Shown here: one piece after another, positions 1 through 64,000 of the stretch | How the letters are laid out: each line of letters opens with the position of its first letter | Numbering within the stretch: the first letter of the stretch is position 1 | Source of the DNA: Lachnospiraceae bacterium | GTDB taxonomy: Bacteria; Bacillota; Clostridia; Lachnospirales; Lachnospiraceae | DNA length: 64,000 nt | Assembly: GCA_017618075.1 (NCBI GenBank) | Contig: JAFZUY010000012.1 | Coordinates: 62,001-126,000 of the forward strand | Direction: 5' to 3' | Made by a program: the position numbers and the translations under genes | Notes under the pieces: generated by a model | The model's database searches: none | What the model saw: only the letters and a program-made list of their open reading frames with translations | Told to the model about the DNA's origin: nothing

Positions 1-2
1 AC

Positions 3-440
3 AACTGGATTGGCAAGAATTATATGGAACTGCTTGTTACAGAGACAAAGGGTAAATTCGATCACCCTGTCATCAACAATGACGTTCTTTACGGTGAGAA
101 GCTTTATAACGAATCGGAGACAGCTCTTATTGCAATAGATTATATTTATGAGCTTAATCCTATTCATCAGTTAACATCACTGGCATATTTCTTTGATAAA
201 CTGGCTGTAAACGAGATAGCAAATCTGTTACAGGTGGATGATGACAGAATCAACAAGAGAGTTAAGTACATCACTCTTACGATTGAGGACTACTGCAAAC
301 AGTATGCAAAGACCCATGAAGTAAGAATTGCGAATGTAGACGCTCACATGATTCTGCTCGCATATGTTCAGCTGTTCAAATCGGTTGAACTTCCCCATCC
401 CAATAAAGTGTACAAGAAGATTATAGAGGCATTACAGTAA
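3..440 (+). CDS. Partial C-terminal end of a sigma-70-like protein
   Basis: The reading frame is open from the first bases of the window and ends at a TAA at 438-440, so the gene is cut on its 5' side. The ATG at 24 is only the first Met visible and need not be the start. The last ~80 residues resemble a region 4-type helix-turn-helix: a run around HQLTSLAYFFDKLAVNEIANLL is followed by a predicted recognition helix with KRVKYI. This fits the C-terminus of a sigma-70 family factor or related HTH regulator, but the match is by eye only and the diagnostic N-terminal regions are missing. The stop overlaps the next start by one base (TAATG), so the two genes are probably co-transcribed. Confidence 0.45.
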   Translation, partial: NWIGKNYMELLVTETKGKFDHPVINNDVLYGEKLYNESETALIAIDYIYELNPIHQLTSLAYFFDKLAVNEIANLLQVDDDRINKRVKYITLTIEDYCKQYAKTHEVRIANVDAHMILLAYVQLFKSVELPHPNKVYKKIIEALQ

Positions 441-1093
441 TGTACAAATACCTGTTATTTGATCTGGACGGTACTTTGACGGATTCTCAAGAAGGCATAA
501 CTAAGTCAGTTAGTTATGCCTTAATTAATTTAGGCGTCAAAGACCTTCCTGATGATATAAAGTTACGTTTTATCGGACCGCCCCTAAAAGATTCATTTAA
601 GGAATACTGCGGCTTCGATGAAGAAACAACCCAAAAAGCAATAGCGCTTTACCGCGAACGATATTCAAAGGTCGGCAAATTCGAAAATCGTCCTTATGAG
701 GGAATCCCCGAACTTTTAAAAAAACTTAAGGATGATGACAGGGTGCTTGTAATCGCATCCAGCAAGCCGACCGGTTTTGTAGAGGATATCTTAAGCAAAT
801 TTAAAATAAGAGAATACTTTGACGTAGTAAGCGGCGCCGATATGGTTGGTAAAAAATGCGAAAAAGAAGACGTCATAAAAGAAGCGCTCGATATATTAAA
901 TTTGCAAAAAGGAAGCAAAGATGTTGTAATGATAGGCGACAGGAATTATGATATTTATGGTGCTAAGTATTTCGAACTGGATTCGATAGGCGTTAATTAC
1001 GGCTTTGCTTTTGATAAAAACGAGTTAAAGGATGCGGGCGCCACATATGTGGTTGATACCGTGGAAGAGCTCGACAAATTATTATTTTCATAA
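440..1093 (+). CDS. HAD-family hydrolase, phosphoglycolate phosphatase-like
   Basis: This 217-residue protein is a HAD subfamily IA phosphohydrolase, expected to hydrolyse a small phosphorylated metabolite in the cytoplasm. Motif I is [10 protein letters not shown] near residues 7-16, with nucleophile Asp8 and acid/base Asp10. A helical cap follows. Motif II is in VIASSKP, and motif III/IV is [13 protein letters not shown]. Length and layout fit the phosphoglycolate phosphatase/PpaX group, but the substrate cannot be read from sequence. Its ATG overlaps the preceding stop by one base, and it ends 22 bases before tyrS. A second, related HAD gene lies at 53871. Confidence 0.85.
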
Positions 1094-1115
1094 AAATTAT
1101 TTTAGGAGAAATACA

Positions 1116-2339
1116 ATGGGAATATTTGAAGAATTACAGGCAAGAGGACTTCTTGCACAGCTGACCGATGAAGATGAAATCAGAGAACTGGTAAATAACG
1201 GAAAAGCAGTTTTCTACATCGGTTTCGATCCTACCGCAGACAGTCTTCACGTAGGTCACTTTATGGCACTCTGCCTTATGAAGAGACTTCAGATGGCAGG
1301 GAATAAACCTATCGCACTTATCGGTGGCGGTACAGGCCATATCGGAGATCCTTCGGGCAAGTCTGATATGAGAAAGATGCTTACCAAGGAAGATATCGAT
1401 CACAACTGCGAATGCTTTAAAAAGCAGATGAGCAAGTTCATCGATTTTTCAGACGGCAAAGCTATGATGGTTAATAATGCCGACTGGCTTTTAAACCTTA
1501 ACTACATTGAACTTTTAAGAGAAGTAGGAGCTTGTTTCTCGGTTAACAACATGCTTCGTGCCGAGTGCTACAAGCAGAGAATGGAAAAAGGTCTTACTTT
1601 CCTTGAGTTTAACTACATGATTATGCAGAGCTATGATTTCTATATGCTCTTCCAGAAATACGGCTGCAACATGCAGTTCGGCGGTGACGACCAGTGGTCC
1701 AACATGCTTGGCGGTACAGAGCTTATCAGAAGAAAACTTGGCAAAGACGCATACGCAATGACTATCCAGTTGCTTCTTAATTCCGAAGGAAAGAAGATGG
1801 GTAAAACAGAAAAGGGTGCTGTATGGCTTGATCCCGAGAAGACATCACCTTACGAGTTCTACCAGTACTGGAGAAATGTTGCAGACTCAGATGTTCTTAA
1901 ATGCATCAGAATGCTCACATTCCTTCCTCTCGAAGAAATAGACAAGATGGACTCCTGGGAGGGTTCACAGCTTAACGAAGCAAAGGAAATCCTTGCATTT
2001 GAACTTACCAAGATGGTTCACGGCGAAGAAGAGGCTACAAAAGCAAAAGAAGCTTCCAAGGCACTTTTCGCAGGCGGCGGAAATCTTGAAAATATGCCTT
2101 CCTGCACACTGACAGATGAAGACTTCAGGGACGGTCAGATTGACTTAATCGGAATTTTGGTTGCAGCAAAGCTTGTTCCCACACGTTCCGAAGGAAGAAG
2201 AACCATCGAGCAGGGCGGATGTACGGTTAATGATGAAAAGATAACCGACTTCAAGAAATCTTATACCAAGGAAGAACTTGCAGCAGGCGACTTCATCGTA
2301 AAGAAAGGCAAAAAGAACTTCTGCAAGATTACACTTTAA
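1116..2339 (+). CDS. tyrS: Tyrosyl-tRNA synthetase
   Basis: Class I aminoacyl-tRNA synthetase that charges tRNA-Tyr. The 407-residue length is normal for bacterial TyrRS. The HIGH-type signature HVGH is at about residues 45-48, after [18 protein letters not shown] forms part of the tyrosine/ATP pocket. The KMSKS loop appears as KKMGKT. The last ~65 residues form an S4-like RNA-binding domain ([15 protein letters not shown]). The start at 1116 is chosen because AGGAG at 1104-1108 is well spaced and the protein then begins [11 protein letters not shown] as in the family; an in-frame upstream Met at 1032 lies inside the HAD gene. No T-box leader precedes it, as only 22 bases separate it from the HAD gene. 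A strong terminator follows. Confidence 0.97.
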
Positions 2340-2345
2340 TAATTC

Positions 2346-2386
2346 ACACCCGATTGTCACAATTAATGACATTCGGGTGTTTTTAT
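2346..2386 (+). terminator. Rho-independent terminator after tyrS
   Basis: A 14-bp stem with one mismatch runs from 2346-2359 to 2367-2380 and is followed by a T-rich tract. It lies directly after the tyrS stop and separates tyrS from the fbp promoter. Confidence 0.85.
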
Positions 2387-2397
2387 TTATGCTTAGA

Positions 2398-2427
2398 TTG
2401 ATTTTTGAATATTAAAACAAGTATAAT
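2398..2427 (+). promoter_or_regulatory. Sigma-A-type promoter for fbp
   Basis: TTGATT (2398-2403), an 18-bp spacer and a perfect TATAAT (2422-2427) lie 34 bases before the fbp start and after the tyrS terminator. Confidence 0.7.
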
Positions 2428-2461
2428 TAAGTGGTCATAAAAGAAACCACGGAGAGTAAAG

Positions 2462-4405
2462 ATGGATAACAATAAATATTTAAAAATTCTCGCAAAACAG
2501 TATCCCACACCCGAAGAAGCGGCTACGGAGATTATAAACCTCGAAGCCATTCTTTCTCTGCCCAAAGGAACCGAGCATTTCTTAACCGATGTGCATGGGG
2601 AATACGAGCAGTTTGAGCACGTTCTTCGAAACGGATCGGGAACCGTTAAGAGAAAAATAGAGGCTGTTTTAGGAGAAAAAAGTCACGAGTACAAAAAGAG
2701 ACTTGCGACTTTAATATATTATCCCAAGGAAAAACTCGAGCTTATTAAGGCTGAAGGAATCAATACAAACGACTGGTACAAAGAGACCATAATGGACCTC
2801 GTGGATGTACTTAAATGTGTATCGAGCAAATATACGAGATCTAAAGTAAGAAAAGCAATCCCTCAAGAATTCAGATACGTAATAGAAGAACTTATTACCG
2901 AAAAGCAGGAAATAAACGACAAGGAAAAATATTACAAGAGCATTATAGATACAATTGTAAGAGTCGGAGAGGCTGACAATATTATTATTGCCGTTTCAAC
3001 CCTGATTCAGAGAATGGTTGTGGATCATCTTCATATTGTCGGAGATATTTTCGACAGAGGTCCTGGTCCTCAGAAGATCTTGGACACACTCTGCTCGTAT
3101 CATTCGGTTGACCTTGTATGGGGCAACCATGATGTTGTATGGATGGGCGCCGCCGCAGGCCATCCCGCATGTATTGCAAACGTTATAAGAATGTCCGCGC
3201 GTTACGGAAATCTTTCAATTATTGAAGATGCATACGGTATCAATCTTTTACCGCTTGCTACATTTGCTATGGAAACTTACAAGGATACCGACTGTTCAAG
3301 ATTTAACCTAAAAGAAACCAGCGGCGGTGAATTCGTAAACGCTTCCGAGATTGAAAGCAAGATGTATAAGGCAATTACGGTTATCCAGTTTAAACTTGAA
3401 GGTGAAGTTATAAAAAGAAATCCTGATTTTAAAATGGATGATCAGCTTTTGCTTGATAAGATTGATTATGCGAAAAAGACGGTTGTTATTAACACAACAG
3501 AATACCCTCTGCTTGAGTGCGATTTCCCGACGATTGATAAAAACGACCCTTACAGATTAAGCGATGAAGAGGAGATGATTGTAAAACTTCTTGTCAAGGC
3601 TTTTATGCATTCGGAGAGACTTAAGAAGCATATCAAATTCCTTTACAAAAAAGGTGCTATGTACAGAGTCTACAACGGCAATCTTTTATATCACGGCTGC
3701 GTTCTTTTAAACGAAGACGGTACTTTTGCACATTCCGATATCTGCGGTAAGGATACTTACGGCAAGAGCCTTTATGAATTGCTTGAAGATTATGCGAGAA
3801 AAGCTTACTTTTCACCGATAGGTTCTTCGGACAGAATAAAGGGCGGAGATATTTTATGGTACTTATGGTGCGGACCCAAGTCGCCCTTATACGGCAGAGA
3901 TAAAATGACCACGTTCGAGAGACTTTTTATCGCCGATAAGGAGACGCACAAAGAAAAGAAGGATGCATATTATTCCTTCATCGAAGAAAGCGCAGAAGTT
4001 GCGGATGCAATCCTAAAAGAATTCGGCGCGACAGGCAAATATTCGCATATTATAAACGGTCACGTGCCCATTGAAATAAAGAATGGTCAGACACCGATTA
4101 AGGCCGGCGGAAAAGTTCTTATGATAGACGGCGGTTTCTCCAAGGCTTACCACGAGAAGACCGGAATGGCAGGCTATACACTTGCCATCGACTCACACGG
4201 AATGTGGCTCGTACAGCATGAAAAGTTTGAATCCAAAGCGAAAGCCATCGCAGGCGAAACAGACATTCTTTCCGATACTCTCAAAGTCATGGATTTTGAC
4301 GAGAGAATGTATGTGCGTGATACCGACAACGGCAAGAGATTAATGGAAGAAGTGGCAGACCTCGAAGAACTTCTTAGAGCTTATCAGGACGGAAATCTGA
4401 CATAA
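2462..4405 (+). CDS. fbp: Fructose-1,6-bisphosphatase, class III (Firmicutes type)
   Basis: Hydrolyses fructose 1,6-bisphosphate to fructose 6-phosphate in gluconeogenesis. The 647-residue length is typical of the class III enzyme of Firmicutes, which is unrelated to the classical FBPase and has a metallophosphoesterase core. Visible signatures are GDIFDRGPGP (about residues 194-203) and WGNHDVVWMG (about 220-229), the metal-binding motifs of the PP2A-like fold. A C-terminal part contains INGHVPIEIKNGQTPIKAGGK and MIDGGFSKAYH. The start ATG follows a GGAG at 2452-2455. It has its own promoter and is flanked downstream by a REP-like palindrome, so it is probably monocistronic. Confidence 0.96.
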   Translation: MDNNKYLKILAKQYPTPEEAATEIINLEAILSLPKGTEHFLTDVHGEYEQFEHVLRNGSGTVKRKIEAVLGEKSHEYKKRLATLIYYPKEKLELIKAEGINTNDWYKETIMDLVDVLKCVSSKYTRSKVRKAIPQEFRYVIEELITEKQEINDKEKYYKSIIDTIVRVGEADNIIIAVSTLIQRMVVDHLHIVGDIFDRGPGPQKILDTLCSYHSVDLVWGNHDVVWMGAAAGHPACIANVIRMSARYGNLSIIEDAYGINLLPLATFAMETYKDTDCSRFNLKETSGGEFVNASEIESKMYKAITVIQFKLEGEVIKRNPDFKMDDQLLLDKIDYAKKTVVINTTEYPLLECDFPTIDKNDPYRLSDEEEMIVKLLVKAFMHSERLKKHIKFLYKKGAMYRVYNGNLLYHGCVLLNEDGTFAHSDICGKDTYGKSLYELLEDYARKAYFSPIGSSDRIKGGDILWYLWCGPKSPLYGRDKMTTFERLFIADKETHKEKKDAYYSFIEESAEVADAILKEFGATGKYSHIINGHVPIEIKNGQTPIKAGGKVLMIDGGFSKAYHEKTGMAGYTLAIDSHGMWLVQHEKFESKAKAIAGETDILSDTLKVMDFDERMYVRDTDNGKRLMEEVADLEELLRAYQDGNLT

Positions 4406-4406
4406 A

Positions 4407-4435
4407 TGACACAAAAACCCCGTCCCCCGGTGTCA
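4407..4435. repeat. REP-like palindromic element
   Basis: A 29-base element is bounded by TGACAC (4407-4412) and GTGTCA (4430-4435). Read on the minus strand, the interior is a CGGGGGACGGGG core followed by a T tract. Such TGACAC...GGGGACGG...GTGTCA cores resemble repetitive extragenic palindromes of Firmicutes and other bacteria. Only one copy is present here, so the assignment rests on resemblance. Confidence 0.4.
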
Positions 4436-4440
4436 AAATA

Positions 4441-4469
4441 TTAACTTTAAATAGACCATCTTTTATGAT
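4441..4469 (+). promoter_or_regulatory. Predicted promoter of the kinase-like/vWA/PurA-like operon
   Basis: TTAACT (4441-4446), a 17-bp spacer and TATGAT (4464-4469), followed by AAAAT. A very similar TCTTTTATGATAAAAT box precedes the MBL gene at 58847, which suggests a shared -10 type in this genome. Confidence 0.5.
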
Positions 4470-4521
4470 AAAATATCAGAGTAATTAATGTTTTCAGAAG
4501 TTAACTGAAAGGATTGACGAA

Positions 4522-5484
4522 ATGAAGAATATACTGTGTAAAAACTGTGGCGGAAGTATGATTTTGGACGCATCAGCAACAACTGCTCATTGTAAGTATT
4601 GCGGGTCAACCTATGTGTTGAACCATGAAGATACCGATTATTACAAGCAGTTCTATCAGCGGATGCGTTCTTTTTTTACCCTTTCAAAGGATGAGCAGGC
4701 AAGACGCCTAAAGGCTGATGAGCTCTGGGAGACTGCGGAGGATAAAAAATTCGAATGCTTGGACGGAAGAGAGATTGAGGTTAAATATCTTTATACATTC
4801 AAGGATACAGCCACAGATTCATACACAGCCAGAAGAAATATAATTTATCATTTTGATGCTAAAAACGCAGACTGCGTGGAGCAGTTCAGAAAAGCTATTT
4901 CAATGCTTGATTATCCTTCGGCCGATACCAAGAGCTTAAGCGATTTCTTCCCTCATATAAGCGGAGGATTTGAACTTGAAAACGGTGAAAGATTACTCGT
5001 TATCAAAAAGGGCGAAGATGAATATCCTTTAAGACTTTTCGGTACGCTTTCGGGAAGACATGTTGCATGGATAATAAGCCGTCTTGAAAACCTTTGCTGC
5101 GTGCTTGAATATAACGGTCTCGCACATGAAGATTTAAATATCGATTCGGTTTATATAAACCCTTACGATCATACTGCTTATCTTTACGGCAACTGGTGGA
5201 ACGCAGGAAAGCACAATACACATACCAGAGGGATATTCCTTGATGTTGAGGACAATCTTATAAACTTAAGAAAGATTGCAAAGGAACTTTTAGGATTTAA
5301 GGCTGACGAAAAAGTTATTCCCGACGGTGATAATATCCCACAGGCTCTGGCTGATTTTATAAACGGAATTCCCAAGGTAAACGCTTACGAAGATTTTGCT
5401 TACTGGGATGAGATGTTAATAAAAGCCTTTGGCGAAAGAAAGTTTATAAACATGGATACCGAAGACGGTGAAATCTATAAATAA
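4522..5484 (+). CDS. Zinc-ribbon protein with a divergent kinase-like domain
   Basis: First gene of a four-gene operon, 320 residues. The N-terminus holds a zinc ribbon, Cys6-x2-Cys9 and Cys24-x2-Cys27, very like the ribbons of the TIR proteins at 37570 and 39483. The C-terminal half looks like a remote Ser/Thr kinase fold: LLVIKK may be the lysine strand, and HEDLNIDSVYI (His202, Asp204, Asn206) resembles a catalytic loop. LYGNWWNAG sits where the DFG segment would be, and the protein ends near AFGERKF. From memory, kinase-like domains with this HxDLxxD...GGWW...FGxRRF pattern occur beside vWA or J-domain proteins in stress-response loci. Activity is uncertain because the glycine-rich loop and DFG are not recognisable. 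The vWA gene follows after 11 bases. Confidence 0.55.
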   Translation: MKNILCKNCGGSMILDASATTAHCKYCGSTYVLNHEDTDYYKQFYQRMRSFFTLSKDEQARRLKADELWETAEDKKFECLDGREIEVKYLYTFKDTATDSYTARRNIIYHFDAKNADCVEQFRKAISMLDYPSADTKSLSDFFPHISGGFELENGERLLVIKKGEDEYPLRLFGTLSGRHVAWIISRLENLCCVLEYNGLAHEDLNIDSVYINPYDHTAYLYGNWWNAGKHNTHTRGIFLDVEDNLINLRKIAKELLGFKADEKVIPDGDNIPQALADFINGIPKVNAYEDFAYWDEMLIKAFGERKFINMDTEDGEIYK

Positions 5485-5495
5485 CGGAGATATAA

Positions 5496-6428
5496 ATGGG
5501 CAGAGGAAGTTACAGGGCTTCGGACTGGGCTAAATTAAGAGGCAGCATAAGCAGCTCAGTAAGCGCCGAACAAATATATTCAAACAGAATAACATTTCAG
5601 TCGCCGGTTAAAGATATTCATTCAAAGATGACCGAAGGCTGTAAGCAGATTCGTGAATCAAGAGATTCGGAAGATTCACCTGAATCAACACCCGTTATCA
5701 TCGGTTTTGATGTGACGGCTTCAATGGGATATTTGGCAAAAGAACTGGCTTTGCATTCCATGAATGAAATCATCACGCATCTTTACAAAGCAAAACCGAT
5801 TACCAATCCGCATATTTTATGCGCAGCCATCGGAGATTCGTTAGCAGATAAATATCCTCTTCAGGTAACGCAGTTTGAAGCGGATATAAGAATCATTGAA
5901 CAGCTTTTGGAACTTTATCTTGAAGGCGGCGGAGGCGGAAACGGCGGAGAGTCGTATAATCTTTTATGGTATTTTGCAGCTAAGCATACAAAGGCCGACT
6001 GTTTCGAGAAACGTTCGAAAAAAGGATATCTTTTTACGATAGGTGATGATGCAAGTTTGGGAAGTCTCAGCACCACTGAAATAAAGCGTGTGTTCGGCGA
6101 TGATGTTCCGTATGTATTATCCGATGAGGAACTATTACGTAAAGCCGAGAAAAACTACAATGTTTTTCATATCGTAATAGAAAACGAGCAGGCCGACAGC
6201 GAAGCGATTTTCAGAAAATGGCAGGAATTTATGCCGGGCAGAGTAACGGTCATTAATAAAAGAGATATATCATATCTGGCAGATATAATATACGCAATCA
6301 TATCCGTATCCGAAGGAAAGACCGCCAACGAAGCGTTAAAATCCATGGATCAGGATAAGGCTGAAAAGGCAGCAGAATCTTTGGCATATATCGAAGTGCC
6401 GAAGAAAGTTAATTCGATAGTATTTTAA
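5496..6428 (+). CDS. vWA-domain protein (TerY-like), copy 1
   Basis: This 310-residue protein starts with MGRGSYRASDW, shared almost exactly with the next gene. A Ser-rich linker and the motif RESRDSEDSPESTP follow, then a von Willebrand A-type domain beginning IIGFDVTASMG. The metal-ion-dependent adhesion site has the form Asp72-x-Thr74-x-Ser76 instead of the usual DxSxS. A glycine-rich stretch at about residues 147-153 (EGGGGGNGGES) precedes YNLLWYFAAKHT. There is no signal peptide or membrane segment, so it is probably cytoplasmic and acts as a metal-dependent protein-binding module, as in TerY-type proteins. It lies 11 bases after the zinc-ribbon gene and 26 before its paralogue. Exact function unknown. 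Confidence 0.7.
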   Translation: MGRGSYRASDWAKLRGSISSSVSAEQIYSNRITFQSPVKDIHSKMTEGCKQIRESRDSEDSPESTPVIIGFDVTASMGYLAKELALHSMNEIITHLYKAKPITNPHILCAAIGDSLADKYPLQVTQFEADIRIIEQLLELYLEGGGGGNGGESYNLLWYFAAKHTKADCFEKRSKKGYLFTIGDDASLGSLSTTEIKRVFGDDVPYVLSDEELLRKAEKNYNVFHIVIENEQADSEAIFRKWQEFMPGRVTVINKRDISYLADIIYAIISVSEGKTANEALKSMDQDKAEKAAESLAYIEVPKKVNSIVF

Positions 6429-6454
6429 AAAATATAAATAAACGGAGGTTTACT

Positions 6455-7342
6455 ATGGGAAGGGGCAGTTATCGTGCATCAGACTGGAATAAATTAAAAC
6501 AGTCAAGAGGTATTACAAATTCATCAAGCGCAAGTACTATTTTTCAGACAGCAAAGGCTAAGGAACAGTATTTGCCCAAATTCATCAATGTCAGAGAATC
6601 GAGGGATTCTGAAGATTCACCTAATTCAACACCTATTATTTTAGGTTTTGACGTTACGGGTTCCATGGGCTATCTTGCAGAAGAGATTGCAAAGAACGCA
6701 TTAAATGAAACCGTAACTCAGATTTATGCGAAAAATCCCGTTACCAATCCGCATATTATGTGTGCCGCATTTGTTGAGGCGGAAGATCCCGACGGACTTC
6801 AGGTAACACAGTTTGAAGCAGACATAAGAGTCGTTGAACAGCTTCTTGATTTAAGAGTCGGTTTCGGCGGAAACTGGTACAGCTATGATTCGTTGCTTTG
6901 GTATTTTGCGGCTAAGCATACTTCAATCGATTCCTTTGAAAAGAGAGATAAAAAAGGTATCCTCATCGGTATCGGTGATGAGATTGCAGACAATGACGGC
7001 AGACACATTCTTTCCAAGAAAGAGATAAAAGATATGTTCGGCGATAATGTAGGTAAGGACATTACTCTGGCAGAGGCTTATGAAATGGCCAGCGTAAAAT
7101 ATGAAATTATCCACATTATCACAGGAAACAATCAGGAGAAAGCATGGAAGTCATGGACCTCTCTTCCCTACATGAAGGGCAGAGTGGCTATGATTAATCC
7201 TTCCGACATAGGATGTCTCTCGGAAGTTATTACATCCATTCTTCAGTTAATAAACAAAGGTAACAGAAACGATATCCTCAGTCAGTGGCCCGATAAGATT
7301 CGTCCTATAGTAGGGGATGCAATAAAAGAAATCAGATTTTAA
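6455..7342 (+). CDS. vWA-domain protein (TerY-like), copy 2
   Basis: Paralogue of the preceding gene, 295 residues, with the same MGRGSYRASDW start and RESRDSEDSPNSTP segment. The MIDAS-like motif is Asp66-x-Thr68-x-Ser70 in GFDVTGSMG. The phrases HI(M/L)CAA, QVTQFEADIRVVEQLL and LLWYFAAKHT are kept between the copies, while the glycine loop is shorter (VGFGGNW). The retained duplication suggests a hetero-oligomer or two targets. The ribosome site GGAGG at 6443-6447 is strong. Its TAA shares one base with the ATG of the PurA-like gene, which indicates translational coupling. Confidence 0.7.
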   Translation: MGRGSYRASDWNKLKQSRGITNSSSASTIFQTAKAKEQYLPKFINVRESRDSEDSPNSTPIILGFDVTGSMGYLAEEIAKNALNETVTQIYAKNPVTNPHIMCAAFVEAEDPDGLQVTQFEADIRVVEQLLDLRVGFGGNWYSYDSLLWYFAAKHTSIDSFEKRDKKGILIGIGDEIADNDGRHILSKKEIKDMFGDNVGKDITLAEAYEMASVKYEIIHIITGNNQEKAWKSWTSLPYMKGRVAMINPSDIGCLSEVITSILQLINKGNRNDILSQWPDKIRPIVGDAIKEIRF

Positions 7343-8670
7343 TGAAAGCACACATTGTAATCGGCAAAAATTTCGGAGATGAAGGAAAAGGCCTTGCAAC
7401 GGACTGCTTTGCTCGAATGGCAAAAGAAAACAACCAGTCGGCGATAGCAGTTCGTTTCAACGGCGGAGCGCAAGCCGGCCACACGGTAGATACTGTAAGT
7501 GGTCGGTTTGTTTTTCATGAGCTTTCATCCGCATCATTCATGAAGGTCGATACATACTGGGCAAAGGATTTTCTGCCTGATCTTTATAAGCTTGAAGAAG
7601 AGCTTAACGCATTTAAGGCGTTAACGGGTTTTGCACCTAAAATAATCGCACACCCTTTCTGCCGCATTGTTACGATAGATGATGTGCTCGTTAATATGGC
7701 AGCAGAAACCGCTCGAGGCAAAAACCGTCACGGTTCGTGCGGAATGGGTATTTATGAGGCAGTGGTTCGTTCGGAAAAACATCCGTTGTATCTGAAAGAT
7801 GTTAAAGGAATGACTGCAGAGAAACTGTATGGTTTCTTAAAAGAATTAAGAGATGAGTATTATCCTGCACGGTTAAAAGAACTGCTAAAAGAGCCATCGA
7901 TTACGCCCAAAAAAAATGAATGCTGTAATGTAGTAAAAGAATGGGATAGTTCTGCAAGTAATGAATATTTAGATTTGCTTAAAGAAGACAATGTTTTAAA
8001 GAATGCAGCCGAAGGAATCTGCCACGGCGCTGAACTTATTGAACTGAAAGAACATATATTTTTATCAGAGTTTGATGAAGTTATTTTCGAAGGAGCTCAG
8101 GGGCTTCTTTTGGATACCGACAATGAAGAATTTGCTCCGCATATAAGTGCATCACATACGGGTGCCAGGGCAGCAGTCGAAACCTGCTTGGAAACAGGAA
8201 TAAAAGATATTGAGATTTCATATATCACAAGGACATATGTTACAAGACACGGCGCAGGAGTATTACCTTGCGAAGAAGAGTGGCCTTGCTACAATCTTAA
8301 TCTTTTTGATGCAACCAATATCGAAAACCCCTGGCAGGGAATTATAAGATATGCTCCGCACGAATCTTTGGACAGATTCTTAGAAGCGGTTATTAAAGAT
8401 TTGAATTCAATAGATAAAGGATTGATTTCCGATGATGTTTCCATTAAAAAATCGCTCTTTCTAACACATCTGAATGAAACGGATAATAAGATATTATTTT
8501 CAGAGAATGCTGATGAAGAGATTGATTCTTTTATGAGGAAAACCGAAATAACGGAAACGTTTGATAATTATTATTTGTCTGCTTCGCCATTTTCAGAAAA
8601 AGTACTGCCAGAATATAAAAAAATGAATGCAGGCAGTACAAAAGCCAATAAAAGTACTGCCAGAATATAA
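7342..8670 (+). CDS. Divergent adenylosuccinate synthetase-like enzyme
   Basis: This 442-residue protein is clearly of the PurA fold. It has the GDEGKG loop with Asp13 and Lys16, GGAQAGHT with a counterpart of the catalytic His (His47), a SCGMGIYEAV segment, FEGAQGLLLD (from Phe249) and TRHGAGVLP (Arg302-His303). Two family hallmarks are missing. The arginine-rich aspartate-binding loop (TTGRxRR then GWLD) is replaced by DATNIENPWQG. The guanine-specifying TKLD is THLN (375-378). It therefore probably does not make ordinary adenylosuccinate with GTP; an altered nucleotide or acceptor is likely. The start overlaps the vWA stop by one base. The last ~23 residues are encoded by the 52-bp repeat array, and the stop lies in repeat unit 2. 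Confidence 0.75.
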   Translation: MKAHIVIGKNFGDEGKGLATDCFARMAKENNQSAIAVRFNGGAQAGHTVDTVSGRFVFHELSSASFMKVDTYWAKDFLPDLYKLEEELNAFKALTGFAPKIIAHPFCRIVTIDDVLVNMAAETARGKNRHGSCGMGIYEAVVRSEKHPLYLKDVKGMTAEKLYGFLKELRDEYYPARLKELLKEPSITPKKNECCNVVKEWDSSASNEYLDLLKEDNVLKNAAEGICHGAELIELKEHIFLSEFDEVIFEGAQGLLLDTDNEEFAPHISASHTGARAAVETCLETGIKDIEISYITRTYVTRHGAGVLPCEEEWPCYNLNLFDATNIENPWQGIIRYAPHESLDRFLEAVIKDLNSIDKGLISDDVSIKKSLFLTHLNETDNKILFSENADEEIDSFMRKTEITETFDNYYLSASPFSEKVLPEYKKMNAGSTKANKSTARI

Positions 8671-8952
8671 AAAAATGAATGCAGGCAGTACAAAAGCCAA
8701 TAAAAGTACTGCCGGAATATAAAAAAAAGAATGCAGGCGGTACAAAAGCCAATAAAAGTACTGCCGGAATATAAAAAAAAGAATGCAGGCAGTACAAAAG
8801 TCAATAAAAGTACTGTCCGAAATAGAAAAAATAAATGCAGGCAGTACAAAAGCCAATAAAAGTACTGCCTGAAATAAAAAAAATAAATGCAGGCAGTACA
8901 AAAGGCAATAAAAGTACTGCCTGAATGAGAAAAAAAAGAAATCTGGCAGTAA
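8601..8952. repeat. Array of 52-bp palindromic tandem repeats (six full units plus a degenerate seventh)
   Basis: AGTACTGCC or a close variant begins at 8601, 8653, 8705, 8757, 8809, 8861 and 8913, exactly 52 bp apart. Units 1 and 2 are identical, units 3-6 carry a few substitutions each, and unit 7 decays after about 40 bases. Each unit holds GTACTGCC, an A7-8 tract, GCA and the complementary GGCAGTAC, then AAAAGCCAATAAAA. The 8-mers therefore alternate in orientation and can pair into 8-bp stems with either neighbour. Read on the minus strand, the stem GGCAGTAC...GTACTGCC is followed by a T tract, like weak terminators. There are no variable spacers, so it is not CRISPR. The period is about five helical turns and the A tracts are partly phased, so the DNA may be curved. 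Confidence 0.95.
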
Positions 8953-8994
8953 ACATTACAAGATATTCACATATTTATAAAAAATTATGGATAG

Positions 8995-9028
8995 AAAATC
9001 ATTTTCAATTTTGAAGATGATTTTTTTT
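8995..9028 (+). terminator. Terminator between the repeat array and relA
   Basis: A 14-bp stem with one G-U pair (8995-9008 with 9011-9024) ends in a run of eight T (9021-9028). It closes the region after the PurA-like operon. The gene-free stretch 8671-9129 thus holds the repeat array, this terminator, and the relA promoter and ribosome site. Confidence 0.75.
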
Positions 9029-9036
9029 GTGGCATT

Positions 9037-9065
9037 TTGACGAATAATGATATATAATATTATGT
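9037..9065 (+). promoter_or_regulatory. Candidate relA promoter
   Basis: TTGACG (9037-9042) and TTATGT (9060-9065) are separated by 17 bp. The overlapping TATAAT at 9053-9058 and TATTAT at 9058-9063 make the exact -10 unclear. It lies 65 bases before the start codon, just after the terminator. Confidence 0.4.
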
Positions 9066-9129
9066 AAATTTTTCAAAGACAAAAAACGCCCTTAAAATAA
9101 GGCTTTAGAGTCCGGAAAGGAGGGAGATT

Positions 9130-11427
9130 ATGGCAGTAAATAAAAAAGATTTGGTTCAAAACGATTTTATTATTGACTATGGTCGTATCGAGGATATCGG
9201 TGCGAACATTGAGCCTGCCGTGCTTTATCAGGATCTAATTAAAAGAATCCGTGATTATCACCCTTCCGAGGATTTTTCATCCATCAGAGCCGCATACGAG
9301 CTTGCATACAGTGCTCATGAGGACCAGCTTCGTAAAAACGGTGAACCCTATATCATTCACCCTCTTTATGTTGCGATTATCCTAGCGGATCTTCAGATGG
9401 ATAAGGAAACAATCATTGCAGGTATTCTGCATGACGTTGTTGAAGATACGGTACTTACCGTAGCCGATATCGAAAGCAAATTCGGTCCCGATGTTGCAAA
9501 GCTTGTAGCAGGTGTTACAAAGGTCACCAAAGACTTTAATTATTCTTCGAAGGAAGAAGAGCAGGCTGTTAACTTAAGAAACATGTTCCTTGTAATGGCA
9601 CAGGATATCCGTGTTATTATCATAAAACTCGCGGACAGACTGCACAACATGAGAACACTCGAGCATATGCCTCCTCACAAGCAGTATGAAAAAGCTAAGG
9701 AGACAATGGAAATCTATGCTCCTTTCGCACAGAGATTAGGTATCGGTAAATTAAAGGTTGAACTTGAAGATTTATCTTTTAAATATCTTGAGCCCGAAGC
9801 TTATCAGGACCTCGTAAATCAGATGGTTTTCTCCAAAGAGGAACGTGAGGAATACATCGCCAATATCGTTATGAAGGTTAAGCGCATCATGGATGAGGCT
9901 GACATTCATGCGAAAATCGACGGTCGTGTAAAGCATCTTTTCAGTATCTACAGAAAGATGAAAAATCAGGGCAAGACTCTCGAGCAGATATACGATTTGT
10001 TTGCGGTCAGAATCATCGTTGAAGACGAGGACGATCTTTATACCGTACTCGGTTATGTTCATAAAAACTTCAAGCCGATGAACAACCGTTTCAAAGACTA
10101 TGTTGCAAACCCCAAGGAGAACGGTTACAAATCAATTCATACAACTGTATTTGATACAACCGATGCAAAGGCTCCTTTCGAAATACAGATTCGTACCAGA
10201 GAAATGCACAAGGAAGCTGAATACGGTATCGCTTCCCACTGGAAATACAAGGAAGAATCGGACGGTAAAAAGGTTTCTGCCAAAGAGGTTGAAAAGAGCG
10301 ACTGGCTTCGAAGTCTGACAGAGTGTCTCGAGGAAGAGGATAACGAAAAATTCTTATCTCTCATTCATGACGACCTTGATATTTTATCGGAGAACATTTA
10401 CTGTTCATCACCCAAAGGACGTACCATCGAACTTCCGAGCGGTTCAACACCCATTGACTTTGCATATGCGATTCATACCGACGTTGGTAACAAGATGGTC
10501 GGCGCAATGGTCAACAATGTTCATGTCGGAAACGATTATGCCTTAAAGAACGGTGATATTGTTGAAATCATTACAAGTAACAATTCAAACGGTCCCTCAC
10601 GTGACTGGCTTAAGAAGGTTCGTTCCACTCAGGCCAAGAACAAGATTAACCAGTGGTTTAAGAGGCAGCAGAAGGACGAGAATATCGTCAAAGGCCGTGA
10701 GAAGATTCAGGAATATTGTAAGCAGAACAATATCGATTTAACTTTAGTTTTAACCGACGAATATAAAAAGAGATTACTCGACAATTATTCATTTAAGGAC
10801 TGGGATGCACTTCTTGCAGCCATCGGACACGGCGGTATCAAAGAAGGCCAGGCAATTAACAGAATAGTTGCCATGTACGATAAGGACCATCCGAAGGTAT
10901 TTACCAACGAAGAAGTCCTTGAGTCCATAAGAAACAATCAGTACAAATTTAAAGCCAATCAGAAGAACGGTATCACGGTTAACGGAACCAACGATGTTGA
11001 AGTACGTTTCGGCAAATGCTGTAATCCTATTCCGGGCGATGATATCATCGGATTTATCACAAGAGGTCGTGGTGTTACCATTCACAGAAAAGACTGCGTG
11101 AACATGAGTCCCGAAGTACTGGCTGAAGAAGACAGACAGCGAATCATCGAGGCAGATTGGTTAGCCGAAGCAATTGAAGGTGAACTTGACAATTACCTTG
11201 CTGAAATTACCATTTATGCAAACGAACGTACCGGACTTTTATACGATGTCACGAAGATATTCACGGAAAACGATACGATGATTAATATGCTTCATACCAA
11301 TGTTTCTAAGAAGGGCGTTGCGACCATGCGACTTTCTTTTAGGATCAGAAGCAAGGAAGAACTTGATAAGATCTGTGCGAAGCTTTCAGGTATTGACGGA
11401 GTAATAGAAGTCGAGAGAACAAAATAA
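9130..11427 (+). CDS. relA: Bifunctional (p)ppGpp synthetase/hydrolase (RelA/SpoT)
   Basis: Long RelA/SpoT homologue of 765 residues that makes and degrades the stringent-response alarmone. The N-terminal HD hydrolase domain retains HDVVEDT and the following LADRLHNMRTL, so hydrolysis is probably active. The synthetase domain follows (VKHLFSIYRKM, DLFAVRIIV, NGYKSIHTTVF, QIRTREMHKEAEYGIASHWKYK). Then come a TGS domain (LPSGSTPIDFAYAIHTDVG), a zinc-finger-like region (VRFGKCCNPIPGD, ...HRKDC) and a C-terminal ACT domain. The start has a strong GGAAAGGAGGG at 9114-9124. It is followed after 14 bases by an MBL gene and then hisS, a common Firmicute arrangement. Confidence 0.96.
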   Translation: MAVNKKDLVQNDFIIDYGRIEDIGANIEPAVLYQDLIKRIRDYHPSEDFSSIRAAYELAYSAHEDQLRKNGEPYIIHPLYVAIILADLQMDKETIIAGILHDVVEDTVLTVADIESKFGPDVAKLVAGVTKVTKDFNYSSKEEEQAVNLRNMFLVMAQDIRVIIIKLADRLHNMRTLEHMPPHKQYEKAKETMEIYAPFAQRLGIGKLKVELEDLSFKYLEPEAYQDLVNQMVFSKEEREEYIANIVMKVKRIMDEADIHAKIDGRVKHLFSIYRKMKNQGKTLEQIYDLFAVRIIVEDEDDLYTVLGYVHKNFKPMNNRFKDYVANPKENGYKSIHTTVFDTTDAKAPFEIQIRTREMHKEAEYGIASHWKYKEESDGKKVSAKEVEKSDWLRSLTECLEEEDNEKFLSLIHDDLDILSENIYCSSPKGRTIELPSGSTPIDFAYAIHTDVGNKMVGAMVNNVHVGNDYALKNGDIVEIITSNNSNGPSRDWLKKVRSTQAKNKINQWFKRQQKDENIVKGREKIQEYCKQNNIDLTLVLTDEYKKRLLDNYSFKDWDALLAAIGHGGIKEGQAINRIVAMYDKDHPKVFTNEEVLESIRNNQYKFKANQKNGITVNGTNDVEVRFGKCCNPIPGDDIIGFITRGRGVTIHRKDCVNMSPEVLAEEDRQRIIEADWLAEAIEGELDNYLAEITIYANERTGLLYDVTKIFTENDTMINMLHTNVSKKGVATMRLSFRIRSKEELDKICAKLSGIDGVIEVERTK

Positions 11428-11441
11428 AAGGAAAAATAAAA

Positions 11442-12077
11442 ATGTCCCAGATTAAAGTTGGATGCCTCACCCTTGGCATGCTTGGAAACAATACTTACTT
11501 TTTACATAAGGATGGCGAATACGACTGCATTATCATAGATCCCGCAAGAGACGGTGAAATGCTTGTGACAAAATTAAGAGAAAAAGGACTGACCATAAAA
11601 GCAATCTTTTTAACACATGCGCATTTCGACCATATTCTCGGTGTCGAAGGCATTAAGAAACTCTGCGATGCACCTATATATGGCGGTAAAGACGATGCCG
11701 AAGGATTCCTTGATCCCGAGATGAATCAGTCCGTAAAGGTAAATAAGCAGATTAGCATTAAGCTTGATTACGAGCTTTCAGACGGTGACGTGGTTACTGT
11801 CGGAGGCATGACATGTAAGGTAATAGCTACACCCGGCCATACACCCGGCGGAGTATGTTTTTATTTTAAAGAAGACAATATTCTTTTCTCCGGAGATACA
11901 CTTTTCTTTGAGACTTACGGAAGAACGGATTTTGAAAACGGTTCCGCGGCTGATATGCAAAGATCCGTAGAAAGACTTCTTGAACTTCCCGAGGAGACAA
12001 AGGTTTATCCCGGACACAATGAGTTTACAACCATAGAGCATGAGCGAAAATACAATCCGCTTTCAGTAAATTATTAA
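11442..12077 (+). CDS. MBL-fold metallohydrolase (glyoxalase II-like)
   Basis: This 211-residue cytoplasmic protein is of the metallo-beta-lactamase fold, in the small glyoxalase II/YcbL-like group that often follows relA. The zinc-binding signature is THAHFDH, with His59, His61, Asp63 and His64. Further ligands are in ATPGHTPGG, FSGDTLF and VYPGHNEFT. It probably hydrolyses a thioester or similar small substrate, but the natural substrate is not known for most of the family. It lacks the extra C-terminal helices of true glyoxalase II. It sits 14 bases after relA and 17 before hisS, within one transcription unit. Confidence 0.88.
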   Translation: MSQIKVGCLTLGMLGNNTYFLHKDGEYDCIIIDPARDGEMLVTKLREKGLTIKAIFLTHAHFDHILGVEGIKKLCDAPIYGGKDDAEGFLDPEMNQSVKVNKQISIKLDYELSDGDVVTVGGMTCKVIATPGHTPGGVCFYFKEDNILFSGDTLFFETYGRTDFENGSAADMQRSVERLLELPEETKVYPGHNEFTTIEHERKYNPLSVNY

Positions 12078-12094
12078 GAGACGAGGAAGATTAC

Positions 12095-13372
12095 ATGAGT
12101 TTGACCAAAAAGCCCGTTACGGGCATGAAAGATATTTTACCCGAGGAAATGCGAATCAGGGATTACTGTATATCCGTGATTGAAAAGACATACGAATCCT
12201 TCGGATTTTCACACATTGAAACTCCCGGCGTTGAGCACATCGAAAACCTTTGTTCCAACCAGGGCGGCGAAAATGAAAAACTTATTTTCAAGGTAATGAA
12301 AAGAGGAGAGAAGTTAAACTTGGAAGAAGCCAAGAGCGAGAACGATCTTGCAGACTCCGGACTTCGTTATGATTTAACACTTCCTTTATCAAGATTTTAT
12401 GCGAACAACCAGGCAACTCTTCCCGCACCTTTTAAGGCACTTCAGATGGGCAATGTTTGGAGAGCTGACAGACCTCAGAAGGGAAGATTTCGTCAGTTCA
12501 TGCAGTGCGATATCGATATCCTCGGTGAAGAGAGTAACTTAGCCGAAATCGAGCTTGTACTTGCAACAACGACTCTTTTAAGCAAACTCGGTTTTTCGAA
12601 TTTCAAGGTTAAGATTAACGAAAGAAGAATCCTTAAAGCCATGGCAGCATATGCAGGCTTTGATGAAGAAAAGATTGACCTCGTATTCGTTATCCTTGAT
12701 AAGATGGATAAAATCGGATTTGACGGCGTAAAAGAAGACTTGATTGCAAACGGCTTCGAAGCAGAGACAGTAGAAAAATACATGGCTCTTTTTGATGAGA
12801 TGGGAAAGAATACCGATGCATCAAGTGTAGCAAATATTGACTTCCTAAAAGAAAAACTCGGCGATCTTTTGGATGAGAGCGTAACAGAGAATTTAAAAGA
12901 AATCTTCGCATCAGTTAATGCAGCAAAGACCGCAGACTTTAATCTTGCTTTCGACCCCACACTTGTAAGAGGTATGGGATATTATACAGGTACCATCTTT
13001 GAAATCGAAATGTCCGAACTTAACTGTGCAGTAGCAGGCGGCGGAAGATATGACAAGATGATCGGTAAATTCACGGGCAACGATACACCTGCCTGCGGTT
13101 TCTCAATCGGATTTGAAAGAATCATTACGATTATGCTTGATAAGGGATTTAAGATTCCCGGCGAGAGCGAAAAAATTGCTTTCCTTGTAGAAAAGAACAT
13201 CAAGGGCGAAAGAATGGGCGAGATTATTAAAGAGGCAGCAGCTCTTCGAAATGAAGGCAAGGTTGTTCTTATCGCCAAAATGAACAAGAACAAAAAGTTC
13301 CAGAAGGAGACCCTTGAAAAACAGGGCTTCACGGAATTTAAGAGTTTCTACGCAGAAGAATTAAAGCACTGA
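12095..13372 (+). CDS. hisS: Histidyl-tRNA synthetase
   Basis: Class II aminoacyl-tRNA synthetase for histidine, 425 residues, the usual size. It starts MSLTKKPVTGMKDILPEE, matching the family. Motif 2 is WRADRPQKGRFRQFMQCDIDI. The histidine-specific motifs LVRGMGYYTGTIFEI and GGRYDKMIGKF are present, and motif 3 is GFSIGFERI. The C-terminal ~85 residues form a shortened anticodon-binding-like domain. The start is supported by GACGAGGAAG upstream. aspS, its usual Firmicute neighbour, is absent; a phosphopantetheinyl transferase follows directly. Confidence 0.95.
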   Translation: MSLTKKPVTGMKDILPEEMRIRDYCISVIEKTYESFGFSHIETPGVEHIENLCSNQGGENEKLIFKVMKRGEKLNLEEAKSENDLADSGLRYDLTLPLSRFYANNQATLPAPFKALQMGNVWRADRPQKGRFRQFMQCDIDILGEESNLAEIELVLATTTLLSKLGFSNFKVKINERRILKAMAAYAGFDEEKIDLVFVILDKMDKIGFDGVKEDLIANGFEAETVEKYMALFDEMGKNTDASSVANIDFLKEKLGDLLDESVTENLKEIFASVNAAKTADFNLAFDPTLVRGMGYYTGTIFEIEMSELNCAVAGGGRYDKMIGKFTGNDTPACGFSIGFERIITIMLDKGFKIPGESEKIAFLVEKNIKGERMGEIIKEAAALRNEGKVVLIAKMNKNKKFQKETLEKQGFTEFKSFYAEELKH

Positions 13373-13373
13373 T

Positions 13374-14042
13374 ATGATTAAAATTTTTGCATACAAACTG
13401 GATGAAAATAATGCGGACATCTTACTTGATAAGATGTCCCTTTTGTCATTAAAAGAAAAAGAATATGTATGCAGATACAAGTATGTAAAAGACCAGCTTC
13501 GCTCACTCACAGGAAGACTGATGCTTTTTAGTTTTGCAGACAGATATACGGATGACTGTTATAAAGAGATAAACTATATTTCAGGCACCGATGATTTTAC
13601 GAAGGAAAACATGTCCGATATTTCGATAGTCGTTGACGAAAACGGTAAGGGCAGAATTGAGAACAGAGCCAACATCTTTTTTAACATATCTCATTCAAAG
13701 GATTACTGCATACTTGCTCTCGCAGACGAAGAAGTCGGCGTTGACATTCAGGAAATAAAGCCATTAAAGACCAATATACCGAAAAGATTCTTTACAGACA
13801 CTGACAACGAATATATAGACCAAAATGAAGACGAAAAAATAGAAAGGTTCACCGAAGTCTGGAGTGCGAAAGAGAGTTTTGCGAAGCTGACAGGCAACGG
13901 CATAGGAGAAGGCTTTTCAACCTTTTATGAGGATTTTGAAAAAATGGTTATTATTGATGCCAAAAACGGCGAAATAAAAGCCAATCTTAAATGCTATGAA
14001 ATCGATGACGGATATAAATGCTTCAGTTCAACATATGTCTAA
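13374..14042 (+). CDS. 4'-phosphopantetheinyl transferase (Sfp type)
   Basis: Transfers the phosphopantetheine arm of coenzyme A to a serine of carrier proteins. The 222-residue length fits the Sfp/AcpT group. Signatures are FFNISHSKDYC, the magnesium-binding VGVDIQEIK and the catalytic WSAKESFAKLTGNGIGEGF. It begins one base after hisS. It is a natural candidate to activate the carrier protein encoded at 43330, although it may serve fatty-acid ACP as well. Its terminator follows immediately. Confidence 0.9.
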   Translation: MIKIFAYKLDENNADILLDKMSLLSLKEKEYVCRYKYVKDQLRSLTGRLMLFSFADRYTDDCYKEINYISGTDDFTKENMSDISIVVDENGKGRIENRANIFFNISHSKDYCILALADEEVGVDIQEIKPLKTNIPKRFFTDTDNEYIDQNEDEKIERFTEVWSAKESFAKLTGNGIGEGFSTFYEDFEKMVIIDAKNGEIKANLKCYEIDDGYKCFSSTYV

Positions 14043-14043
14043 A

Positions 14044-14067
14044 AAGCCCGTAAAATCGGGCTTTTTT
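14044..14067 (+). terminator. Terminator after the PPTase gene
   Basis: AAGCCCG (14044-14050), a 6-base loop and CGGGCTT (14057-14063) are followed by a run of T. This ends the relA-MBL-hisS-PPTase unit. Confidence 0.9.
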
Positions 14068-14165
14068 TGATACCTGAAAATTTGATGTTTAAATTAATTA
14101 CAAGTGCGGGATAAAAAAAGGACAAATTGCACAAAAATACCCTGTCATTTCTACATATCGGTGCA

Positions 14166-14194
14166 TAGACATTGGATACCTCAACATATATAAT
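14166..14194 (+). promoter_or_regulatory. Promoter of the EAL protein gene
   Basis: TAGACA (14166-14171), a 17-bp spacer and TATAAT (14189-14194). The ~75-base leader that follows shows no recognisable riboswitch; in particular it lacks the conserved core of c-di-GMP-I aptamers. Confidence 0.6.
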
Positions 14195-14278
14195 AGTCCC
14201 GTAGGGGAATTATACGGATGTTTGTAATTATCTTTCGTAATACTCACTATAATTTCTGTGTTGAGGTGAATTACTATT

Positions 14279-15568
14279 ATGAAGAATAAGGACAAATTGA
14301 CGGGATTATATTTATTTGATGAATTCATAAATGTAGCGTCCAAACGTCTAATCGAAGCAGACAAGGATGCTTTGTTTGTGTTGATTTCTGCCGATTTTTC
14401 CAAGTTTAAGTACATTAACAGGGTTTACAGCTACAGCGCGGGCGACAAGCTTATAAAAGCTTTGGCGGAAGAGATATCCGGCCAGGAGGAATGTGTGGTT
14501 GCCTGCAGACCGTATTCGGATCATATCATCGGTCTTTTCGAATACACCAAGACTGACTGGGAAGAAGAAAAAGAAAAGTTAAAGACTCTCGAAGAAGAAT
14601 TCTGCAAAGCTCATAAAAAAGAGTATTCCAAAACTTCGGTACATCTTAACATCGGTGTTTGTCTGGTCGAAGACAACAACGAACCGATTACTTCCATTAT
14701 TGACAAGGCCAATATTGCAAGAAGAAGCGTAAAGGGCAATTATTCGGTGCCTTACTGTTTGTATACCCAGAAACTTCAGGTGCTTAAAGAGGCTGAATCA
14801 AGACTGATCCCGATATTTGAAAAAGCTCTTGAGAATGATGAAATTCTTGTTTACATGCAGCCCAAAATCAGTGTTAAGAAGGGCGGTATCAGAGGAGCAG
14901 AGGCACTTACAAGACTCGTGGATGATGACGGCGAACTGATTCCTCCCGAGATATTTATTCCCGTGCTTGAAAACTCAGGCAAGGTAATCGATCTTGACTG
15001 GTATGTAATGAAATATATATTCAAGAAAATCGACGAGTGGCTTGCAGAGGGAAGAAACGTGGTTCCCATCTCGGTTAACCTCTCGAAGCTTCATTTTTAT
15101 CATGATTCGCTTGTGGAAGATATCATGAGAGAATTTGAAAAATATGATTTCTCACCCGAATATGTTGAATTTGAAGTTACCGAATCGGTATTCTTTGAAG
15201 AAGCCGAACTTATCATAGATAAGATTGAGCAGCTTAGAAGTCACGGATTTAAGATTTCGGTAGATGATTTCGGTGCGGGATATTCGTCATTAAACCTTAT
15301 AGGTATTCTTCCCGTAGATATCATCAAACTTGACAAGGGATTTATCAAAAACTCCCTTAACAATAAAAAGGGTATGGATATCATAAAAGGTCTTATCCGT
15401 ATCTTAAACGAAATCGAAATGGATATTGTCTGCGAAGGCGTTGAGACAAAGGATGAAGAAAAGATTGTATACGAATTCGGCTGCGATGCAATGCAGGGAT
15501 TCTTGTATGACCGTCCGATTCCCATTGATACTTTTGAAGACAAGTATATTTTAAGACAGGTTATTTAG
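14279..15568 (+). CDS. Degenerate GGDEF plus EAL domain protein (probable c-di-GMP phosphodiesterase)
   Basis: This 429-residue soluble protein has an N-terminal GGDEF-like domain (about residues 1-165) and a C-terminal EAL domain (about 180-429). The GGDEF signature is lost (the segment reads YSDHIIG), so diguanylate cyclase activity is not expected. The EAL domain keeps the catalytic set: EAL at residues 208-210, the Asn of SVNLS, the Glu of EVTES, DDFGAGYSS, IIKLDKGF and CEGVET. It ends QGFLYDRPIP as usual. It should therefore hydrolyse cyclic di-GMP to pGpG. There are no membrane segments or sensor domain, so the input may come through the GGDEF remnant. The gene is monocistronic, with its own promoter. 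Confidence 0.88.
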   Translation: MKNKDKLTGLYLFDEFINVASKRLIEADKDALFVLISADFSKFKYINRVYSYSAGDKLIKALAEEISGQEECVVACRPYSDHIIGLFEYTKTDWEEEKEKLKTLEEEFCKAHKKEYSKTSVHLNIGVCLVEDNNEPITSIIDKANIARRSVKGNYSVPYCLYTQKLQVLKEAESRLIPIFEKALENDEILVYMQPKISVKKGGIRGAEALTRLVDDDGELIPPEIFIPVLENSGKVIDLDWYVMKYIFKKIDEWLAEGRNVVPISVNLSKLHFYHDSLVEDIMREFEKYDFSPEYVEFEVTESVFFEEAELIIDKIEQLRSHGFKISVDDFGAGYSSLNLIGILPVDIIKLDKGFIKNSLNNKKGMDIIKGLIRILNEIEMDIVCEGVETKDEEKIVYEFGCDAMQGFLYDRPIPIDTFEDKYILRQVI

Positions 15569-15601
15569 GTAGCTTAAAGCAATCCTTTTAATGTGTGGCT
15601 A

Positions 15602-15636
15602 AAAAAAGAAGTCGTCATCTGACGGCTTCTTTTAAA
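15602..15636. terminator. Bidirectional terminator between convergent genes
   Basis: GAAGTCGTCA (15608-15617) pairs with TGACGGCTTC (15620-15629). A tracts on the left and T on the right allow use from both sides. The stem contains the stop codon of the minus-strand sirtuin-like gene (15615-15617). Confidence 0.75.
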
Positions 15637-16337
15637 TTATCTTTTATATTTCCGTATATTACGTAGTCTGCGTATTTGTCTCCGAATTTTTCCTCTTTGG
15701 TGAAAAGTATAAGGTTACTGCCTTTATAGTGTCCCGTGACATATTTGACTTTGGAACTCTCAAGATCCACTCCGAGAACGATGATTGTATCTGCAGTGTT
15801 GCAGCATAAAGCGGATTCGGTATAAAGGTCATTGTCAACACGCTCGCCCAAAAGCCTTATGTTTGGTCTTAACGCTCTTTTACATTCGTCACACACGGGA
15901 ATCGAGCGGCTTTTTAAAAGATAGTCCACCTCGAAGGTCTTGTTGCAGTTTGGACAGTAGTTGTCGTATACGCTTCCTGCCAGTTCAACCACATTTTCGA
16001 TGCCCGCAAGTTTCTCAAGCCCGAAGATGTTAAAGGACACAACCGCTTCAAGTCTTTCCTCGTCTTCGAGTTCTTTTATGATTTCATAGGTTTCATCGGG
16101 CTTCGGGAGATAGGAAATTACTTCTTTTTTGTAAAAGTTGTAAAAACGCTCTTTTCTCGATGAATATTCGCCTGCCGATAAAAGCTGCTCGGGACACATA
16201 TGATACCTTTCCTCGATATCATAAAAGATATCCGAGGACCACAAATCCCTTCCGCCGCATTCTACGACTGATCCGAGTCCGGTCAGAAACACTATTCGAT
16301 TAGATTGTTTTATGATTTTACGTACTGTTTCTAACAT
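15615..16337 (-). CDS. Sirtuin (Sir2)-like protein lacking the catalytic His
   Basis: This 240-residue protein has the Sir2 layout: a Rossmann start RIVFLTGLGSV, a zinc module with Cys128-x2-Cys131 and Cys149-x2-Cys152, and the following LRPNIRLLGERV that resembles the family's RPxIVxFGE. Key residues are altered. The GAGIS motif is GLGSV, the PDFR segment is RDLW, the TQNID element is VSFNIF, and the ELHG catalytic histidine is Ala120 (ELAGS). NAD-dependent deacylation is thus unlikely; it may bind NAD or a partner. The ATG at 16337 is preferred over an upstream TTG at 16355 because AGGGGAA is well placed before it. It is transcribed convergently with the EAL gene and divergently from the CNNM gene. 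Confidence 0.75.
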   Translation of the reverse strand: MLETVRKIIKQSNRIVFLTGLGSVVECGGRDLWSSDIFYDIEERYHMCPEQLLSAGEYSSRKERFYNFYKKEVISYLPKPDETYEIIKELEDEERLEAVVSFNIFGLEKLAGIENVVELAGSVYDNYCPNCNKTFEVDYLLKSRSIPVCDECKRALRPNIRLLGERVDNDLYTESALCCNTADTIIVLGVDLESSKVKYVTGHYKGSNLILFTKEEKFGDKYADYVIYGNIKDNLKEAVR

Positions 16338-16481
16338 AACACATTCCCCTAACAATATTTTAAAACTATATAAAAAATTGTCAATCCGGTCATGAAATGC
16401 AGATATACTTACATAAAATCCGCTTGTTAAAGGAGGGCAATTTAAATATAATATTATCCATAAGAATTTGGTGAGGATATC

Positions 16482-17756
16482 GTGGATATATTTTTAAAAA
16501 TCTTTATATTAGTACTTCTATTATTGTTATCGGCATTTTTTTCTTCCGCCGAAACCGCTTTTAACTGTGCAAATGAAATCAGATTAAAAAGTTTGGCGGA
16601 CGAGGGGAATAAAAGAGCTGCCGCTTCTCTTAAAATTCTTAACAATTATTCCAAACTCATAAGCGGAATACTGATAGGAAACAACATCGTAAACATTGCG
16701 GCGTCGGCTTTAACGACTACGCTTGCTTTGCTTAGCGGTTATTCATGGGCCGTATCGCTTGCCACAGGTGCATTAACCATAGTGGTTCTTTTATGCGGAG
16801 AAATCATCCCCAAGCAGTGGGCCAAGATAAAAGCTGATAAAATCGTGCTTGTTTATTCATATGTTTTCAGAGTTTATCTCTTTGTATTTACCCCTGTTAT
16901 TTTCCTTGTTGACAAGACGGCTTTTATTCTTATGAAAATACTGAGAATAGACACGAAAGACGATGCGCCTTCCATTACCGAAGGGGAATTGAGAACCATT
17001 CTTGATACATCACACGAGGACGGAGTCATTGAGGAAAAAGAAAAGGATATGATTATCAATCTATTCGACTTATCCGATTCAAAGGCGAGAGACATTATGA
17101 TTCCGAGAATCGATATGGTGATGGTAAACGAAAAGGCATCCTACCGCGAAATCATGAATGTTTTCAGGGAAAATATGTACACTCGTCTGCCTGTTTACAG
17201 GGATTCAAAGGAACATATTATAGGCATTCTCAACATGAAGGATTTTCTTTTCGTAAAAAATCCCGAGAGTTTTAAGACGGAAGATTATTTAAGAGAGCCG
17301 TATTATACATATGAAAACAAAAAGACTTCGGATCTTTTGACGCAAATGAGACAGTCATCCTACAATATCGCCATAGTTTTAAACGAATACGGCGAAGCCG
17401 AAGGCATGATTACACTCGAGGATCTTTTAGAGGAAATAGTCGGCGAAATAAGAGACGAATACGATTCAGACGAAGAAGAATTAATAAGAAAAAAATCAGA
17501 CAAAGAGTATATAGTACAGGGCAATCTTAAGCTTGATGACATAAACGATGCGCTTGATACGGAATTCGAGAGCGAGGATTATGATACCATAGGCGGTCTT
17601 ATGATTGACTGCCTGGACAGACTGCCCAGGGAAGGTGAGTCGGTTGTACTTGAAAACGGTACCAAGCTTCTGGCTTTGAAAGTAGCCAGAAACAGGATTT
17701 TGTCGGTGAAAATATTCCTCCCCGACGAGAATTACGAAAAAGAGTCGAAAGAGTAG
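16482..17756 (+). CDS. CNNM/HlyC-CorC family membrane protein with CBS pair
   Basis: This 424-residue protein has an N-terminal DUF21/CNNM transmembrane domain of about four segments (residues ~1-140), including LLSAFFSSAETAF and GNNIVNIAASALTTTLA. A pair of CBS domains follows (about 200-330), starting at ARDIMIPRIDMVMV and including GILNMKDFL and YGEAEGMITLEDLLEEIVGEI. The C-terminus is a CorC_HlyC domain ending LSVKIFLPDE. Family members are called hemolysins but are better linked to magnesium or cobalt efflux. The start is GTG at 16482 with TTGGTGAGGA upstream. It is monocistronic, with a terminator overlapping its stop. Confidence 0.92.
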   Translation: MDIFLKIFILVLLLLLSAFFSSAETAFNCANEIRLKSLADEGNKRAAASLKILNNYSKLISGILIGNNIVNIAASALTTTLALLSGYSWAVSLATGALTIVVLLCGEIIPKQWAKIKADKIVLVYSYVFRVYLFVFTPVIFLVDKTAFILMKILRIDTKDDAPSITEGELRTILDTSHEDGVIEEKEKDMIINLFDLSDSKARDIMIPRIDMVMVNEKASYREIMNVFRENMYTRLPVYRDSKEHIIGILNMKDFLFVKNPESFKTEDYLREPYYTYENKKTSDLLTQMRQSSYNIAIVLNEYGEAEGMITLEDLLEEIVGEIRDEYDSDEEELIRKKSDKEYIVQGNLKLDDINDALDTEFESEDYDTIGGLMIDCLDRLPREGESVVLENGTKLLALKVARNRILSVKIFLPDENYEKESKE

Positions 17757-17781
17757 GCCGCTATTTACTTTCGGCCGTTTT
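17756..17781 (+). terminator. Terminator after the CNNM gene
   Basis: GGCCG (17756-17760) and CGGCC (17772-17776) are followed by GTTTTT. The stem starts at the last base of the stop codon. Confidence 0.7.
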
Positions 17782-17839
17782 TATGGCATAATATTTTATT
17801 GTGCGAAATTATCCTATAAATAAGAAAGGTTTTTATGAA

Positions 17840-20347
17840 ATGAAAGGCAGAATAGGAAAGATAATTGCTTTAATTCTCATACTTTGCATAACCGGAGGAC
17901 TCGGTTATATAGCAGTTTGCGGTGTGGGACCCCAGAAGGCGGGAAGTTACAGAAATATATCTCAGGGTCTTGACCTTGCGGGCGGTTTAAGTATCACATA
18001 TCAGGTAGTCGGAGAAGAAAATCCTACCGCCGAAGATATGGCCGATACCATTGAGAAGCTGAGAAACAAGGCAGAGACATACTCTACGGAAGCTCAGGTT
18101 TACCAGGAAGGCGGTAACAACGATCGTATTACCATCGAAATTCCCGGCGTAACGGATGCATCCGCAATTCTCGAAGAACTCGGAAGACCCGGTTCGTTAT
18201 ATTTCATTTCCCAGACGGACTCGGAAGGCAATATCAACTATTATTACGAGATTTCCGCCGAAGGCAATCTTGTATATATGGATGAGAAATACAATAAATT
18301 CTATTTTATAAACGATACCGAAGACATGGCCGTATACTATGACGATACCACGGGAATGGCACTTCTTGACGAAAACGGCAATGTTGTAACTTACGACTTA
18401 AACGCTTTCGAAGAACGTAATATTTCATACATCCTTTTAAAGAGCATTGATCAGTTAAAGGCAGACGGCTCCATCATTCTTGACGGTACCGATGTTAAGA
18501 GTGCGAAGGCTGCAACCCAGGACAATCAGTCCACAGGTAACAAAGAAAATGTCGTAGCACTTTCTTTAAACGATTCGGGTACTCAGAAATTTGCCGATGC
18601 AACCAGAAATGCTTATTCAAAAGGTGAAACAATCGCGATTTACTATGACGGCAACTTCATATCGGTTCCCAGAGTATCCGTAGTAATTACAAACGGTGAA
18701 GCAGTTATTACCGGTATGGGAAATCTTACAGAAGCAGACAGACTTGCTTCCAAGATTCGTATCGGTGCCCTTAAACTTTCACTTGAGAAATTAAGAGACA
18801 ATATCGTAGGTGCGCAGCTCGGTTCCGAGGCAGTTTCTACTTCCATCAAGGCGGCTGCAATCGGTCTTGCGCTTGTTGCGATTATCATGATCGCGGTATA
18901 TTTCATACCCGGTCTTGCATCCGTTCTTGCACTTGTACTTTATACGGTACTTATCGTGTGCGTTCTTTCCGTATTCCACGATGCCATTACGCTTACCCTT
19001 CCCGGTATCGCAGGTATCATCCTTTCAATCGGTATGGCGGTTGACGCAAACGTTATCATATTCGCGAGAATCAGAGAAGAGCTTGCCAAAGGCAAGACAC
19101 TTGAAGATTCCGTAAACGTCGGATTCAAGAAGGCTTTAAGTGCCATCCTCGACGGTAACATCACCACACTTATCGCAGCATTCGTGCTTATGTTCTTCGG
19201 TTCGGGTACCATCAAGGGATTTGCCCAGACACTTGCAATCGGTATCGTGCTTTCAATGTTTACCGCACTTGTAATCACCAGACTTATCCTTCAGGGATTC
19301 ATGGCACTCGGTATTACAAACTTAAAACTTTACGGTATCGCAAAAGAGAGAAAGAGCATCAACTTCATAAGCAAGGGACATATATTCGTAATCATTTCAC
19401 TCGTTCTTATCTTAGCAGGCTTTGTATTCATGGTAATCAACGGCGTAAGAAAAGGCAGTGCTTTGAATTATTCACTAGAGTTCGTAGGCGGTACATCAAC
19501 CAATGTGGAATTAAGCGAAAACCTTTCAATCGATGAAATCGATGCCACAATCACACCCAAGGTTGAGGCAATTACCGGCGACGGAAACGTTCAGATTCAG
19601 AAGGTTGAGGGCGGCAACGAAATCATCATTAAGACCAGAAGTCTTGAGGACGCAGAAAGAGATGAACTTGACAATCTTCTTATAAATGAATTCAACGCGG
19701 TTGAAGGTTCACTTGAATCAGAGACCATTTCCGCTACGATTTCGGGCGAAATGAAAAAGGAATCTATAATTGCCGTATCAATCGCCGTAATCTTAATGCT
19801 TCTTTATATCTGGGTAAGATTCTCAGATTTCAGATTCGGTTTATCAAGTATTGCCTGCCTCGTGCATGACGTACTTATCGTGCTTGCATTCTATGCGGTT
19901 GCACGTATCAGCGTAGGCTCAACATTCATTGCCTGCATGCTGACGATAGTCGGTTATTCAATCAACGCGACCATCGTTATCTTCGACAGAGTAAGAGAGG
20001 AATTAAAAGAAGAGAAACTTCGAATCGAATCCCTCGGCTCGAGAAGAAAGAAAAAGAGAAAAGGCGAAGAAGTCAATCCCGAAAATGTGCTTGATGTAAA
20101 GGGTATTGTAAACAGTGCGATTACATCCACTCTTTCAAGAAGTATCTTTACTTCACTGACCACATTCGTTATGGTACTTCTTCTTTACATCTTGGGTGTT
20201 ACTTCCATCAAGGAATTTGCTCTTCCTCTGATGATCGGTATCCTCTGCGGTACGTATTCATCGGTATGCTTGGCAGGAACACTGTGGGTATTCTTACGAA
20301 AAGTATTTGTGCCGAAAGACAGCGATGACGAAGACGAATTACCTTAA
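17840..20347 (+). CDS. secDF: SecD-SecF fusion, protein translocase accessory subunit
   Basis: Membrane protein of 835 residues that helps SecYEG export by using the proton motive force. The SecD half (about 1-480) has an N-terminal membrane segment (IIALILILCITGGLGYIAV), the QGLDLAGGLSITYQV motif, a large extracellular P1 region and five clustered membrane helices with GMAVDANVIIFARIREEL. The SecF half (about 490-835) has its own helix, a smaller periplasmic-type loop (EFVGGTSTNVEL) and helices with TIVGYSINATIVIFDRVREEL. The ATG at 17840 is preferred because AAGAAAGG lies upstream and MKGRIGK begins a proper N-in segment; a GTG at 17801 is possible. The fusion is typical of Firmicutes. recJ follows. 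Confidence 0.95.
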   Translation: MKGRIGKIIALILILCITGGLGYIAVCGVGPQKAGSYRNISQGLDLAGGLSITYQVVGEENPTAEDMADTIEKLRNKAETYSTEAQVYQEGGNNDRITIEIPGVTDASAILEELGRPGSLYFISQTDSEGNINYYYEISAEGNLVYMDEKYNKFYFINDTEDMAVYYDDTTGMALLDENGNVVTYDLNAFEERNISYILLKSIDQLKADGSIILDGTDVKSAKAATQDNQSTGNKENVVALSLNDSGTQKFADATRNAYSKGETIAIYYDGNFISVPRVSVVITNGEAVITGMGNLTEADRLASKIRIGALKLSLEKLRDNIVGAQLGSEAVSTSIKAAAIGLALVAIIMIAVYFIPGLASVLALVLYTVLIVCVLSVFHDAITLTLPGIAGIILSIGMAVDANVIIFARIREELAKGKTLEDSVNVGFKKALSAILDGNITTLIAAFVLMFFGSGTIKGFAQTLAIGIVLSMFTALVITRLILQGFMALGITNLKLYGIAKERKSINFISKGHIFVIISLVLILAGFVFMVINGVRKGSALNYSLEFVGGTSTNVELSENLSIDEIDATITPKVEAITGDGNVQIQKVEGGNEIIIKTRSLEDAERDELDNLLINEFNAVEGSLESETISATISGEMKKESIIAVSIAVILMLLYIWVRFSDFRFGLSSIACLVHDVLIVLAFYAVARISVGSTFIACMLTIVGYSINATIVIFDRVREELKEEKLRIESLGSRRKKKRKGEEVNPENVLDVKGIVNSAITSTLSRSIFTSLTTFVMVLLLYILGVTSIKEFALPLMIGILCGTYSSVCLAGTLWVFLRKVFVPKDSDDEDELP

Positions 20348-20352
20348 AAAAA

Positions 20353-20379
20353 CAAGCCTTGCTTACGCGAGGCTTTTTT
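20353..20379 (+). terminator. Terminator after secDF
   Basis: AAGCCTTGC (20354-20362) and GCGAGGCTT (20367-20375) form a 9-bp stem with one mismatch, followed by T. recJ starts 20 bases later, so some readthrough is plausible. Confidence 0.75.
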
Positions 20380-20398
20380 CACATTTTGGAAAGCACTT

Positions 20399-22162
20399 AT
20401 GAAAAACTGGATTCTTTTAAGAAAAAGCGCCGATTATGCAGGCCTTTCAAAAGAACTGAATATAGACCCCGTTGCAGTCAGAATAATGGTCAACAGAGGA
20501 ATAACCGAATTGGAAGACATGAAAAGATTTCTTTCATCGGACATTTCGGAGAGTTTTTCATATAAGGGTCTTCCGAATATAGACAAAGCAGTAGCAAAAA
20601 TAAAAGAGGCCAAAGAAAAAAACTTAAAGACTCTGATAGTCGGAGATTATGATGCCGACGGAGTATGCTCAAGTGTCATCCTTATGAAAGGTCTTAAGCT
20701 CTTCGGACTTGACTGCGATTATGTGATTCCAAACCGTATATCGGACGGATACGGCATCAATGAGAACATCGTAAAAAATGCGCATTCCGCCGGTGTAGGA
20801 TTTATCATTACATGCGATAACGGAATATCAGCGAGAGACTCCATAGACCTTGCTGTGGAACTCGGAATGGAAGTTGTTGTAACAGATCATCATACGGTTA
20901 CAGAAAGCGAAGTTCCGACCAAAGTGGATGCAATAGTAAATCCGAAACTATGCACCAATGAATATCCTTTCCCGGATATATGTGGCGCACAGGTGGCTTT
21001 TAAGGTTCTCTCGGCGCTTTTTGATAACGATACGAAATTTGATACCATAAAAGAAGAACTTCTCGAATTTGCAGCCATAGCGTGCGTTACGGATGTAATG
21101 CCTTTAACGAATGAGAACAGAAACCTGGTCAAGTGGGTTTTGCCGAGACTTAAATGTGCATTAAATCCCGGCTTAAATAAATTAGTTGAGAAATGTGAAT
21201 TAAGTGCCAAGGAAAGACTTGTAGCAACAGACATAGGCTTTAGAATCGGTCCCTGCATTAATGCCTCGGGCAGAATAGAAGTGGCCGATACAAGCGTAAA
21301 TCTTTTCTTAAGCGAGGATTCTTCAAAGAGAGAAGAATTATCCGACAAGCTCCTTTCGTTAAATGCAGAAAGAAAAGAACTTACCGAAAAATGTGTTAAT
21401 GACGGTGTCGGCAAAATAAAAGAAATGTATGCCGACGGCGAAATCCCTGATGTAATTGTACTTTACCTGCCCGAATGCCACGTATCCATCTGCGGACTGG
21501 TGGCAGGAAGAATAAGAGAAAATTATTATCATCCTGCGATTGTTTTCACTGATTCAAACGAAGGAATTACAGGGTCCGGCCGTTCAATCGATGAATACAA
21601 TATGATTGAAGGCATTCAGAAATGCGCTGATATCTTAAGTAAATTCGGCGGTCACAAAGCAGCCTGCGGTTTATCTCTTAAAAAAGAAAATCTCGGGGAA
21701 CTGATTGAAAGATTAAACAGGGATTCCTCGTTAACCAAAGATGATTTAACCGAAAAGCTTTATATTGATGCAGACATGCCTTTCGGATATGTAACCGAAA
21801 ATCTGATAGACGATTTGTTTAAATTAGAGCCCTTCGGAGTCGGAAATACAATGCCCGTTTTTGCACTCAGAGATTTACAGCTTTTAAAGGGCAGAAGAGT
21901 CGGAGAAAACCACATTTTCCTTATGGTCAAAGATGCTAACGGAAATGTAAAAGAACTTAAACTCTGGCGAAAAGCCGATGAGTTTGAAGAGTTTCTTTTA
22001 GGAGCAAGAGGTGAGGGAATACTTGAAAAACTCTACGATTACAAGGGCGTAAGCCTTGTAGGAGAAAACATTCGCCTTACGGTTTCGTATTATCCCGGCA
22101 TCAATGTTTATAAAGACAGACGAAGCATTGATTTTACGGTTAAAGACTATAAGTTTACATGA
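20399..22162 (+). CDS. recJ: Single-stranded-DNA-specific exonuclease RecJ
   Basis: A 5'-3' single-strand DNA exonuclease for recombination and mismatch repair, 587 residues, typical of shorter Firmicute RecJ. It belongs to the DHH phosphoesterase family. Visible are VGDYDADGVCSS (Asp residues near 82-86), TCDNGIS, VVVTDHHT (the DHH motif) and a DHHA1 region with SGRSIDEYNMIEGI and FGGHKAACGLSL. The C-terminal OB-like region begins after FGVGNTMPVFAL. It follows the secDF terminator by 20 bases and is spaced 13 bases from the sugar kinase gene. Confidence 0.93.
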   Translation: MKNWILLRKSADYAGLSKELNIDPVAVRIMVNRGITELEDMKRFLSSDISESFSYKGLPNIDKAVAKIKEAKEKNLKTLIVGDYDADGVCSSVILMKGLKLFGLDCDYVIPNRISDGYGINENIVKNAHSAGVGFIITCDNGISARDSIDLAVELGMEVVVTDHHTVTESEVPTKVDAIVNPKLCTNEYPFPDICGAQVAFKVLSALFDNDTKFDTIKEELLEFAAIACVTDVMPLTNENRNLVKWVLPRLKCALNPGLNKLVEKCELSAKERLVATDIGFRIGPCINASGRIEVADTSVNLFLSEDSSKREELSDKLLSLNAERKELTEKCVNDGVGKIKEMYADGEIPDVIVLYLPECHVSICGLVAGRIRENYYHPAIVFTDSNEGITGSGRSIDEYNMIEGIQKCADILSKFGGHKAACGLSLKKENLGELIERLNRDSSLTKDDLTEKLYIDADMPFGYVTENLIDDLFKLEPFGVGNTMPVFALRDLQLLKGRRVGENHIFLMVKDANGNVKELKLWRKADEFEEFLLGARGEGILEKLYDYKGVSLVGENIRLTVSYYPGINVYKDRRSIDFTVKDYKFT

Positions 22163-22175
22163 TTCGGAGTGTGAA

Positions 22176-23159
22176 ATGATACTTTGCGTATCTCTTAATC
22201 CCGCAGTGGATAAGATGCTCAAATTAAATTCAATAAATATAGGCAAGGTAAACCGCGCGAGTCTAGAGAGCGTGCATGCAGGCGGGAAAGCCGTAAATGT
22301 CGCGTTTGATTTGCGCCTCCAGGGCGAGGATGCATTCGTGACAGGCTTCGCGGGCGGAAAGTGCGGCAGGATAATAATCGAGGAATTAAATCAGCGTAAG
22401 ATGCCTAACCGCTTTATAATGCTTGCCTCCGAAACGAGAACCAATATGAATTACATCGATTCATACGGAAACGTGACGGAGATTCTTGAGGGCGGTCATT
22501 TGGTTGATGCAAGAAGCGAAGAAGAGTTTTTGCATCTTTACATGAACCTCGTAAAAAAGGCCGACATGGTAGTCTTATCGGGAAGCCTTCCGATAGGCTT
22601 AGGTGAAGGCTTTTATGCGACGCTTACTGACATAGCAAACAGAGAGGGCGTGCCTGCGTGTCTGGATACATCAGGTCCTGCACTAATAAATGCAATATCG
22701 CATGCGCCTTTCCTAATTAAGCCTAACTTAAGCGAATTTGAAAATCTGACAAATCACAAATATGATGTGACGGCTTTAGATGAAGGCTTTAACGCATTTT
22801 TTGAAAGTACTTCGTTTAAGAAAGTAATGCTTCCGGATTTAATAGATTTGCATAAGACCGGTATTGCGATTATATGTGTCACACTCGGAAAACGCGGACT
22901 TCTTTTATTCGCAAAGAATGAAATCATAGTATGTGATGCACCCGACGTCGAGGTAGTAAATACCGTAGGAAGCGGTGACTGCGTAATGGCGGCACTTATT
23001 CATTCGCTTATGAAAAACTGTCCGTTGCTTGAATGTGCGATTTATGCATCAGCGGTATCAAGCGCACACGTTAACACATTAAATGTCGGAGACGTTGATC
23101 CTGAACTGGTAGCGAAGCTTACCAAGAAAGTTAAATTTGCATCGTATAAACCGGAATGA
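22176..23159 (+). CDS. PfkB-family sugar kinase, 1-phosphofructokinase/tagatose-6-phosphate kinase-like
   Basis: This 327-residue ribokinase-family protein starts MILCVSLNPAVDKML, the typical opening of the 1-phosphofructokinase (LacC/FruK) branch. HAGGKAVNVAFDLRLQG forms the sugar-binding signature. VVLSGSLPIGL and KPNLSEFE are present, and the ATP/anion-hole motif is NTVGSGDCVMAAL with catalytic Asp. It probably phosphorylates a sugar phosphate such as fructose 1-phosphate or tagatose 6-phosphate. No PTS genes are nearby, so the substrate is open. The start at 22176 is chosen for the CGGAG just upstream and the family-like N-terminus; an in-frame Met at 22104 lies inside recJ. Confidence 0.82.
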   Translation: MILCVSLNPAVDKMLKLNSINIGKVNRASLESVHAGGKAVNVAFDLRLQGEDAFVTGFAGGKCGRIIIEELNQRKMPNRFIMLASETRTNMNYIDSYGNVTEILEGGHLVDARSEEEFLHLYMNLVKKADMVVLSGSLPIGLGEGFYATLTDIANREGVPACLDTSGPALINAISHAPFLIKPNLSEFENLTNHKYDVTALDEGFNAFFESTSFKKVMLPDLIDLHKTGIAIICVTLGKRGLLLFAKNEIIVCDAPDVEVVNTVGSGDCVMAALIHSLMKNCPLLECAIYASAVSSAHVNTLNVGDVDPELVAKLTKKVKFASYKPE

Positions 23160-23175
23160 TAGTTTGGAGGTCCAT

Positions 23176-25401
23176 TTGTACGCTGAAGTAATAGTGGATA
23201 TTTCCCACGAAAAACTCGACAGACCATTTACATACAGAATACCCGAATCGCTTGAAGCCGTAATCGAGGAAGGAAGTCTCGTAGACATTCCTTTCGGCCG
23301 CGGAAACAAAGTCATAAGCGGCTACGTAATAAGAATCAAGGATAAAAGCGATTACGATTCGGATAAAATAAAAGATATTATCGGAATTAAAAAAGGCGGC
23401 GTTAAGGCTGATGAGATACTGATTAAGCTTGCTTCTTTTATAAGAAAGACCTACGGCTCGACTCAGATAAATGCCTTAAAAACTGTTATGCCCGTTAAGA
23501 AGACGGTTAAAAGAGAAGTTCGTAAAAGAGTCATCGCCCTGATGGATAAGGACAGACTCGAATACTTTGCAAATGAAGCCGCAAAGAAGCATCGAAACGC
23601 TCAGGAGCGTCTTTTACGGGAACTCATAAAATATCCCGATATGTCTTATTCGTTCATCACGGGCAAAATGAATGTTTCCGCGCAGACGATTAATGCACTC
23701 GTAAAATATGACTGCATAAAAATCGAAGAGGAAACGGTATACAGAAACCCCGTAAAAATTGTAAATCCCGAAGATGTTTCACTTTCTTTGTCCGATGAAC
23801 AGCAAAAAATTGTAGATGATGTCAATAATGATTTAGCAAATAACGAAAGAAACACATATTTAATACACGGTATTACAGGCTCGGGTAAGACCGAAGTCTA
23901 CATGCGTTTAATCGAAGACAGGTTAAACGAGGGCAAGCAGGCGATTCTTTTAATCCCCGAGATAGCGTTAACCTATCAGAATCTGATGAGATTTTATGCA
24001 AGATTCGGCGACAGGGTAAGCGTCATACATTCGAAGATGACTGCGGGTGAGCGGTACGACCAGTACCTTAAGGTCAAAGAGGGCAAGGTCGATATTATGA
24101 TTGGACCGAGATCCGCTCTTTTTACACCCTTTGAAAACTTAGGAATCGTGGTAATCGACGAAGAGCATGAAAGTTCCTACAAGGCAGACAATATGCCCAA
24201 ATACCACGCAAGAGAGGTTGCGGCCAAGCTTTGCGAACTTACGAATTCAGTGCTTGTACTCGGCTCTGCGACACCTTCGCTTGAAAGTTATTACAAAGCC
24301 AAGAACGGCGAATACAAATTATACAGATTAAACAACCGTCTGACCGGAAATACTCTTCCAAACGTATACGTGGAAGATATGAGAGCGGAACTTAAGGACG
24401 GCAACAAATCGGTATTTTCAAGGCGCCTTAAAAAGCTCATAAAAGAAAGATTGGACAAACACGAGCAGATAATGCTTTTCCTAAACAGAAGAGGAATCTC
24501 CGGATTTGTTTCCTGCAGGGAATGCGGAGAAGTTGTTAAATGTCCGCACTGCGACGTGTCGCTTTCATATCACAGGGACGGCACTCTTAAATGCCATTAC
24601 TGCGGATATGAAACACCTTTTACGAATATATGTTCAAAATGCGGTGCCGACAAGGTAAGAGGTTTTAAGGCCGGCACACAGATGATAGAGGATTTCGTAA
24701 GAAAAGAATTCCCTCATGCACTTACCTTAAGAATGGATGCCGATTCGACCAAAAAAGAAGAGGATTACGAATCGATTTTATCAAGGTTTTCAAACAGGGA
24801 AGCAGATATCTTAATCGGTACCCAGATGATTGTAAAAGGGCATGATTTTAAGGGCGTAACCCTCGTAGGTATTTTAGCCGCAGACATGGCTTTAAATGCA
24901 GAGGATTACAGAGCAGGCGAGAGAGCGTTCCAACAGCTCGTACAGGCAGGCGGCAGAGCAGGAAGAGGCGAGAATGCGGGCGAAGTTGTAATTCAGACCT
25001 ATCAGCCCGAGCACTATGCTGTAATACATGCCGCAAAACAGGACTATGATGCCTTTTATGAGGAAGAAATAGCATACAGAAGAGAACTTATGTATCCGCC
25101 TGTGGGCAATCTTTTAGGAATTCAGATTACGGGCGAAGAAGAAAAGAGAGTCGTCAAACTTTCGAAGGTTATAGCCGATATGATTGACAAGCTTCCGTTC
25201 AGGGAAGAAATCGGCAAAATCGGACCTGCGAATGCGACGCTTTCGAAAAAATGCGATATATACAGAAGAGTTATATATATTAAAAGTTTAAGTTACGAAA
25301 ACCTTATTTCGGTTAAGGATTATATCGAAACCGAAACCGAAAAATTCAATTTAACAAAAGAAACGGTAATGTTTGATTTTAACCCTATGAACGGGTTTTA
25401 A
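23176..25401 (+). CDS. priA: Primosomal protein N' (PriA helicase)
   Basis: Replication-restart helicase of 741 residues. The N-terminal DNA-binding domain starts YAEVIVDISHEKLDRPFTYRIPE. Walker A is GITGSGKTEVYM and the DEAH box appears as VIDEEHESSYK. The zinc-binding region is CRECGEVVKCPHC...CHYCG...CSKCG, and the helicase C part has ILIGTQMIVKGHDF and QLVQAGGRAGRG. The start is taken as TTG at 23176 because GGAGG (23166-23170) sits five bases before it and the protein then begins as in the family; no ATG fits. It leads a run of translation genes (def, fmt, rsmB, rlmN). Confidence 0.94.
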   Translation: MYAEVIVDISHEKLDRPFTYRIPESLEAVIEEGSLVDIPFGRGNKVISGYVIRIKDKSDYDSDKIKDIIGIKKGGVKADEILIKLASFIRKTYGSTQINALKTVMPVKKTVKREVRKRVIALMDKDRLEYFANEAAKKHRNAQERLLRELIKYPDMSYSFITGKMNVSAQTINALVKYDCIKIEEETVYRNPVKIVNPEDVSLSLSDEQQKIVDDVNNDLANNERNTYLIHGITGSGKTEVYMRLIEDRLNEGKQAILLIPEIALTYQNLMRFYARFGDRVSVIHSKMTAGERYDQYLKVKEGKVDIMIGPRSALFTPFENLGIVVIDEEHESSYKADNMPKYHAREVAAKLCELTNSVLVLGSATPSLESYYKAKNGEYKLYRLNNRLTGNTLPNVYVEDMRAELKDGNKSVFSRRLKKLIKERLDKHEQIMLFLNRRGISGFVSCRECGEVVKCPHCDVSLSYHRDGTLKCHYCGYETPFTNICSKCGADKVRGFKAGTQMIEDFVRKEFPHALTLRMDADSTKKEEDYESILSRFSNREADILIGTQMIVKGHDFKGVTLVGILAADMALNAEDYRAGERAFQQLVQAGGRAGRGENAGEVVIQTYQPEHYAVIHAAKQDYDAFYEEEIAYRRELMYPPVGNLLGIQITGEEEKRVVKLSKVIADMIDKLPFREEIGKIGPANATLSKKCDIYRRVIYIKSLSYENLISVKDYIETETEKFNLTKETVMFDFNPMNGF

Positions 25402-25414
25402 TTAGGAGGAAAAA

Positions 25415-25888
25415 ATGGCTTTAAGAATTATTCGCGAAATGGGAGAAGATTGTTTAAGATGCGTGTGCAAGGAAGTAACGGAGATTACTCCGAGAATCCT
25501 TGAACTGATTGAAGATCTTAAGGATACCATGTATGAAGCCGACGGTGTAGGACTTGCCGCACCTCAGGTAGGTGTGAGAAAAAGAATAGCCGTAGTAGAT
25601 GTAGGCGACGGCCCCGTTGTATTAATCAATCCCGAAGTCGTTTATACCGAAGGTGAGCAGACAGGCAACGAAGGATGCCTCTCGGTTCCCGGAAAATGCG
25701 GACAGGTTACAAGACCCATGAAAGTAAGGGTAAAAACCAGAAATCTTGATTTCGAGTGGGAAGAGATTGAAGGAGAAGAACTTTTCGCAAGAGCCATGCT
25801 TCATGAGATGGATCACCTCGACGGTATTCTTTATGTGGATAAGGTTGAGGGCGAATTAATGGATGTGGAAGATCCTGAAGAAGAATAA
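25415..25888 (+). CDS. def: Peptide deformylase
   Basis: Removes the formyl group from the N-terminal Met of new proteins. This 157-residue, type 1-like enzyme has all three motifs: GVGLAAPQVG, EGCLSVPG (metal Cys) and HEMDHLDG (two metal His plus catalytic Glu). It is followed after 12 bases by fmt, the gene for the opposite reaction, in the usual operon. The ribosome site is AGGAGG at 25403-25408. Confidence 0.96.
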   Translation: MALRIIREMGEDCLRCVCKEVTEITPRILELIEDLKDTMYEADGVGLAAPQVGVRKRIAVVDVGDGPVVLINPEVVYTEGEQTGNEGCLSVPGKCGQVTRPMKVRVKTRNLDFEWEEIEGEELFARAMLHEMDHLDGILYVDKVEGELMDVEDPEEE

Positions 25889-25900
25889 AAGGAATAATTT

Positions 25901-26845
25901 ATGAAAATAGTTTTTATGGGTACACCGGATTTTTCGGTGCTTGCGCTTAGAAAATTACATGAAGCGGGACATGAAATCGTACTTGTCGTAACACAGCCCG
26001 ACAAGCCCAAGGGAAGAAGCAAACTATATCTTCCGTCTCCCGTAAAAGAAGAGGCAATGCGCCTCGGAGTTGAAGTTTTCCAGCCGGACAGAATTAAAAA
26101 GGCAGAGAATATCGAAATTTTAAAGCAGTATCCTGCGGATGTATTTGTAGTGGCTGCTTTCGGACAGATTTTATCTAAGGAAATCCTTGAAATGCCAAAG
26201 TACGGCTGCATTAATATCCATGCATCGCTTTTACCTATGTACAGAGGCGCTGCACCTATTCAGTGGGCTATTTTAAACGGTGAGAAAAAAAGCGGCGTTA
26301 CAATCATGCAGATGGACGAAGGTCTTGATACCGGAGACATGCTCCTAAAAGGAGAAGTCGATATCGAGGATACCGATACCGCGGACAGTTTACACGATAA
26401 ATTAAGCGAGCTTGGTGCAGATTTAATTGTGGATGCATTAGCAAAGCTTGAAAAGGGTGAAATAACAGCTGTTCCTCAGCCCGAAGGACCTTTGTTTTAT
26501 GCAAAGATGATTAAGAAGGAAGACGGTGCACTTGATTTTAACGAAAGTGCCGAAAGCCTTGCCCTTAAGGTAAGAGCCTTCTGGTCATGGCCCGCAACCT
26601 TTGCTCTTTTAAACGGTGATTTCGTAAAAATCTGTGCAGCATATACAACCGACGACGAGAGCGGAATGGAAGTCGGAGAAGTTTGCAACGTAACAAAAGA
26701 TGCCATATTCGTTCAGACCGGCAAAGGGTGCCTTGCAATCACCAAGATTCAGATACAGGGCAAGAAAGCAATGCCCGTAAAAGATTTTCTTTTAGGAAAA
26801 AAGATTTTAGTCGGCGACAGATTTACGAAGTACGAAACAGTTTAA
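25901..26845 (+). CDS. fmt: Methionyl-tRNA formyltransferase
   Basis: Formylates initiator Met-tRNA using 10-formyl-tetrahydrofolate, 314 residues. It starts MKIVFMGTPDFSVLAL as the family does. The active-site region is INIHASLLPMYRGAAPIQWAILNGE, with Asn, His and later Asp residues. GVTIMQMDEGLDTGDML is the second signature. The C-terminal ~100 residues form the tRNA-binding OB-like domain. It sits between def and rsmB. Confidence 0.96.
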   Translation: MKIVFMGTPDFSVLALRKLHEAGHEIVLVVTQPDKPKGRSKLYLPSPVKEEAMRLGVEVFQPDRIKKAENIEILKQYPADVFVVAAFGQILSKEILEMPKYGCINIHASLLPMYRGAAPIQWAILNGEKKSGVTIMQMDEGLDTGDMLLKGEVDIEDTDTADSLHDKLSELGADLIVDALAKLEKGEITAVPQPEGPLFYAKMIKKEDGALDFNESAESLALKVRAFWSWPATFALLNGDFVKICAAYTTDDESGMEVGEVCNVTKDAIFVQTGKGCLAITKIQIQGKKAMPVKDFLLGKKILVGDRFTKYETV

Positions 26846-26852
26846 TTTAAAT

Positions 26853-28190
26853 ATGAATAAAGAAGTTGAATTACGAAAGATTGCGCTCGAGACACTTATT
26901 CAGATTGAGAAGAATAATACTCCATCACATCTTGTAATTAAGGACGTTCTCGACAAATACGATTATCTTTCCAAAACCGAAAAAGCACTTTTTTCAACCA
27001 TCGTAAAAGGAACGATTGAAAGAAGAATCGAACTTGATTATGTATGCGATCTTTACTCAAAGACACCGCATAACAAAATGAAGCTTCCGATAAGAACCAT
27101 TATTGAAATGGGCATTTATCAGATTCTTTACATGAATTCCTACGATACGCTGGCTGTTAATTCGAGCGTGGAACTAGCAAGAAAAAAAGGCTTTTCTACA
27201 TTAGCCGGTTTTGTAAACGCAGTCCTTCGAAACATTTCTAAAAACAAAGACAATATAAAATATCCCGAAAAAGGCGATGGAAACTACCTTTCGGTAAAGT
27301 ATTCAATGCCTTTTAATCTGGTGAAATTACTTGTTTCGCAATACGACGAAGATACAGTTGAAAAGATGCTTAAGGCATCGCTTGAAAGCGATTTCGTCCG
27401 TATCAGAATAAGCGAAAAAGTCAGCGCTTCCGAGAAGGAAGAAATCATCGAAGCTTTTAAGAAAAAAGGCGCCGGGATAATACCTGTTAACGGATTTGAA
27501 AATCTCTTTAACATTAAAGGTATGGGCAATATCGGCGAATATAAATCTTTTACGGACGGAAAGATTTATATCCAGGATGTCGGAAGCTACATGCTTGTAA
27601 AGAACGTACCCTTCGGTGAAAGAATTCTTGATACATGTTCGGCTCCGGGCGGTAAGAGCATCTTTTTATCCGAAAGATATCCCGATGCAAAGATTACAGC
27701 CTGCGATATTTCGGAAGATAAGATTTCGAGAATAAAAGAAAACATCGAAAGATGCAAAGCCGCTAATATTGATGTACAGATTTGTGATGCCACGGTATTT
27801 AACCCCGAATTTGAAGAGGCATTTGACGTGGTTGTAGCGGACGTTCCGTGCTCCGGTCTTGGTGTAATAGGAAAGAAGCAGGATATCAAATACAGACTCA
27901 CGGACGAAAGCCTTGAAAGCCTGTATGAGCTTCAGAGAAGCATCATTGAAAATGTTTCGAAGTACGTAAAAAAAGATGGATACCTTTGCTACTCAACATG
28001 TACGGTTAACAAAAAAGAGAACGAAGAGCAGATAGAAAGATTCTTGGCTGAAAATAATTTTGAGTATGCAGATCTTTCCTTCGTTCCCGAAAATATGAAA
28101 GACAAAGTAAATAACGGATGTCTTTCGCTGATGCAGGGTATTGACGATTCGGACGGATTTTTTATATCGGTTTTGAAAAAAAGAGTATGA
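26853..28190 (+). CDS. rsmB: 16S rRNA m5C967 methyltransferase RsmB
   Basis: SAM-dependent cytosine-5 rRNA methyltransferase of 445 residues. The N-terminal ~135 residues are a NusB-like RNA-binding domain (RKIALETLIQIEKNN). The catalytic domain has LDTCSAPGGKS for SAM binding, VADVPCSGLGVIGKKQD with the PC motif and the TC motif Cys in YSTCTVNKKENEEQ. The only ribosome site is weak, so it is probably coupled to fmt (7-base gap). Its stop overlaps the next start by four bases. Confidence 0.94.
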   Translation: MNKEVELRKIALETLIQIEKNNTPSHLVIKDVLDKYDYLSKTEKALFSTIVKGTIERRIELDYVCDLYSKTPHNKMKLPIRTIIEMGIYQILYMNSYDTLAVNSSVELARKKGFSTLAGFVNAVLRNISKNKDNIKYPEKGDGNYLSVKYSMPFNLVKLLVSQYDEDTVEKMLKASLESDFVRIRISEKVSASEKEEIIEAFKKKGAGIIPVNGFENLFNIKGMGNIGEYKSFTDGKIYIQDVGSYMLVKNVPFGERILDTCSAPGGKSIFLSERYPDAKITACDISEDKISRIKENIERCKAANIDVQICDATVFNPEFEEAFDVVVADVPCSGLGVIGKKQDIKYRLTDESLESLYELQRSIIENVSKYVKKDGYLCYSTCTVNKKENEEQIERFLAENNFEYADLSFVPENMKDKVNNGCLSLMQGIDDSDGFFISVLKKRV

Positions 28191-28927
28191 GAAAAAAACT
28201 GACAATTTATTCTTTTACGATTCTGACTTTGTTTTTATTTTCAGGATGCAATATTTTTAATCTTTTAGGAAATACAAACAAAACCCAGAATACGAATACA
28301 ACGCAGAACACAAATGTAAATACCGATTACGGTAATATTATTAAAAACGGCGGAGCGGATGTTTCCGAGGAAAAGTACGAGTATTTTAAAAAGATTACCG
28401 ATGATTATTATCAGGGCAAAACGGATTATGAACCTTTAGTTTACTGTGAAGATTTAAAGGAATCTTCCAAGGGTGAAACTTTTATTTGCAAAACGGTTAA
28501 AGCAGAAGCGCCACTAGACCCGTATTGGTCACTTGTTTGCATAAATGATGAGAGAGAAGCAGTCGGATATGTTGATGCTTTAAACCTTCCGGATTCAGTC
28601 CTGACAGATTATGTGGAAACTTCAGTGCCTGAAACTTCAGACGGAATGGGTGTATGGATATTTCCCGATTCGTACGAATTGACGCAGGATGCATTGGACG
28701 ATTTTAACGAGGCCTGCAAAAACGCTAAAGAAAAGGGCGTAGATTATTCGTTTGAGCCCATAATGCTAATGGGAAATGCCCAGGGGTCTGACGGATATTA
28801 TTCCGCATATTTATGCCTTAAATATTTTTCCGATATAGAGGATTCACAGTTTTTTGCGATTCTTTATTTGCGCGAAAACCCTTACGGCACCATAAGTTAC
28901 CTTAACGCGGCAAGCATACTCTGGTAA
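28187..28927 (+). CDS. Predicted lipoprotein of unknown function
   Basis: This 246-residue protein has a signal peptide with lipobox LFSGC (Cys21), so it should be anchored on the outer face of the membrane. A spacer rich in Asn, Thr and Gln (about residues 30-47, with repeats of TQNTN) leads to an acidic domain of about 190 residues, with no family that I recognise. It overlaps rsmB by four bases (ATGA) and precedes rlmN by six, so it is embedded in a conserved RNA-modification/translation operon where a lipoprotein is not usual. It is probably a lineage-specific insertion. Confidence 0.75.
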   Translation: MRKKLTIYSFTILTLFLFSGCNIFNLLGNTNKTQNTNTTQNTNVNTDYGNIIKNGGADVSEEKYEYFKKITDDYYQGKTDYEPLVYCEDLKESSKGETFICKTVKAEAPLDPYWSLVCINDEREAVGYVDALNLPDSVLTDYVETSVPETSDGMGVWIFPDSYELTQDALDDFNEACKNAKEKGVDYSFEPIMLMGNAQGSDGYYSAYLCLKYFSDIEDSQFFAILYLRENPYGTISYLNAASILW

Positions 28928-28933
28928 GACTAT

Positions 28934-29995
28934 ATGAAAGAGATTAAGAATTTAACCTTAACTGAATTAACGGATGAGATAAAAGCCTTAGGCGAAGCAG
29001 GGTACAGGGCAAAGCAGATTTATGAGTGGCTTCATGTTAAGCTTGCGAAAGACTTTGACGATATGAGTAATATCTCGCTTGCTTTGCGTAACAAACTTAA
29101 GGAAAACTTTGAGTTTACAAAGCTGACGACGGTCAGGGTCAGCGAATCAAAGATTGATTCTACGAAAAAGTTTTTATTTGAGACCAAGGACGGAAATTAT
29201 ATAGAGAGCGTGTGGATGCAGTATCACCACGGCAATTCTGTATGTATTTCCTCGCAGATAGGCTGCAGAATGGGCTGCAGATTCTGTGCATCAACCCTAG
29301 ACGGACTGGTTCGAAGCCTAAGTCCCGCAGAAATGCTCGAGCAAATCTACGAAATCACCAGAGAAACTAACGAGAGAGTATCTAACGTCGTAGTTATGGG
29401 AATGGGCGAGCCCATGGACAATTACAACAATCTCGTAAAGTTTGTGAAACTTTTAACTTGTCCGGAAGGCTTGAATATTTCCGCAAGAAATGTTACAGTA
29501 TCAACTTGTGGGATTGTACCAAAAATTAAAGAGCTGGCTGATGAAAATTTGCCAATAACTTTAGCACTTTCCCTCCATGCTCCGAACGATGAAAAAAGGA
29601 AGGAACTGATGCCTATAGCAAACAGTTACAGCATCAGCGAATGCCTTGACGCATGTGATTATTATTTTGAAAAGACCAAGAGAAGAGTAAGCTTCGAATA
29701 TTCTTTGGTTGCGGGCGTAAATGATAATGACGAAGAGGCCGAAGAACTTGCATCTCTTTTACGAGGTCATAACGGTCATGTAAACTTGATTCCCGTAAAT
29801 CCCATAAAAGAAAGGGATTTCAAAAGGTCGGACAAAACAAGGATTTACGCGTTTCAAAATAAACTTGAAAAAAACGGGATAAATGTTACTATAAGAAGAG
29901 AAATGGGCAGAGACATAGACGGTGCCTGCGGACAGTTAAGAAGGCGGCACAATGAAGAAGCCCGGGGGTTAGATAGTGATAAAGGCTGTATCTAA
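28934..29995 (+). CDS. rlmN: Dual-specificity 23S rRNA A2503/tRNA A37 methyltransferase RlmN
   Basis: Radical SAM C2-adenine methyltransferase, 353 residues. The iron-sulfur motif is CRMGCRFCAS. GMGEPMDNY and the Cys in VTVSTCGIVP are family signatures. LSLHAPNDEKRKELMPI and a C-terminal RREMGRDIDGACGQL, containing the methyl-carrying Cys, complete the pattern. It is followed by a PP2C gene whose GTG start lies inside its last codons (20-base overlap). Confidence 0.95.
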   Translation: MKEIKNLTLTELTDEIKALGEAGYRAKQIYEWLHVKLAKDFDDMSNISLALRNKLKENFEFTKLTTVRVSESKIDSTKKFLFETKDGNYIESVWMQYHHGNSVCISSQIGCRMGCRFCASTLDGLVRSLSPAEMLEQIYEITRETNERVSNVVVMGMGEPMDNYNNLVKFVKLLTCPEGLNISARNVTVSTCGIVPKIKELADENLPITLALSLHAPNDEKRKELMPIANSYSISECLDACDYYFEKTKRRVSFEYSLVAGVNDNDEEAEELASLLRGHNGHVNLIPVNPIKERDFKRSDKTRIYAFQNKLEKNGINVTIRREMGRDIDGACGQLRRRHNEEARGLDSDKGCI

Positions 29996-30710
29996 AACAG
30001 ATATAGGGAAACTCAGACAACTGAATCAGGATTTTGTATTTACTTCGATTTATCCTCTGGGTGCACTGGATAATCTTTTTCTGGTTGCAGACGGAATGGG
30101 CGGACACAAGGCAGGCGATTATGCTTCCAAATGTGCGGTCGAAACAATTACGGAAATGTGTTCAAAGAGCAGGGGCAAGAAAATGGTCACTGCAATTTCC
30201 GATGCAATAAATGAGGCAAATACAAGAATCAGAAGAAAAGCAATGGAAGACGTCAATATGGTCGGAATGGGCACGACAGCCGTTCTTGCGACCATTTCAA
30301 ACGATACGCTTACCGTTGCGAATGTTGGAGATTCACGACTCTATGTTATATCCGCAGACAAGACCATCACTCAGATTACAAGAGATCATTCTCTCGTTGA
30401 AGAAATGGTTAGAATGGGCGGTATCGACAGAGTCAGTGCGCGCAATCATCCCGATAAAAATATTATTACCAGAGCAATAGGTGCTACGGGTAATGTTAAT
30501 ATAGACTTTTTTGAGGTTCCGTTAAGAGACGGAGATATTATTCTCATGTGCTCGGACGGACTTTCCAATATGATAGAAGACAAAGATATTCTTGAAATAG
30601 TAACCTCCGAAGAGAGTCTTGAATCAAAAGCAGCAGGTCTTATCGCAACCGCTAACGAAAACGGCGGAAGTGATAATATTTCGGTGGTTTTAATTGCTTA
30701 CGAGCAGTAA
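29976..30710 (+). CDS. prpC: PP2C-family protein phosphatase (PrpC/Stp)
   Basis: Metal-dependent Ser/Thr phosphatase of 244 residues, the partner of the PASTA kinase encoded next. Motifs include LNQDF, LFLVADGMGGHKAGDYAS, GMGTTAVLATI, VANVGDSRLYVI, TRDHSLVEEMVRMG, LMCSDGLSNMI and GGSDNISVVLI, giving the full set of metal-binding Asp residues. The start is GTG at 29976, inside the rlmN end. It is predicted to reverse phosphorylation by the kinase in control of growth and cell-wall processes. Confidence 0.93.
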   Translation: MIKAVSKTDIGKLRQLNQDFVFTSIYPLGALDNLFLVADGMGGHKAGDYASKCAVETITEMCSKSRGKKMVTAISDAINEANTRIRRKAMEDVNMVGMGTTAVLATISNDTLTVANVGDSRLYVISADKTITQITRDHSLVEEMVRMGGIDRVSARNHPDKNIITRAIGATGNVNIDFFEVPLRDGDIILMCSDGLSNMIEDKDILEIVTSEESLESKAAGLIATANENGGSDNISVVLIAYEQ

Positions 30711-30724
30711 GGAATGAGGTTTTT

Positions 30725-32959
30725 ATGGTAAAGATTGGTATGGTCATCGGTGGCCGTTATGAAATACAGGAACTTATCGGCACCGGTGGAATGTCTGATG
30801 TTTACAGAGCTAAAGACAACAAACTGAATAGAAACGTTGCAGTTAAGGTTTTAAAGCAGGAATTCTCAGAGAACAGGGATTTTGTGGCCAAATTCCGCAA
30901 GGAAGCCGAGGCTGCCGCTAATCTTATGCATCCGAATATCGTTACCGTATATGATGTAGGAGAGGAAAACGGTATCTCTTATATCGTAATGGAACTTGTG
31001 GACGGCTATACCTTAAAGCAGTATATCGAGAAAAAGAGCCGTCTTACCATAAGCGAATGCATCAGTATTGCTTTGCCCATTGCTTCGGGTATTGAAGCTG
31101 CTCACAACAACGGTATTATTCACAGGGATATCAAGCCCCAGAATGTTATTATTTCAAAAGACGGTAAAGTTAAGGTGACCGACTTCGGTATCGCCAAGAC
31201 TACCACATCAAATACGATTTCCAGCAATGTAATGGGAAGCGTTCATTATACTTCTCCCGAACAGGCCAGAGGCGGTTTTTCCGATGAAAAGAGTGATATC
31301 TATTCTCTCGGTATCACGCTTTTTGAAATGGTTACGGGCAGAGTACCTTTTAACGGAGACACCACGGTTGCAATTGCAATCAAGCATATTCAGGAAGAAA
31401 TGCCATCTCCGAGAATCTACGTCGAAGACGTTCCCATCAGTATAGAACAGATCATCTTAAAATGTACTCAAAAGAGCCCCGACAGAAGATATCAGAAGAT
31501 GAGCGAGGTAATAGAGGACTTAAAGAAGGCCTATATTTCACCTAATGAAAACTTCGTTAAGATTGATACTTATGAGCAGAATTCTGTCACCAAGACCAAT
31601 CTTAATCCGATGTACAGACGTCGTGGCGAGGAAGAAGCAGCGGATGTTACAAACCCCGTAAAAGATGATGTTTCCCGTCTGAACAAACAGAAGAGAGAAG
31701 CACTTGTTCTTCCGAAGAATGTTAAAAATACAGACGAACCTGTAAATCAGAATGTTCAGAGAAAGCCTAAAGTACAGCCTCAGCCTGCAAACAAGCCTCA
31801 GGCTAATAAGCAGAAGCCTGCACAGACACAAAACAAGCCTGTTCAGACTCAGCAAAAGCCTAAGCCTGCGCAGACTCCGAGTAAGCCTGTACAGCATAAA
31901 AATACCGTAAAAAAGAACTCAAAGAAAAAATCTGAGACAACCGAAAAGATTAAGACGGTTGCAATTGCTGCAGTAGCGGTTACCATCGGTGTACTGCTTC
32001 TTATCCTTCTTGGAAAAGCACTCGGTATATTCTCCGATAAAGATGAAAAGGTACAGTTCACAACAGTTCCCGTTGTAAGCAATATGGTTTCTTCCGAAGC
32101 GCAGAAATATCTTGAAAACCATAAATTTACGGTTGAAACGATTTATGAGGATTCAGAAACCGTTCCTTCAAACAGAGTAATCAGAACAGAGCCTTCTGCA
32201 GGAAGCAACGTAGAAGAAGGCAGCAAGGTTACCATGGTTATTTCCGCTGTCAAGGATACAGGTGTTAAGATTCCCGATGTTGTTAATATGACGGAAGCCG
32301 AAGCTACCGCTAAACTTGAAAATGACGGTTTTAAGGTTACAAAGACTACCGAAAAGAGCGATACCGTTCCCAAGGGAAAGGTTATTTCACAAATCCCTGA
32401 GGCAGGCAGTCCCGGAAGCTTTGAAAGCCTTGTGACATTAACTATTTCTGACGGTACAGGCAAAGAAAAGAGCAAAATGCCCGATCTTACAGGCAAGACT
32501 GTCGAAGAAGCTACCGAACTTGTTGAAAGTGTCGGTATGAAAGTCGCTTCGATAGATGAAATTTATTCCGATTCCGTTGAAGCAGGACTTATCTGCGGAC
32601 AGAGCTATACTTCAGGTTCCACGGTTAAGGAAGGTTCCGAAGTTACACTTAAGAAGAGTATCGGTCCCGAACCCAGATATTATTCATGTAATATTATGGT
32701 TCAGGCTCCCGAAAAGTATTCGGGCGGAGCTGTAAGCGTTATATTAAAGACTCTCGACGGCGAGAAACTTTATCATAACGATGCTCCCATATTCCCGCTT
32801 AATATCAACATTTCTCAGATTTATGCTCAGTCAAGAGGTGTGGTTGAAATCTCTTATACCATTATGACTACCGAAGAAACTGTTGATGAGTACGGAAACG
32901 TTGTTGTGCAGAGTGTTCCCAAACCCGATGTTATCAGTTACGAAGTGGATTTTGATTAA
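30725..32959 (+). CDS. prkC: Membrane Ser/Thr protein kinase with PASTA repeats (PrkC/Stk)
   Basis: This 744-residue kinase senses peptidoglycan fragments. The N-terminal Hanks kinase domain (1-265) has GTGGMSDVYRA, VAVKVL, HRDIKPQNV, TDFGIAK and GSVHYTSPEQARGG, a full catalytic set. A Gln/Pro/Lys-rich linker (about 330-400, with repeated KPAQT/KPVQT) leads to a membrane helix at about 413-436. Three extracellular PASTA repeats follow (about 440-645), then an extra ~100-residue C-terminal domain. It sits in the canonical rlmN-prpC-prkC-rsgA-rpe order. The stop overlaps rsgA by one base. Confidence 0.95.
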   Translation: MVKIGMVIGGRYEIQELIGTGGMSDVYRAKDNKLNRNVAVKVLKQEFSENRDFVAKFRKEAEAAANLMHPNIVTVYDVGEENGISYIVMELVDGYTLKQYIEKKSRLTISECISIALPIASGIEAAHNNGIIHRDIKPQNVIISKDGKVKVTDFGIAKTTTSNTISSNVMGSVHYTSPEQARGGFSDEKSDIYSLGITLFEMVTGRVPFNGDTTVAIAIKHIQEEMPSPRIYVEDVPISIEQIILKCTQKSPDRRYQKMSEVIEDLKKAYISPNENFVKIDTYEQNSVTKTNLNPMYRRRGEEEAADVTNPVKDDVSRLNKQKREALVLPKNVKNTDEPVNQNVQRKPKVQPQPANKPQANKQKPAQTQNKPVQTQQKPKPAQTPSKPVQHKNTVKKNSKKKSETTEKIKTVAIAAVAVTIGVLLLILLGKALGIFSDKDEKVQFTTVPVVSNMVSSEAQKYLENHKFTVETIYEDSETVPSNRVIRTEPSAGSNVEEGSKVTMVISAVKDTGVKIPDVVNMTEAEATAKLENDGFKVTKTTEKSDTVPKGKVISQIPEAGSPGSFESLVTLTISDGTGKEKSKMPDLTGKTVEEATELVESVGMKVASIDEIYSDSVEAGLICGQSYTSGSTVKEGSEVTLKKSIGPEPRYYSCNIMVQAPEKYSGGAVSVILKTLDGEKLYHNDAPIFPLNINISQIYAQSRGVVEISYTIMTTEETVDEYGNVVVQSVPKPDVISYEVDFD

Positions 32960-33849
32960 TGACCGGTAAGATTATCAAAGGAATATCCGGGTTTTATTAC
33001 GTTTATTCTTACGAAAACGCTTGCGTTTATACCTGCCGAGGACAGGGGAAACTGCGAGATAAAAAGATAAAACCCCTTGTCGGTGACAACTGCAAAATAG
33101 AAGTATCGGATGAGGAGAAAAAAGAGGGAAGCGTTCTTGACATTCTTCCGAGAAAAAACGAGCTCATTCGTCCCGCTGTAAGCAATGTGGATCAGATGAT
33201 GGTCATCTTTGCGTTAAGCAATCCGAAGCCGAATTTTTATCTGCTTGATAAATTTCTCTTTTTTATCATGCATGAAAGATTAAAACCGATACTGATTTTT
33301 AACAAGGAAGATCTGGACTCCTCGGATAAAGAGGAAGTTGAAAGAATATATAAAGGCTTTGACGCTCCGCTTATTTTTACGAGTGCCAAAGAAAAGATAA
33401 ACATAGATATCGTAAAAGAACTGCTTCGCGGAAAAACAACCGCAGTCGCAGGTCCGAGCGGTGTCGGCAAATCCACTTTAATCAATGCCGTTGTCGGCAG
33501 CGAAATAATGGAAACCGGCGATATATCAAAAAAGACTCTCCGCGGAAAACACACCACCAGACATACCGAAATGTTTGAGTTTGATGTGAGATGCGAGGAA
33601 TCTTTTATACTGGATACGCCGGGATTTTCATCATTTTATCTTCCCACTCTTCATGAGCAGGAAAGAGCTTCGGATTATTATCCCGAGTTCTTACCTTATA
33701 TGCCAAAGTGCAGATTTAATGCGTGTCTTCATGACCGCGAGCCTGACTGCGCCGTAAAAAAGGCTGTGGAAGAGAAAATAATATCAAGGGAAAGATACGA
33801 GAATTATCTTAAGATTTTATCCGAGATAAAGACTAATTACAGATACTGA
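32959..33849 (+). CDS. rsgA: Ribosome small-subunit-dependent GTPase A
   Basis: Circularly permuted GTPase for 30S subunit maturation, 296 residues. An N-terminal OB fold precedes a G domain with motif order G4 (FNKED), G5 (TSAKE), G1 (GPSGVGKST), G2 (TRHTEMF) and G3 (DTPGFSSF). The C-terminal zinc finger has Cys and His ligands in CRFNACLHDREPDCAV. It overlaps the prkC stop by one base, and rpe follows. Confidence 0.95.
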   Translation: MTGKIIKGISGFYYVYSYENACVYTCRGQGKLRDKKIKPLVGDNCKIEVSDEEKKEGSVLDILPRKNELIRPAVSNVDQMMVIFALSNPKPNFYLLDKFLFFIMHERLKPILIFNKEDLDSSDKEEVERIYKGFDAPLIFTSAKEKINIDIVKELLRGKTTAVAGPSGVGKSTLINAVVGSEIMETGDISKKTLRGKHTTRHTEMFEFDVRCEESFILDTPGFSSFYLPTLHEQERASDYYPEFLPYMPKCRFNACLHDREPDCAVKKAVEEKIISRERYENYLKILSEIKTNYRY

Positions 33850-33863
33850 CAAGAGGTTAACAC

Positions 33864-34517
33864 ATGAATTACATTCTGGCCCCGTCCATACTTTCGGCGG
33901 ACTTTCTGGATTTGAACAATCAGATAAAACAGGTTGAAGAAGCCGGTGCAAAATATCTTCACTTTGACGTAATGGACGGTTTATTTGTACCGAATATTTC
34001 TTTTGGAATTCCGGTTCTTAACTGCATCAAAGGTCACACAAACCTTAAGCTTGACGTTCATCTGATGATAGCAGAACCGAACCGTTATTTTGAAAAATTC
34101 AAAGAAGCCGGAGCCGAGATACTTACAGTGCATGTGGAGGCAATGAAAGATCCTGAGGCAGACCTTAAAAGAATCAGGGAACTCGGTATGATTCCTTCAA
34201 TTACACTAAGCCCCGACACACCTGTGGAAAGCGTATTTCCTTTCCTTGACCTCGTAAAACAGGTACTCGTGATGACGGTTAATCCCGGTGCGGGCGCTCA
34301 GCCTTATATCGATAAGTGCACCGACAAGATTAAAGCCATAAGAGAGGAAATAATCAAAAGAGGCCTTGATGTGGATGTCGAAGTCGACGGAGGCATCAAC
34401 GAAGAGACTATTAAGACTGCAAAAGACGCAGGAGCCAATGTGTTTGTAATGGGCTCATCAATCTTTAACCACGAACCGTATGAATCGGTTAAGAAATATC
34501 TTGAAATTTTAAAATAA
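33864..34517 (+). CDS. rpe: Ribulose-phosphate 3-epimerase
   Basis: TIM-barrel epimerase of the pentose phosphate pathway, 217 residues. Signatures are APSILSADF, LHFDVMDGLFVPNISFG, DVHLMI, VMTVNPGAGAQ and VEVDGGINEET, giving the metal-binding His and Asp residues. The family usually reads NPGFGGQ, here NPGAGAQ. It is the last gene of the long priA-rpe run and is followed by a strong terminator. Confidence 0.95.
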   Translation: MNYILAPSILSADFLDLNNQIKQVEEAGAKYLHFDVMDGLFVPNISFGIPVLNCIKGHTNLKLDVHLMIAEPNRYFEKFKEAGAEILTVHVEAMKDPEADLKRIRELGMIPSITLSPDTPVESVFPFLDLVKQVLVMTVNPGAGAQPYIDKCTDKIKAIREEIIKRGLDVDVEVDGGINEETIKTAKDAGANVFVMGSSIFNHEPYESVKKYLEILK

Positions 34518-34518
34518 A

Positions 34519-34557
34519 AAAAGCGCCGGACATCAGATCTGATGCCCGGCTTTTTGT
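34519..34557. terminator. Terminator between rpe and the metal ATPase
   Basis: A 12-bp stem with one mismatch (GCCGGACATCAG with CTGATGCCCGGC) spans 34525-34550. An A tract before it and a T tract after it suit the two convergent genes. Confidence 0.85.
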
Positions 34558-34573
34558 ATGAGTAGAAGGAGAA

Positions 34574-36505
34574 TTAAAGTGTATTTTTGGTGTTTAATGC
34601 CCTTATTGCATTAAGCACTGCTATAACCATTACGCCTACATCGGCGAATATCGCAACCCACATGTTCGCGATGCCGAATGCACCGAGGATGAGACATGCA
34701 AATTTAATGATTAATGCGAATGAGATATTCTCATATACGATACGTATACACTTTCTTGATATTTTTATGGCCTGTGTGATTTTTACGGGATTATCATCCA
34801 TTAAAACCACATCGGCAGCTTCTATGGCGGCGTCAGAACCCAGGGCACCCATTGCAATTCCGATATCGGCTCTTGCAAGTACGGGCGCATCGTTTATTCC
34901 GTCACCGACAAAAGCAAGGATTTCGTTTTTGCCTTTTTTGTTTATCAGTTCTTCGACTTTTTCAACCTTGTCGGCAGGCAGGAGATTGCCGTATACTTCG
35001 TCTATTCCGAGGCTTTCGCCGACTTCTTTTCCGACCTTTTCAAGATCCCCCGTAAGCATTACGGTCTTTTTAACTCCGACTTTTTTAAGCTTTGAGACTG
35101 CTTCTTTCGAATCGGCCTTAACTTCATCGGATATTACGATGTGACCTGCGTATTCGTCATCGACGGCCATGTGAACGATGGTGCCGTTTTTGTGGCAGCT
35201 CTTGTATTCAAGTCCGAGGCTTTCCATGAGTTTTTCATTGCCTGCGGCTATTTTTATATTATCGACTCTGGCGGTAATGCCGTGGCCTGATATTTCTTTT
35301 ATGTCGGTTACTCTGTCGGCATCGATTTCCTTACCGTAAGCATTTTTAAGGCTTAAGGATATTGGGTGAGAAGATGCGCTTTCACAATGTGCGGCGTATT
35401 CGAGAAGTTTTCCTTCTTCCATTGTGTTGTGGTGGATGCAGTTAACGTTGAATACGCCTTTGGTGAGAGTGCCTGTCTTGTCGAATACCACATATTTTGT
35501 TTTCGAAAGATTTTCAAGGTAATTCGAGCCTTTTATGAGTATGCCTTCCTTGCTTGCACCGCCGAGTCCCGCGAAGAACGAAAGCGGAATGCTTATAACA
35601 AGTGCGCATGGACAGCTGATAACAAGGAATGTGAGGGCTCTGTATATCCATTCATTCCAAAGCGGAGAAGTATGCAGTATAAGCATTGAGAATAAAGGCG
35701 GAATGACTGCAAGTGCAAGTGCGGAAAATACGACTGCCGGTGTGTAGATTTTCGCGAATCTTGAGATAAACGCTTCGGATCTGGATTTGTTCGAGGAAGA
35801 TGATTCCACGAGTTCGAGAATCTTCGAAACGGTGGATTCGCCGAATTCCTTGGTGGTCCTGATCTTAAGTACACCCGTTAAATTGATACAGCCGCTTATA
35901 ACCTCATCGCCTGCCTTAACGTCTCTCGGGAGACTCTCACCTGTTAATGCCGATGTATTTAAGGCAGATTCGCCTTCTTCGATAAAACCGTCGATAGGGA
36001 TTTTCTCGCCCGGAAGAACTGTTATTATATCAGAAACCGATACCTCGTCGGGCGATACTTTGGTAAGTTTCCCGTCAATCTCGACATTCGCGTAATCAGG
36101 TCTTATATCCATCAGATTGCTGATGTTTCTTCTGCTTTTTCCTACGGCGTAGCTCTGGAAGAGTTCGCCTATCTGATAAAAGAGCATAACGGCGATGGCT
36201 TCCGTATAATCACCGCTTTTTTTAATTAATGCTATTACGATGGCTCCGACTGTCGCAACTGCCATTAAGAAATTCTCGTCGAAAGGTCTGCCTTTTATAA
36301 TACCCTTAAAAGCTTTCTTTAAAATGTCATAACCTATAATCACATAAGGTATCATGTATAAAATAAACCAGAAAGGCTCTTTTATGATCCCGAGCGAATA
36401 GGGCTTATCGTCAGGTCCGAGTACTTTGTATGCTATAAAAAGAAGCACCATCAAGACGGAAGATATGATTATTCTTATTAACATTTTTTTCTGCTTTTTG
36501 TTCAT
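34574..36505 (-). CDS. Heavy-metal P1B-type ATPase (CadA/ZntA-like)
   Basis: Membrane pump of 643 residues that exports a metal ion using ATP. The intramembrane site is SCPCALVIS (CPC), the phosphorylation motif is DKTGTLTKG, SEHP-like SSHPIS follows, and the hinge is VGDGINDAPVLARADIGIAMG. CPC with this context fits the zinc/cadmium/lead (P1B-2) group better than copper pumps. The protein starts directly at the first membrane helix and has no N-terminal HMA domain; that domain is encoded separately just upstream. AAAGGA precedes the ATG. The operon probably responds to the ArsR-type regulator encoded divergently. Confidence 0.92.
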   Translation of the reverse strand: MNKKQKKMLIRIIISSVLMVLLFIAYKVLGPDDKPYSLGIIKEPFWFILYMIPYVIIGYDILKKAFKGIIKGRPFDENFLMAVATVGAIVIALIKKSGDYTEAIAVMLFYQIGELFQSYAVGKSRRNISNLMDIRPDYANVEIDGKLTKVSPDEVSVSDIITVLPGEKIPIDGFIEEGESALNTSALTGESLPRDVKAGDEVISGCINLTGVLKIRTTKEFGESTVSKILELVESSSSNKSRSEAFISRFAKIYTPAVVFSALALAVIPPLFSMLILHTSPLWNEWIYRALTFLVISCPCALVISIPLSFFAGLGGASKEGILIKGSNYLENLSKTKYVVFDKTGTLTKGVFNVNCIHHNTMEEGKLLEYAAHCESASSHPISLSLKNAYGKEIDADRVTDIKEISGHGITARVDNIKIAAGNEKLMESLGLEYKSCHKNGTIVHMAVDDEYAGHIVISDEVKADSKEAVSKLKKVGVKKTVMLTGDLEKVGKEVGESLGIDEVYGNLLPADKVEKVEELINKKGKNEILAFVGDGINDAPVLARADIGIAMGALGSDAAIEAADVVLMDDNPVKITQAIKISRKCIRIVYENISFALIIKFACLILGAFGIANMWVAIFADVGVMVIAVLNAIRALNTKNTL

Positions 36506-36550
36506 GGCTTAATCCTTTTTCGTCAACGGCATTGCGATTAATAAAAAAAC

Positions 36551-36769
36551 TTAGAATTCGATATTGCAGTCGTCTTCAACCTTCTTGCAGTTCTTAAGAC
36601 ATTTTTTCATTACTTCTTTTTCATTAACGCCGTCTTCAAATTCAACGAGCATTTTCTGAGTCATAAAATTAACTGCGGCTTTTTTGATTCCTTCTGTTTT
36701 GTTTGCTGCGTCTTCCATAAGATTTGCGCAGTTAGCGCAGTCAACTTCGATAGCGTAAGATTTTTTCAT
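36551..36769 (-). CDS. Small stand-alone HMA metal-binding protein
   Basis: This 72-residue protein has a ferredoxin-like heavy-metal-associated fold: VDCANCANLME gives the CxxC metal site near residues 10-13. A Cys-rich tail (CLKNCKKVEDDC) may add ligands. It begins with a strong AAGGAGG and a Met at 36769; an upstream in-frame Met at 36799 lies inside the operator and is unlikely. It is the first gene of the metal operon and likely serves as metal chaperone or detached sensor for the ATPase, which lacks this domain. Confidence 0.85.
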   Translation of the reverse strand: MKKSYAIEVDCANCANLMEDAANKTEGIKKAAVNFMTQKMLVEFEDGVNEKEVMKKCLKNCKKVEDDCNIEF

Positions 36770-36784
36770 TTTATCCTCCTTGGG

Positions 36785-36806
36785 TAAACGATTAAGCAAT
36801 CGTTTA
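36785..36806. promoter_or_regulatory. Palindromic operator for the ArsR-type repressor
   Basis: TAAACGATT and AATCGTTTA flank a 4-base centre, a perfect 9+9 inverted repeat. It lies between the predicted transcription start and the ribosome site of the HMA gene, where a bound repressor would block transcription. Binding by the neighbouring ArsR protein is inferred. Confidence 0.65.
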
Positions 36807-36820
36807 ATTGTTCTGACATC

Positions 36821-36849
36821 ATAATATAAGATTTATCCCGTGATGTCAA
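36821..36849 (-). promoter_or_regulatory. Consensus promoter of the HMA/ATPase operon
   Basis: On the minus strand, TTGACA (36849-36844), a 17-bp spacer and TATTAT (36826-36821). This is one of the best sigma-A promoters in the window. The operator begins about 15 bases downstream of the -10. Confidence 0.8.
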
Positions 36850-37067
36850 CATTATTTTTATATATTTTTTAAAAGAAAATCAGACATTCGGGATATAATC
36901 GCGGGAATGGTGTTTCATTGATTTATAGCCCGATTCGTGATAATATTTTAATAACTGCGGACATTTAAACAAAAGCATTTTTTTGCATGTCTGCAGAGAC
37001 AATAAAAGCAGTATGTAAAATGATTTTCTTTGGGGAAAATGTTTATAATTTTGAGAAGTATTATTCT

Positions 37068-37433
37068 ATGGCTGAGTTTATTTTGCCGCATGAGCACGGT
37101 GAAGAAAAGGGTATGGAAAAAATCAAAAACAATCTTTCCAACAACGAGAGTTTTATAACAGTTGCAGATCTTTTCCAGCAGCTTTCAGACCCTACCAGGA
37201 TAAGGATATTCTGGCTTCTTTGCCATTACGAAGAATGTGTAATCAACATATCCGCGATTCTTGAGATGTCTTCACCGGCCGTATCGCATCATTTAAGACC
37301 GCTTAAGAACAGCGGACTCATTGTTTCGAGAAGAGATGGCAAAGAAGTTTATTACAGAGCGGCAGACACCGAAGAGTGCAGACTCCTGCATAAGATGATT
37401 GAGGAAGTAATGGAGATCAAGTGCCCTAACTGA
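37068..37433 (+). CDS. ArsR-family metal-responsive repressor
   Basis: Winged-helix regulator of 121 residues when started at the ATG at 37068. This start is favoured by a GAGAAG upstream; a longer frame from 36987 is possible. FQQLSDPTRIRIFWLL and the recognition helix MSSPAVSHHLRPLKNSGLI followed by RRDGKEVYYR are typical. EECVINIS matches the place of the alpha-3 metal site of CadC/ArsR. His residues near the N-terminus and Cys residues at the C-terminus could be additional ligands. It is divergent from the HMA/ATPase operon and is its likely regulator. Confidence 0.87.
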   Translation: MAEFILPHEHGEEKGMEKIKNNLSNNESFITVADLFQQLSDPTRIRIFWLLCHYEECVINISAILEMSSPAVSHHLRPLKNSGLIVSRRDGKEVYYRAADTEECRLLHKMIEEVMEIKCPN

Positions 37434-37569
37434 CGTAATTTGCGGGTATTGGGAATTAAACATATATAAGTCACCATACCGTATATTTAATATATTTATA
37501 TAAATACTATTATTAAGATAAGATAGTTGTTTTGTTATTCTAATCAGGTATGTGTGAGAGGTGAATTTT

Positions 37570-39456
37570 ATGGCTGAAACTTTGAACTGCAGATGCTGTG
37601 GGGGTGTCTTGGATGTTAAGGGAAGTTTGTGCGTATGCAAGTTCTGCGGTGCGACGAACTTCATTTCTCTGGTTGCTTCAAAAAACATCAATCAGCTCAA
37701 TCGTGCAAATAAATTAAGACAGGAACGTGAATTCGACAATGCGGCCAGAATTTACGACGTCATTTTGGTCGATAATGATCCTACAGCCGACATTCTCTGG
37801 TATCGTACGCTCTGCGAATACGGTATCGAATATGTTCCCGACCCTGTATCGGATAAATATTTTCCGACACTTCACAGAATAAAAGACGAGAGCATTTTCA
37901 ACTGTAAATATTTTAATCAGGCTCTTGAATTGGCCGAAGGCACTCAAAAAGAAACACTTTTAAAAGAAGCAAAATACATAGACGAAGTTCAGAGGAAATA
38001 TCTGAATATTGCGGCAAACGAAGATCCTTATGATGTGTTTATCTGCTATAAGGAAACAGATCTTGATACAGGTGAAAAGACCGAAGACGTCGAATTGGCA
38101 GAGGAACTTTACAACGAACTGACCCTAAAAGGATATAAAGTATTTTTTGCAAGGGAAACCCTTAAAGAAAAGTTAAGCATAGATTTCGAACCCTATATAT
38201 TTGCGGCATTAAAAAGTTCCAAAGCAATGGCGGTAATCGGTACCAGGGCAGAGTATTTCACTTCGGTCTGGGTTAAAAACGAGTGGGGAAGATTCCTAAG
38301 ACTCATGGATAAGAACCCCGAAAAGCAGATTTTCTTTGCGTGTAACGATCCCGAAGAACTGCCAAGGGCTTTTGCTGCCAAACAGGCTCAGCTTTTGGGA
38401 AAACCAAATGCAATCAAGAATCTTGCGGACAATATAGACAACTTTTTAAATCGCAATAACGCTTCTGAAACAACACAACCCCCAAGAAATATATATCAGG
38501 AAGAATTTGACAAAATCATTGAGACTAAAACACGTGAGTTTGTAAAAGACTTTCGTATGTCTGATACAGGCAAGTTGAGAAAAGAGGCACTGGATGATAT
38601 CGAAAAGAATGCAGATGTGGTTGATTATTACAACAACAAAGACAGACTGACATTTGCACTGGGAATATCAATTTATCTGAGCGCATTTGTTTTTATGATT
38701 TCGCTTCTGGTTATTTTTTCGTATACATGGTTAGATTACTGGGACAGTTATGTCCTGGCGACACTTTTGAGCTTACCGCTTATAATAGCCGGGACGGCTG
38801 TATTGCTTTCATATAACTGGGTTTTGGATTTGATTACAATCTCTTTTATGATGGTTGTTTTGTTAATCTCGACATTCGGACGAAGTGAATTTACAAACTT
38901 TTTGACTTTTGTGGCCGTTTATGCTCCGATTGCGGTATATAGTATTACAAGTCAGGTTGCAGACAGTTTTAACAAGTTTAAGCATAGAAGAAGCAAGGCG
39001 AGCCTGGAAGTAAAAAAAGGACTCGAAGATATTAAAGAGATCTCAAATATGGCAAGTACTGAATTAACCGAAGCGGCTTCGAATCTGTTAAGACAGTATA
39101 AAGAGAAAAACGGTATCCTTTCCGGTATTAAAATCAAGGATGATGATTATTTCAAGGCACTGGAAAATTTTAATTACATGTATGAATCGGCTGAAAGAAA
39201 GTATAAGAAATACGTTGACGTTTCCGATTCCGAGGCCCGAAAATCTCCGGAAAAAGAAGAATCAATATTTGGTACAACCATACTGGCTTCGTTTCTGACT
39301 CCTTTTACCTTTGTATCTTATATCGGAGCAGTATTGGATATAGTACTTGACAAATACAGAGAGCGCAGACACAGATATGCAATATGGGTATTATCTTTAA
39401 ATATAATTGTGATTTTGGGCGGTATAACAATATTTATCTGCACTATGAGATGGTAA
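37570..39456 (+). CDS. Zinc-ribbon/TIR/transmembrane protein, copy 1
   Basis: This 628-residue protein begins with a zinc ribbon (Cys7/Cys10 and Cys23/Cys26), then a helical, TPR-like segment (about 30-150). A TIR domain (about 154-285) starts YDVFICYKETD and contains WVKNEW. Glu238 in that motif aligns with the catalytic glutamate of NAD-cleaving TIR domains, so NADase activity is possible. The C-terminal 270 residues hold about five or six predicted membrane helices (e.g. around 360-435 and at the end). The ATG at 37570 is chosen for GAGAGGTG just upstream. It is the first gene of a probable operon running through the acyl ligase and radical SAM genes. No sharp promoter was identified in the AT-rich 37434-37569. 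Confidence 0.82.
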   Translation: MAETLNCRCCGGVLDVKGSLCVCKFCGATNFISLVASKNINQLNRANKLRQEREFDNAARIYDVILVDNDPTADILWYRTLCEYGIEYVPDPVSDKYFPTLHRIKDESIFNCKYFNQALELAEGTQKETLLKEAKYIDEVQRKYLNIAANEDPYDVFICYKETDLDTGEKTEDVELAEELYNELTLKGYKVFFARETLKEKLSIDFEPYIFAALKSSKAMAVIGTRAEYFTSVWVKNEWGRFLRLMDKNPEKQIFFACNDPEELPRAFAAKQAQLLGKPNAIKNLADNIDNFLNRNNASETTQPPRNIYQEEFDKIIETKTREFVKDFRMSDTGKLRKEALDDIEKNADVVDYYNNKDRLTFALGISIYLSAFVFMISLLVIFSYTWLDYWDSYVLATLLSLPLIIAGTAVLLSYNWVLDLITISFMMVVLLISTFGRSEFTNFLTFVAVYAPIAVYSITSQVADSFNKFKHRRSKASLEVKKGLEDIKEISNMASTELTEAASNLLRQYKEKNGILSGIKIKDDDYFKALENFNYMYESAERKYKKYVDVSDSEARKSPEKEESIFGTTILASFLTPFTFVSYIGAVLDIVLDKYRERRHRYAIWVLSLNIIVILGGITIFICTMRW

Positions 39457-39482
39457 TAGAAGATTGCTAAAGGGGAAACCAA

Positions 39483-41666
39483 ATGGGAAATGAGTTTTTA
39501 AACTGTAGGTGCTGTGGGGGTGTACTCGATACTTTTTCAAACCTCACCGTGTGCGAACACTGTGGCGCTACCAACTTTATATCGGATGTTGCCAACAAAA
39601 AAATCTTTCAGTTAAACCGCGCCAACAAATTAAGACAGGAAAGCGAGTTTGACAATGCTGCAAGAATCTATGACAACATACTTGAAGAGTATGGCCCGAC
39701 GGCTGATATTCTCTGGTATCGTGCGCTTTGCGAGTATGGTATAGAATATGTTCCTGATCCTATATCGGATAAGTACATTCCGACGCTTCACAGAATAAAT
39801 GATGAGAGTCTTTTAGACTGCAGTTTTTTTAAACAGTCAATCGAATTATGCGAAGGCGAGCAGAAGGAAACCCTCTTAAAAGAAGCAAATTACATAGATG
39901 AAGTTCAGACCAAATATCTCAACATTGCGGCAGACGAGGCACCTTATGATGTTTTTATCTGCTATAAGGAAACCGATTTGGATACGGGAGAAGAGACCGA
40001 AGACGTTAAACTGGCCGATGAACTTTACAAAGAACTAACAAAGAGAGGATATAAAGTATTCTTTGCCAGAAAAACTCTCGAAGAAAAACTCAGCATCGAA
40101 TACGAACCCTATATATTTGCTGCGTTAAAAAGTGCCAAAGCAATGGCTGTGATTGGCACCAAAGCAGAGTATTTTTCGTCTGTTTGGGTTAAGAATGAGT
40201 GGGGAAGATTCCTTAAACTCATGGAAAAGCACCCTGAGAAGCAGATATTCTTTGCATGTGACGATCCCGAAGAACTGCCTCGTGCCTTTGCTTACAAACA
40301 GGCTCAGATTTTAGGAGAAAAGGGCGCGATTAAAAATCTCGCGAATAATATTGACAGCTTTTTAAACGGTAATAATACCGCCAAGACTCTGTCGTCTGAT
40401 TCTGAAAGGGATAAGTTGTATAACGAAATACTTTCAAAACTTGAATCCGGTGAAGAAAATGGACCAAGGTTATTAATTAACAATTTTATTTCCCGTTACC
40501 CCGGTTATGCTCAGGGATACTGGTTAAGAATGCTTTATACAAATAAAGCCAAACCTTCAAACATTAAAAAACTGCCGCGTTATCTGTATGCAGATCCCGA
40601 TTACAATAAGGCAGTCACCCTTGCAGGTGGGAATTTGAAAGAAGAGTATACACAGATTGCGGCAAGCTGTAACGGTAATCTTAAATATCAGGATGAATTC
40701 AGCAAGATCGTCAGAGAAAAAGCAATAGATTACGTAAATGGTTTTGATGAAACCAAATCGGGTCAGCAAAAAGAAAAGATTATTGAAAAGATAAGAAGAA
40801 ACGTTTCAAAGGTAGATACTTATAACAACAAGCTCAGATTTTCGTTTGCAGCCGGATACAGTATTTTCTATATAGGTGTTTTTCTTTTGTTTTTGATTTC
40901 TATGATATTTGATTTATCAAATCTTTATTACATGGAAGAAATAAAATATGCCTTAATGTTCAGAAATCTTCTTTGTGCAACCATTATTTTAGCTGGAATA
41001 GCTATAGCTCTTTCGTATAATATGGTTTTGGATGTAATTACAACCGCGACATGTGCTGTACTTTTAACTATTTCCATATTTAACCCTTATGAAGGATTTT
41101 TCTGGATTGCTTTTGCTGTTTTGGGTTCGATGGGTACTTACATTTATACCTCTCAGATATCTTCTTTAAACGAAAACAAGTGGTTTAGAGAAGATGCTAG
41201 CAGAAGAATAAAAAGTGAACTCGAAAAACTGCAAAAGGTAGTAAGCACTGATGCCAATGAGGATATGCGAGAGATTGCCTTTAAGCTTTCAAAACAGTTC
41301 ATGGAAGAAAAAAATATCGATTGTATAGTTGAAGTAAAAGAAGAAGATTATATAACCGAACTTGAAAAAATCAATAAAATTTATGAATATGCAGAAGACG
41401 AATATACGAAATACATAGAGGTTTCAATTCCTAAAAAAATAGATATGGAAAGCTATTTTACAAAAGAATCCGAATTGAAAAAAGAATCCGTACTGAGTAC
41501 GGCTGCCGGAGTATCTATGATGTTTTTGATTGGATTACCTTCTGCTTTGGGAATCATAGATTTAACCACAGATAAGTATAAGAGGTATAAACATACCGCT
41601 TCAATCGTTGCGTTGATAGGATCGATATTATTTACTATTTTCTTCTTTTGGATAGCTGAAATGTAA
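39483..41666 (+). CDS. Zinc-ribbon/TIR/transmembrane protein, copy 2
   Basis: Paralogue of the preceding gene, 727 residues. The zinc ribbon has Cys8/Cys11 and Cys24/Cys27. The TIR domain starts at about residue 155, with Glu239 in WVKNEW at the catalytic position. It is longer because of an insertion of about 100 residues after the TIR domain (about 300-400, with LLINNFISRYPGYAQGYWLRML, helical and TPR-like). The C-terminal half again has several membrane helices. The copies are closely similar through the TIR domain and diverge after it. It follows copy 1 by 26 bases and precedes the acyl ligase by 32, with no terminator between. Confidence 0.82.
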   Translation: MGNEFLNCRCCGGVLDTFSNLTVCEHCGATNFISDVANKKIFQLNRANKLRQESEFDNAARIYDNILEEYGPTADILWYRALCEYGIEYVPDPISDKYIPTLHRINDESLLDCSFFKQSIELCEGEQKETLLKEANYIDEVQTKYLNIAADEAPYDVFICYKETDLDTGEETEDVKLADELYKELTKRGYKVFFARKTLEEKLSIEYEPYIFAALKSAKAMAVIGTKAEYFSSVWVKNEWGRFLKLMEKHPEKQIFFACDDPEELPRAFAYKQAQILGEKGAIKNLANNIDSFLNGNNTAKTLSSDSERDKLYNEILSKLESGEENGPRLLINNFISRYPGYAQGYWLRMLYTNKAKPSNIKKLPRYLYADPDYNKAVTLAGGNLKEEYTQIAASCNGNLKYQDEFSKIVREKAIDYVNGFDETKSGQQKEKIIEKIRRNVSKVDTYNNKLRFSFAAGYSIFYIGVFLLFLISMIFDLSNLYYMEEIKYALMFRNLLCATIILAGIAIALSYNMVLDVITTATCAVLLTISIFNPYEGFFWIAFAVLGSMGTYIYTSQISSLNENKWFREDASRRIKSELEKLQKVVSTDANEDMREIAFKLSKQFMEEKNIDCIVEVKEEDYITELEKINKIYEYAEDEYTKYIEVSIPKKIDMESYFTKESELKKESVLSTAAGVSMMFLIGLPSALGIIDLTTDKYKRYKHTASIVALIGSILFTIFFFWIAEM

Positions 41667-41698
41667 CAGGAAATAACTTACAAAGGCAGGGCATAAAA

Positions 41699-43315
41699 AT
41701 GGATTATCCGTATCTTGATACGGTCATATACGATAACTTTTATGAGATGCTCAAAGGCAGATATGAAACAAAGGCCAAAACCACAGCCATTCGTTTCATG
41801 GATAGAGAGCAGATAACAGACATATCGTATGAAGATATGATAAAAGAAACTTCCCTTATCGGACTGTATTTAAAGACGCAGGGTATTGAGGGAAAGCATA
41901 TCGGTATTTTTTCGGAAAACCGTTACGAATATATAACCATATATATGGCAACGGTTATGAAGAATGTTATAGTACCGCTTGACAAGGAGATTACTTCAAA
42001 GAATCTTTCCGAATGTGTAAAGAATTTTGATGTTGATTATCTCTTAGTGACCGACGAGACTAAACAAAAAACAGAAAGCGCTGAATTTTCAAAGCCTGAC
42101 AATCTTAAGATTTTAAACATTGACGACGAGGATTTTAAGAAGGTATTTAAAGACAAATCGGCCGATAAAGAAAAATGCATTGAAGAATTTTTTGAATATG
42201 TAAAAGATACGGATAAAGACAGATTTGCCGTTCTTGCATCCACTTCGGGAACGGACGGGGCGATGAAGGGCGTAATGCTAAGCCAGTACAATGTCATTAC
42301 AAACATTCGCGGTACGCTTGAAAACAATGTCCTTAAAAATCCGACCTTTGCATTTCTTCCGATGAATCACACATACGGATTTAACCCCTGCATTTTGGCC
42401 ACGATTTATAACGGTACGACTCTTTGTTTAAACCTTAAAACAAAATACCTGCTTCGTGATCTAAGGACGTTTAATCCGTTCTTCTTTGGTGCGGTTCCGA
42501 TGGTAATCGAGGGAATGTATGATTCCATCATCAGAGAAGTCAAAAAGCAGAATAAAGAAAATACCTTTAACCGTGCAATTAAAATTTGCAAGTTCTTCAG
42601 AAAATTCGGTATAGATTTAAGACATATATTCTTCGGGAAACTTATCTGCAAAAACTTACGCCTCGTGGTAAACGGCGGAGCGGCGCTTAATGCAGATTAT
42701 GTGAATAAGTTTGACGAAATAGGTATTACGATTTTAAACGGATACGGCTTAACCGAGTGCTCGCCCACAATAGCGGTTTCAAGAACGGGCAACAATGTGG
42801 TCGGAAGCGCCGGAACCATTATGAAAAACATAGACGTCAAAATAGCCGAGGATGGTGAAATCCTCGTAAAAGGTCCCTGCGTAATGCTTGGATATTACAA
42901 GAACGAGGAAGCTACCAAAGCCATTATGAGGGATGGGTATCTCGCGACCGGAGATATCGGATATACGGATGGTAAGGTTATTTTTGTAACCGGCAGAAAG
43001 AAAAATCTCATCATCCTTGAAAACGGCAAAAACGTTCCGCCGGAACTTTTGGAGAGTAAGATTAATTCGATTCCCTATGTAAAGGAGAGCATAGTGGTTT
43101 CAAAGAAAGTGAACGATAGAAGCAATATCCTTTATGCGATAATAGTTCTTCATGACGAAGAAAAGCAGGAATTCCTAAAAGATGATATCGCAAACATAAA
43201 TAAAGATTTGCCTTCATACATGCAGATAACCGATTTTGAGGTAAGCAAAGACGAACTAAAGAAGAACAGTTCAAAGAAGATTATAAGAAGCGTGTATGCA
43301 AATAAAAATGAATAA
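41699..43315 (+). CDS. Acyl-AMP ligase (AMP-binding, long-chain acyl-CoA synthetase-like)
   Basis: Adenylate-forming enzyme of 538 residues that activates a carboxylic acid with ATP. The P-loop is STSGTDGAMKGVMLS. The adenylation motif is GYGLTECSPTIAVS, and ATGDIGYTDG is followed by GRKKNLIILENGKNVPP. The C-terminal Lys is probably in KKNSSKKIIRSVY. Its organisation is close to FadD-type ligases. The free acyl carrier protein encoded 14 bases downstream suggests that it loads an acyl group on that protein, not on CoA; this is inferred. Confidence 0.88.
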   Translation: MDYPYLDTVIYDNFYEMLKGRYETKAKTTAIRFMDREQITDISYEDMIKETSLIGLYLKTQGIEGKHIGIFSENRYEYITIYMATVMKNVIVPLDKEITSKNLSECVKNFDVDYLLVTDETKQKTESAEFSKPDNLKILNIDDEDFKKVFKDKSADKEKCIEEFFEYVKDTDKDRFAVLASTSGTDGAMKGVMLSQYNVITNIRGTLENNVLKNPTFAFLPMNHTYGFNPCILATIYNGTTLCLNLKTKYLLRDLRTFNPFFFGAVPMVIEGMYDSIIREVKKQNKENTFNRAIKICKFFRKFGIDLRHIFFGKLICKNLRLVVNGGAALNADYVNKFDEIGITILNGYGLTECSPTIAVSRTGNNVVGSAGTIMKNIDVKIAEDGEILVKGPCVMLGYYKNEEATKAIMRDGYLATGDIGYTDGKVIFVTGRKKNLIILENGKNVPPELLESKINSIPYVKESIVVSKKVNDRSNILYAIIVLHDEEKQEFLKDDIANINKDLPSYMQITDFEVSKDELKKNSSKKIIRSVYANKNE

Positions 43316-43329
43316 ATGGAATACTAAAG

Positions 43330-43563
43330 ATGTACGAAAAAATTGTTGAGATTCTAAAAGACAAATACGGTATCGAAAATGTTACGCCCGAATCGAATTT
43401 TAAAAAAGATCTGGGGCTTAATTCTTTTGATTTGATGGAACTTGCATTTGTGGCAGAGGAAATACTCGGTGTTGAGATGAAAGAAGACGCATACCGTAAG
43501 GCAGAAACCATAAAGGATATCTGCGATTATCTTGAAACGCTCGGAGCACGCAATGAAAACTGA
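43330..43563 (+). CDS. Acyl carrier protein
   Basis: This small acidic protein of 77 residues has the four-helix carrier fold. The phosphopantetheine site is LGLNSFDLMEL with Ser32; the usual DSL is NSF here. It differs from housekeeping fatty-acid ACP and is encoded between an acyl-AMP ligase and two transferase-like genes, so it is probably a dedicated carrier. Its 3' end overlaps the next gene by 11 bases. The PPTase encoded at 13374 could activate it. Confidence 0.9.
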   Translation: MYEKIVEILKDKYGIENVTPESNFKKDLGLNSFDLMELAFVAEEILGVEMKEDAYRKAETIKDICDYLETLGARNEN

Positions 43564-44638
43564 GATTGCCGACAGTAAAAAACTTCAGAATAAATTCCTG
43601 TCTTTTCGTAAAAAAATATACGGCGAGAAGAAGCTTTATGTCGACAACAGTTTTTTTATGCTAAAAGAGATTTTCTCCGACAAGCTTCATTTCACGAAGA
43701 GCTTGAGCATTACACCATTAATGGTTGAAGATGATGAAAACAATATCCTTTGCGAGGGAATAATTGCGGTTGCAAGAGATTTGCCTGAGTATGTGCAGCT
43801 TTGTTTTTTTGAAGCACTCGAGGGAGTAAGCGAAGCAGTAAATCTGCTTGTAGACGAGGCAGGTAAAATCGGGAAAAGCAAGGGCTGTAAAAGACTGGTA
43901 ATCGGCCTTTACGGACATGTGAATTACGGACTCGGTTTTCTTGATTCGCATTTTGATAAAGTCAATTCTTTTTCATCACCCGGAAACCCTTCTTTTTACA
44001 ACGATTATTTCCGTTCGCTTAAATGCGAAGAGGTTAAGCTTAATTCGTATTTTACGCATTCCCTGGATGGTAGACTTATGCGCTACGAAAAGATTCTTGA
44101 GAAGCTTAACCGCGAATATGAATTTAAGAAATTCGACAAAAAGCACTTCGAAGAATATTCGAAGATGTATACGGATTTAAACAATAAATGTTTTACCGAT
44201 CACAAATACTATTACGTCCGCGATTACAAAGACGATGAGGAAATGTTAAAAGAACTCTTTCTTTTCATGAAGGAAGATTCTTTGATTTTTGCGTTTAAGG
44301 ACGGGAAGCCTGCGGGCTTTATCCTCTGGTACCCTGATTTTAACGAGCTTGCAAAGCCCGGCGAAGCGTTCGGTACGAAACATTATTTTAAGAATATTTT
44401 CGGTAATAAAAAAATTAAAACCTGCAAGGTTATGGAATACGGAGTACTTGATGAATATAGGGGAGTGGGTCTTCCCTTTGCTTTGATTGCGCATGTTTAT
44501 TCGATACTTTCGAATTATGGTGTAAGTCAGGTTGAATCCTCATGGATACTCGCGGATAACGAAGACTCAAACAGCTTTTGTAAAGCTTTCTGCGATGAAC
44601 TTTACAAAGAATACGTGGTTTATGAAAAAGAAATTTGA
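43553..44638 (+). CDS. Tandem-GNAT-fold acyltransferase-like protein
   Basis: This 361-residue protein resembles the family with two GNAT-like halves. The N-terminal half contains a VNYGLGFLDSHFD segment and NPSFYNDYFRSL. The second half has LIFAFKDGKPAGFILWYPDFNE, then MEYGVLDEYRGVGLPFALIAHVY (acetyl-CoA-type loop) and ESSWILADNEDSN. It probably transfers an acyl or aminoacyl group from the carrier protein or CoA. The ATG at 43553 has CGGAG upstream and overlaps the ACP gene, which suggests tight coupling with it. The exact reaction is unknown. Confidence 0.65.
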   Translation: MKTEIADSKKLQNKFLSFRKKIYGEKKLYVDNSFFMLKEIFSDKLHFTKSLSITPLMVEDDENNILCEGIIAVARDLPEYVQLCFFEALEGVSEAVNLLVDEAGKIGKSKGCKRLVIGLYGHVNYGLGFLDSHFDKVNSFSSPGNPSFYNDYFRSLKCEEVKLNSYFTHSLDGRLMRYEKILEKLNREYEFKKFDKKHFEEYSKMYTDLNNKCFTDHKYYYVRDYKDDEEMLKELFLFMKEDSLIFAFKDGKPAGFILWYPDFNELAKPGEAFGTKHYFKNIFGNKKIKTCKVMEYGVLDEYRGVGLPFALIAHVYSILSNYGVSQVESSWILADNEDSNSFCKAFCDELYKEYVVYEKEI

Positions 44639-45659
44639 TGACTCTTTTAAAGAATATATCTGCGAGAATCCTACGGAGATTTTCGAGCATATGAAGAATG
44701 CACGTTTTGCCGGGGAATTATTTGACGAGAGCGGAGACTTGCCTTTTCCTTTTACGCTTTCAATGCTTACTCTTTTAAAAACTGCCAATCCTTTAGAGCA
44801 GAAATATTATTACATTGAAAACGATTCGAATTACGCTTTTTTTACTGTCTATGAAAACAGAATGAATCTTTTTACATACGGAAAAGCCGAATGGTTTATG
44901 AATATTCACACTATAGCTTTCCCCTGTTCGTTGAGCAATAACGGCTTTATTACGAACAATGTAAAATGGATGCTTTCCTACATTAAGACCATAAAAGGCT
45001 GCAAGCTTGTACTTAACCTCGATGAAAAAACGGATATAAAAGGCATGAGCTTTGGCGAAACGCTTCCGACCTGCGTGTTTGCAATTCCCGAAAACATAAA
45101 AGATATAAAGACCTATATGGACTCTTTAAGAAGTCCTTACAGAAGAAGAATTAATATTGCAGTTAAAAACTGCAGCGATATAGAAATAAAAAGAATTAAG
45201 GATGATTCGATTGATATTCATCCTTTGTATTTGCAGACTTACGAAAAATCCGAATATAAACTCGAATGTTTAAACAAAGAGTTTTTTGATAAAACCGATG
45301 GTGAAAAACTTGTTTTTTTACGAGATAAAAAACCGGTCGGATTTGTTCTTTTAAAAGAAACAAAAAAAGAGCTTGTCTTTATGTTATGCGGTATGGATTA
45401 TACGCCTGATAAAGACAATGCGGATTTGTATTTTTTCATGCTTTTAAAGATAGTGGAATATGCGCTTGAAAAAGGATTAAGGGTAATTGATTTCGGACAG
45501 ACCTCCGAGAAAACGAAGCTTAAATTCGGAGCAGTCCTTAACAAAAAATACTTTTATGCGCATCATTCCAATCCTTTTTTAAATATTTTTGCCATGGTCG
45601 GAAAACATATGCTTGAATACAAATATGATTTTCCCGAATTCCATGTATTTAAGGAGTAA
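44622..45659 (+). CDS. GNAT/FemAB-like acyltransferase
   Basis: This 345-residue protein has a C-terminal half like FemAB/BioF2-type GNAT transferases: SPYRRRINIAVKN, KLVFLRDKKPVGFVLL, FFMLLKIVEYALEKGLRVIDFGQTSEKTKLKFGA. The DFG(Q)TS segment is characteristic. The N-terminal half is poorly conserved and may be a degenerate GNAT domain. The start ATG at 44622 lies inside the previous gene (17-base overlap) and the ribosome site is weak, consistent with coupling. Its role is probably acyl or aminoacyl transfer in the same pathway; the substrate is unknown. Confidence 0.6.
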   Translation: MKKKFDDSFKEYICENPTEIFEHMKNARFAGELFDESGDLPFPFTLSMLTLLKTANPLEQKYYYIENDSNYAFFTVYENRMNLFTYGKAEWFMNIHTIAFPCSLSNNGFITNNVKWMLSYIKTIKGCKLVLNLDEKTDIKGMSFGETLPTCVFAIPENIKDIKTYMDSLRSPYRRRINIAVKNCSDIEIKRIKDDSIDIHPLYLQTYEKSEYKLECLNKEFFDKTDGEKLVFLRDKKPVGFVLLKETKKELVFMLCGMDYTPDKDNADLYFFMLLKIVEYALEKGLRVIDFGQTSEKTKLKFGAVLNKKYFYAHHSNPFLNIFAMVGKHMLEYKYDFPEFHVFKE

Positions 45660-45661
45660 AA

Positions 45662-47089
45662 GTGAACGTTCTTTTGTTCAGACCGCGACCTGACAAAGAG
45701 ACCATAGGACTTCAGAATGTAATGATCTGCGAGCCCTTAGAGCTCGAGTATATTTCAGCGAACATCGAGGCGCTGGGACATACATGTACTATCGTGGATA
45801 TGATAATCGAAAAGAAAAACGTGCCGTACTTTGTGAAGCTTTACAATCCCGATGTTGTAGGCATCACAGGGTATATTTCGCATGTCAACATTATGAAAAG
45901 ATATGCGAAAGAAGCCAAAGAAGTAAATGAAAACATAGTGACGATTATAGGCGGAGTTCATGCGGAGGTTAATCCCGCGGATTTCGAATCGCCCTACGTT
46001 GATTATATTATCCGTGCGAATGGCATCAGAACCTTTATTGATATTTTAAACAAACTCGAAAAAGAGAAAAACAATCCCAAAGAGAATGATGGCTCAAATA
46101 AGTCCGAAATAATCGGAGAAGAAGATGAAATAGAGTGTATCTATGTACCGGGTAAGAAACCTCCTAAAAAAGATACAACCTTTAATTATCTTTATCCCGA
46201 CAGAGACAAGGTAAACAAATACCGTTCGAAGTATTATTACATGTTTCACAGAAACTGTACGCTTATTAAGACTTCGTTCGGCTGCCCGTATAACTGTAAA
46301 TTCTGTTTCTGCCGTCAGATAATGGATGACCAGTATTTCGCAAGGGATTTGGAAGATATCGTAAATGAACTTGCGACGATTCCCGAGACAGAGATTTATA
46401 TAGTTGATGACGACTTTTTAGTCGGAAGGGATAGAATCCTTAAGTTCTGCGACCTCCTCGAACAAAGAGGCATTGAAAAGAAATATCTTATATACGGCCG
46501 TGCGGATTATATTGCAGCAAATGAAGATGTAATTAAGCGATTTAAGGAAGTCGGATTAAGAGCAGTTATAGTAGGCCTTGAATCCTGCGATTCCAAACAG
46601 CTTGACGATTACAACAAGCGTACCAATGTTGCCATAAACGAAAAGGCCGTCGGTATTTTAAAGAAATACGATGTCGAATGCTACGGTACATTTATTTTGG
46701 GACTCGACTGGACCTGGGATGACTTTAATGCATTATACAAATGGATTAAAAAGCTTGGCCTTGTATTTGTAAATCTACAGCCCTTAACTCCACTTCGCGG
46801 AACGGATATTTACGAAAAATTCAAACCCAGGTTCATTGTGAGAGAGGATGAATACGAGAAGTGGGATCTGGCACACCTCGTGGTTCGTCCGGACAATATT
46901 TCCGTCAGAAAATATTACTGGTATACGATGGTTTTATATTACAGGATTACGGCTAATCCTATAAGCGGCTGGTACATGGTTAAAAAGTACGGTCTTCACG
47001 ATACGCTTAAATTAAGCATTGGTGCGGTTGCGGTTAACAACCAGTATTGGAAGAAATTTATTGAAGGTGAAAAATGCAAGAAGAATTAA
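45662..47089 (+). CDS. B12-binding-type radical SAM enzyme 1
   Basis: This 475-residue protein has an N-terminal cobalamin-binding-like Rossmann domain (about 1-140; no DxHxxG base-off motif) and a radical SAM barrel. The iron-sulfur site is C208-PYN-C212-KF-C215. It shares YIVDDDFLVGRDRIL, YGRADYI, GLESCDSKQLDDYNK and FILGLD...TPLRGTDIY with the next three genes. An Asp/Glu/Lys-rich insertion at about 128-175 is specific to this copy. It starts with GTG at 45662, two bases after the previous stop. It probably acts on an ACP- or lipid-bound acyl chain (methylation, ring formation or C-C coupling), which is inference from context. Confidence 0.85.
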   Translation: MNVLLFRPRPDKETIGLQNVMICEPLELEYISANIEALGHTCTIVDMIIEKKNVPYFVKLYNPDVVGITGYISHVNIMKRYAKEAKEVNENIVTIIGGVHAEVNPADFESPYVDYIIRANGIRTFIDILNKLEKEKNNPKENDGSNKSEIIGEEDEIECIYVPGKKPPKKDTTFNYLYPDRDKVNKYRSKYYYMFHRNCTLIKTSFGCPYNCKFCFCRQIMDDQYFARDLEDIVNELATIPETEIYIVDDDFLVGRDRILKFCDLLEQRGIEKKYLIYGRADYIAANEDVIKRFKEVGLRAVIVGLESCDSKQLDDYNKRTNVAINEKAVGILKKYDVECYGTFILGLDWTWDDFNALYKWIKKLGLVFVNLQPLTPLRGTDIYEKFKPRFIVREDEYEKWDLAHLVVRPDNISVRKYYWYTMVLYYRITANPISGWYMVKKYGLHDTLKLSIGAVAVNNQYWKKFIEGEKCKKN

Positions 47090-48402
47090 GAGTATTGCTT
47101 ATTCGTCCCAAATACACATCTCTGGTAGCTCACCTTGAGCCCCTCGGACTTGAATACCTTATGGGGCTTGCAAGGGATATGGGCATTCCATGCGATATCC
47201 ACGATGAATTCGATCATCCGTGGACATTTCGCTTTTCAAGAATGTGTCGCGTCATAAAAAAGGGCAATTACAATTACATAGGTCTTAATGCGAATGCCAA
47301 TACTGTGGATTATATCAACAAGCGTGCAGCACAGCTTAAGAAAAAATTTCCCGATATCAAAATTATGGTAGGCGGTCCCGAAGCGGAGATGAACTATAAG
47401 GAATTCTGCGTGGATGATGTTGACTTCGTATATTACGACAACGGTCTGTCGACATTAAAGAAAATGTGGGAGTCTGATTTATCAAGTGAAGTACTTGATA
47501 AATTAAGCGGTATTGCTTTTAAGAAAGACGGTGAGTGGGTCATAAAAGAAAAGGGTGAACCCGTTTGCGGATTTATCAACAAGCCCGACAGAACTGCCTT
47601 TTACAGAGGTCTTAAGAAAAATTACATTTTCATGAAAGGCAAATTTGCCTTAAGCAAGGCATCGTTTTCGTGTCCTTTTAACTGCGCTTTCTGTTATTGT
47701 ACGAAGATGAATTCAGGGGCTTATACAGAGCGTGACATCATGGAAGTTGTCAATGAAATCGAAGAGATTAAGCATGATAAAATCTGGTTTGTCGATGATA
47801 CGTTTTTCTTCCACAAGGAGAGAGTTGAGACCTTCTGTAATGAGATAATAAAGCGTGGAATCAAGAAGCATTTCATGGCATATTCGAGAGCCGATTTTAT
47901 TGCCGCACATCCCGAAGTTTTGCCTCTTGCATATGAAGCAGGATTCAGGGATATTTTAATCGGTCTTGAAGCGATAAGCGACGAAACGCTTGATGAATAT
48001 AACAAGCAGACATCCAGAGACGATAACATTATGGCGATTAAAAATCTTCATGATGCGGGAATCGTATGTAACGGCCTTTTTGTAATAAACTACACGGCTA
48101 CGAGAGACGATTACAGAAAGCTTATTAAATTTATTCATGAGAATAATCTTTTATGGGTTGTATTCGGAATTTTCACACCTTATAAGGGTACGGATGCCTA
48201 TGATGAATATAAGGACAAGGTAATTAACTTTAAGTCCTGGAGATTGGACGGTACGCATATTACGCTTAAGCCTACCAATATGTCGTCGCTTGAATATATG
48301 CTAAGGTACTATTGGATACATGTTTTGACATATCCTAAAATAATGGTTCGAACGCTGTTTGGAACCGCATACGATACGAAGATAAAGGGCTGGTTTAAAT
48401 GA
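47074..48402 (+). CDS. B12-binding-type radical SAM enzyme 2
   Basis: Paralogue of the previous gene, 442 residues. The cluster motif is C200-PFN-C204-AF-C207. It has IWFVDDTFFFHKERV, YSRADFI, GLEAISDETLDEYNK and GLFVINY...TPYKGTDAY. The N-terminal Rossmann part starts RVLLIRPKYTSLVAHLEPLGLEYLMGLA, as in cobalamin-binding radical SAM proteins. It overlaps gene 1 by 16 bases and gene 3 by four. It is closest to copy 3, with which it shares IMVGGPE, DGEWV/NGEWF and the length. Confidence 0.85.
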   Translation: MQEELRVLLIRPKYTSLVAHLEPLGLEYLMGLARDMGIPCDIHDEFDHPWTFRFSRMCRVIKKGNYNYIGLNANANTVDYINKRAAQLKKKFPDIKIMVGGPEAEMNYKEFCVDDVDFVYYDNGLSTLKKMWESDLSSEVLDKLSGIAFKKDGEWVIKEKGEPVCGFINKPDRTAFYRGLKKNYIFMKGKFALSKASFSCPFNCAFCYCTKMNSGAYTERDIMEVVNEIEEIKHDKIWFVDDTFFFHKERVETFCNEIIKRGIKKHFMAYSRADFIAAHPEVLPLAYEAGFRDILIGLEAISDETLDEYNKQTSRDDNIMAIKNLHDAGIVCNGLFVINYTATRDDYRKLIKFIHENNLLWVVFGIFTPYKGTDAYDEYKDKVINFKSWRLDGTHITLKPTNMSSLEYMLRYYWIHVLTYPKIMVRTLFGTAYDTKIKGWFK

Positions 48403-49712
48403 CACAGAAATACATGTTTGTCAGAGTACATTATGATAAAAGAGTCGCAAGCCTCGAGCCATTGGGGCTTGAGTATTTAATGGCTGCCGTTAAGGCTGAA
48501 GGGAAGTTTGGCCTTATACACGACGAAAGCATTGAAAGTTCTTTCGGACGATTCTCGAGACTTCTTAAAAAAGTGGATGATAACGGCATTACGATAGTCG
48601 GCTTTTCGATAATGTCAAATACCGCATGGTATGTGCTTAAACTCATTCACAAATTAAAGAAAGCCAGACCTGATGTAAAGATTATGGTAGGCGGTCCCGA
48701 AGTTGTAGTAAATTTTGAGGATTTTATGATAGAAGATGTGGACTACGTGTCTTTTGACAACGGTCTTGATTCTTTCAGACTGGCACTAAGAAATGACTTT
48801 GACGAAGAGGTAATCAAAACCTGTACAGGCTTTGCCGGAAAGATAAACGGAGAGTGGTTTTTAAATAAAAAGGGCGAGCCGATAAGTGATTACGGTTTAC
48901 TTCCCGACAGGAGTTTCTTTTATGAGAACAGATCCAAATTCCGTGTGCTTGCAAAGGGCTGTTTTTCGATGATGAAGACCGCATTTTCCTGTCCGCAGAA
49001 CTGCAAGTTCTGTATCTCAAGACAGTTTAACAGCTGTACCTACAGGGAAAGAACCGTGGAAGACGTAATCAATGAAATCATATCCATCGACAACGATAAG
49101 ATATTTATTATAGACGATGATTTTCTGGTAAACAGAGACCGCGTTCTGGCTATCTGTGAAAAGCTTATAGAACTTGATTTAAAAAAGACTTTTATGATCT
49201 TTGCGAGAGCGGACAGCATCTGCAGATGCGAGGATATTTTCCCGATTATCTACAAAGCGGGTTTCCGCGATATGTTAGTCGGCCTTGAAGCGGTTGAAGA
49301 TTCGACACTTGAAAAATACAACAAAAATTCGAGCGTTGAACTAAATATGCGTGCGGTTAAAATCTTACGCGAATACGAAATGGTATGCGTGGGACTTTTC
49401 GTAATCAACTACGATTTTAAGCACAAGGACTTTATGAACATCAACAAGTTCATCAAAAAGGAAAAGCTTATATGGGTGCTTTTTAGTATATTAATTCCCT
49501 TTAAGGGAACGCCCGTATATGAGGAAAACAAAGACCGACTCTACCATTACAAATACAGAAGAACGGGCGGTACGAGCGTACTGATGAAACCCTCGAATAT
49601 GCCCATGCTTTTGTTTAAGCTCGAGTTTCATTTTCTTTACTATGTAAATTATCCGCGTATTTACTGGGCCGGTTTAACACATATGTTTAACAAAAGATAT
49701 AAAAACAAATGA
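48399..49712 (+). CDS. B12-binding-type radical SAM enzyme 3
   Basis: Third tandem paralogue, 437 residues. The cluster motif is C198-PQN-C202-KF-C205. IFIIDDDFLVNRDRVL, FARADSI, GLEAVEDSTLEKYNK and GLFVINYDFKHKDF are the counterparts of the other copies. It has overlaps of four bases with both neighbours (ATGA type). The near-identical architecture with diverged loops suggests successive steps on one substrate, or different positions of a chain. Confidence 0.85.
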   Translation: MTQKYMFVRVHYDKRVASLEPLGLEYLMAAVKAEGKFGLIHDESIESSFGRFSRLLKKVDDNGITIVGFSIMSNTAWYVLKLIHKLKKARPDVKIMVGGPEVVVNFEDFMIEDVDYVSFDNGLDSFRLALRNDFDEEVIKTCTGFAGKINGEWFLNKKGEPISDYGLLPDRSFFYENRSKFRVLAKGCFSMMKTAFSCPQNCKFCISRQFNSCTYRERTVEDVINEIISIDNDKIFIIDDDFLVNRDRVLAICEKLIELDLKKTFMIFARADSICRCEDIFPIIYKAGFRDMLVGLEAVEDSTLEKYNKNSSVELNMRAVKILREYEMVCVGLFVINYDFKHKDFMNINKFIKKEKLIWVLFSILIPFKGTPVYEENKDRLYHYKYRRTGGTSVLMKPSNMPMLLFKLEFHFLYYVNYPRIYWAGLTHMFNKRYKNK

Positions 49713-51067
49713 AAATACTCCTTATCAAGCCGGAAACGGTTGGGATATTCAGTTTTACATACCTTGTAGACCATGAGCCCTTGGAGATGGAATACCTCTA
49801 TACGGTTTTCACGAAGGACGGCCATGAAGCTATAATCTACGACAGAAGGTATGAACCGATATCCCTAAAAAAGAAACTGAATAAGGAAAAGCCCGATGTG
49901 GTTTGCATCACAGGTTATATCACGCAGGAAAAGCTCATAAAAAAGCTTTGTGTGGCGATTAAAAAATTTAGACCTGAGGCTAAGGTTATTTTAGGCGGTT
50001 CGCATGTGGAAATAAATTACGAGAACTTTTATGATTCCAAAGCGGATTACCTTTATCTTTTGTCGGGTTTAGACAATATGTGCAGGCTCGTAAAAGACAT
50101 AGAGAAAAACGATTCTTCAGATATCGAGGAAATCCCCGGTATCTGTTTTAAGAAAGACGGAGAGTGGGTAAGTAACCCCAAGATTTTCGAAACTCCCGAA
50201 GATTTGCCCGTTCCCGACAGAACGCATTTTTACAAGAACAAATTCCGTTTCAGGTATCTGTGCTTTAAACCGCTTGCGCTTGTAAAGAATTCATACAGCT
50301 GTCAGAGAAACTGCAATTTCTGTTTTTGTACCAATCGTAACGGCGGAAGATATGCATGCAGAAGCGTCGACAAGCTCGTCGATGAAATCGCATCTTTAGA
50401 TGTTCCGGCTGTGCATATTACGGACGACAATTTCCTGGTAAACAGAGAGTATCTAAAGGAATTTATAAGGCTCGTAAAAGAAAAAGACATACATAAAAAA
50501 TATCTTATATACGGACGTGCTGATTTTATCGCAAATAACGAAGACATCATAAAAGAACTCGCCGAGATCGGTCTCGCTCTTATTATGGTCGGACTTGAAG
50601 CCACAAATGACGAAGAACTCGATTCGTACAACAAGCATGTATCTCTCCATGAAAACGAAGAGTGTATTCGTATATTATCCGAGAACCATATTTTCTGCGC
50701 GGGACTTTTCATCGTTCATCAGGCGATGACAAAAGAAGATTTCAAAAAGCTTTACAAATGGATTGCTTCAAGGGATATTATTCCGACCGTATCCGTATTT
50801 ACTCCGATGCAGGGCTCTGCGATGTATAAGGAGTATGAGGATAAGCTTATTACCAAGGACGTGACCAAGCAGGATTTATTCCACTGCCTGTTAAAGCCTG
50901 AGCATATGAGTGTAAGGCGCTTTACCTTTGAGTATTACAAGCTTTCGATGGGACTCGCGTTTAAAAACAGAAAATCACCGCTTTATGCGGATAACGAATA
51001 TTTTAAGGGAATGCTTCATATCATTGCGGTAATTCTTTTAAAGATTAAGAGAGTATTTGTACTATAA
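49709..51067 (+). CDS. B12-binding-type radical SAM enzyme 4
   Basis: Fourth tandem paralogue, 452 residues. The cluster motif is C198-QRN-C202-NF-C205. VHITDDNFLVNREYL, YGRADFI, GLEATNDEELDSYNK and CAGLFIVHQAMTKEDFKKL match its siblings. Its N-terminal Rossmann domain and the TPMQGSAMYKEYEDKL segment are conserved too. It overlaps gene 3 by four bases and is three bases from the next radical SAM gene. Confidence 0.85.
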   Translation: MKILLIKPETVGIFSFTYLVDHEPLEMEYLYTVFTKDGHEAIIYDRRYEPISLKKKLNKEKPDVVCITGYITQEKLIKKLCVAIKKFRPEAKVILGGSHVEINYENFYDSKADYLYLLSGLDNMCRLVKDIEKNDSSDIEEIPGICFKKDGEWVSNPKIFETPEDLPVPDRTHFYKNKFRFRYLCFKPLALVKNSYSCQRNCNFCFCTNRNGGRYACRSVDKLVDEIASLDVPAVHITDDNFLVNREYLKEFIRLVKEKDIHKKYLIYGRADFIANNEDIIKELAEIGLALIMVGLEATNDEELDSYNKHVSLHENEECIRILSENHIFCAGLFIVHQAMTKEDFKKLYKWIASRDIIPTVSVFTPMQGSAMYKEYEDKLITKDVTKQDLFHCLLKPEHMSVRRFTFEYYKLSMGLAFKNRKSPLYADNEYFKGMLHIIAVILLKIKRVFVL

Positions 51068-51070
51068 ATC

Positions 51071-52390
51071 ATGAAGAAAAAACTTTTGTTAATCCAGCCG
51101 ACTCCTTACGATCAGTACGGTAAGCTGGTAAAAAAGAAAAAATTATATTTTGTCGGTCTTGCGCTTCCTTTGCTTGCAGCCTTAACGCCCGATGATTTTG
51201 AGGTAGAGCTTTGCTACGAGACGATAGAAGATGTCCCCTTTGACACTGATGCGGAATTAATCGGTATCAGCAGTATGGGTCATGCGGTAATGCGTACCAT
51301 CGATATTGCAAAGAAGTTTAAGGAACTCGGAAAGACTGTAATCCTAGGCGGCTACATGGTGTCCTTAATGCCCGAGGAAGCAAAGAAATATGCCGATGCC
51401 GTAATGATAGGAGACTCCGAGGAAACCTGGGGCGAGATGATAAACGATTATCTAAACGGCACCCTGAAAGAGTATTACAAAAAGAAACTGACCAAGCTTG
51501 AGACTCCGCTTCCGAAATACGAGCTTGTATTAAATAAAAGAATCGGTAATTTTTTGCCGGTTCAGGCAGGAAGAGGATGTACCAAGACCTGCAGTTTCTG
51601 TTCCATATACTGCCTTTATCACGGACAGTATTTAAGAAGAAATATTCCCGATGTAATGCGTGACATTAAGCGTATAAAAGAACTGGGCTTTAAGCAGTTT
51701 CTTTTACTCGACGACAATCTTTTTTCAGACAGAAATTATGCACTTGAACTTTGTAAGGAAATATCCAAAGTAAAAATGCACTGGATGACTCAGTGCTCTA
51801 TAGATATTGCAAAGGATGAAGAACTTTTAACCGCCGTTGCAAAGAGCGGCTGCTATGCGTTAAGCTTCGGTCTTGAGAGCATAAGCCGTGAAAGTCTTGT
51901 AGGCATGCAGAAAGCCTGGGCACATCCCGACGAATATTCAAAACAGCTTAAAATCATCAGAAAGCATGGTATAGATATCTCTACGGAAATGGTAGTAGGA
52001 GCGGAAGGGGATACGCTTGAATCAATTAAGGCTACCGCGAGATTTATCGAGGATAACAAAATTGCCGTACCGAGATTTTATATATTAACACCTATTCCCG
52101 GTACTCAGTATTACGACGAGATGAAAGAGCAGGATCGAATATACAATACCGATATGTATTCCTACAATGCCTGCGAAGCTGTTCATATTCCAAAGAACAT
52201 GACGCCCGAGGAACTGACCAAAGCATACTGGGAGCTTTACAACGATGTATATTCCATCAGGTGTATTTTAAAAAGAACTATCTTTAGTGACTGTCTTATA
52301 AAGAGGCCGTATAATGCGGTATTTTACCTTGGCGTAAATCTTTTTTACAGATATCACATAAAGCACGGAATCGTTCCGAATATTGTATAG
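51071..52390 (+). CDS. B12-binding-type radical SAM enzyme 5 (distinct subfamily)
   Basis: This 439-residue protein is less like the preceding four. The N-terminal B12-type domain is KKLLLIQPTPYDQYGK...LPLLAALTPDDFEVELCYE. The cluster motif is C170-TKT-C174-SF-C177, followed by LRRNIPDVMRDI and LLLDDNLFSDRNYALELC. GLESISRESLVGMQKAWAHPDEY and LTPIPGTQYYDEM place it in the large BchE/COG1032-type group with a DUF4070-like tail (HIPKNMTPEELTKAYWELY). It lies three bases after gene 4, in the same operon. Confidence 0.82.
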   Translation: MKKKLLLIQPTPYDQYGKLVKKKKLYFVGLALPLLAALTPDDFEVELCYETIEDVPFDTDAELIGISSMGHAVMRTIDIAKKFKELGKTVILGGYMVSLMPEEAKKYADAVMIGDSEETWGEMINDYLNGTLKEYYKKKLTKLETPLPKYELVLNKRIGNFLPVQAGRGCTKTCSFCSIYCLYHGQYLRRNIPDVMRDIKRIKELGFKQFLLLDDNLFSDRNYALELCKEISKVKMHWMTQCSIDIAKDEELLTAVAKSGCYALSFGLESISRESLVGMQKAWAHPDEYSKQLKIIRKHGIDISTEMVVGAEGDTLESIKATARFIEDNKIAVPRFYILTPIPGTQYYDEMKEQDRIYNTDMYSYNACEAVHIPKNMTPEELTKAYWELYNDVYSIRCILKRTIFSDCLIKRPYNAVFYLGVNLFYRYHIKHGIVPNIV

Positions 52391-52415
52391 GGATGAATAA
52401 AAGAGGGGGAATAAA

Positions 52416-53855
52416 ATGAGACTGGGAACTTCTTCTCCGACAAAAAATTTTAAAAGATTATTGGCAGGGTTTCTGGCAGCAGGCACAGCATTGATTTTCT
52501 GTGCCTGCGAACTGCCGGGCGGTGAGATTAATTATGGTGATAAGGATAAAGGTACTTACCATGCACATATAGTAAGCTCTGTAGATATACCGATTGAAGT
52601 GCCTGAAGAAAAGCCGGATCCCGGATACAAAGAAACTTACGAATCTGCCATGATGAATTTTGTTGTTCCGAATGATTTTGACAAAATGGAATATTTTTCA
52701 AGGGAAGATTTTGAAGCAAAGAATCCTTCGAAAGAATATTCCTATGATGAAACTTTGGCCGTGACTGAAGCATATTTTTCATATATGGAAGAACTTTATG
52801 ATACGGGCTGGCAGGTTAAGTTTAATTTTATCTGCATTAATAACGACAATCTGCCCGAACTGGTTTATGCATCCTATTCGGGAGATATGTCTGCAGCCGT
52901 ATCCGTCGAATTTCATTTTTGTACGTATGATTTAGATGCCGGTGAAGTAATCGAAATCGGAAGCTTCTGTTCACTGTACGGAATGAGTCTCTTTTATGTT
53001 GAAAGGGAAAATCTTCTCTGGTATTCGGAATATAACGATTATGATTCATATTTGAACACTTATTTTGTAACTGTTAATCAGGACAATAAATTTGAACTGG
53101 TCGCATCTTTTAAGAAGGATTATCTTAATTACGATTCGAACTCTGTGGCGTATGTAAATAATATTGAAACCGATTCGGATACATGTTCGGATTATCAGGA
53201 TCAATTCACTTATCTTAACAAAGAAAGAAAAGAAATCGAGTCTTATTCTTTAAATACGCTGATATCGCTCAAGGGAATCTATGAGTATACCTATAATGAA
53301 TACGAATATGAGAATTACTACAAGCAGTATGAAGATGACTGGCTTGAAGCAGCATATGAGTCTTATGCCGAAGTACTTAAAGAAAAGGCAGATGAAGTAG
53401 GATATTATTTTGCATTTCTTGATGGGGACAATATTCCCGAAATGTTTGTTAAATACGACGACAGTATATGTCTCTTCAGAACCAGTGTTTATAAGGGCGA
53501 TGAAGGTTTTTCAAGATATTCTTACGTAGTGACAAATTCGGAGTTTAACGGAGATATTTTCTTCGCCGATTATTGCAGGATTATTTGTAATAAGTATACG
53601 GAAAACGACAGTATGGAAAACTACAGTCTTTATGGCGGTTATGATGTATATCCGATGCAAAGATATATGCTTTCGGCAGACGGAAAATACTATTTAAACG
53701 GCTGTCCTGTTAAAAAAGAAAGATATGAGGATTTCATCGGAAGGTGGGATGAATATACATTTACCGAAATATCTGAAGATGATTTCTATTACAATAATGA
53801 TGAGAAAAACGTTAAAAAGAATTTCTATGAAGCAATAAAAAATTACAATCCTTAA
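52416..53855 (+). CDS. Predicted lipoprotein of unknown function
   Basis: This 479-residue exported protein has a signal peptide ending in FCAC (Cys29 or Cys31 as lipid site; the lipobox is not ideal). The mature part is very acidic and rich in Tyr, Asp and Glu. Two related segments, NNDNLPELVYASY and DGDNIPEMFVKYD, at about 145 and 340, suggest an internal duplication. No known family is recognised. The ribosome site AGAGGGGG at 52402-52409 is strong. It follows the radical SAM genes by 25 bases without a terminator and may be co-transcribed. Confidence 0.72.
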   Translation: MRLGTSSPTKNFKRLLAGFLAAGTALIFCACELPGGEINYGDKDKGTYHAHIVSSVDIPIEVPEEKPDPGYKETYESAMMNFVVPNDFDKMEYFSREDFEAKNPSKEYSYDETLAVTEAYFSYMEELYDTGWQVKFNFICINNDNLPELVYASYSGDMSAAVSVEFHFCTYDLDAGEVIEIGSFCSLYGMSLFYVERENLLWYSEYNDYDSYLNTYFVTVNQDNKFELVASFKKDYLNYDSNSVAYVNNIETDSDTCSDYQDQFTYLNKERKEIESYSLNTLISLKGIYEYTYNEYEYENYYKQYEDDWLEAAYESYAEVLKEKADEVGYYFAFLDGDNIPEMFVKYDDSICLFRTSVYKGDEGFSRYSYVVTNSEFNGDIFFADYCRIICNKYTENDSMENYSLYGGYDVYPMQRYMLSADGKYYLNGCPVKKERYEDFIGRWDEYTFTEISEDDFYYNNDEKNVKKNFYEAIKNYNP

Positions 53856-53870
53856 GTTTGGAGAATAAAC

Positions 53871-54521
53871 GTGAAAAAATATAAACTTGCAATCTTTGAT
53901 ATGGACGGTACGATTCTTGATACATTAGAGGATTTAACCGATTCAACCAACTATGCATTAAGGAAAAACGGATTTCGTGAACTTGGTATAGACGATGTCA
54001 GAAAAATAGTCGGAAACGGTCTTTACATGGAAGCCAAAAGAGCCACACCCGAAGGCACAGACGAAGATACCGTAATGGCAGTGTATAACGATCTTTTTTC
54101 ATATTACAAGGACCATAATGAAATAAAAACAAAGCCCTACGACGGGATAGTAGAAATCATAAAAGAACTAAAAGCGGAGGGCATTAAAACAGCGGTTGTT
54201 TCTAACAAGGCTGATATAGGTGTACAGAAGCTGGCGGAGAAATATTTTACGAACTGTTTTGACTGTGCCATGGGAGAAACAAAAGGCTTTGCGCTTAAGC
54301 CCGAGCGTGATATGGTGGATGAAATACTTCGCCGTATGAATATAAAGACAGAGGATGCCGTATATATCGGAGATTCGAATGTCGATATGGAGACGGCCAT
54401 TAATTCCGAAATGGATTTCATAGGAGTATCCTGGGGATTCAGAGGAAGAAAAAAGCTTGAAGAATATGGTGTAAAAACGATAGCGGATACGTCGGAAGAT
54501 CTGCTTAAAATACTGCTTTAA
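53871..54521 (+). CDS. HAD-family hydrolase, phosphoglycolate phosphatase-like
   Basis: This 216-residue HAD IA phosphatase has motif I FDMDGTILDT, motif II VVSNKAD and motif IV VYIGDSNVDMETA. It starts with GTG at 53871 after TGGAG. It is related to the HAD encoded at 440. Being downstream of the lipoprotein it may belong to the same transcript, but a link with the radical SAM pathway is only positional. Confidence 0.85.
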   Translation: MKKYKLAIFDMDGTILDTLEDLTDSTNYALRKNGFRELGIDDVRKIVGNGLYMEAKRATPEGTDEDTVMAVYNDLFSYYKDHNEIKTKPYDGIVEIIKELKAEGIKTAVVSNKADIGVQKLAEKYFTNCFDCAMGETKGFALKPERDMVDEILRRMNIKTEDAVYIGDSNVDMETAINSEMDFIGVSWGFRGRKKLEEYGVKTIADTSEDLLKILL

Positions 54522-54574
54522 GACGAATTTTGGCAACTTGGTAATTTGCTTTGTACCGCTTGGTATCCGAGGTA

Positions 54575-54603
54575 TTGATATACCACTTCCACTTAGATAA
54601 GAT
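54575..54603 (+). promoter_or_regulatory. Promoter with palindrome before the LytTR operon
   Basis: TTGATA (54575-54580), a 17-bp spacer and TAAGAT (54598-54603). The -35 is embedded in GGTAT-TGAT-ATACC (54571-54584), and CTTGGTA occurs twice, 22 bp apart (54537 and 54559). This looks like an operator, possibly for the LytTR protein of the operon. Confidence 0.4.
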
Positions 54604-54636
54604 GTGCTCATAAAGACAATCTAAGGAGGATTAAAC

Positions 54637-55209
54637 ATGGATACATTAAGACTTTCAGGTAACGTTAACAATATCGAAGAATTAAGAAGAGAGGCCAAGA
54701 TTTTACAGAAAAACGGTCTGCCTTACATGATGTCATCGGTAATCGTTTGGAGCATGGTTTTAGGCGTACAGATTTTTGCCACATCGCTTGACAAAGCAAA
54801 TCTGCTTACATTTGTAAGTTCGGCTTTTATGATGCCTGTAGCGATTCTTTTCTCGCTTGTTCTTAAAGCAAAAATCTTTAAGAAAACGAAAAACCCTGTC
54901 AGCAAACTAGGATTTTTATGCACGATGAACCAGAACCTTTATCTTCCGATAGCGATGCTGACCTGTACATTCTTACCTCAGGCAATGCTTTTGATATATG
55001 CCATCATCTTCGGAGCACATCTTTTACCGTTCGCCTGGGTTTATAACTGCAAGGCATATACGGTCGTTTCGATTATCGAAGCGGTCGGCGCAATGTTCGT
55101 ATCACTGTTTTTCGGTAATGCAGGAATCGCCGCTTTTATAATCATCATGCAGGCAATACTTGTAGTTTTACTTTTTATAAATGCCCGAAAGGAAAGAATT
55201 CTTAATTGA
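54637..55209 (+). CDS. Integral membrane protein of unknown function (LytTR operon)
   Basis: This 190-residue protein has a soluble N-terminus of ~30 residues (RLSGNVNNIEELRREAKIL) followed by about five to six membrane helices (SSVIVWSMVLGVQIFAT, SSAFMMPVAILFSLVL, LPIAMLTCTFLPQAML, and so on). It is not a known transporter. The gene is preceded by a strong AAGGAGG and overlaps the start of the LytTR gene (TTG inside its TGA). The pairing suggests a membrane component controlled by, or controlling, the LytTR regulator. Confidence 0.7.
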   Translation: MDTLRLSGNVNNIEELRREAKILQKNGLPYMMSSVIVWSMVLGVQIFATSLDKANLLTFVSSAFMMPVAILFSLVLKAKIFKKTKNPVSKLGFLCTMNQNLYLPIAMLTCTFLPQAMLLIYAIIFGAHLLPFAWVYNCKAYTVVSIIEAVGAMFVSLFFGNAGIAAFIIIMQAILVVLLFINARKERILN

Positions 55210-55649
55210 GAGTTGAGATAATTAACAATCAGACAACTGAATCGGTCAATGTCGAAATTCACTGTAAGGATATTACGGATGAAGTCAAAAGACTTAAGAG
55301 ACATATAGACAATTTCTCTACCGGTATTTCCGGAACGGAAGACGGTAATACATATATTGTCTCTCCGAATGATATCTTTTACATTGAATCCGTGGACAAA
55401 AAGACATTTATCTATACCGAAGATAAAGTATTAAGCACGGATAAAAGACTGTATGAGCTCGAAGAGATACTGGATAACAGAGACTATTTCAGATGTTCGA
55501 AATCTGTGATTATCAATTTAAACAAAGTGGTCAAGCTTAAGCCCGAGATAACCAGAAACATACTTGCAACTTTGTCGAATGACGAAGTGGTGGTTATCTC
55601 CAGGCGATATGCGACGGAACTTAAGAAACTGCTCGGAATAAGGAACTGA
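55206..55649 (+). CDS. LytTR-domain DNA-binding regulator
   Basis: This 147-residue protein has a C-terminal LytTR domain (about residues 45-145): IFYIESVDKKTFIYT, LYELEEILDNRDYFRCSKSVIINLNKV and VVISRRYATELKKLLG. It has no receiver domain. The start is taken as TTG at 55206, overlapping the stop of the previous gene; GGAAAG lies upstream, and no in-frame ATG occurs before the domain. Together with the DUF3021 gene it forms a known Firmicute two-gene module where the membrane protein is thought to control the regulator. Confidence 0.85.
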   Translation: MRVEIINNQTTESVNVEIHCKDITDEVKRLKRHIDNFSTGISGTEDGNTYIVSPNDIFYIESVDKKTFIYTEDKVLSTDKRLYELEEILDNRDYFRCSKSVIINLNKVVKLKPEITRNILATLSNDEVVVISRRYATELKKLLGIRN

Positions 55650-55650
55650 T

Positions 55651-56094
55651 ATGAGAAGTACAAAAGATTTTTTAATATATTTCAGAAACGCAATGTCGTT
55701 TGCATTTGCATGGCTGGTAATATGCTCCGTGATACTTAATATCGCGCTAGGAAGCAAATCGATTTCAATCGCTTTTTTAATAAAACTCTTCGTTTTATGC
55801 CTCTGGGGAGTGATTACCTTCGGAATCTGCTTCCTGACAAAAAAAATGCAAAAGAGGGGATTTATCTTTTCGCTGACACTCTTTTACGTATTGTTTATTC
55901 CTGTTGAGGTTTTGATGTTTTATTTTATGGGAATGTTCTCTACAAAGGGAAACATAATAGTATGGAGTATATTTGGTGCGATAGTAGTATTAACTTATAT
56001 AATCTGCCTTGTAATCGAATTTTTTGTCCTTAAGAAACGCGAGGCGGTATATACCGAAAAGGTCTTGGAATTTAAGGCAAAATCAGCCGAATAA
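55651..56094 (+). CDS. DUF3021-family membrane protein
   Basis: This 147-residue protein has four predicted membrane helices: FAWLVICSVILNIALG, FLIKLFVLCLWGVITFGICF, FSLTLFYVLFIPVEVLMFYF and VWSIFGAIVVLTYIICLVIEF. A charged C-terminal tail follows. It begins one base after the LytTR gene, the usual partner of this family. Probable anti-activator or sensor of the regulator, inferred from the family context. A terminator follows. Confidence 0.8.
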   Translation: MRSTKDFLIYFRNAMSFAFAWLVICSVILNIALGSKSISIAFLIKLFVLCLWGVITFGICFLTKKMQKRGFIFSLTLFYVLFIPVEVLMFYFMGMFSTKGNIIVWSIFGAIVVLTYIICLVIEFFVLKKREAVYTEKVLEFKAKSAE

Positions 56095-56109
56095 ATATAT
56101 AAATACATA

Positions 56110-56132
56110 AAAAGTCCGATGAGGGCTTTTTA
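56110..56132 (+). terminator. Terminator after the LytTR/DUF3021 operon
   Basis: AAGTCC and GGGCTT with a short loop, one G-U pair, then TTTTT. It is a weak-to-moderate stem, followed directly by the promoter of the cysteine desulfurase gene. Confidence 0.6.
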
Positions 56133-56146
56133 TTACGAGTTAAAAA

Positions 56147-56179
56147 CCTATTGACACAGTAGGCGAATAGGAATAAAAT
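56147..56179 (+). promoter_or_regulatory. Promoter of the cysteine desulfurase operon with inverted repeat
   Basis: TTGACA (56151-56156), 17 bp, TAAAAT (56174-56179). CCTATT (56147-56152) and AATAGG (56166-56171) form an inverted repeat across the -35 and spacer, a possible repressor site. Confidence 0.65.
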
Positions 56180-56232
56180 TCATTTTGGCAGATAAGAATA
56201 CATTTTTGTTCTGCCGAAAGGAGTAAACACAC

Positions 56233-57417
56233 ATGATTTATGCAGATAATGCAGCTACAACAAAAATGAGCGATAAGGCCATTGAAACAATGGTTACGCT
56301 TATGAAAGATACATACGGCAATCCTTCGAGTCTGTATGAATTCGGACAGAAGTCCAAGGAAGTTTTGGAGGAGGCGAGAGTAAAGGTTGCAAACGCTATC
56401 GGAGCAAATCCCAAAGAGATTATATTTACCTCGGGCGGAAGCGAGTCTGACAATCAGGCTATAAACAGTGCGGCAAAGGCAGGCGCTTTAGCAGGGAAGA
56501 AACACATCATTTCTTCAGCATTTGAACACCATGCAGTACTTCATACATTAAACAAGCTTAAAAAAGAAGGTTTCGAAATCACACTTCTTGACGTACATGA
56601 AAACGGACTTATAGATCCTAAGGAAGTAGAGGATGCAATAAGAGAAGATACATGCCTTGTAACCATTATGTTTGCCAATAACGAAATCGGTACAATCGAG
56701 CCCATTCGTGAAATCGGCGAAGTCTGTAAGAAACACGGCGTAACTTTCCATACGGATGCTGTCCAGGCAATCGGACATATTCCCGTAAATGTGGTTGATG
56801 ACAATATCGATATGCTTTCCGCATCTGCACACAAATTCCACGGTCCCAAAGGTGTCGGATTTTTGTATGTCAGAAAAGGAGTCAGATTATTCAACCTTAT
56901 CGAAGGCGGAGCTCAGGAAAAGGGCAAGAGAGCAGGTACAGAAAATGTTCCCGGCATTGCAGCCATGGCTGTAGCTTTAGAGGATGCGGTTGCTAATCTT
57001 GATAATTATTCAAAGCTTGTAACGGCCAAGAGAGACAGATTAATCGAGGGTATATCCGAGATTTCACATTCTGCATTAAACGGCGATGCGACCAAGCGCC
57101 TCCCCGGAAATGTTAATTTCTGCTTCGAAGGAATCGAAGGCGAATCGATTTTACTTCTTTTAGACGATAAGGGAATCGCTGCTTCATCTGGAAGTGCTTG
57201 TACATCGGGCTCGCTTGATCCAAGCCACGTACTTCTTGCCATCGGAAGAGTGCATGATGTGGCTCACGGCTCATTAAGACTTACGATTGACGAGAGCACC
57301 ACGGATGAGGAAGTTGAGACAATTATTACTTCGGTCAAAGAAGTGGTTGAATACTTAAGAGGTTTTTCTCCTGTTTGGAGAGATTTGATTTCGGGTAAAA
57401 GAGAATTCATTTTATAG
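56233..57417 (+). CDS. nifS: Cysteine desulfurase (NifS/IscS family)
   Basis: PLP enzyme of 394 residues that takes sulfur from cysteine for Fe-S cluster assembly. It starts MIYADNAATTKMS. PLP-binding parts include SGGSESDNQAI and the Lys in SASAHKFHGPKGVGFLY. The catalytic Cys loop is SSGSACTSGS, and the C-terminus has GRVHDVAHGSLRLT. The length is that of NifS/IscS of Firmicutes. GAAAGGAG precedes the start, and the scaffold gene follows after 25 bases. Confidence 0.94.
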   Translation: MIYADNAATTKMSDKAIETMVTLMKDTYGNPSSLYEFGQKSKEVLEEARVKVANAIGANPKEIIFTSGGSESDNQAINSAAKAGALAGKKHIISSAFEHHAVLHTLNKLKKEGFEITLLDVHENGLIDPKEVEDAIREDTCLVTIMFANNEIGTIEPIREIGEVCKKHGVTFHTDAVQAIGHIPVNVVDDNIDMLSASAHKFHGPKGVGFLYVRKGVRLFNLIEGGAQEKGKRAGTENVPGIAAMAVALEDAVANLDNYSKLVTAKRDRLIEGISEISHSALNGDATKRLPGNVNFCFEGIEGESILLLLDDKGIAASSGSACTSGSLDPSHVLLAIGRVHDVAHGSLRLTIDESTTDEEVETIITSVKEVVEYLRGFSPVWRDLISGKREFIL

Positions 57418-57442
57418 ATTGGTTTAAACGGAGGAAAACAAA

Positions 57443-57820
57443 ATGGCTTTATACAGTGAAAAGGTAATGGATCATTTCAGAAATCCGAGAAATGTCGGAG
57501 TAATAGAGGACGCTAACGGTATAGGTGAAGTCGGCAACGCAAAGTGTGGCGACATCATGAAAATGTATTTAAAGATTGAAGATGACATCATAAAAGATGT
57601 AAAATTCGAGACCTTCGGCTGCGGCAGCGCAATAGCATCAAGCTCAATGGCTACAGAGCTTATTAAAGGTAAGCCCGTTGCGGATGCAATGAAATTAACC
57701 AACCAGGCGGTAGCAGAAGCTTTGGACGGTCTGCCCGATTATAAGATGCACTGTTCCGTACTCGCGGAAGAGGCTATTAAATCCGCACTTGATGACTATC
57801 ATAAAAGAACAGGTGAATAA
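57443..57820 (+). CDS. iscU: Fe-S cluster scaffold protein (IscU/NifU N-terminal type)
   Basis: This 125-residue protein carries the three conserved cysteines: Cys35 (NAKCGD), Cys60 (FGCGSAIASSS) and Cys104 (MHCSVLAEEAI), which hold the nascent cluster. Asp37 after the first Cys is also conserved. Length and order fit the short scaffold that pairs with NifS in Clostridia. GGAGG precedes the ATG. Confidence 0.94.
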   Translation: MALYSEKVMDHFRNPRNVGVIEDANGIGEVGNAKCGDIMKMYLKIEDDIIKDVKFETFGCGSAIASSSMATELIKGKPVADAMKLTNQAVAEALDGLPDYKMHCSVLAEEAIKSALDDYHKRTGE

Positions 57821-57836
57821 AGATTAAATTCATGAT

Positions 57837-57901
57837 TTGACTTTTTTGACTTTGAGAATATAATGTTAGTTGAAAATAACCGGCAGAAATTTGCCGGTTA
57901 T
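57837..57901 (+). promoter_or_regulatory. Promoter and long palindrome of the ZIP transporter gene
   Basis: TTGACT (57837-57842), 16 bp, TATAAT (57859-57864). Then comes a perfect 10-bp inverted repeat, ATAACCGGCA and TGCCGGTTAT (57876-57885 and 57892-57901), around GAAATT. The palindrome starts near the expected transcription start and has no T tract, so it looks more like a repressor operator or 5' leader stem than a terminator. Confidence 0.6.
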
Positions 57902-57960
57902 AAAAAGACAACAAAGTTTGTATAAACTAACTTTTAATAAATCAGGAGAGGAGAAAGATT

Positions 57961-58743
57961 ATGAATTTAAATACAATACTCGGACTTGCAATACCTTTCT
58001 TCGGAACGACTGCAGGAGCTGCCTGCGTATTCTTTATGAAAGACAAAATGAGCGATAAGGTTCAAAGGGGCCTTACAGGTTTTGCCAGCGGCGTAATGGT
58101 AGCTGCTTCGTTTTTCAGCCTTATAATCCCTGCAATAGAGCAGTCATCTAATTTAGGCAGTATGTCTTTTATTCCGTCCGCCATAGGCTTTTCGCTCGGA
58201 ATAGTATTTCTTTTGATATTAGACTCAGTGATACCTCATTTACATCTAAATACGGATAAAGCCGAAGGACCGAAGAGCAAATTAAAGAAGACAACAATGA
58301 TGGTACTGGCAGTTACGCTTCATAATATTCCCGAAGGAATGGCGGTTGGTGTCGTATATGCGGGCCTTTTATCAGGCAAGACTTCGATTACCGCAAGCGG
58401 AGCACTTGCTCTTGCAATCGGTATAGCAATTCAGAACTTCCCCGAAGGCGCTATTATTTCTATGCCTCTTTGTGCGGAAGGAAAGAATAAAGGCAAAGCA
58501 TTCTTATCCGGTATGTTATCGGGTGCGGTAGAGCCTGTAGGAGCGCTTATAACGATACTTGCGGTTTCGTTTATAGTGCCTGCAATGCCTTATCTATTAA
58601 GCTTTGCGGCTGGTGCAATGATATACGTTGTTGTGGAAGAGTTAATTCCCGAGATGTCTTCGGGAGAACATTCCAACGTCGGTGTAATAACATTTTCTGT
58701 AGGATTTATACTGATGATGGCGCTTGATGTGGCGCTTGGATAA
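57961..58743 (+). CDS. ZIP-family metal transporter
   Basis: Membrane protein of 260 residues with about eight helices. Metal-binding signatures are HNIPEGMAVGVVYAG in helix IV and IQNFPEGAIISMP in helix V; Gln replaces the usual His in the latter. A short cytosolic loop (HLHLNTDKAEGPKSKLKK) contains His residues, the normal place of the His-rich loop. It probably imports zinc or another divalent metal. The gene has a good GGAGAGGAG site and its own promoter with a palindrome. Confidence 0.9.
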   Translation: MNLNTILGLAIPFFGTTAGAACVFFMKDKMSDKVQRGLTGFASGVMVAASFFSLIIPAIEQSSNLGSMSFIPSAIGFSLGIVFLLILDSVIPHLHLNTDKAEGPKSKLKKTTMMVLAVTLHNIPEGMAVGVVYAGLLSGKTSITASGALALAIGIAIQNFPEGAIISMPLCAEGKNKGKAFLSGMLSGAVEPVGALITILAVSFIVPAMPYLLSFAAGAMIYVVVEELIPEMSSGEHSNVGVITFSVGFILMMALDVALG

Positions 58744-58754
58744 AATGATATTAG

Positions 58755-58786
58755 AAAGGCTGCTTTGAAAAAGGCGGTCTTTTTTT
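58755..58786 (+). terminator. Terminator after the ZIP gene
   Basis: AAAGGCTGCTTT pairs with AAGGCGGTCTTT, with some G-U pairs, before a run of T. Confidence 0.65.
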
Positions 58787-58846
58787 ATGTTAAATAATCT
58801 CTTTTATGATAAAATGGTATGCGTGATTTAAGAAAAGAGATGTTTT

Positions 58847-59680
58847 ATGAGAATAATCAATCTTATTGAAGATACAAAAGGAAATAAAGAATGTATATCC
58901 GCTCACGGGCTTTCGTTTTATGTTGAAACCGAAAAGCATAAAATGCTGTTGGATGCAGGACCTTCCTCAGATACGCTTGAAAACGCCAAGGCGCTCGGTA
59001 TAGATATATCCGAGATTGATACGGTTGTTTTAAGCCACGGACATTACGATCACTCTGGCGGTATTATTCCTTTTACGAAGATAAACGATAAAGCACTTAT
59101 TTATTTCCAGGAATCTGCAAAAGAAGATTATTATGCGGATGACGGAGAGAGCGCAATTGAAAGATACAGATACATCGGAATTGATAAAAACATCGTTTCA
59201 CTTTCAAAGGCAAGGATTATAAACGGTGATACAAAAATAGACGAAGAAATTGAAATATTTACCATAAAAAACAGAAGCCACAAGCTTCCTTCCACGAATA
59301 AGAACCTTTTGATAAAAAAAGCCGGTTCATTTGAACGCGACGAATTTAATCATGAGCATTTTCTGGTGGTAAGAGAAAACGGAAAATCATATCTTTTATC
59401 AGGTTGCGCACATAACGGAATATTAAGTATTCTTGATGCTTATAAGAGTAAGTTTAACGAAGCGCCCGATGTGGTTATAAGCGGTTTTCATCTAATGAAA
59501 AAGAGCGATTATAGCGAGAGTGAAATCGAAGAGATAAAAGATATTGCGGAAGAATTAAAGAAATACCCTTCGAGAATTGTGACCTGTCATTGCACGGGTA
59601 TTCCCGCATTTGAAATAATGAAAAATATTTTATCCGATAAGCTTGAATATGTTCATTCGGGCGAAGAAATAATTGTGTGA
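58847..59680 (+). CDS. MBL-fold metallohydrolase (dihydropterin RFA-P synthase-like family)
   Basis: This 277-residue protein has the zinc motif LSHGHYDHSGGI, then a GCAHNGI segment and CHCTGIPAF near the C-terminus. This pattern is that of the group annotated as 7,8-dihydropterin-6-methyl-4-(beta-D-ribofuranosyl)aminobenzene 5'-phosphate synthase-like; the true bacterial function is mostly unknown. An upstream TCTTTTATGATAAAAT box (-10 TATGAT) resembles the promoter at 4464. Its stop is adjacent to the HAD gene. Confidence 0.82.
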   Translation: MRIINLIEDTKGNKECISAHGLSFYVETEKHKMLLDAGPSSDTLENAKALGIDISEIDTVVLSHGHYDHSGGIIPFTKINDKALIYFQESAKEDYYADDGESAIERYRYIGIDKNIVSLSKARIINGDTKIDEEIEIFTIKNRSHKLPSTNKNLLIKKAGSFERDEFNHEHFLVVRENGKSYLLSGCAHNGILSILDAYKSKFNEAPDVVISGFHLMKKSDYSESEIEEIKDIAEELKKYPSRIVTCHCTGIPAFEIMKNILSDKLEYVHSGEEIIV

Positions 59681-59688
59681 GGAAAAAT

Positions 59689-60291
59689 ATGAATATATAC
59701 GTTGATTTTGATGACTGCCTTTGCGAGACCGCGAGAGCGTTTTCAGACATTGCGCTTGAAATGTTTAATATAGATGTGCCGTATGAAAAAATGCGTTATT
59801 TTAATCTACAAATGGCATTTGGTCTTGACGACGAACAATATGACGCACTGCTTAGAAAAGGACACGAACCCGAAGTATTGTTGGGCTTTGAAGAAACGCC
59901 GGGTGCGGTAGCCGTATTAAACGAATGGATTGAAAAAGGAAATAATGTCTCGATTATTACAGGACGTCCTTTCGGTTCGTTCGAGCCTTCAAGAGAGTGG
60001 CTTGACGAACACGGACTTAAAAATGTAAAGCTTTACTGCCTCGATAAATACGGCAGAGAAAACTTTATGAAGAATTCTGATTTCAGTCTTAAACTGGAAG
60101 ATTATTACAAAATGAAATTTGATGTGGCTGTCGAAGACTCGCCCACGGCTTTTAAGTTTTTTAACCATCTGCCGGACATCAAAGTAATGGTATTTGACAG
60201 ACCGTGGAACAAAGACGCAGAACTTCCGGGGGAAAATTTCACAAGATGCTTTGACTGGGAAAGCATACGTGAAAGGGTTAAGAATTCATAA
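59689..60291 (+). CDS. HAD-like 5'-nucleotidase family protein
   Basis: This 200-residue protein starts MNIYVDFDDCLCETARAF, with the nucleophile Asp6 and Asp8 of HAD motif I, IITGRPFG as motif II and EDSPTAFKFF as motif IV. It resembles small nucleotidase-type HADs (5'(3')-deoxyribonucleotidase-like). The ATG at 59689 is preferred over a GTG at 59677 because GAGG sits six bases before it. The 3' end overlaps the convergent PAS gene by 14 bases. Confidence 0.75.
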   Translation: MNIYVDFDDCLCETARAFSDIALEMFNIDVPYEKMRYFNLQMAFGLDDEQYDALLRKGHEPEVLLGFEETPGAVAVLNEWIEKGNNVSIITGRPFGSFEPSREWLDEHGLKNVKLYCLDKYGRENFMKNSDFSLKLEDYYKMKFDVAVEDSPTAFKFFNHLPDIKVMVFDRPWNKDAELPGENFTRCFDWESIRERVKNS

Positions 60292-62272
60292 GTTCCCCGA
60301 GAGTTGTTTCGGCCCAGCTGTAATTGTTTAAATAGCTTCCCTTAAAGGTCTGCGAGTATTCTTCTTTGCCTGAGAGGTAATCAAAGAGATCGCATTTAAC
60401 CTTTTCGGTTACAATACGTCTTTTGCCGTCCACGCTTTCGACTATATCCGATACACCGTATTCTTCGAGTGTATTCTTAAGACGAAGCGCAACTTTCCTG
60501 TATCTTGAGAGTGTGAGAGTATTGGCAGGCTCGTCTTCCCAAAGGAAACCTATGGCTTCCTCGCTTGTTACAAAACCGCCTTTTCTGTCTATAAGAAGAG
60601 CCAGAAGTTCCTTGGATTTTTTGTTTCTGAAAGCAATGGGTTTATCGCCCACAAATACATCGAAATATCCGAAAGTACGAATTGATACATTGCGGTTTTC
60701 GGGTATTTCTTTTTTATTGTTTTTATCATCGTCCACGGAGTAGAGAACTACGTATCTTGGCGACTTTGCATTAGTATCTTTTTGTGTGCATACCGCACGG
60801 ATTTTCTTTTCGCATTCAGCCTTATAGTCAAAGTATGTGAACTCGGCCTCACCGTTTTTAAGGAAGTTTAAAAAGTCCTCGTTGTTTGCTTCACTTTTAG
60901 CAACAAAGTCCTTCCATGGCGTGTATTTCTTTGTCAGAGGAATCCATTCCTCGTTTGTGTAACCGAAGAACTCGCAAACGTTTTCACTCGCGTATAAAGG
61001 CTTCATGTATTCTTCGGGTGTTACCTCAAATGCGGCTATTCCGTCGGAGAATTTCATGATAAGGTCGTTCATTTTTTCTTTTAGCTGCAGATTCTGATTC
61101 TTTAAATCAGACATTTCCTTGCTCTCGTGCACACGTCTGCAGCAAAAATACCCTATGGATTCGGTTACTTTAATAAAGACACCGTTGTACTGTCTTAAAA
61201 CATTATCCGAAGAGATTGCCTTGTATGTTATTGTAGGCGGTTTTGCATCCGGCTCGAAGAATTTCTTACTGCTAAAATCATTGAAGAAAATTCTGACCAT
61301 TTCGGAATCATCTTTATCCACCGAATCGGTAATAAATTTGGTCAGTGCTTCATCGAGCGGCATGGAAATATTTTCGAAATGTCTGAACATCGATGAATTG
61401 TTGCAGTAAAGACATTTAACAGTATTATTCAACGAATTGAATTCGAAGATTTTGTCGTATACTTCGCTCAATGCCTTGATGTATCTGTTTGCTTCTGCGA
61501 TTTCATCGTTTTCGAAACGTTCGCTTATATCCATAAAAGCACTCTGGAATTCTTCGCTGCCATCTTCATTGGTATGTTTTGTTACCCATCCGAATACACG
61601 AATTCTGGTTCCGTCCAATCGTAAAAGAGACATTTCGCCGGCTATAGGTTTACCCGCGGTATTTACTCTGTTTAAGAACAAAGAAAAACGTCTTCTTTCT
61701 TCGGGCGGTATGAAAAGAAAGATGTTCTGCTTGTACATTTCAGGCAGATCAAACTCGGGAGAATCTACATTAGGAATGCGAAGAAAATCAATGAGCTGTT
61801 TATTTACAAATGTTACTCTGGGATTTTTCTCACAGGTATATTTAAGGAATCCGCAGGGAGCGGTTTCGTCTAAGAAACGTAAGTTTTTATTGTCGATTTC
61901 AAATTCGGAAATGTCTGTTAAATAAGACGAAAGAATCGTTGTGTTGTTTTCCGCTTTAACACTTGTAACAGTGTCGGAAACATAAATGATTCTGCCGTCT
62001 TTTTTTATTAAATGATATTTAGCGCTTTCGGTTGTTTCAAAAGCGCTTACTTTTTCGATTAATGTGGAATAAACTTTTAGATCTTCGGGATGAACAAGAA
62101 GAGAGTACAAATCCCTGCTTTCATCAAGGAGTTCGTCTTCTTTGTAACCGGTCAGATTTTCAAAATTCTGACTCACAAATGATAAATGTGCGGTACCGTC
62201 GAAGATATATTGATGAAAGCCGTTAATTTGAAAATTAAGTATGTCATCGGCTCTTTTCGGTGTATTGTTCAT
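60278..62272 (-). CDS. PAS-domain regulator with C-terminal SARP/OmpR-like winged helix
   Basis: This 664-residue soluble protein has several PAS-like domains: the first at about 10-120 (FDGTAHLSFVSQNFENLTGYKEDEL), then FLKYTCEKNPRVTFVNKQL, and one near 395-500 (VTPEEYMKPLYASENVCEFFGYTNEEW). At the C-terminus (about 530-640) is a winged helix of the OmpR/SARP type: IRTFGYFDVFVGDKPI, KELLALLIDRKGGFVTSEEAIGFLWED, LSRYRKVALRLKNTL. No kinase or GGDEF domain is visible, so it looks like a one-component sensor-regulator. The ATG at 62272 has AAAAGGA before it; an in-frame TTG at 62290 is less likely. It has a good promoter. Confidence 0.8.
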   Translation of the reverse strand: MNNTPKRADDILNFQINGFHQYIFDGTAHLSFVSQNFENLTGYKEDELLDESRDLYSLLVHPEDLKVYSTLIEKVSAFETTESAKYHLIKKDGRIIYVSDTVTSVKAENNTTILSSYLTDISEFEIDNKNLRFLDETAPCGFLKYTCEKNPRVTFVNKQLIDFLRIPNVDSPEFDLPEMYKQNIFLFIPPEERRRFSLFLNRVNTAGKPIAGEMSLLRLDGTRIRVFGWVTKHTNEDGSEEFQSAFMDISERFENDEIAEANRYIKALSEVYDKIFEFNSLNNTVKCLYCNNSSMFRHFENISMPLDEALTKFITDSVDKDDSEMVRIFFNDFSSKKFFEPDAKPPTITYKAISSDNVLRQYNGVFIKVTESIGYFCCRRVHESKEMSDLKNQNLQLKEKMNDLIMKFSDGIAAFEVTPEEYMKPLYASENVCEFFGYTNEEWIPLTKKYTPWKDFVAKSEANNEDFLNFLKNGEAEFTYFDYKAECEKKIRAVCTQKDTNAKSPRYVVLYSVDDDKNNKKEIPENRNVSIRTFGYFDVFVGDKPIAFRNKKSKELLALLIDRKGGFVTSEEAIGFLWEDEPANTLTLSRYRKVALRLKNTLEEYGVSDIVESVDGKRRIVTEKVKCDLFDYLSGKEEYSQTFKGSYLNNYSWAETTLGELMNS

Positions 62273-62316
62273 TTGTTTTCCTTTTAGCAAAGACTTAGAA
62301 GTAAACGTACATAAAA

Positions 62317-62345
62317 ATTTTATCAGAGATAAATATTCTTTTCAA
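62317..62345 (-). promoter_or_regulatory. Promoter of the PAS regulator
   Basis: On the minus strand, TTGAAA (62345-62340), 17 bp, TAAAAT (62322-62317), 45 bases before the start codon. Confidence 0.65.
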
Positions 62346-62376
62346 CTTTCACAGTCATTTTTCATAAGGAAAATTT

Positions 62377-64000
62377 TTATCCTCTGAGAGCCGGTTTTAC
62401 GATTTTTCCGCTGATGGTTTTCGGCATTTCTTTTACGAATTCCACGAGACGGATCCATTTGTATTCGGCAAGTTTTTTATTGCAGAATTCTTTGATATCT
62501 TTTTCAAGTTTTCCGGAAGGAGTGTATCCGCGGTCAAGTACAACAACGGCTTTTATGGCCTGGCCTCGTAAAGAATCGGGAACGCCTATTACACTGCATT
62601 CAGCAACGGCAGGATGTTCCATCAGTACGTTTTCAACTTCGTAAGGTCCGACTCTGAAGCCGCCTGTTTTTATGATGTCGTCGAAACGGCCGTGAAAATA
62701 GAAGGCGCCGTCCTCATTTACATAGGCTGCGTCGCCCGTATGGTATACACCGTCTCTGAAGACGTATTCATATTGTTTTTCGTTATCAAGATACGCGGAA
62801 AAAATTCCTATACGCGGTGAATTCTTTTTGGGTACGATTACAACTTCGCCTATCTCTCCGGGAAGCGGGTTTTTACCGTCTTTTGTACGAAGCTCGATAT
62901 TGTACAAAGGAGAGGGGATTCCAATAGAGCCCTCAGTTGCTTTGACTCCCTTAAAGTTTGCGATTAGTAAAGTAGTTTCGGTCTGGCCGTAACCTTCGGC
63001 GAGGGTAAGACCCGTCGCTTCGAAGAATTTACGGAATACTTCGGGAGAAAGCATTTCTCCGGCCGTAGTTGCATGCTTTAATGAAGGCATCTTTGGAATC
63101 CCTTTACGAACGAGATAACGGTAAACTGTGGGTGGAGCGCAAAAGGATGTAACACCGTATTTGTTTATGACATTACTAAGCTGTCTGGGTTCAAAATTGT
63201 CGAAATCATAAACCATTACGGCGCAGCCTGTGAGCCATTGTCCATACAATTTGCCCCAGGAGGCTTTCGCCCATCCTGTCTCTGCAACAGTAAAATGTAG
63301 ACCGTTATTCTCGGTTTGCTGCCAGTATCTGGCAGTTATTATATGAGCCAAAGGGTAGGTGTAATTGTGTATGACGCCCTTTGGATAGCCGGTAGTTCCG
63401 GATGTGAAATACATCAGCATAGGATCGCTTGCGAGAGTAGGAATTCGTTTTAATACATCGCCTGCTTTTTCCGTCTGCTTTGATAAATTTATAAAACCTT
63501 CTATGTCTTCCTTGACGCAGAAGAGTTTAATATTTGATTCGTTCTTTGATGCTGCTTCTTTTATCTTTTCGGGTACTTCATTCTGAGGTGTGCAAATTAT
63601 TGCATCCACCCGTGCTGTATTGATACGGTATGAAAAATCGCTTACCGTCAGCATATGTGATGCGGGTATTGCAAGTGCGCCTATTTTATGAAGTGCGATA
63701 ATTGCAAACCAGTACTCGTAATGTCTTTTTAAAACAAGCATTACGCGTGAACCTTTTTTGATACCGTTAGACAAAAATACATTTGCCATTTTGTTTGAAT
63801 ATTTTTTTATATCCGAAAAGGTAAATATGTGTTCCTCGCCTTCAACATTGCACCAAACAAGAGCTCTTTTGTCGGGCTCTGTTTTTGCCTGAAGGTCCAC
63901 AACATCATAGCCAAAATTAAAATCGAAAGGATAATCAAGTAAAAAATCGGTTAAAGTACCGTTTGCGTCAGTAATCTCGCGACAGTAAAGTTGACTGATA
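62377..64000 (-). CDS. Acyl-CoA synthetase (AMP-binding), 5'-truncated at the window edge
   Basis: Adenylate-forming acyl-CoA synthetase. The frame stays open up to the right edge; the residues before the GTG at 63900 (DYPFDFNFGYDVVD) match the N-terminal part of the family, so the true start lies outside. Motifs are YFTSGTTGYPKGV, GYGQTET, YHTGDAAYVNEDG, GRFDDIIKTGGFRVGPYEVE and the C-terminal catalytic Lys in KTISGKIVKPALRG. It resembles medium-chain/benzoate-CoA ligase types (ACSM-like). It differs clearly from the acyl ligase encoded at 41699 and probably makes CoA thioesters in general metabolism. Confidence 0.88.
   Translation of the reverse strand, partial: ISQLYCREITDANGTLTDFLLDYPFDFNFGYDVVDLQAKTEPDKRALVWCNVEGEEHIFTFSDIKKYSNKMANVFLSNGIKKGSRVMLVLKRHYEYWFAIIALHKIGALAIPASHMLTVSDFSYRINTARVDAIICTPQNEVPEKIKEAASKNESNIKLFCVKEDIEGFINLSKQTEKAGDVLKRIPTLASDPMLMYFTSGTTGYPKGVIHNYTYPLAHIITARYWQQTENNGLHFTVAETGWAKASWGKLYGQWLTGCAVMVYDFDNFEPRQLSNVINKYGVTSFCAPPTVYRYLVRKGIPKMPSLKHATTAGEMLSPEVFRKFFEATGLTLAEGYGQTETTLLIANFKGVKATEGSIGIPSPLYNIELRTKDGKNPLPGEIGEVVIVPKKNSPRIGIFSAYLDNEKQYEYVFRDGVYHTGDAAYVNEDGAFYFHGRFDDIIKTGGFRVGPYEVENVLMEHPAVAECSVIGVPDSLRGQAIKAVVVLDRGYTPSGKLEKDIKEFCNKKLAEYKWIRLVEFVKEMPKTISGKIVKPALRG

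Follow-up and report, generated by a model that had tools for sequence, protein, structure and literature searches.

Which product is made by an operon that places an acyl-AMP ligase, an acyl carrier protein (ACP), two GNAT-superfamily transferases and five B12-type radical SAM enzymes side by side is the question raised by positions 41699..52390 on the + strand of the window, the 64,000-nucleotide stretch of DNA analysed here, which comes from an anaerobic, gut-type member of the Lachnospiraceae. The nine consecutive genes (Table 1) are indeed contiguous with overlaps or gaps of less than 20 bases, as the original prediction had it, all lying on the + strand with successive spacings from LIG to R5 of 14, -11, -17, 2, -16, -4, -4 and 3 bases (range -17 to +14). 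The gene families that it had named were likewise recovered by Pfam, FEM falling below, and the B12-binding domain of R2 just below, the respective cut-offs. Translation of GNAT was taken to start at the ATG at 43553 and that of FEM at the ATG yielding 345 aa. Between the operon genes, which overlap or nearly do so, no small precursor gene was seen, and a RiPP pathway was dropped on this ground; a D-alanine (Dlt) carrier system was dropped as the operon lacks the matching partner genes by Pfam. Promoter-like matches inside the operon (28 observed, 33.3 expected) were uninformative.

Table 1. Genes of the operon and the basis of their assignment
Gene	Assignment	Position	Strand	Basis and occurrence
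LIG	acyl-AMP ligase, 538 aa	41699..43315	+	Pfam AMP-binding 4.8e-50; adenylation motifs
ACP	dedicated acyl carrier protein, 77 aa, site GLNSFD	43330..43563	+	Pfam PP-binding 6e-10
GNAT	predicted YghO-superfamily N-acyltransferase, 361 aa	43553..44638	+	Pfam Acetyltransf_1 7.4e-6; YghO profile comparison
FEM	second transferase, Acetyltransf_6/FemAB-like, 345 aa	44622..45659	+	Pfam Acetyltransf_6 0.0014
R1	predicted B12-type radical SAM, core gene	45662..47089	+	Pfam; conserved linkage
R2	predicted B12-type radical SAM	47074..48402	+	Pfam; among clusters seen, confined to the ligase-ACP-R1-R2-R3 form
R3	predicted B12-type radical SAM	48399..49712	+	Pfam; among clusters seen, confined to the ligase-ACP-R1-R2-R3 form
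R4	predicted B12-type radical SAM, most clusters	49709..51067	+	Pfam; absent from loci L093 and L128
R5	radical SAM enzyme of a group of its own, core gene	51071..52390	+	Pfam; conservation

Enzymes encoded by the operon

A pattern search located the adenylation motifs TSGTDGAMKG, YGLTE, TGDIG, GRKKNLI and KKIIR in LIG. The ACP had drawn attention by an NSF instead of a DSL site; the NSF site is present, but a lost site it is not, as the serine is conserved in the aligned operon ACPs (site variants NSF, TSF and SSF), which therefore give no sign of a lost phosphopantetheine attachment. A phosphopantetheinyl transferase match occurs in 29 of the 31 genomes of the window's genus regardless of whether they bear the operon, and is thus uninformative as a co-inherited partner.

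The GNAT profile aligns over its full length with Escherichia coli YghO (hhalign 98.4%, 353 columns), and by hmmsearch YghO (E 2.4e-25) was the sole significant match among 325 ORFs, a set poor in other GNAT proteins. On these profile comparisons GNAT is assigned as a homologue of the N-acyltransferases that serve ceramide synthesis in bacteria, among which YghO is listed, in an excerpt of PMC9386255, as an acyl-CoA N-acyltransferase needed for dihydroceramide synthesis. In a quick tree the GNAT clade is separate from YghO with 99 SH-aLRT, so that acyl donor and acceptor may differ. A Citrobacter N-acetyltransferase was rejected as a relative, as profile comparison shows no kinship to GNAT.

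FEM scores below the 22-bit cut-off of Acetyltransf_6 (PF13480) with 19.2 bits; the domain is matched at E <= 0.1 by all nine scanned members of the FEM family (best 1.6e-8), and one of these nine relatives matches FemAB_like. Comparison of FEM with YghO gave no kinship and with GNAT a weak partial match (34%, 120 columns). Sequence searches of the PDB returned nothing for FEM, weak single-GNAT-domain matches plus one unrelated match for GNAT, and for R1, over partial length, AprD4 (E 1.7e-10) and TokK (1.4e-6). PHROGs held nothing for GNAT or FEM and a single weak radical SAM match for R5, and the viral contigs contained no GNAT relative.

The Radical_SAM domain of Pfam is above cut-off in R1-R5, the B12-binding domain (cut-off 32.1 bits) in R1, R3, R4 and R5 (63.3, 48.9, 51.9 and 32.4 bits), with R2 narrowly missing it (31.5 bits), and CxxxCxxC occurs in all 110 collected radical SAM proteins including these five, which we accordingly class by sequence as predicted members of the B12-type radical SAM superfamily. 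The prediction of five B12-type enzymes stood in this respect, but they do not form one group: R1-R4 are nearest to the models of HpnR, the hopanoid C-3 methylase, and BchE, with which they also share the domain order, whereas R5 belongs to a distinct and far more conserved group (56-76% identity to relatives in other genera and families). Against the HpnR model TIGR04367 (cut-off 650 bits) R1-R5 score 155.1, 113.1, 122.6, 145.2 and 58.1 bits and against the BchE model TIGR02026 (cut-off 481 bits) 139.4, 111.9, 105.6, 134.9 and 81.6 bits, so that R1-R4, although these are their best curated matches (113-155 and 106-139 bits), miss both cut-offs, as does R5. Relatives of R5 in Treponema, Paraclostridium and Synechocystis are lone radical SAM genes within the stretches examined.

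A conserved GNAT-FEM-R1 unit and its variants

A search of other genomes for the set of ligase, ACP, GNAT and radical SAM genes, proposed with the original prediction, found that the cluster recurs. GNAT, FEM and R1 occur together in 35 of the 38 loci holding a close GNAT relative, R1 is found in every locus with GNAT-FEM, and FEM adjoins GNAT in 34 of 35 tabulated loci, one ORF intervening in L099; the GNAT-FEM-R1 cluster is thus a conserved unit. Many genomes share the gene order, with protein identities of 22-99%, which is more than chance. The spread is patchy, encompassing at least 11 Bacillota families and, within the window's genus, 15 of 31 genomes; the larger class-level genome samples comprised 10 and 3 genomes. 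Lachnospiraceae bacterium G41, an isolate, is one of the operon's carriers. Orphan GNAT relatives stand without the remaining cluster genes at L101, L129 and L130, and a Streptantibioticus cattleyicolor match was set aside by eye as a different cluster.

Outside the genus, ligase and ACP are both absent from 11 of 17 clusters, one further cluster being cut by a contig end, and are therefore not part of the wider cluster core. In place of R2/R3, most of these clusters carry a methyltransferase, usually accompanied by a further radical SAM gene (RX1), Acetoanaerobium noterae being a named case with seven genes and no ligase; a five-gene form (L093) consists of ligase, GNAT, FEM, R1 and R5. In three clusters from two families (L098, L099 and L100), and in these only, genes for an N-acyl amino acid synthase (FeeM) and a phosphatidylserine decarboxylase lie between R5 and an R4-type gene, and in each of these genomes the decarboxylase gene is an additional, second copy. 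The genes flanking the cluster differ between the genomes bearing it.

Candidate products of the pathway

We give even chances to the reading that the product is an N-acylated amino-lipid, or a lipid-like acyl amide, in whose chain B12-dependent radical SAM enzymes have modified unactivated carbons. We infer the substrates, the order of the steps, their chemistry and any membrane role. LIG would activate a free fatty acid and load it onto the dedicated ACP, R1 and R5, with R2-R4, would methylate, oxidise or couple chain carbons, GNAT would pass the chain to an amine, and FEM would perform a second transfer by which either an amine-bearing unit is supplied or a second chain is added. In the wider family, the methyltransferase and usually another radical SAM enzyme take the place of R2/R3, and as ligase and ACP are dispensable in those clusters, the acyl group is probably drawn from the general supply of acyl-ACP or acyl-CoA. 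The earlier proposal of an unusual acyl chain attached to an amine or lipid accordingly gains from the predicted ceramide N-acyltransferase homology of GNAT and from FeeM and the decarboxylase in three clusters, but its entry point through ligase and ACP does not extend to the wider core.

Counted for the amino-lipid reading were the full-length GNAT-YghO homology, the pairing of a ligase with a dedicated ACP as in sphingolipid synthesis, the FeeM- and decarboxylase-bearing clusters, the GNAT-FEM-R1 linkage and the intact adenylation motifs and ACP serine. Counted against it were the separate GNAT clade, the scarcity of serine palmitoyltransferase (Spt), the restriction of FeeM and the decarboxylase to three clusters, the orphan GNAT relatives and the neighbouring genes, inspected by eye and not all identified, among which no lipid transporter or flippase was seen to recur across families.

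Working on an acyl chain of short or medium length, the same enzymes might instead of a membrane lipid give a secreted acyl-amide natural product, be it a signal, a siderophore-like compound or an antibiotic. The patchy distribution together with the differing flanks suggests an accessory trait, and OxsB (oxetanocin A) and PbsB (a RiPP) are named among non-methylase B12 radical SAM enzymes in the portion of PMC13142503 consulted, but no exporter, regulator or resistance gene was seen recurring across families in the incomplete inspection of neighbours by eye, and the phosphatidylserine decarboxylase of three clusters points to lipids; we regard a secreted product as rather unlikely.

A membrane-spanning lipid of the diabolic-acid type, in which a radical SAM enzyme would join two fatty acid tails and the transferases would cap both ends, is improbable by our analysis. 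Diabolic acid is present in related rumen bacteria, which was counted in favour of such a lipid; our search of the openly licensed literature for it found no paper. Mss and Tes are radical SAM enzymes proposed to couple lipid tails elsewhere (PMC11868695, in part), but such coupling would need one enzyme of this kind and the clusters hold two to five.

About as improbable is a modification of the cell wall or a cofactor, FEM serving as an aminoacyl transferase and methyltransferase and radical SAM enzymes acting on a ring like BchM and BchE. The single FemAB_like match, the scores of R1-R4 with BchE and those of the L028 methyltransferase with the BioC, UbiG and BchM models (81.7, 57 and 48.3 bits) agree with it, but all these BioC, UbiG, BchM and BchE scores are far below the curated cut-offs, and such a pathway has no use for an acyl ligase and an ACP.

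Caulobacter and E. coli BL21 make ceramide with a set (AasR, AcpR, Spt, CerR, YghO/CerS) whose fatty acyl ligase, dedicated ACP and YghO-superfamily N-acyltransferase have candidate counterparts in the operon; the ligase and ACP of that set channel a fatty acid into sphingolipid synthesis (PMC9386255, in part). The operon has no serine palmitoyltransferase; five radical SAM enzymes stand in it instead, as does a FemAB-like transferase, and its GNAT forms a clade of its own. No CerR-type dehydrogenase/epimerase is among the operon genes by Pfam. With E. coli Spt as query, no match at E <= 1e-10 was obtained in 15 of 17 operon genomes, so that nothing clearly marks the amine as a long-chain base; the two genomes with matches (G717 and G489, 33-35% identity) are not of the window's genus. 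This already weakens a ceramide-like pathway in the strict sense, in which the radical SAM enzymes would act on a sphingoid base, and we consider it highly improbable. Ligase, ACP and YghO-superfamily transferase do stand together as in E. coli BL21, but the GNAT lies outside the YghO clade, and ligase and ACP are only 21% and 27% identical to the BL21 pair, whose ligase is the fatty acyl-AMP ligase encoded at the sphingolipid locus.

Two further systems resemble the operon in part. The candidate ladderane clusters of anammox bacteria, which are putative lipid clusters, combine B12-type radical SAM enzymes, a SAM methyltransferase and acyl activation (PMC2649909, in part), a combination resembling that found here, and R5 scores with TIGR04072 (79.4 bits), but far under its cut-off of 360 bits; the operon has no FabF/FabZ-type elongation gene, and YghO-like and FemAB-like transferases go unmentioned for those clusters in the part of that paper considered. 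FeeM-type N-acyl amino acid synthases, which by family name transfer an acyl group to an amino group, have a homologue inside the three related clusters, but FeeM is missing from the window operon, whose transferases match other GNAT families.

The original prediction knew of no characterised cluster with such a composition, and none is described in the openly licensed literature searched. New here are the status of the genes as a linked unit, the variants devoid of ligase and ACP, the GNAT-YghO homology seen by profile comparison, and the clusters with FeeM and phosphatidylserine decarboxylase. More speculatively, and on balance doubtful, the cluster could define a new anaerobic class of amino-lipids, made with a YghO-type transferase without Spt. 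Obligatory R1 and R5 would build the lipid backbone itself, by branching, by cyclisation or by C-C coupling between chain and head, with exchangeable R2/R3 or methyltransferase and RX1 tuning it, and transfer would have carried the cluster into many Bacillota families.

The seven-gene operon of A. noterae and the five-gene form of L093 are small sets which make the question directly testable. If the amino-lipid reading is true, members of several anaerobic Bacillota families, among them rumen Lachnospiraceae and Acetoanaerobium, would make a lipid or acyl amide that is undescribed in the openly licensed literature searched and takes two to five B12 radical SAM steps, and vitamin B12 would be tied to the chemistry of membranes in bacteria of the gut and rumen.

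Gene content and distribution of the cluster

The nine genes lie contiguously on a single strand with intergenic gaps of -17 to +14 bases, and the operon they form is real, conserved and biosynthetic. It is apparently undescribed; no description of the gene set was found in the titles and abstract starts of the openly licensed papers listed. The host genome is a draft of 2.44 Mb, 89% complete, whose closest named relatives are Lachnospiraceae bacteria, namely one with the isolate name G41 and several MAGs. Yak rumen and water buffalo abomasum appear in the titles of two of these MAGs, and relatives with RUG/RUI names are presumably rumen MAGs.

A nine-sequence profile of the first transferase, GNAT, matched 24 genomes out of 392 searched in the order and 53 out of 398 in the phylum (E <= 0.001), the weak matches inspected being lone YghO-like genes. 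A 12-sequence profile matched 5 of 397 Lachnospiraceae genomes (E <= 1e-25), and two other families gave GNAT matches in 2/24 and 3/22 genomes (E <= 1e-40). With so few matches per taxon searched, the cluster is rare and patchy.

Neighbourhoods were compared in 38 loci (35 + 3), comprising GNAT relatives at E <= 1e-50 from the genus, order and phylum searches, a contig-end fragment of genome G021, the Acetoanaerobium noterae locus, three loci of the Lachnospiraceae search and four further loci among the window's nearest relatives, three of them tabulated. GNAT, the FemAB-like transferase FEM and the radical SAM gene R1 occur together in 35, which span at least 11 families by taxonomy labels; GNAT stands alone in L101, L129 and L130. 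Of the 35 loci in the main tabulated set, 28 carry R5, which is also present, outside that set, in L128; of six GNAT-FEM loci lacking it, five run off the end of a contig, and the sixth, L031, shows no R5 within the 18 kb of sequence retrieved. R4 is missing from L093 and L128. The operon is one unit. The orphan GNAT of L129 is 59% identical to the window's, with no FEM or radical SAM genes in 19.9 kb.

Within the window's genus, ligase and ACP are found in the clusters that are not truncated; they also occur on three additional Lachnospiraceae contigs (L043, L047, L048) and, beyond the genus, in L031 and L128. In L093 there is a ligase but no ACP, and L099 and L100 carry, about 0.6 kb upstream, a distant ligase (22.8-23.1% identity) which may be unrelated to their clusters. 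Neither gene occurs in 11 of the 17 clusters outside the genus, and L088 is truncated immediately upstream of GNAT.

The clusters show two architectures: the window type, ligase-ACP-GNAT-FEM-R1-R2-R3-R4-R5 (in L128 without R4), and a second, with GNAT-FEM, an R4-type gene, a class I methyltransferase, R1, R5 and, in most cases, the further type RX1 in varying order (L028, L031, L033, L088-L092, L094-L100, L108; no RX1 in L097 and L098). L028 and L031 combine the second architecture with ligase and ACP and therefore bridge both forms. In L093 both R2/R3 and the methyltransferase are absent. The cluster of A. noterae, the named example, on a 2.6 Mb record labelled plasmid, runs consecutively GNAT, FEM, R4-type, methyltransferase, R1, R5, RX1.

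Coordinates of the operon and of features discussed in the text
Feature	Sequence	Position	Basis
Sfp-like phosphopantetheinyl transferase	window	13374-14042	by eye
First tandem TIR-like gene	window	37561-39456	TIR by eye
Second tandem TIR-like gene	window	39483-41666	TIR by eye
Region of terminator-like sites	window	41500-52700	
Operon, + strand	window	41699-52390	
ATPase/GTPase/Fe-S genes	L028	1870-3964	
ATPase/GTPase/Fe-S genes	L088	7305-9435	Pfam
Interrupted R1	L090	11572-12859	
Interrupted R5	L032	15764-17104	
Orphan GNAT	L129	8641-9768	
Streptantibioticus cattleyicolor plasmid cluster	L109	3302-12974	by eye
Citrobacter portucalensis plasmid cluster	L118	12723-24818	

Spread within the genus

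Probing with GNAT placed the operon in 15 of the 31 genus genomes (GNAT complete in 14 and truncated by a contig end in the other), a lower bound because the genomes are drafts of 69-100% completeness. Its flanks, judged by eye, change: TIR-like genes upstream with a HAD gene downstream in the window and L019; TIR-like genes before and TIM-barrel and FMN-enzyme genes after in L020-L022; a MATE transporter in L026 and L027; a uracil-permease-like gene in L029 and L030; pyrophosphatase-like and nitrogenase-like genes in L032; macro/YbaK-like genes in L047 and L048. These differences speak for transfer of the operon or its frequent relocation.

The window's two tandem TIR-like proteins share a zinc-ribbon-like start and membrane segments, the second gene ending 32 bases before the ligase; at least two such genes also precede the operon in L019-L022, and none was seen before it in L025-L032. 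Terminator-like sites around the operon number 19 against 9.2 expected (sd 3.5, shuffles) and are located within genes. Phosphopantetheinyl transferase matches occur in 29/31 genus genomes, and the window's Sfp-like enzyme could serve the operon's ACP.

The radical SAM enzymes

R1-R4 are paralogues of one another; a search of its own genome with R1 gave identities of 31-34% for R4, R3 and R2, 28% for a gene on a different contig and 22% for R5. A tree of 110 proteins (quick method, SH-aLRT only) separates R5, R1, R4/RX3, RX1/RX2, R2 and R3, with long-branch warnings that include the R2-R3 join and the position of the R4-type rows of L096 and L108. Both R2 and R3 are confined to the window-type architecture. 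Since R1-R5 reached no curated family cut-off among the matches listed, methylation, oxidation, cyclisation and coupling are all candidate chemistries. B12 radical SAM enzymes are mostly presumed methylases, the known exceptions forming rings or rearranging (PMC13142503). The L028 methyltransferase came nearest to BioC, but its 81.7 bits fall far short of that model's cut-off of 185.

R5 is split into two ORFs in L032 and carries stops within its match in genome G453; R1 is two ORFs in L090. Between the RX1-type gene and R5, L028 and L088, from two families, encode an ABC-type ATPase, a HypB/CobW-like GTPase and an Fe-S domain protein (named from Pfam on the L088 copies), possibly for metal or cobalamin handling.

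Kinship of GNAT and the lipid context

The nine-sequence GNAT profile aligned with E. coli BL21 YghO over 353 columns (hhalign, probability 98.4%, E 4.8e-15). For the 12-sequence profile (hmmsearch), YghO was the sole significant match (E 2.4e-25; next 2.1) in a control set of 325 mechanical ORFs, each 100 aa or longer, which came from seven loci including its own and held few GNAT proteins. In 96 hhalign comparisons (95 different ORFs, YghO twice) YghO scored 129 and the runner-up 25. FEM gave no match in the YghO comparison. A quick 38-row tree places the cluster GNATs and the lone L101 gene in their own clade (99) and groups YghO with lone genes. Homology and separate clade together mark GNAT as a predicted N-acyltransferase-type member of the YghO superfamily, not a ceramide synthase by descent. 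Lone YghO-like genes adjoin a multi-pass membrane protein, which we take to be DUF819-like, in L035, L036, L104 and L107. In bacterial ceramide synthesis yghO/CC_1154 is described as the acyl-CoA N-acyltransferase required for making dihydroceramide, and AasR and AcpR as loading the fatty acid (PMC9386255).

Among other clusters, the Citrobacter portucalensis one combines five radical SAM genes, for all of which R5 is the nearest relative (29-31%) within the set compared, with a GH3-type ligase, a PAP2 phosphatase, a fatty acid desaturase and an N-acetyltransferase. The last of these shows no kinship with GNAT, and the cluster is therefore at most an analogue. That of Streptantibioticus cattleyicolor, whose B12-type radical SAM is 27% identical to R1 and adjoins acyl-activating, asparagine-synthase-like and other genes, was set aside as a separate cluster, as judged by eye.

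Against a lipid product count the lack of a serine palmitoyltransferase match in 15 of 17 operon genomes and that no transporter was seen, by eye, to recur among the cluster neighbours inspected. A FeeM-type N-acyl-amino-acid synthase (PF21926, E 1.5e-12 and 5.1e-11) and a phosphatidylserine decarboxylase (PF02666, E 3e-46 and 2.5e-45) lie between R5 and the R4-type gene in L098, L099 and L100, from two families; two of the three loci were scanned, and the L100 pair was identified from BLAST labels. All three genomes carry another decarboxylase elsewhere; among 11 other genomes searched, six have one and five none, three of the five from the window's genus. Kinship and genomic context support a product that would be an N-acylated amino-lipid with radical-modified chains.
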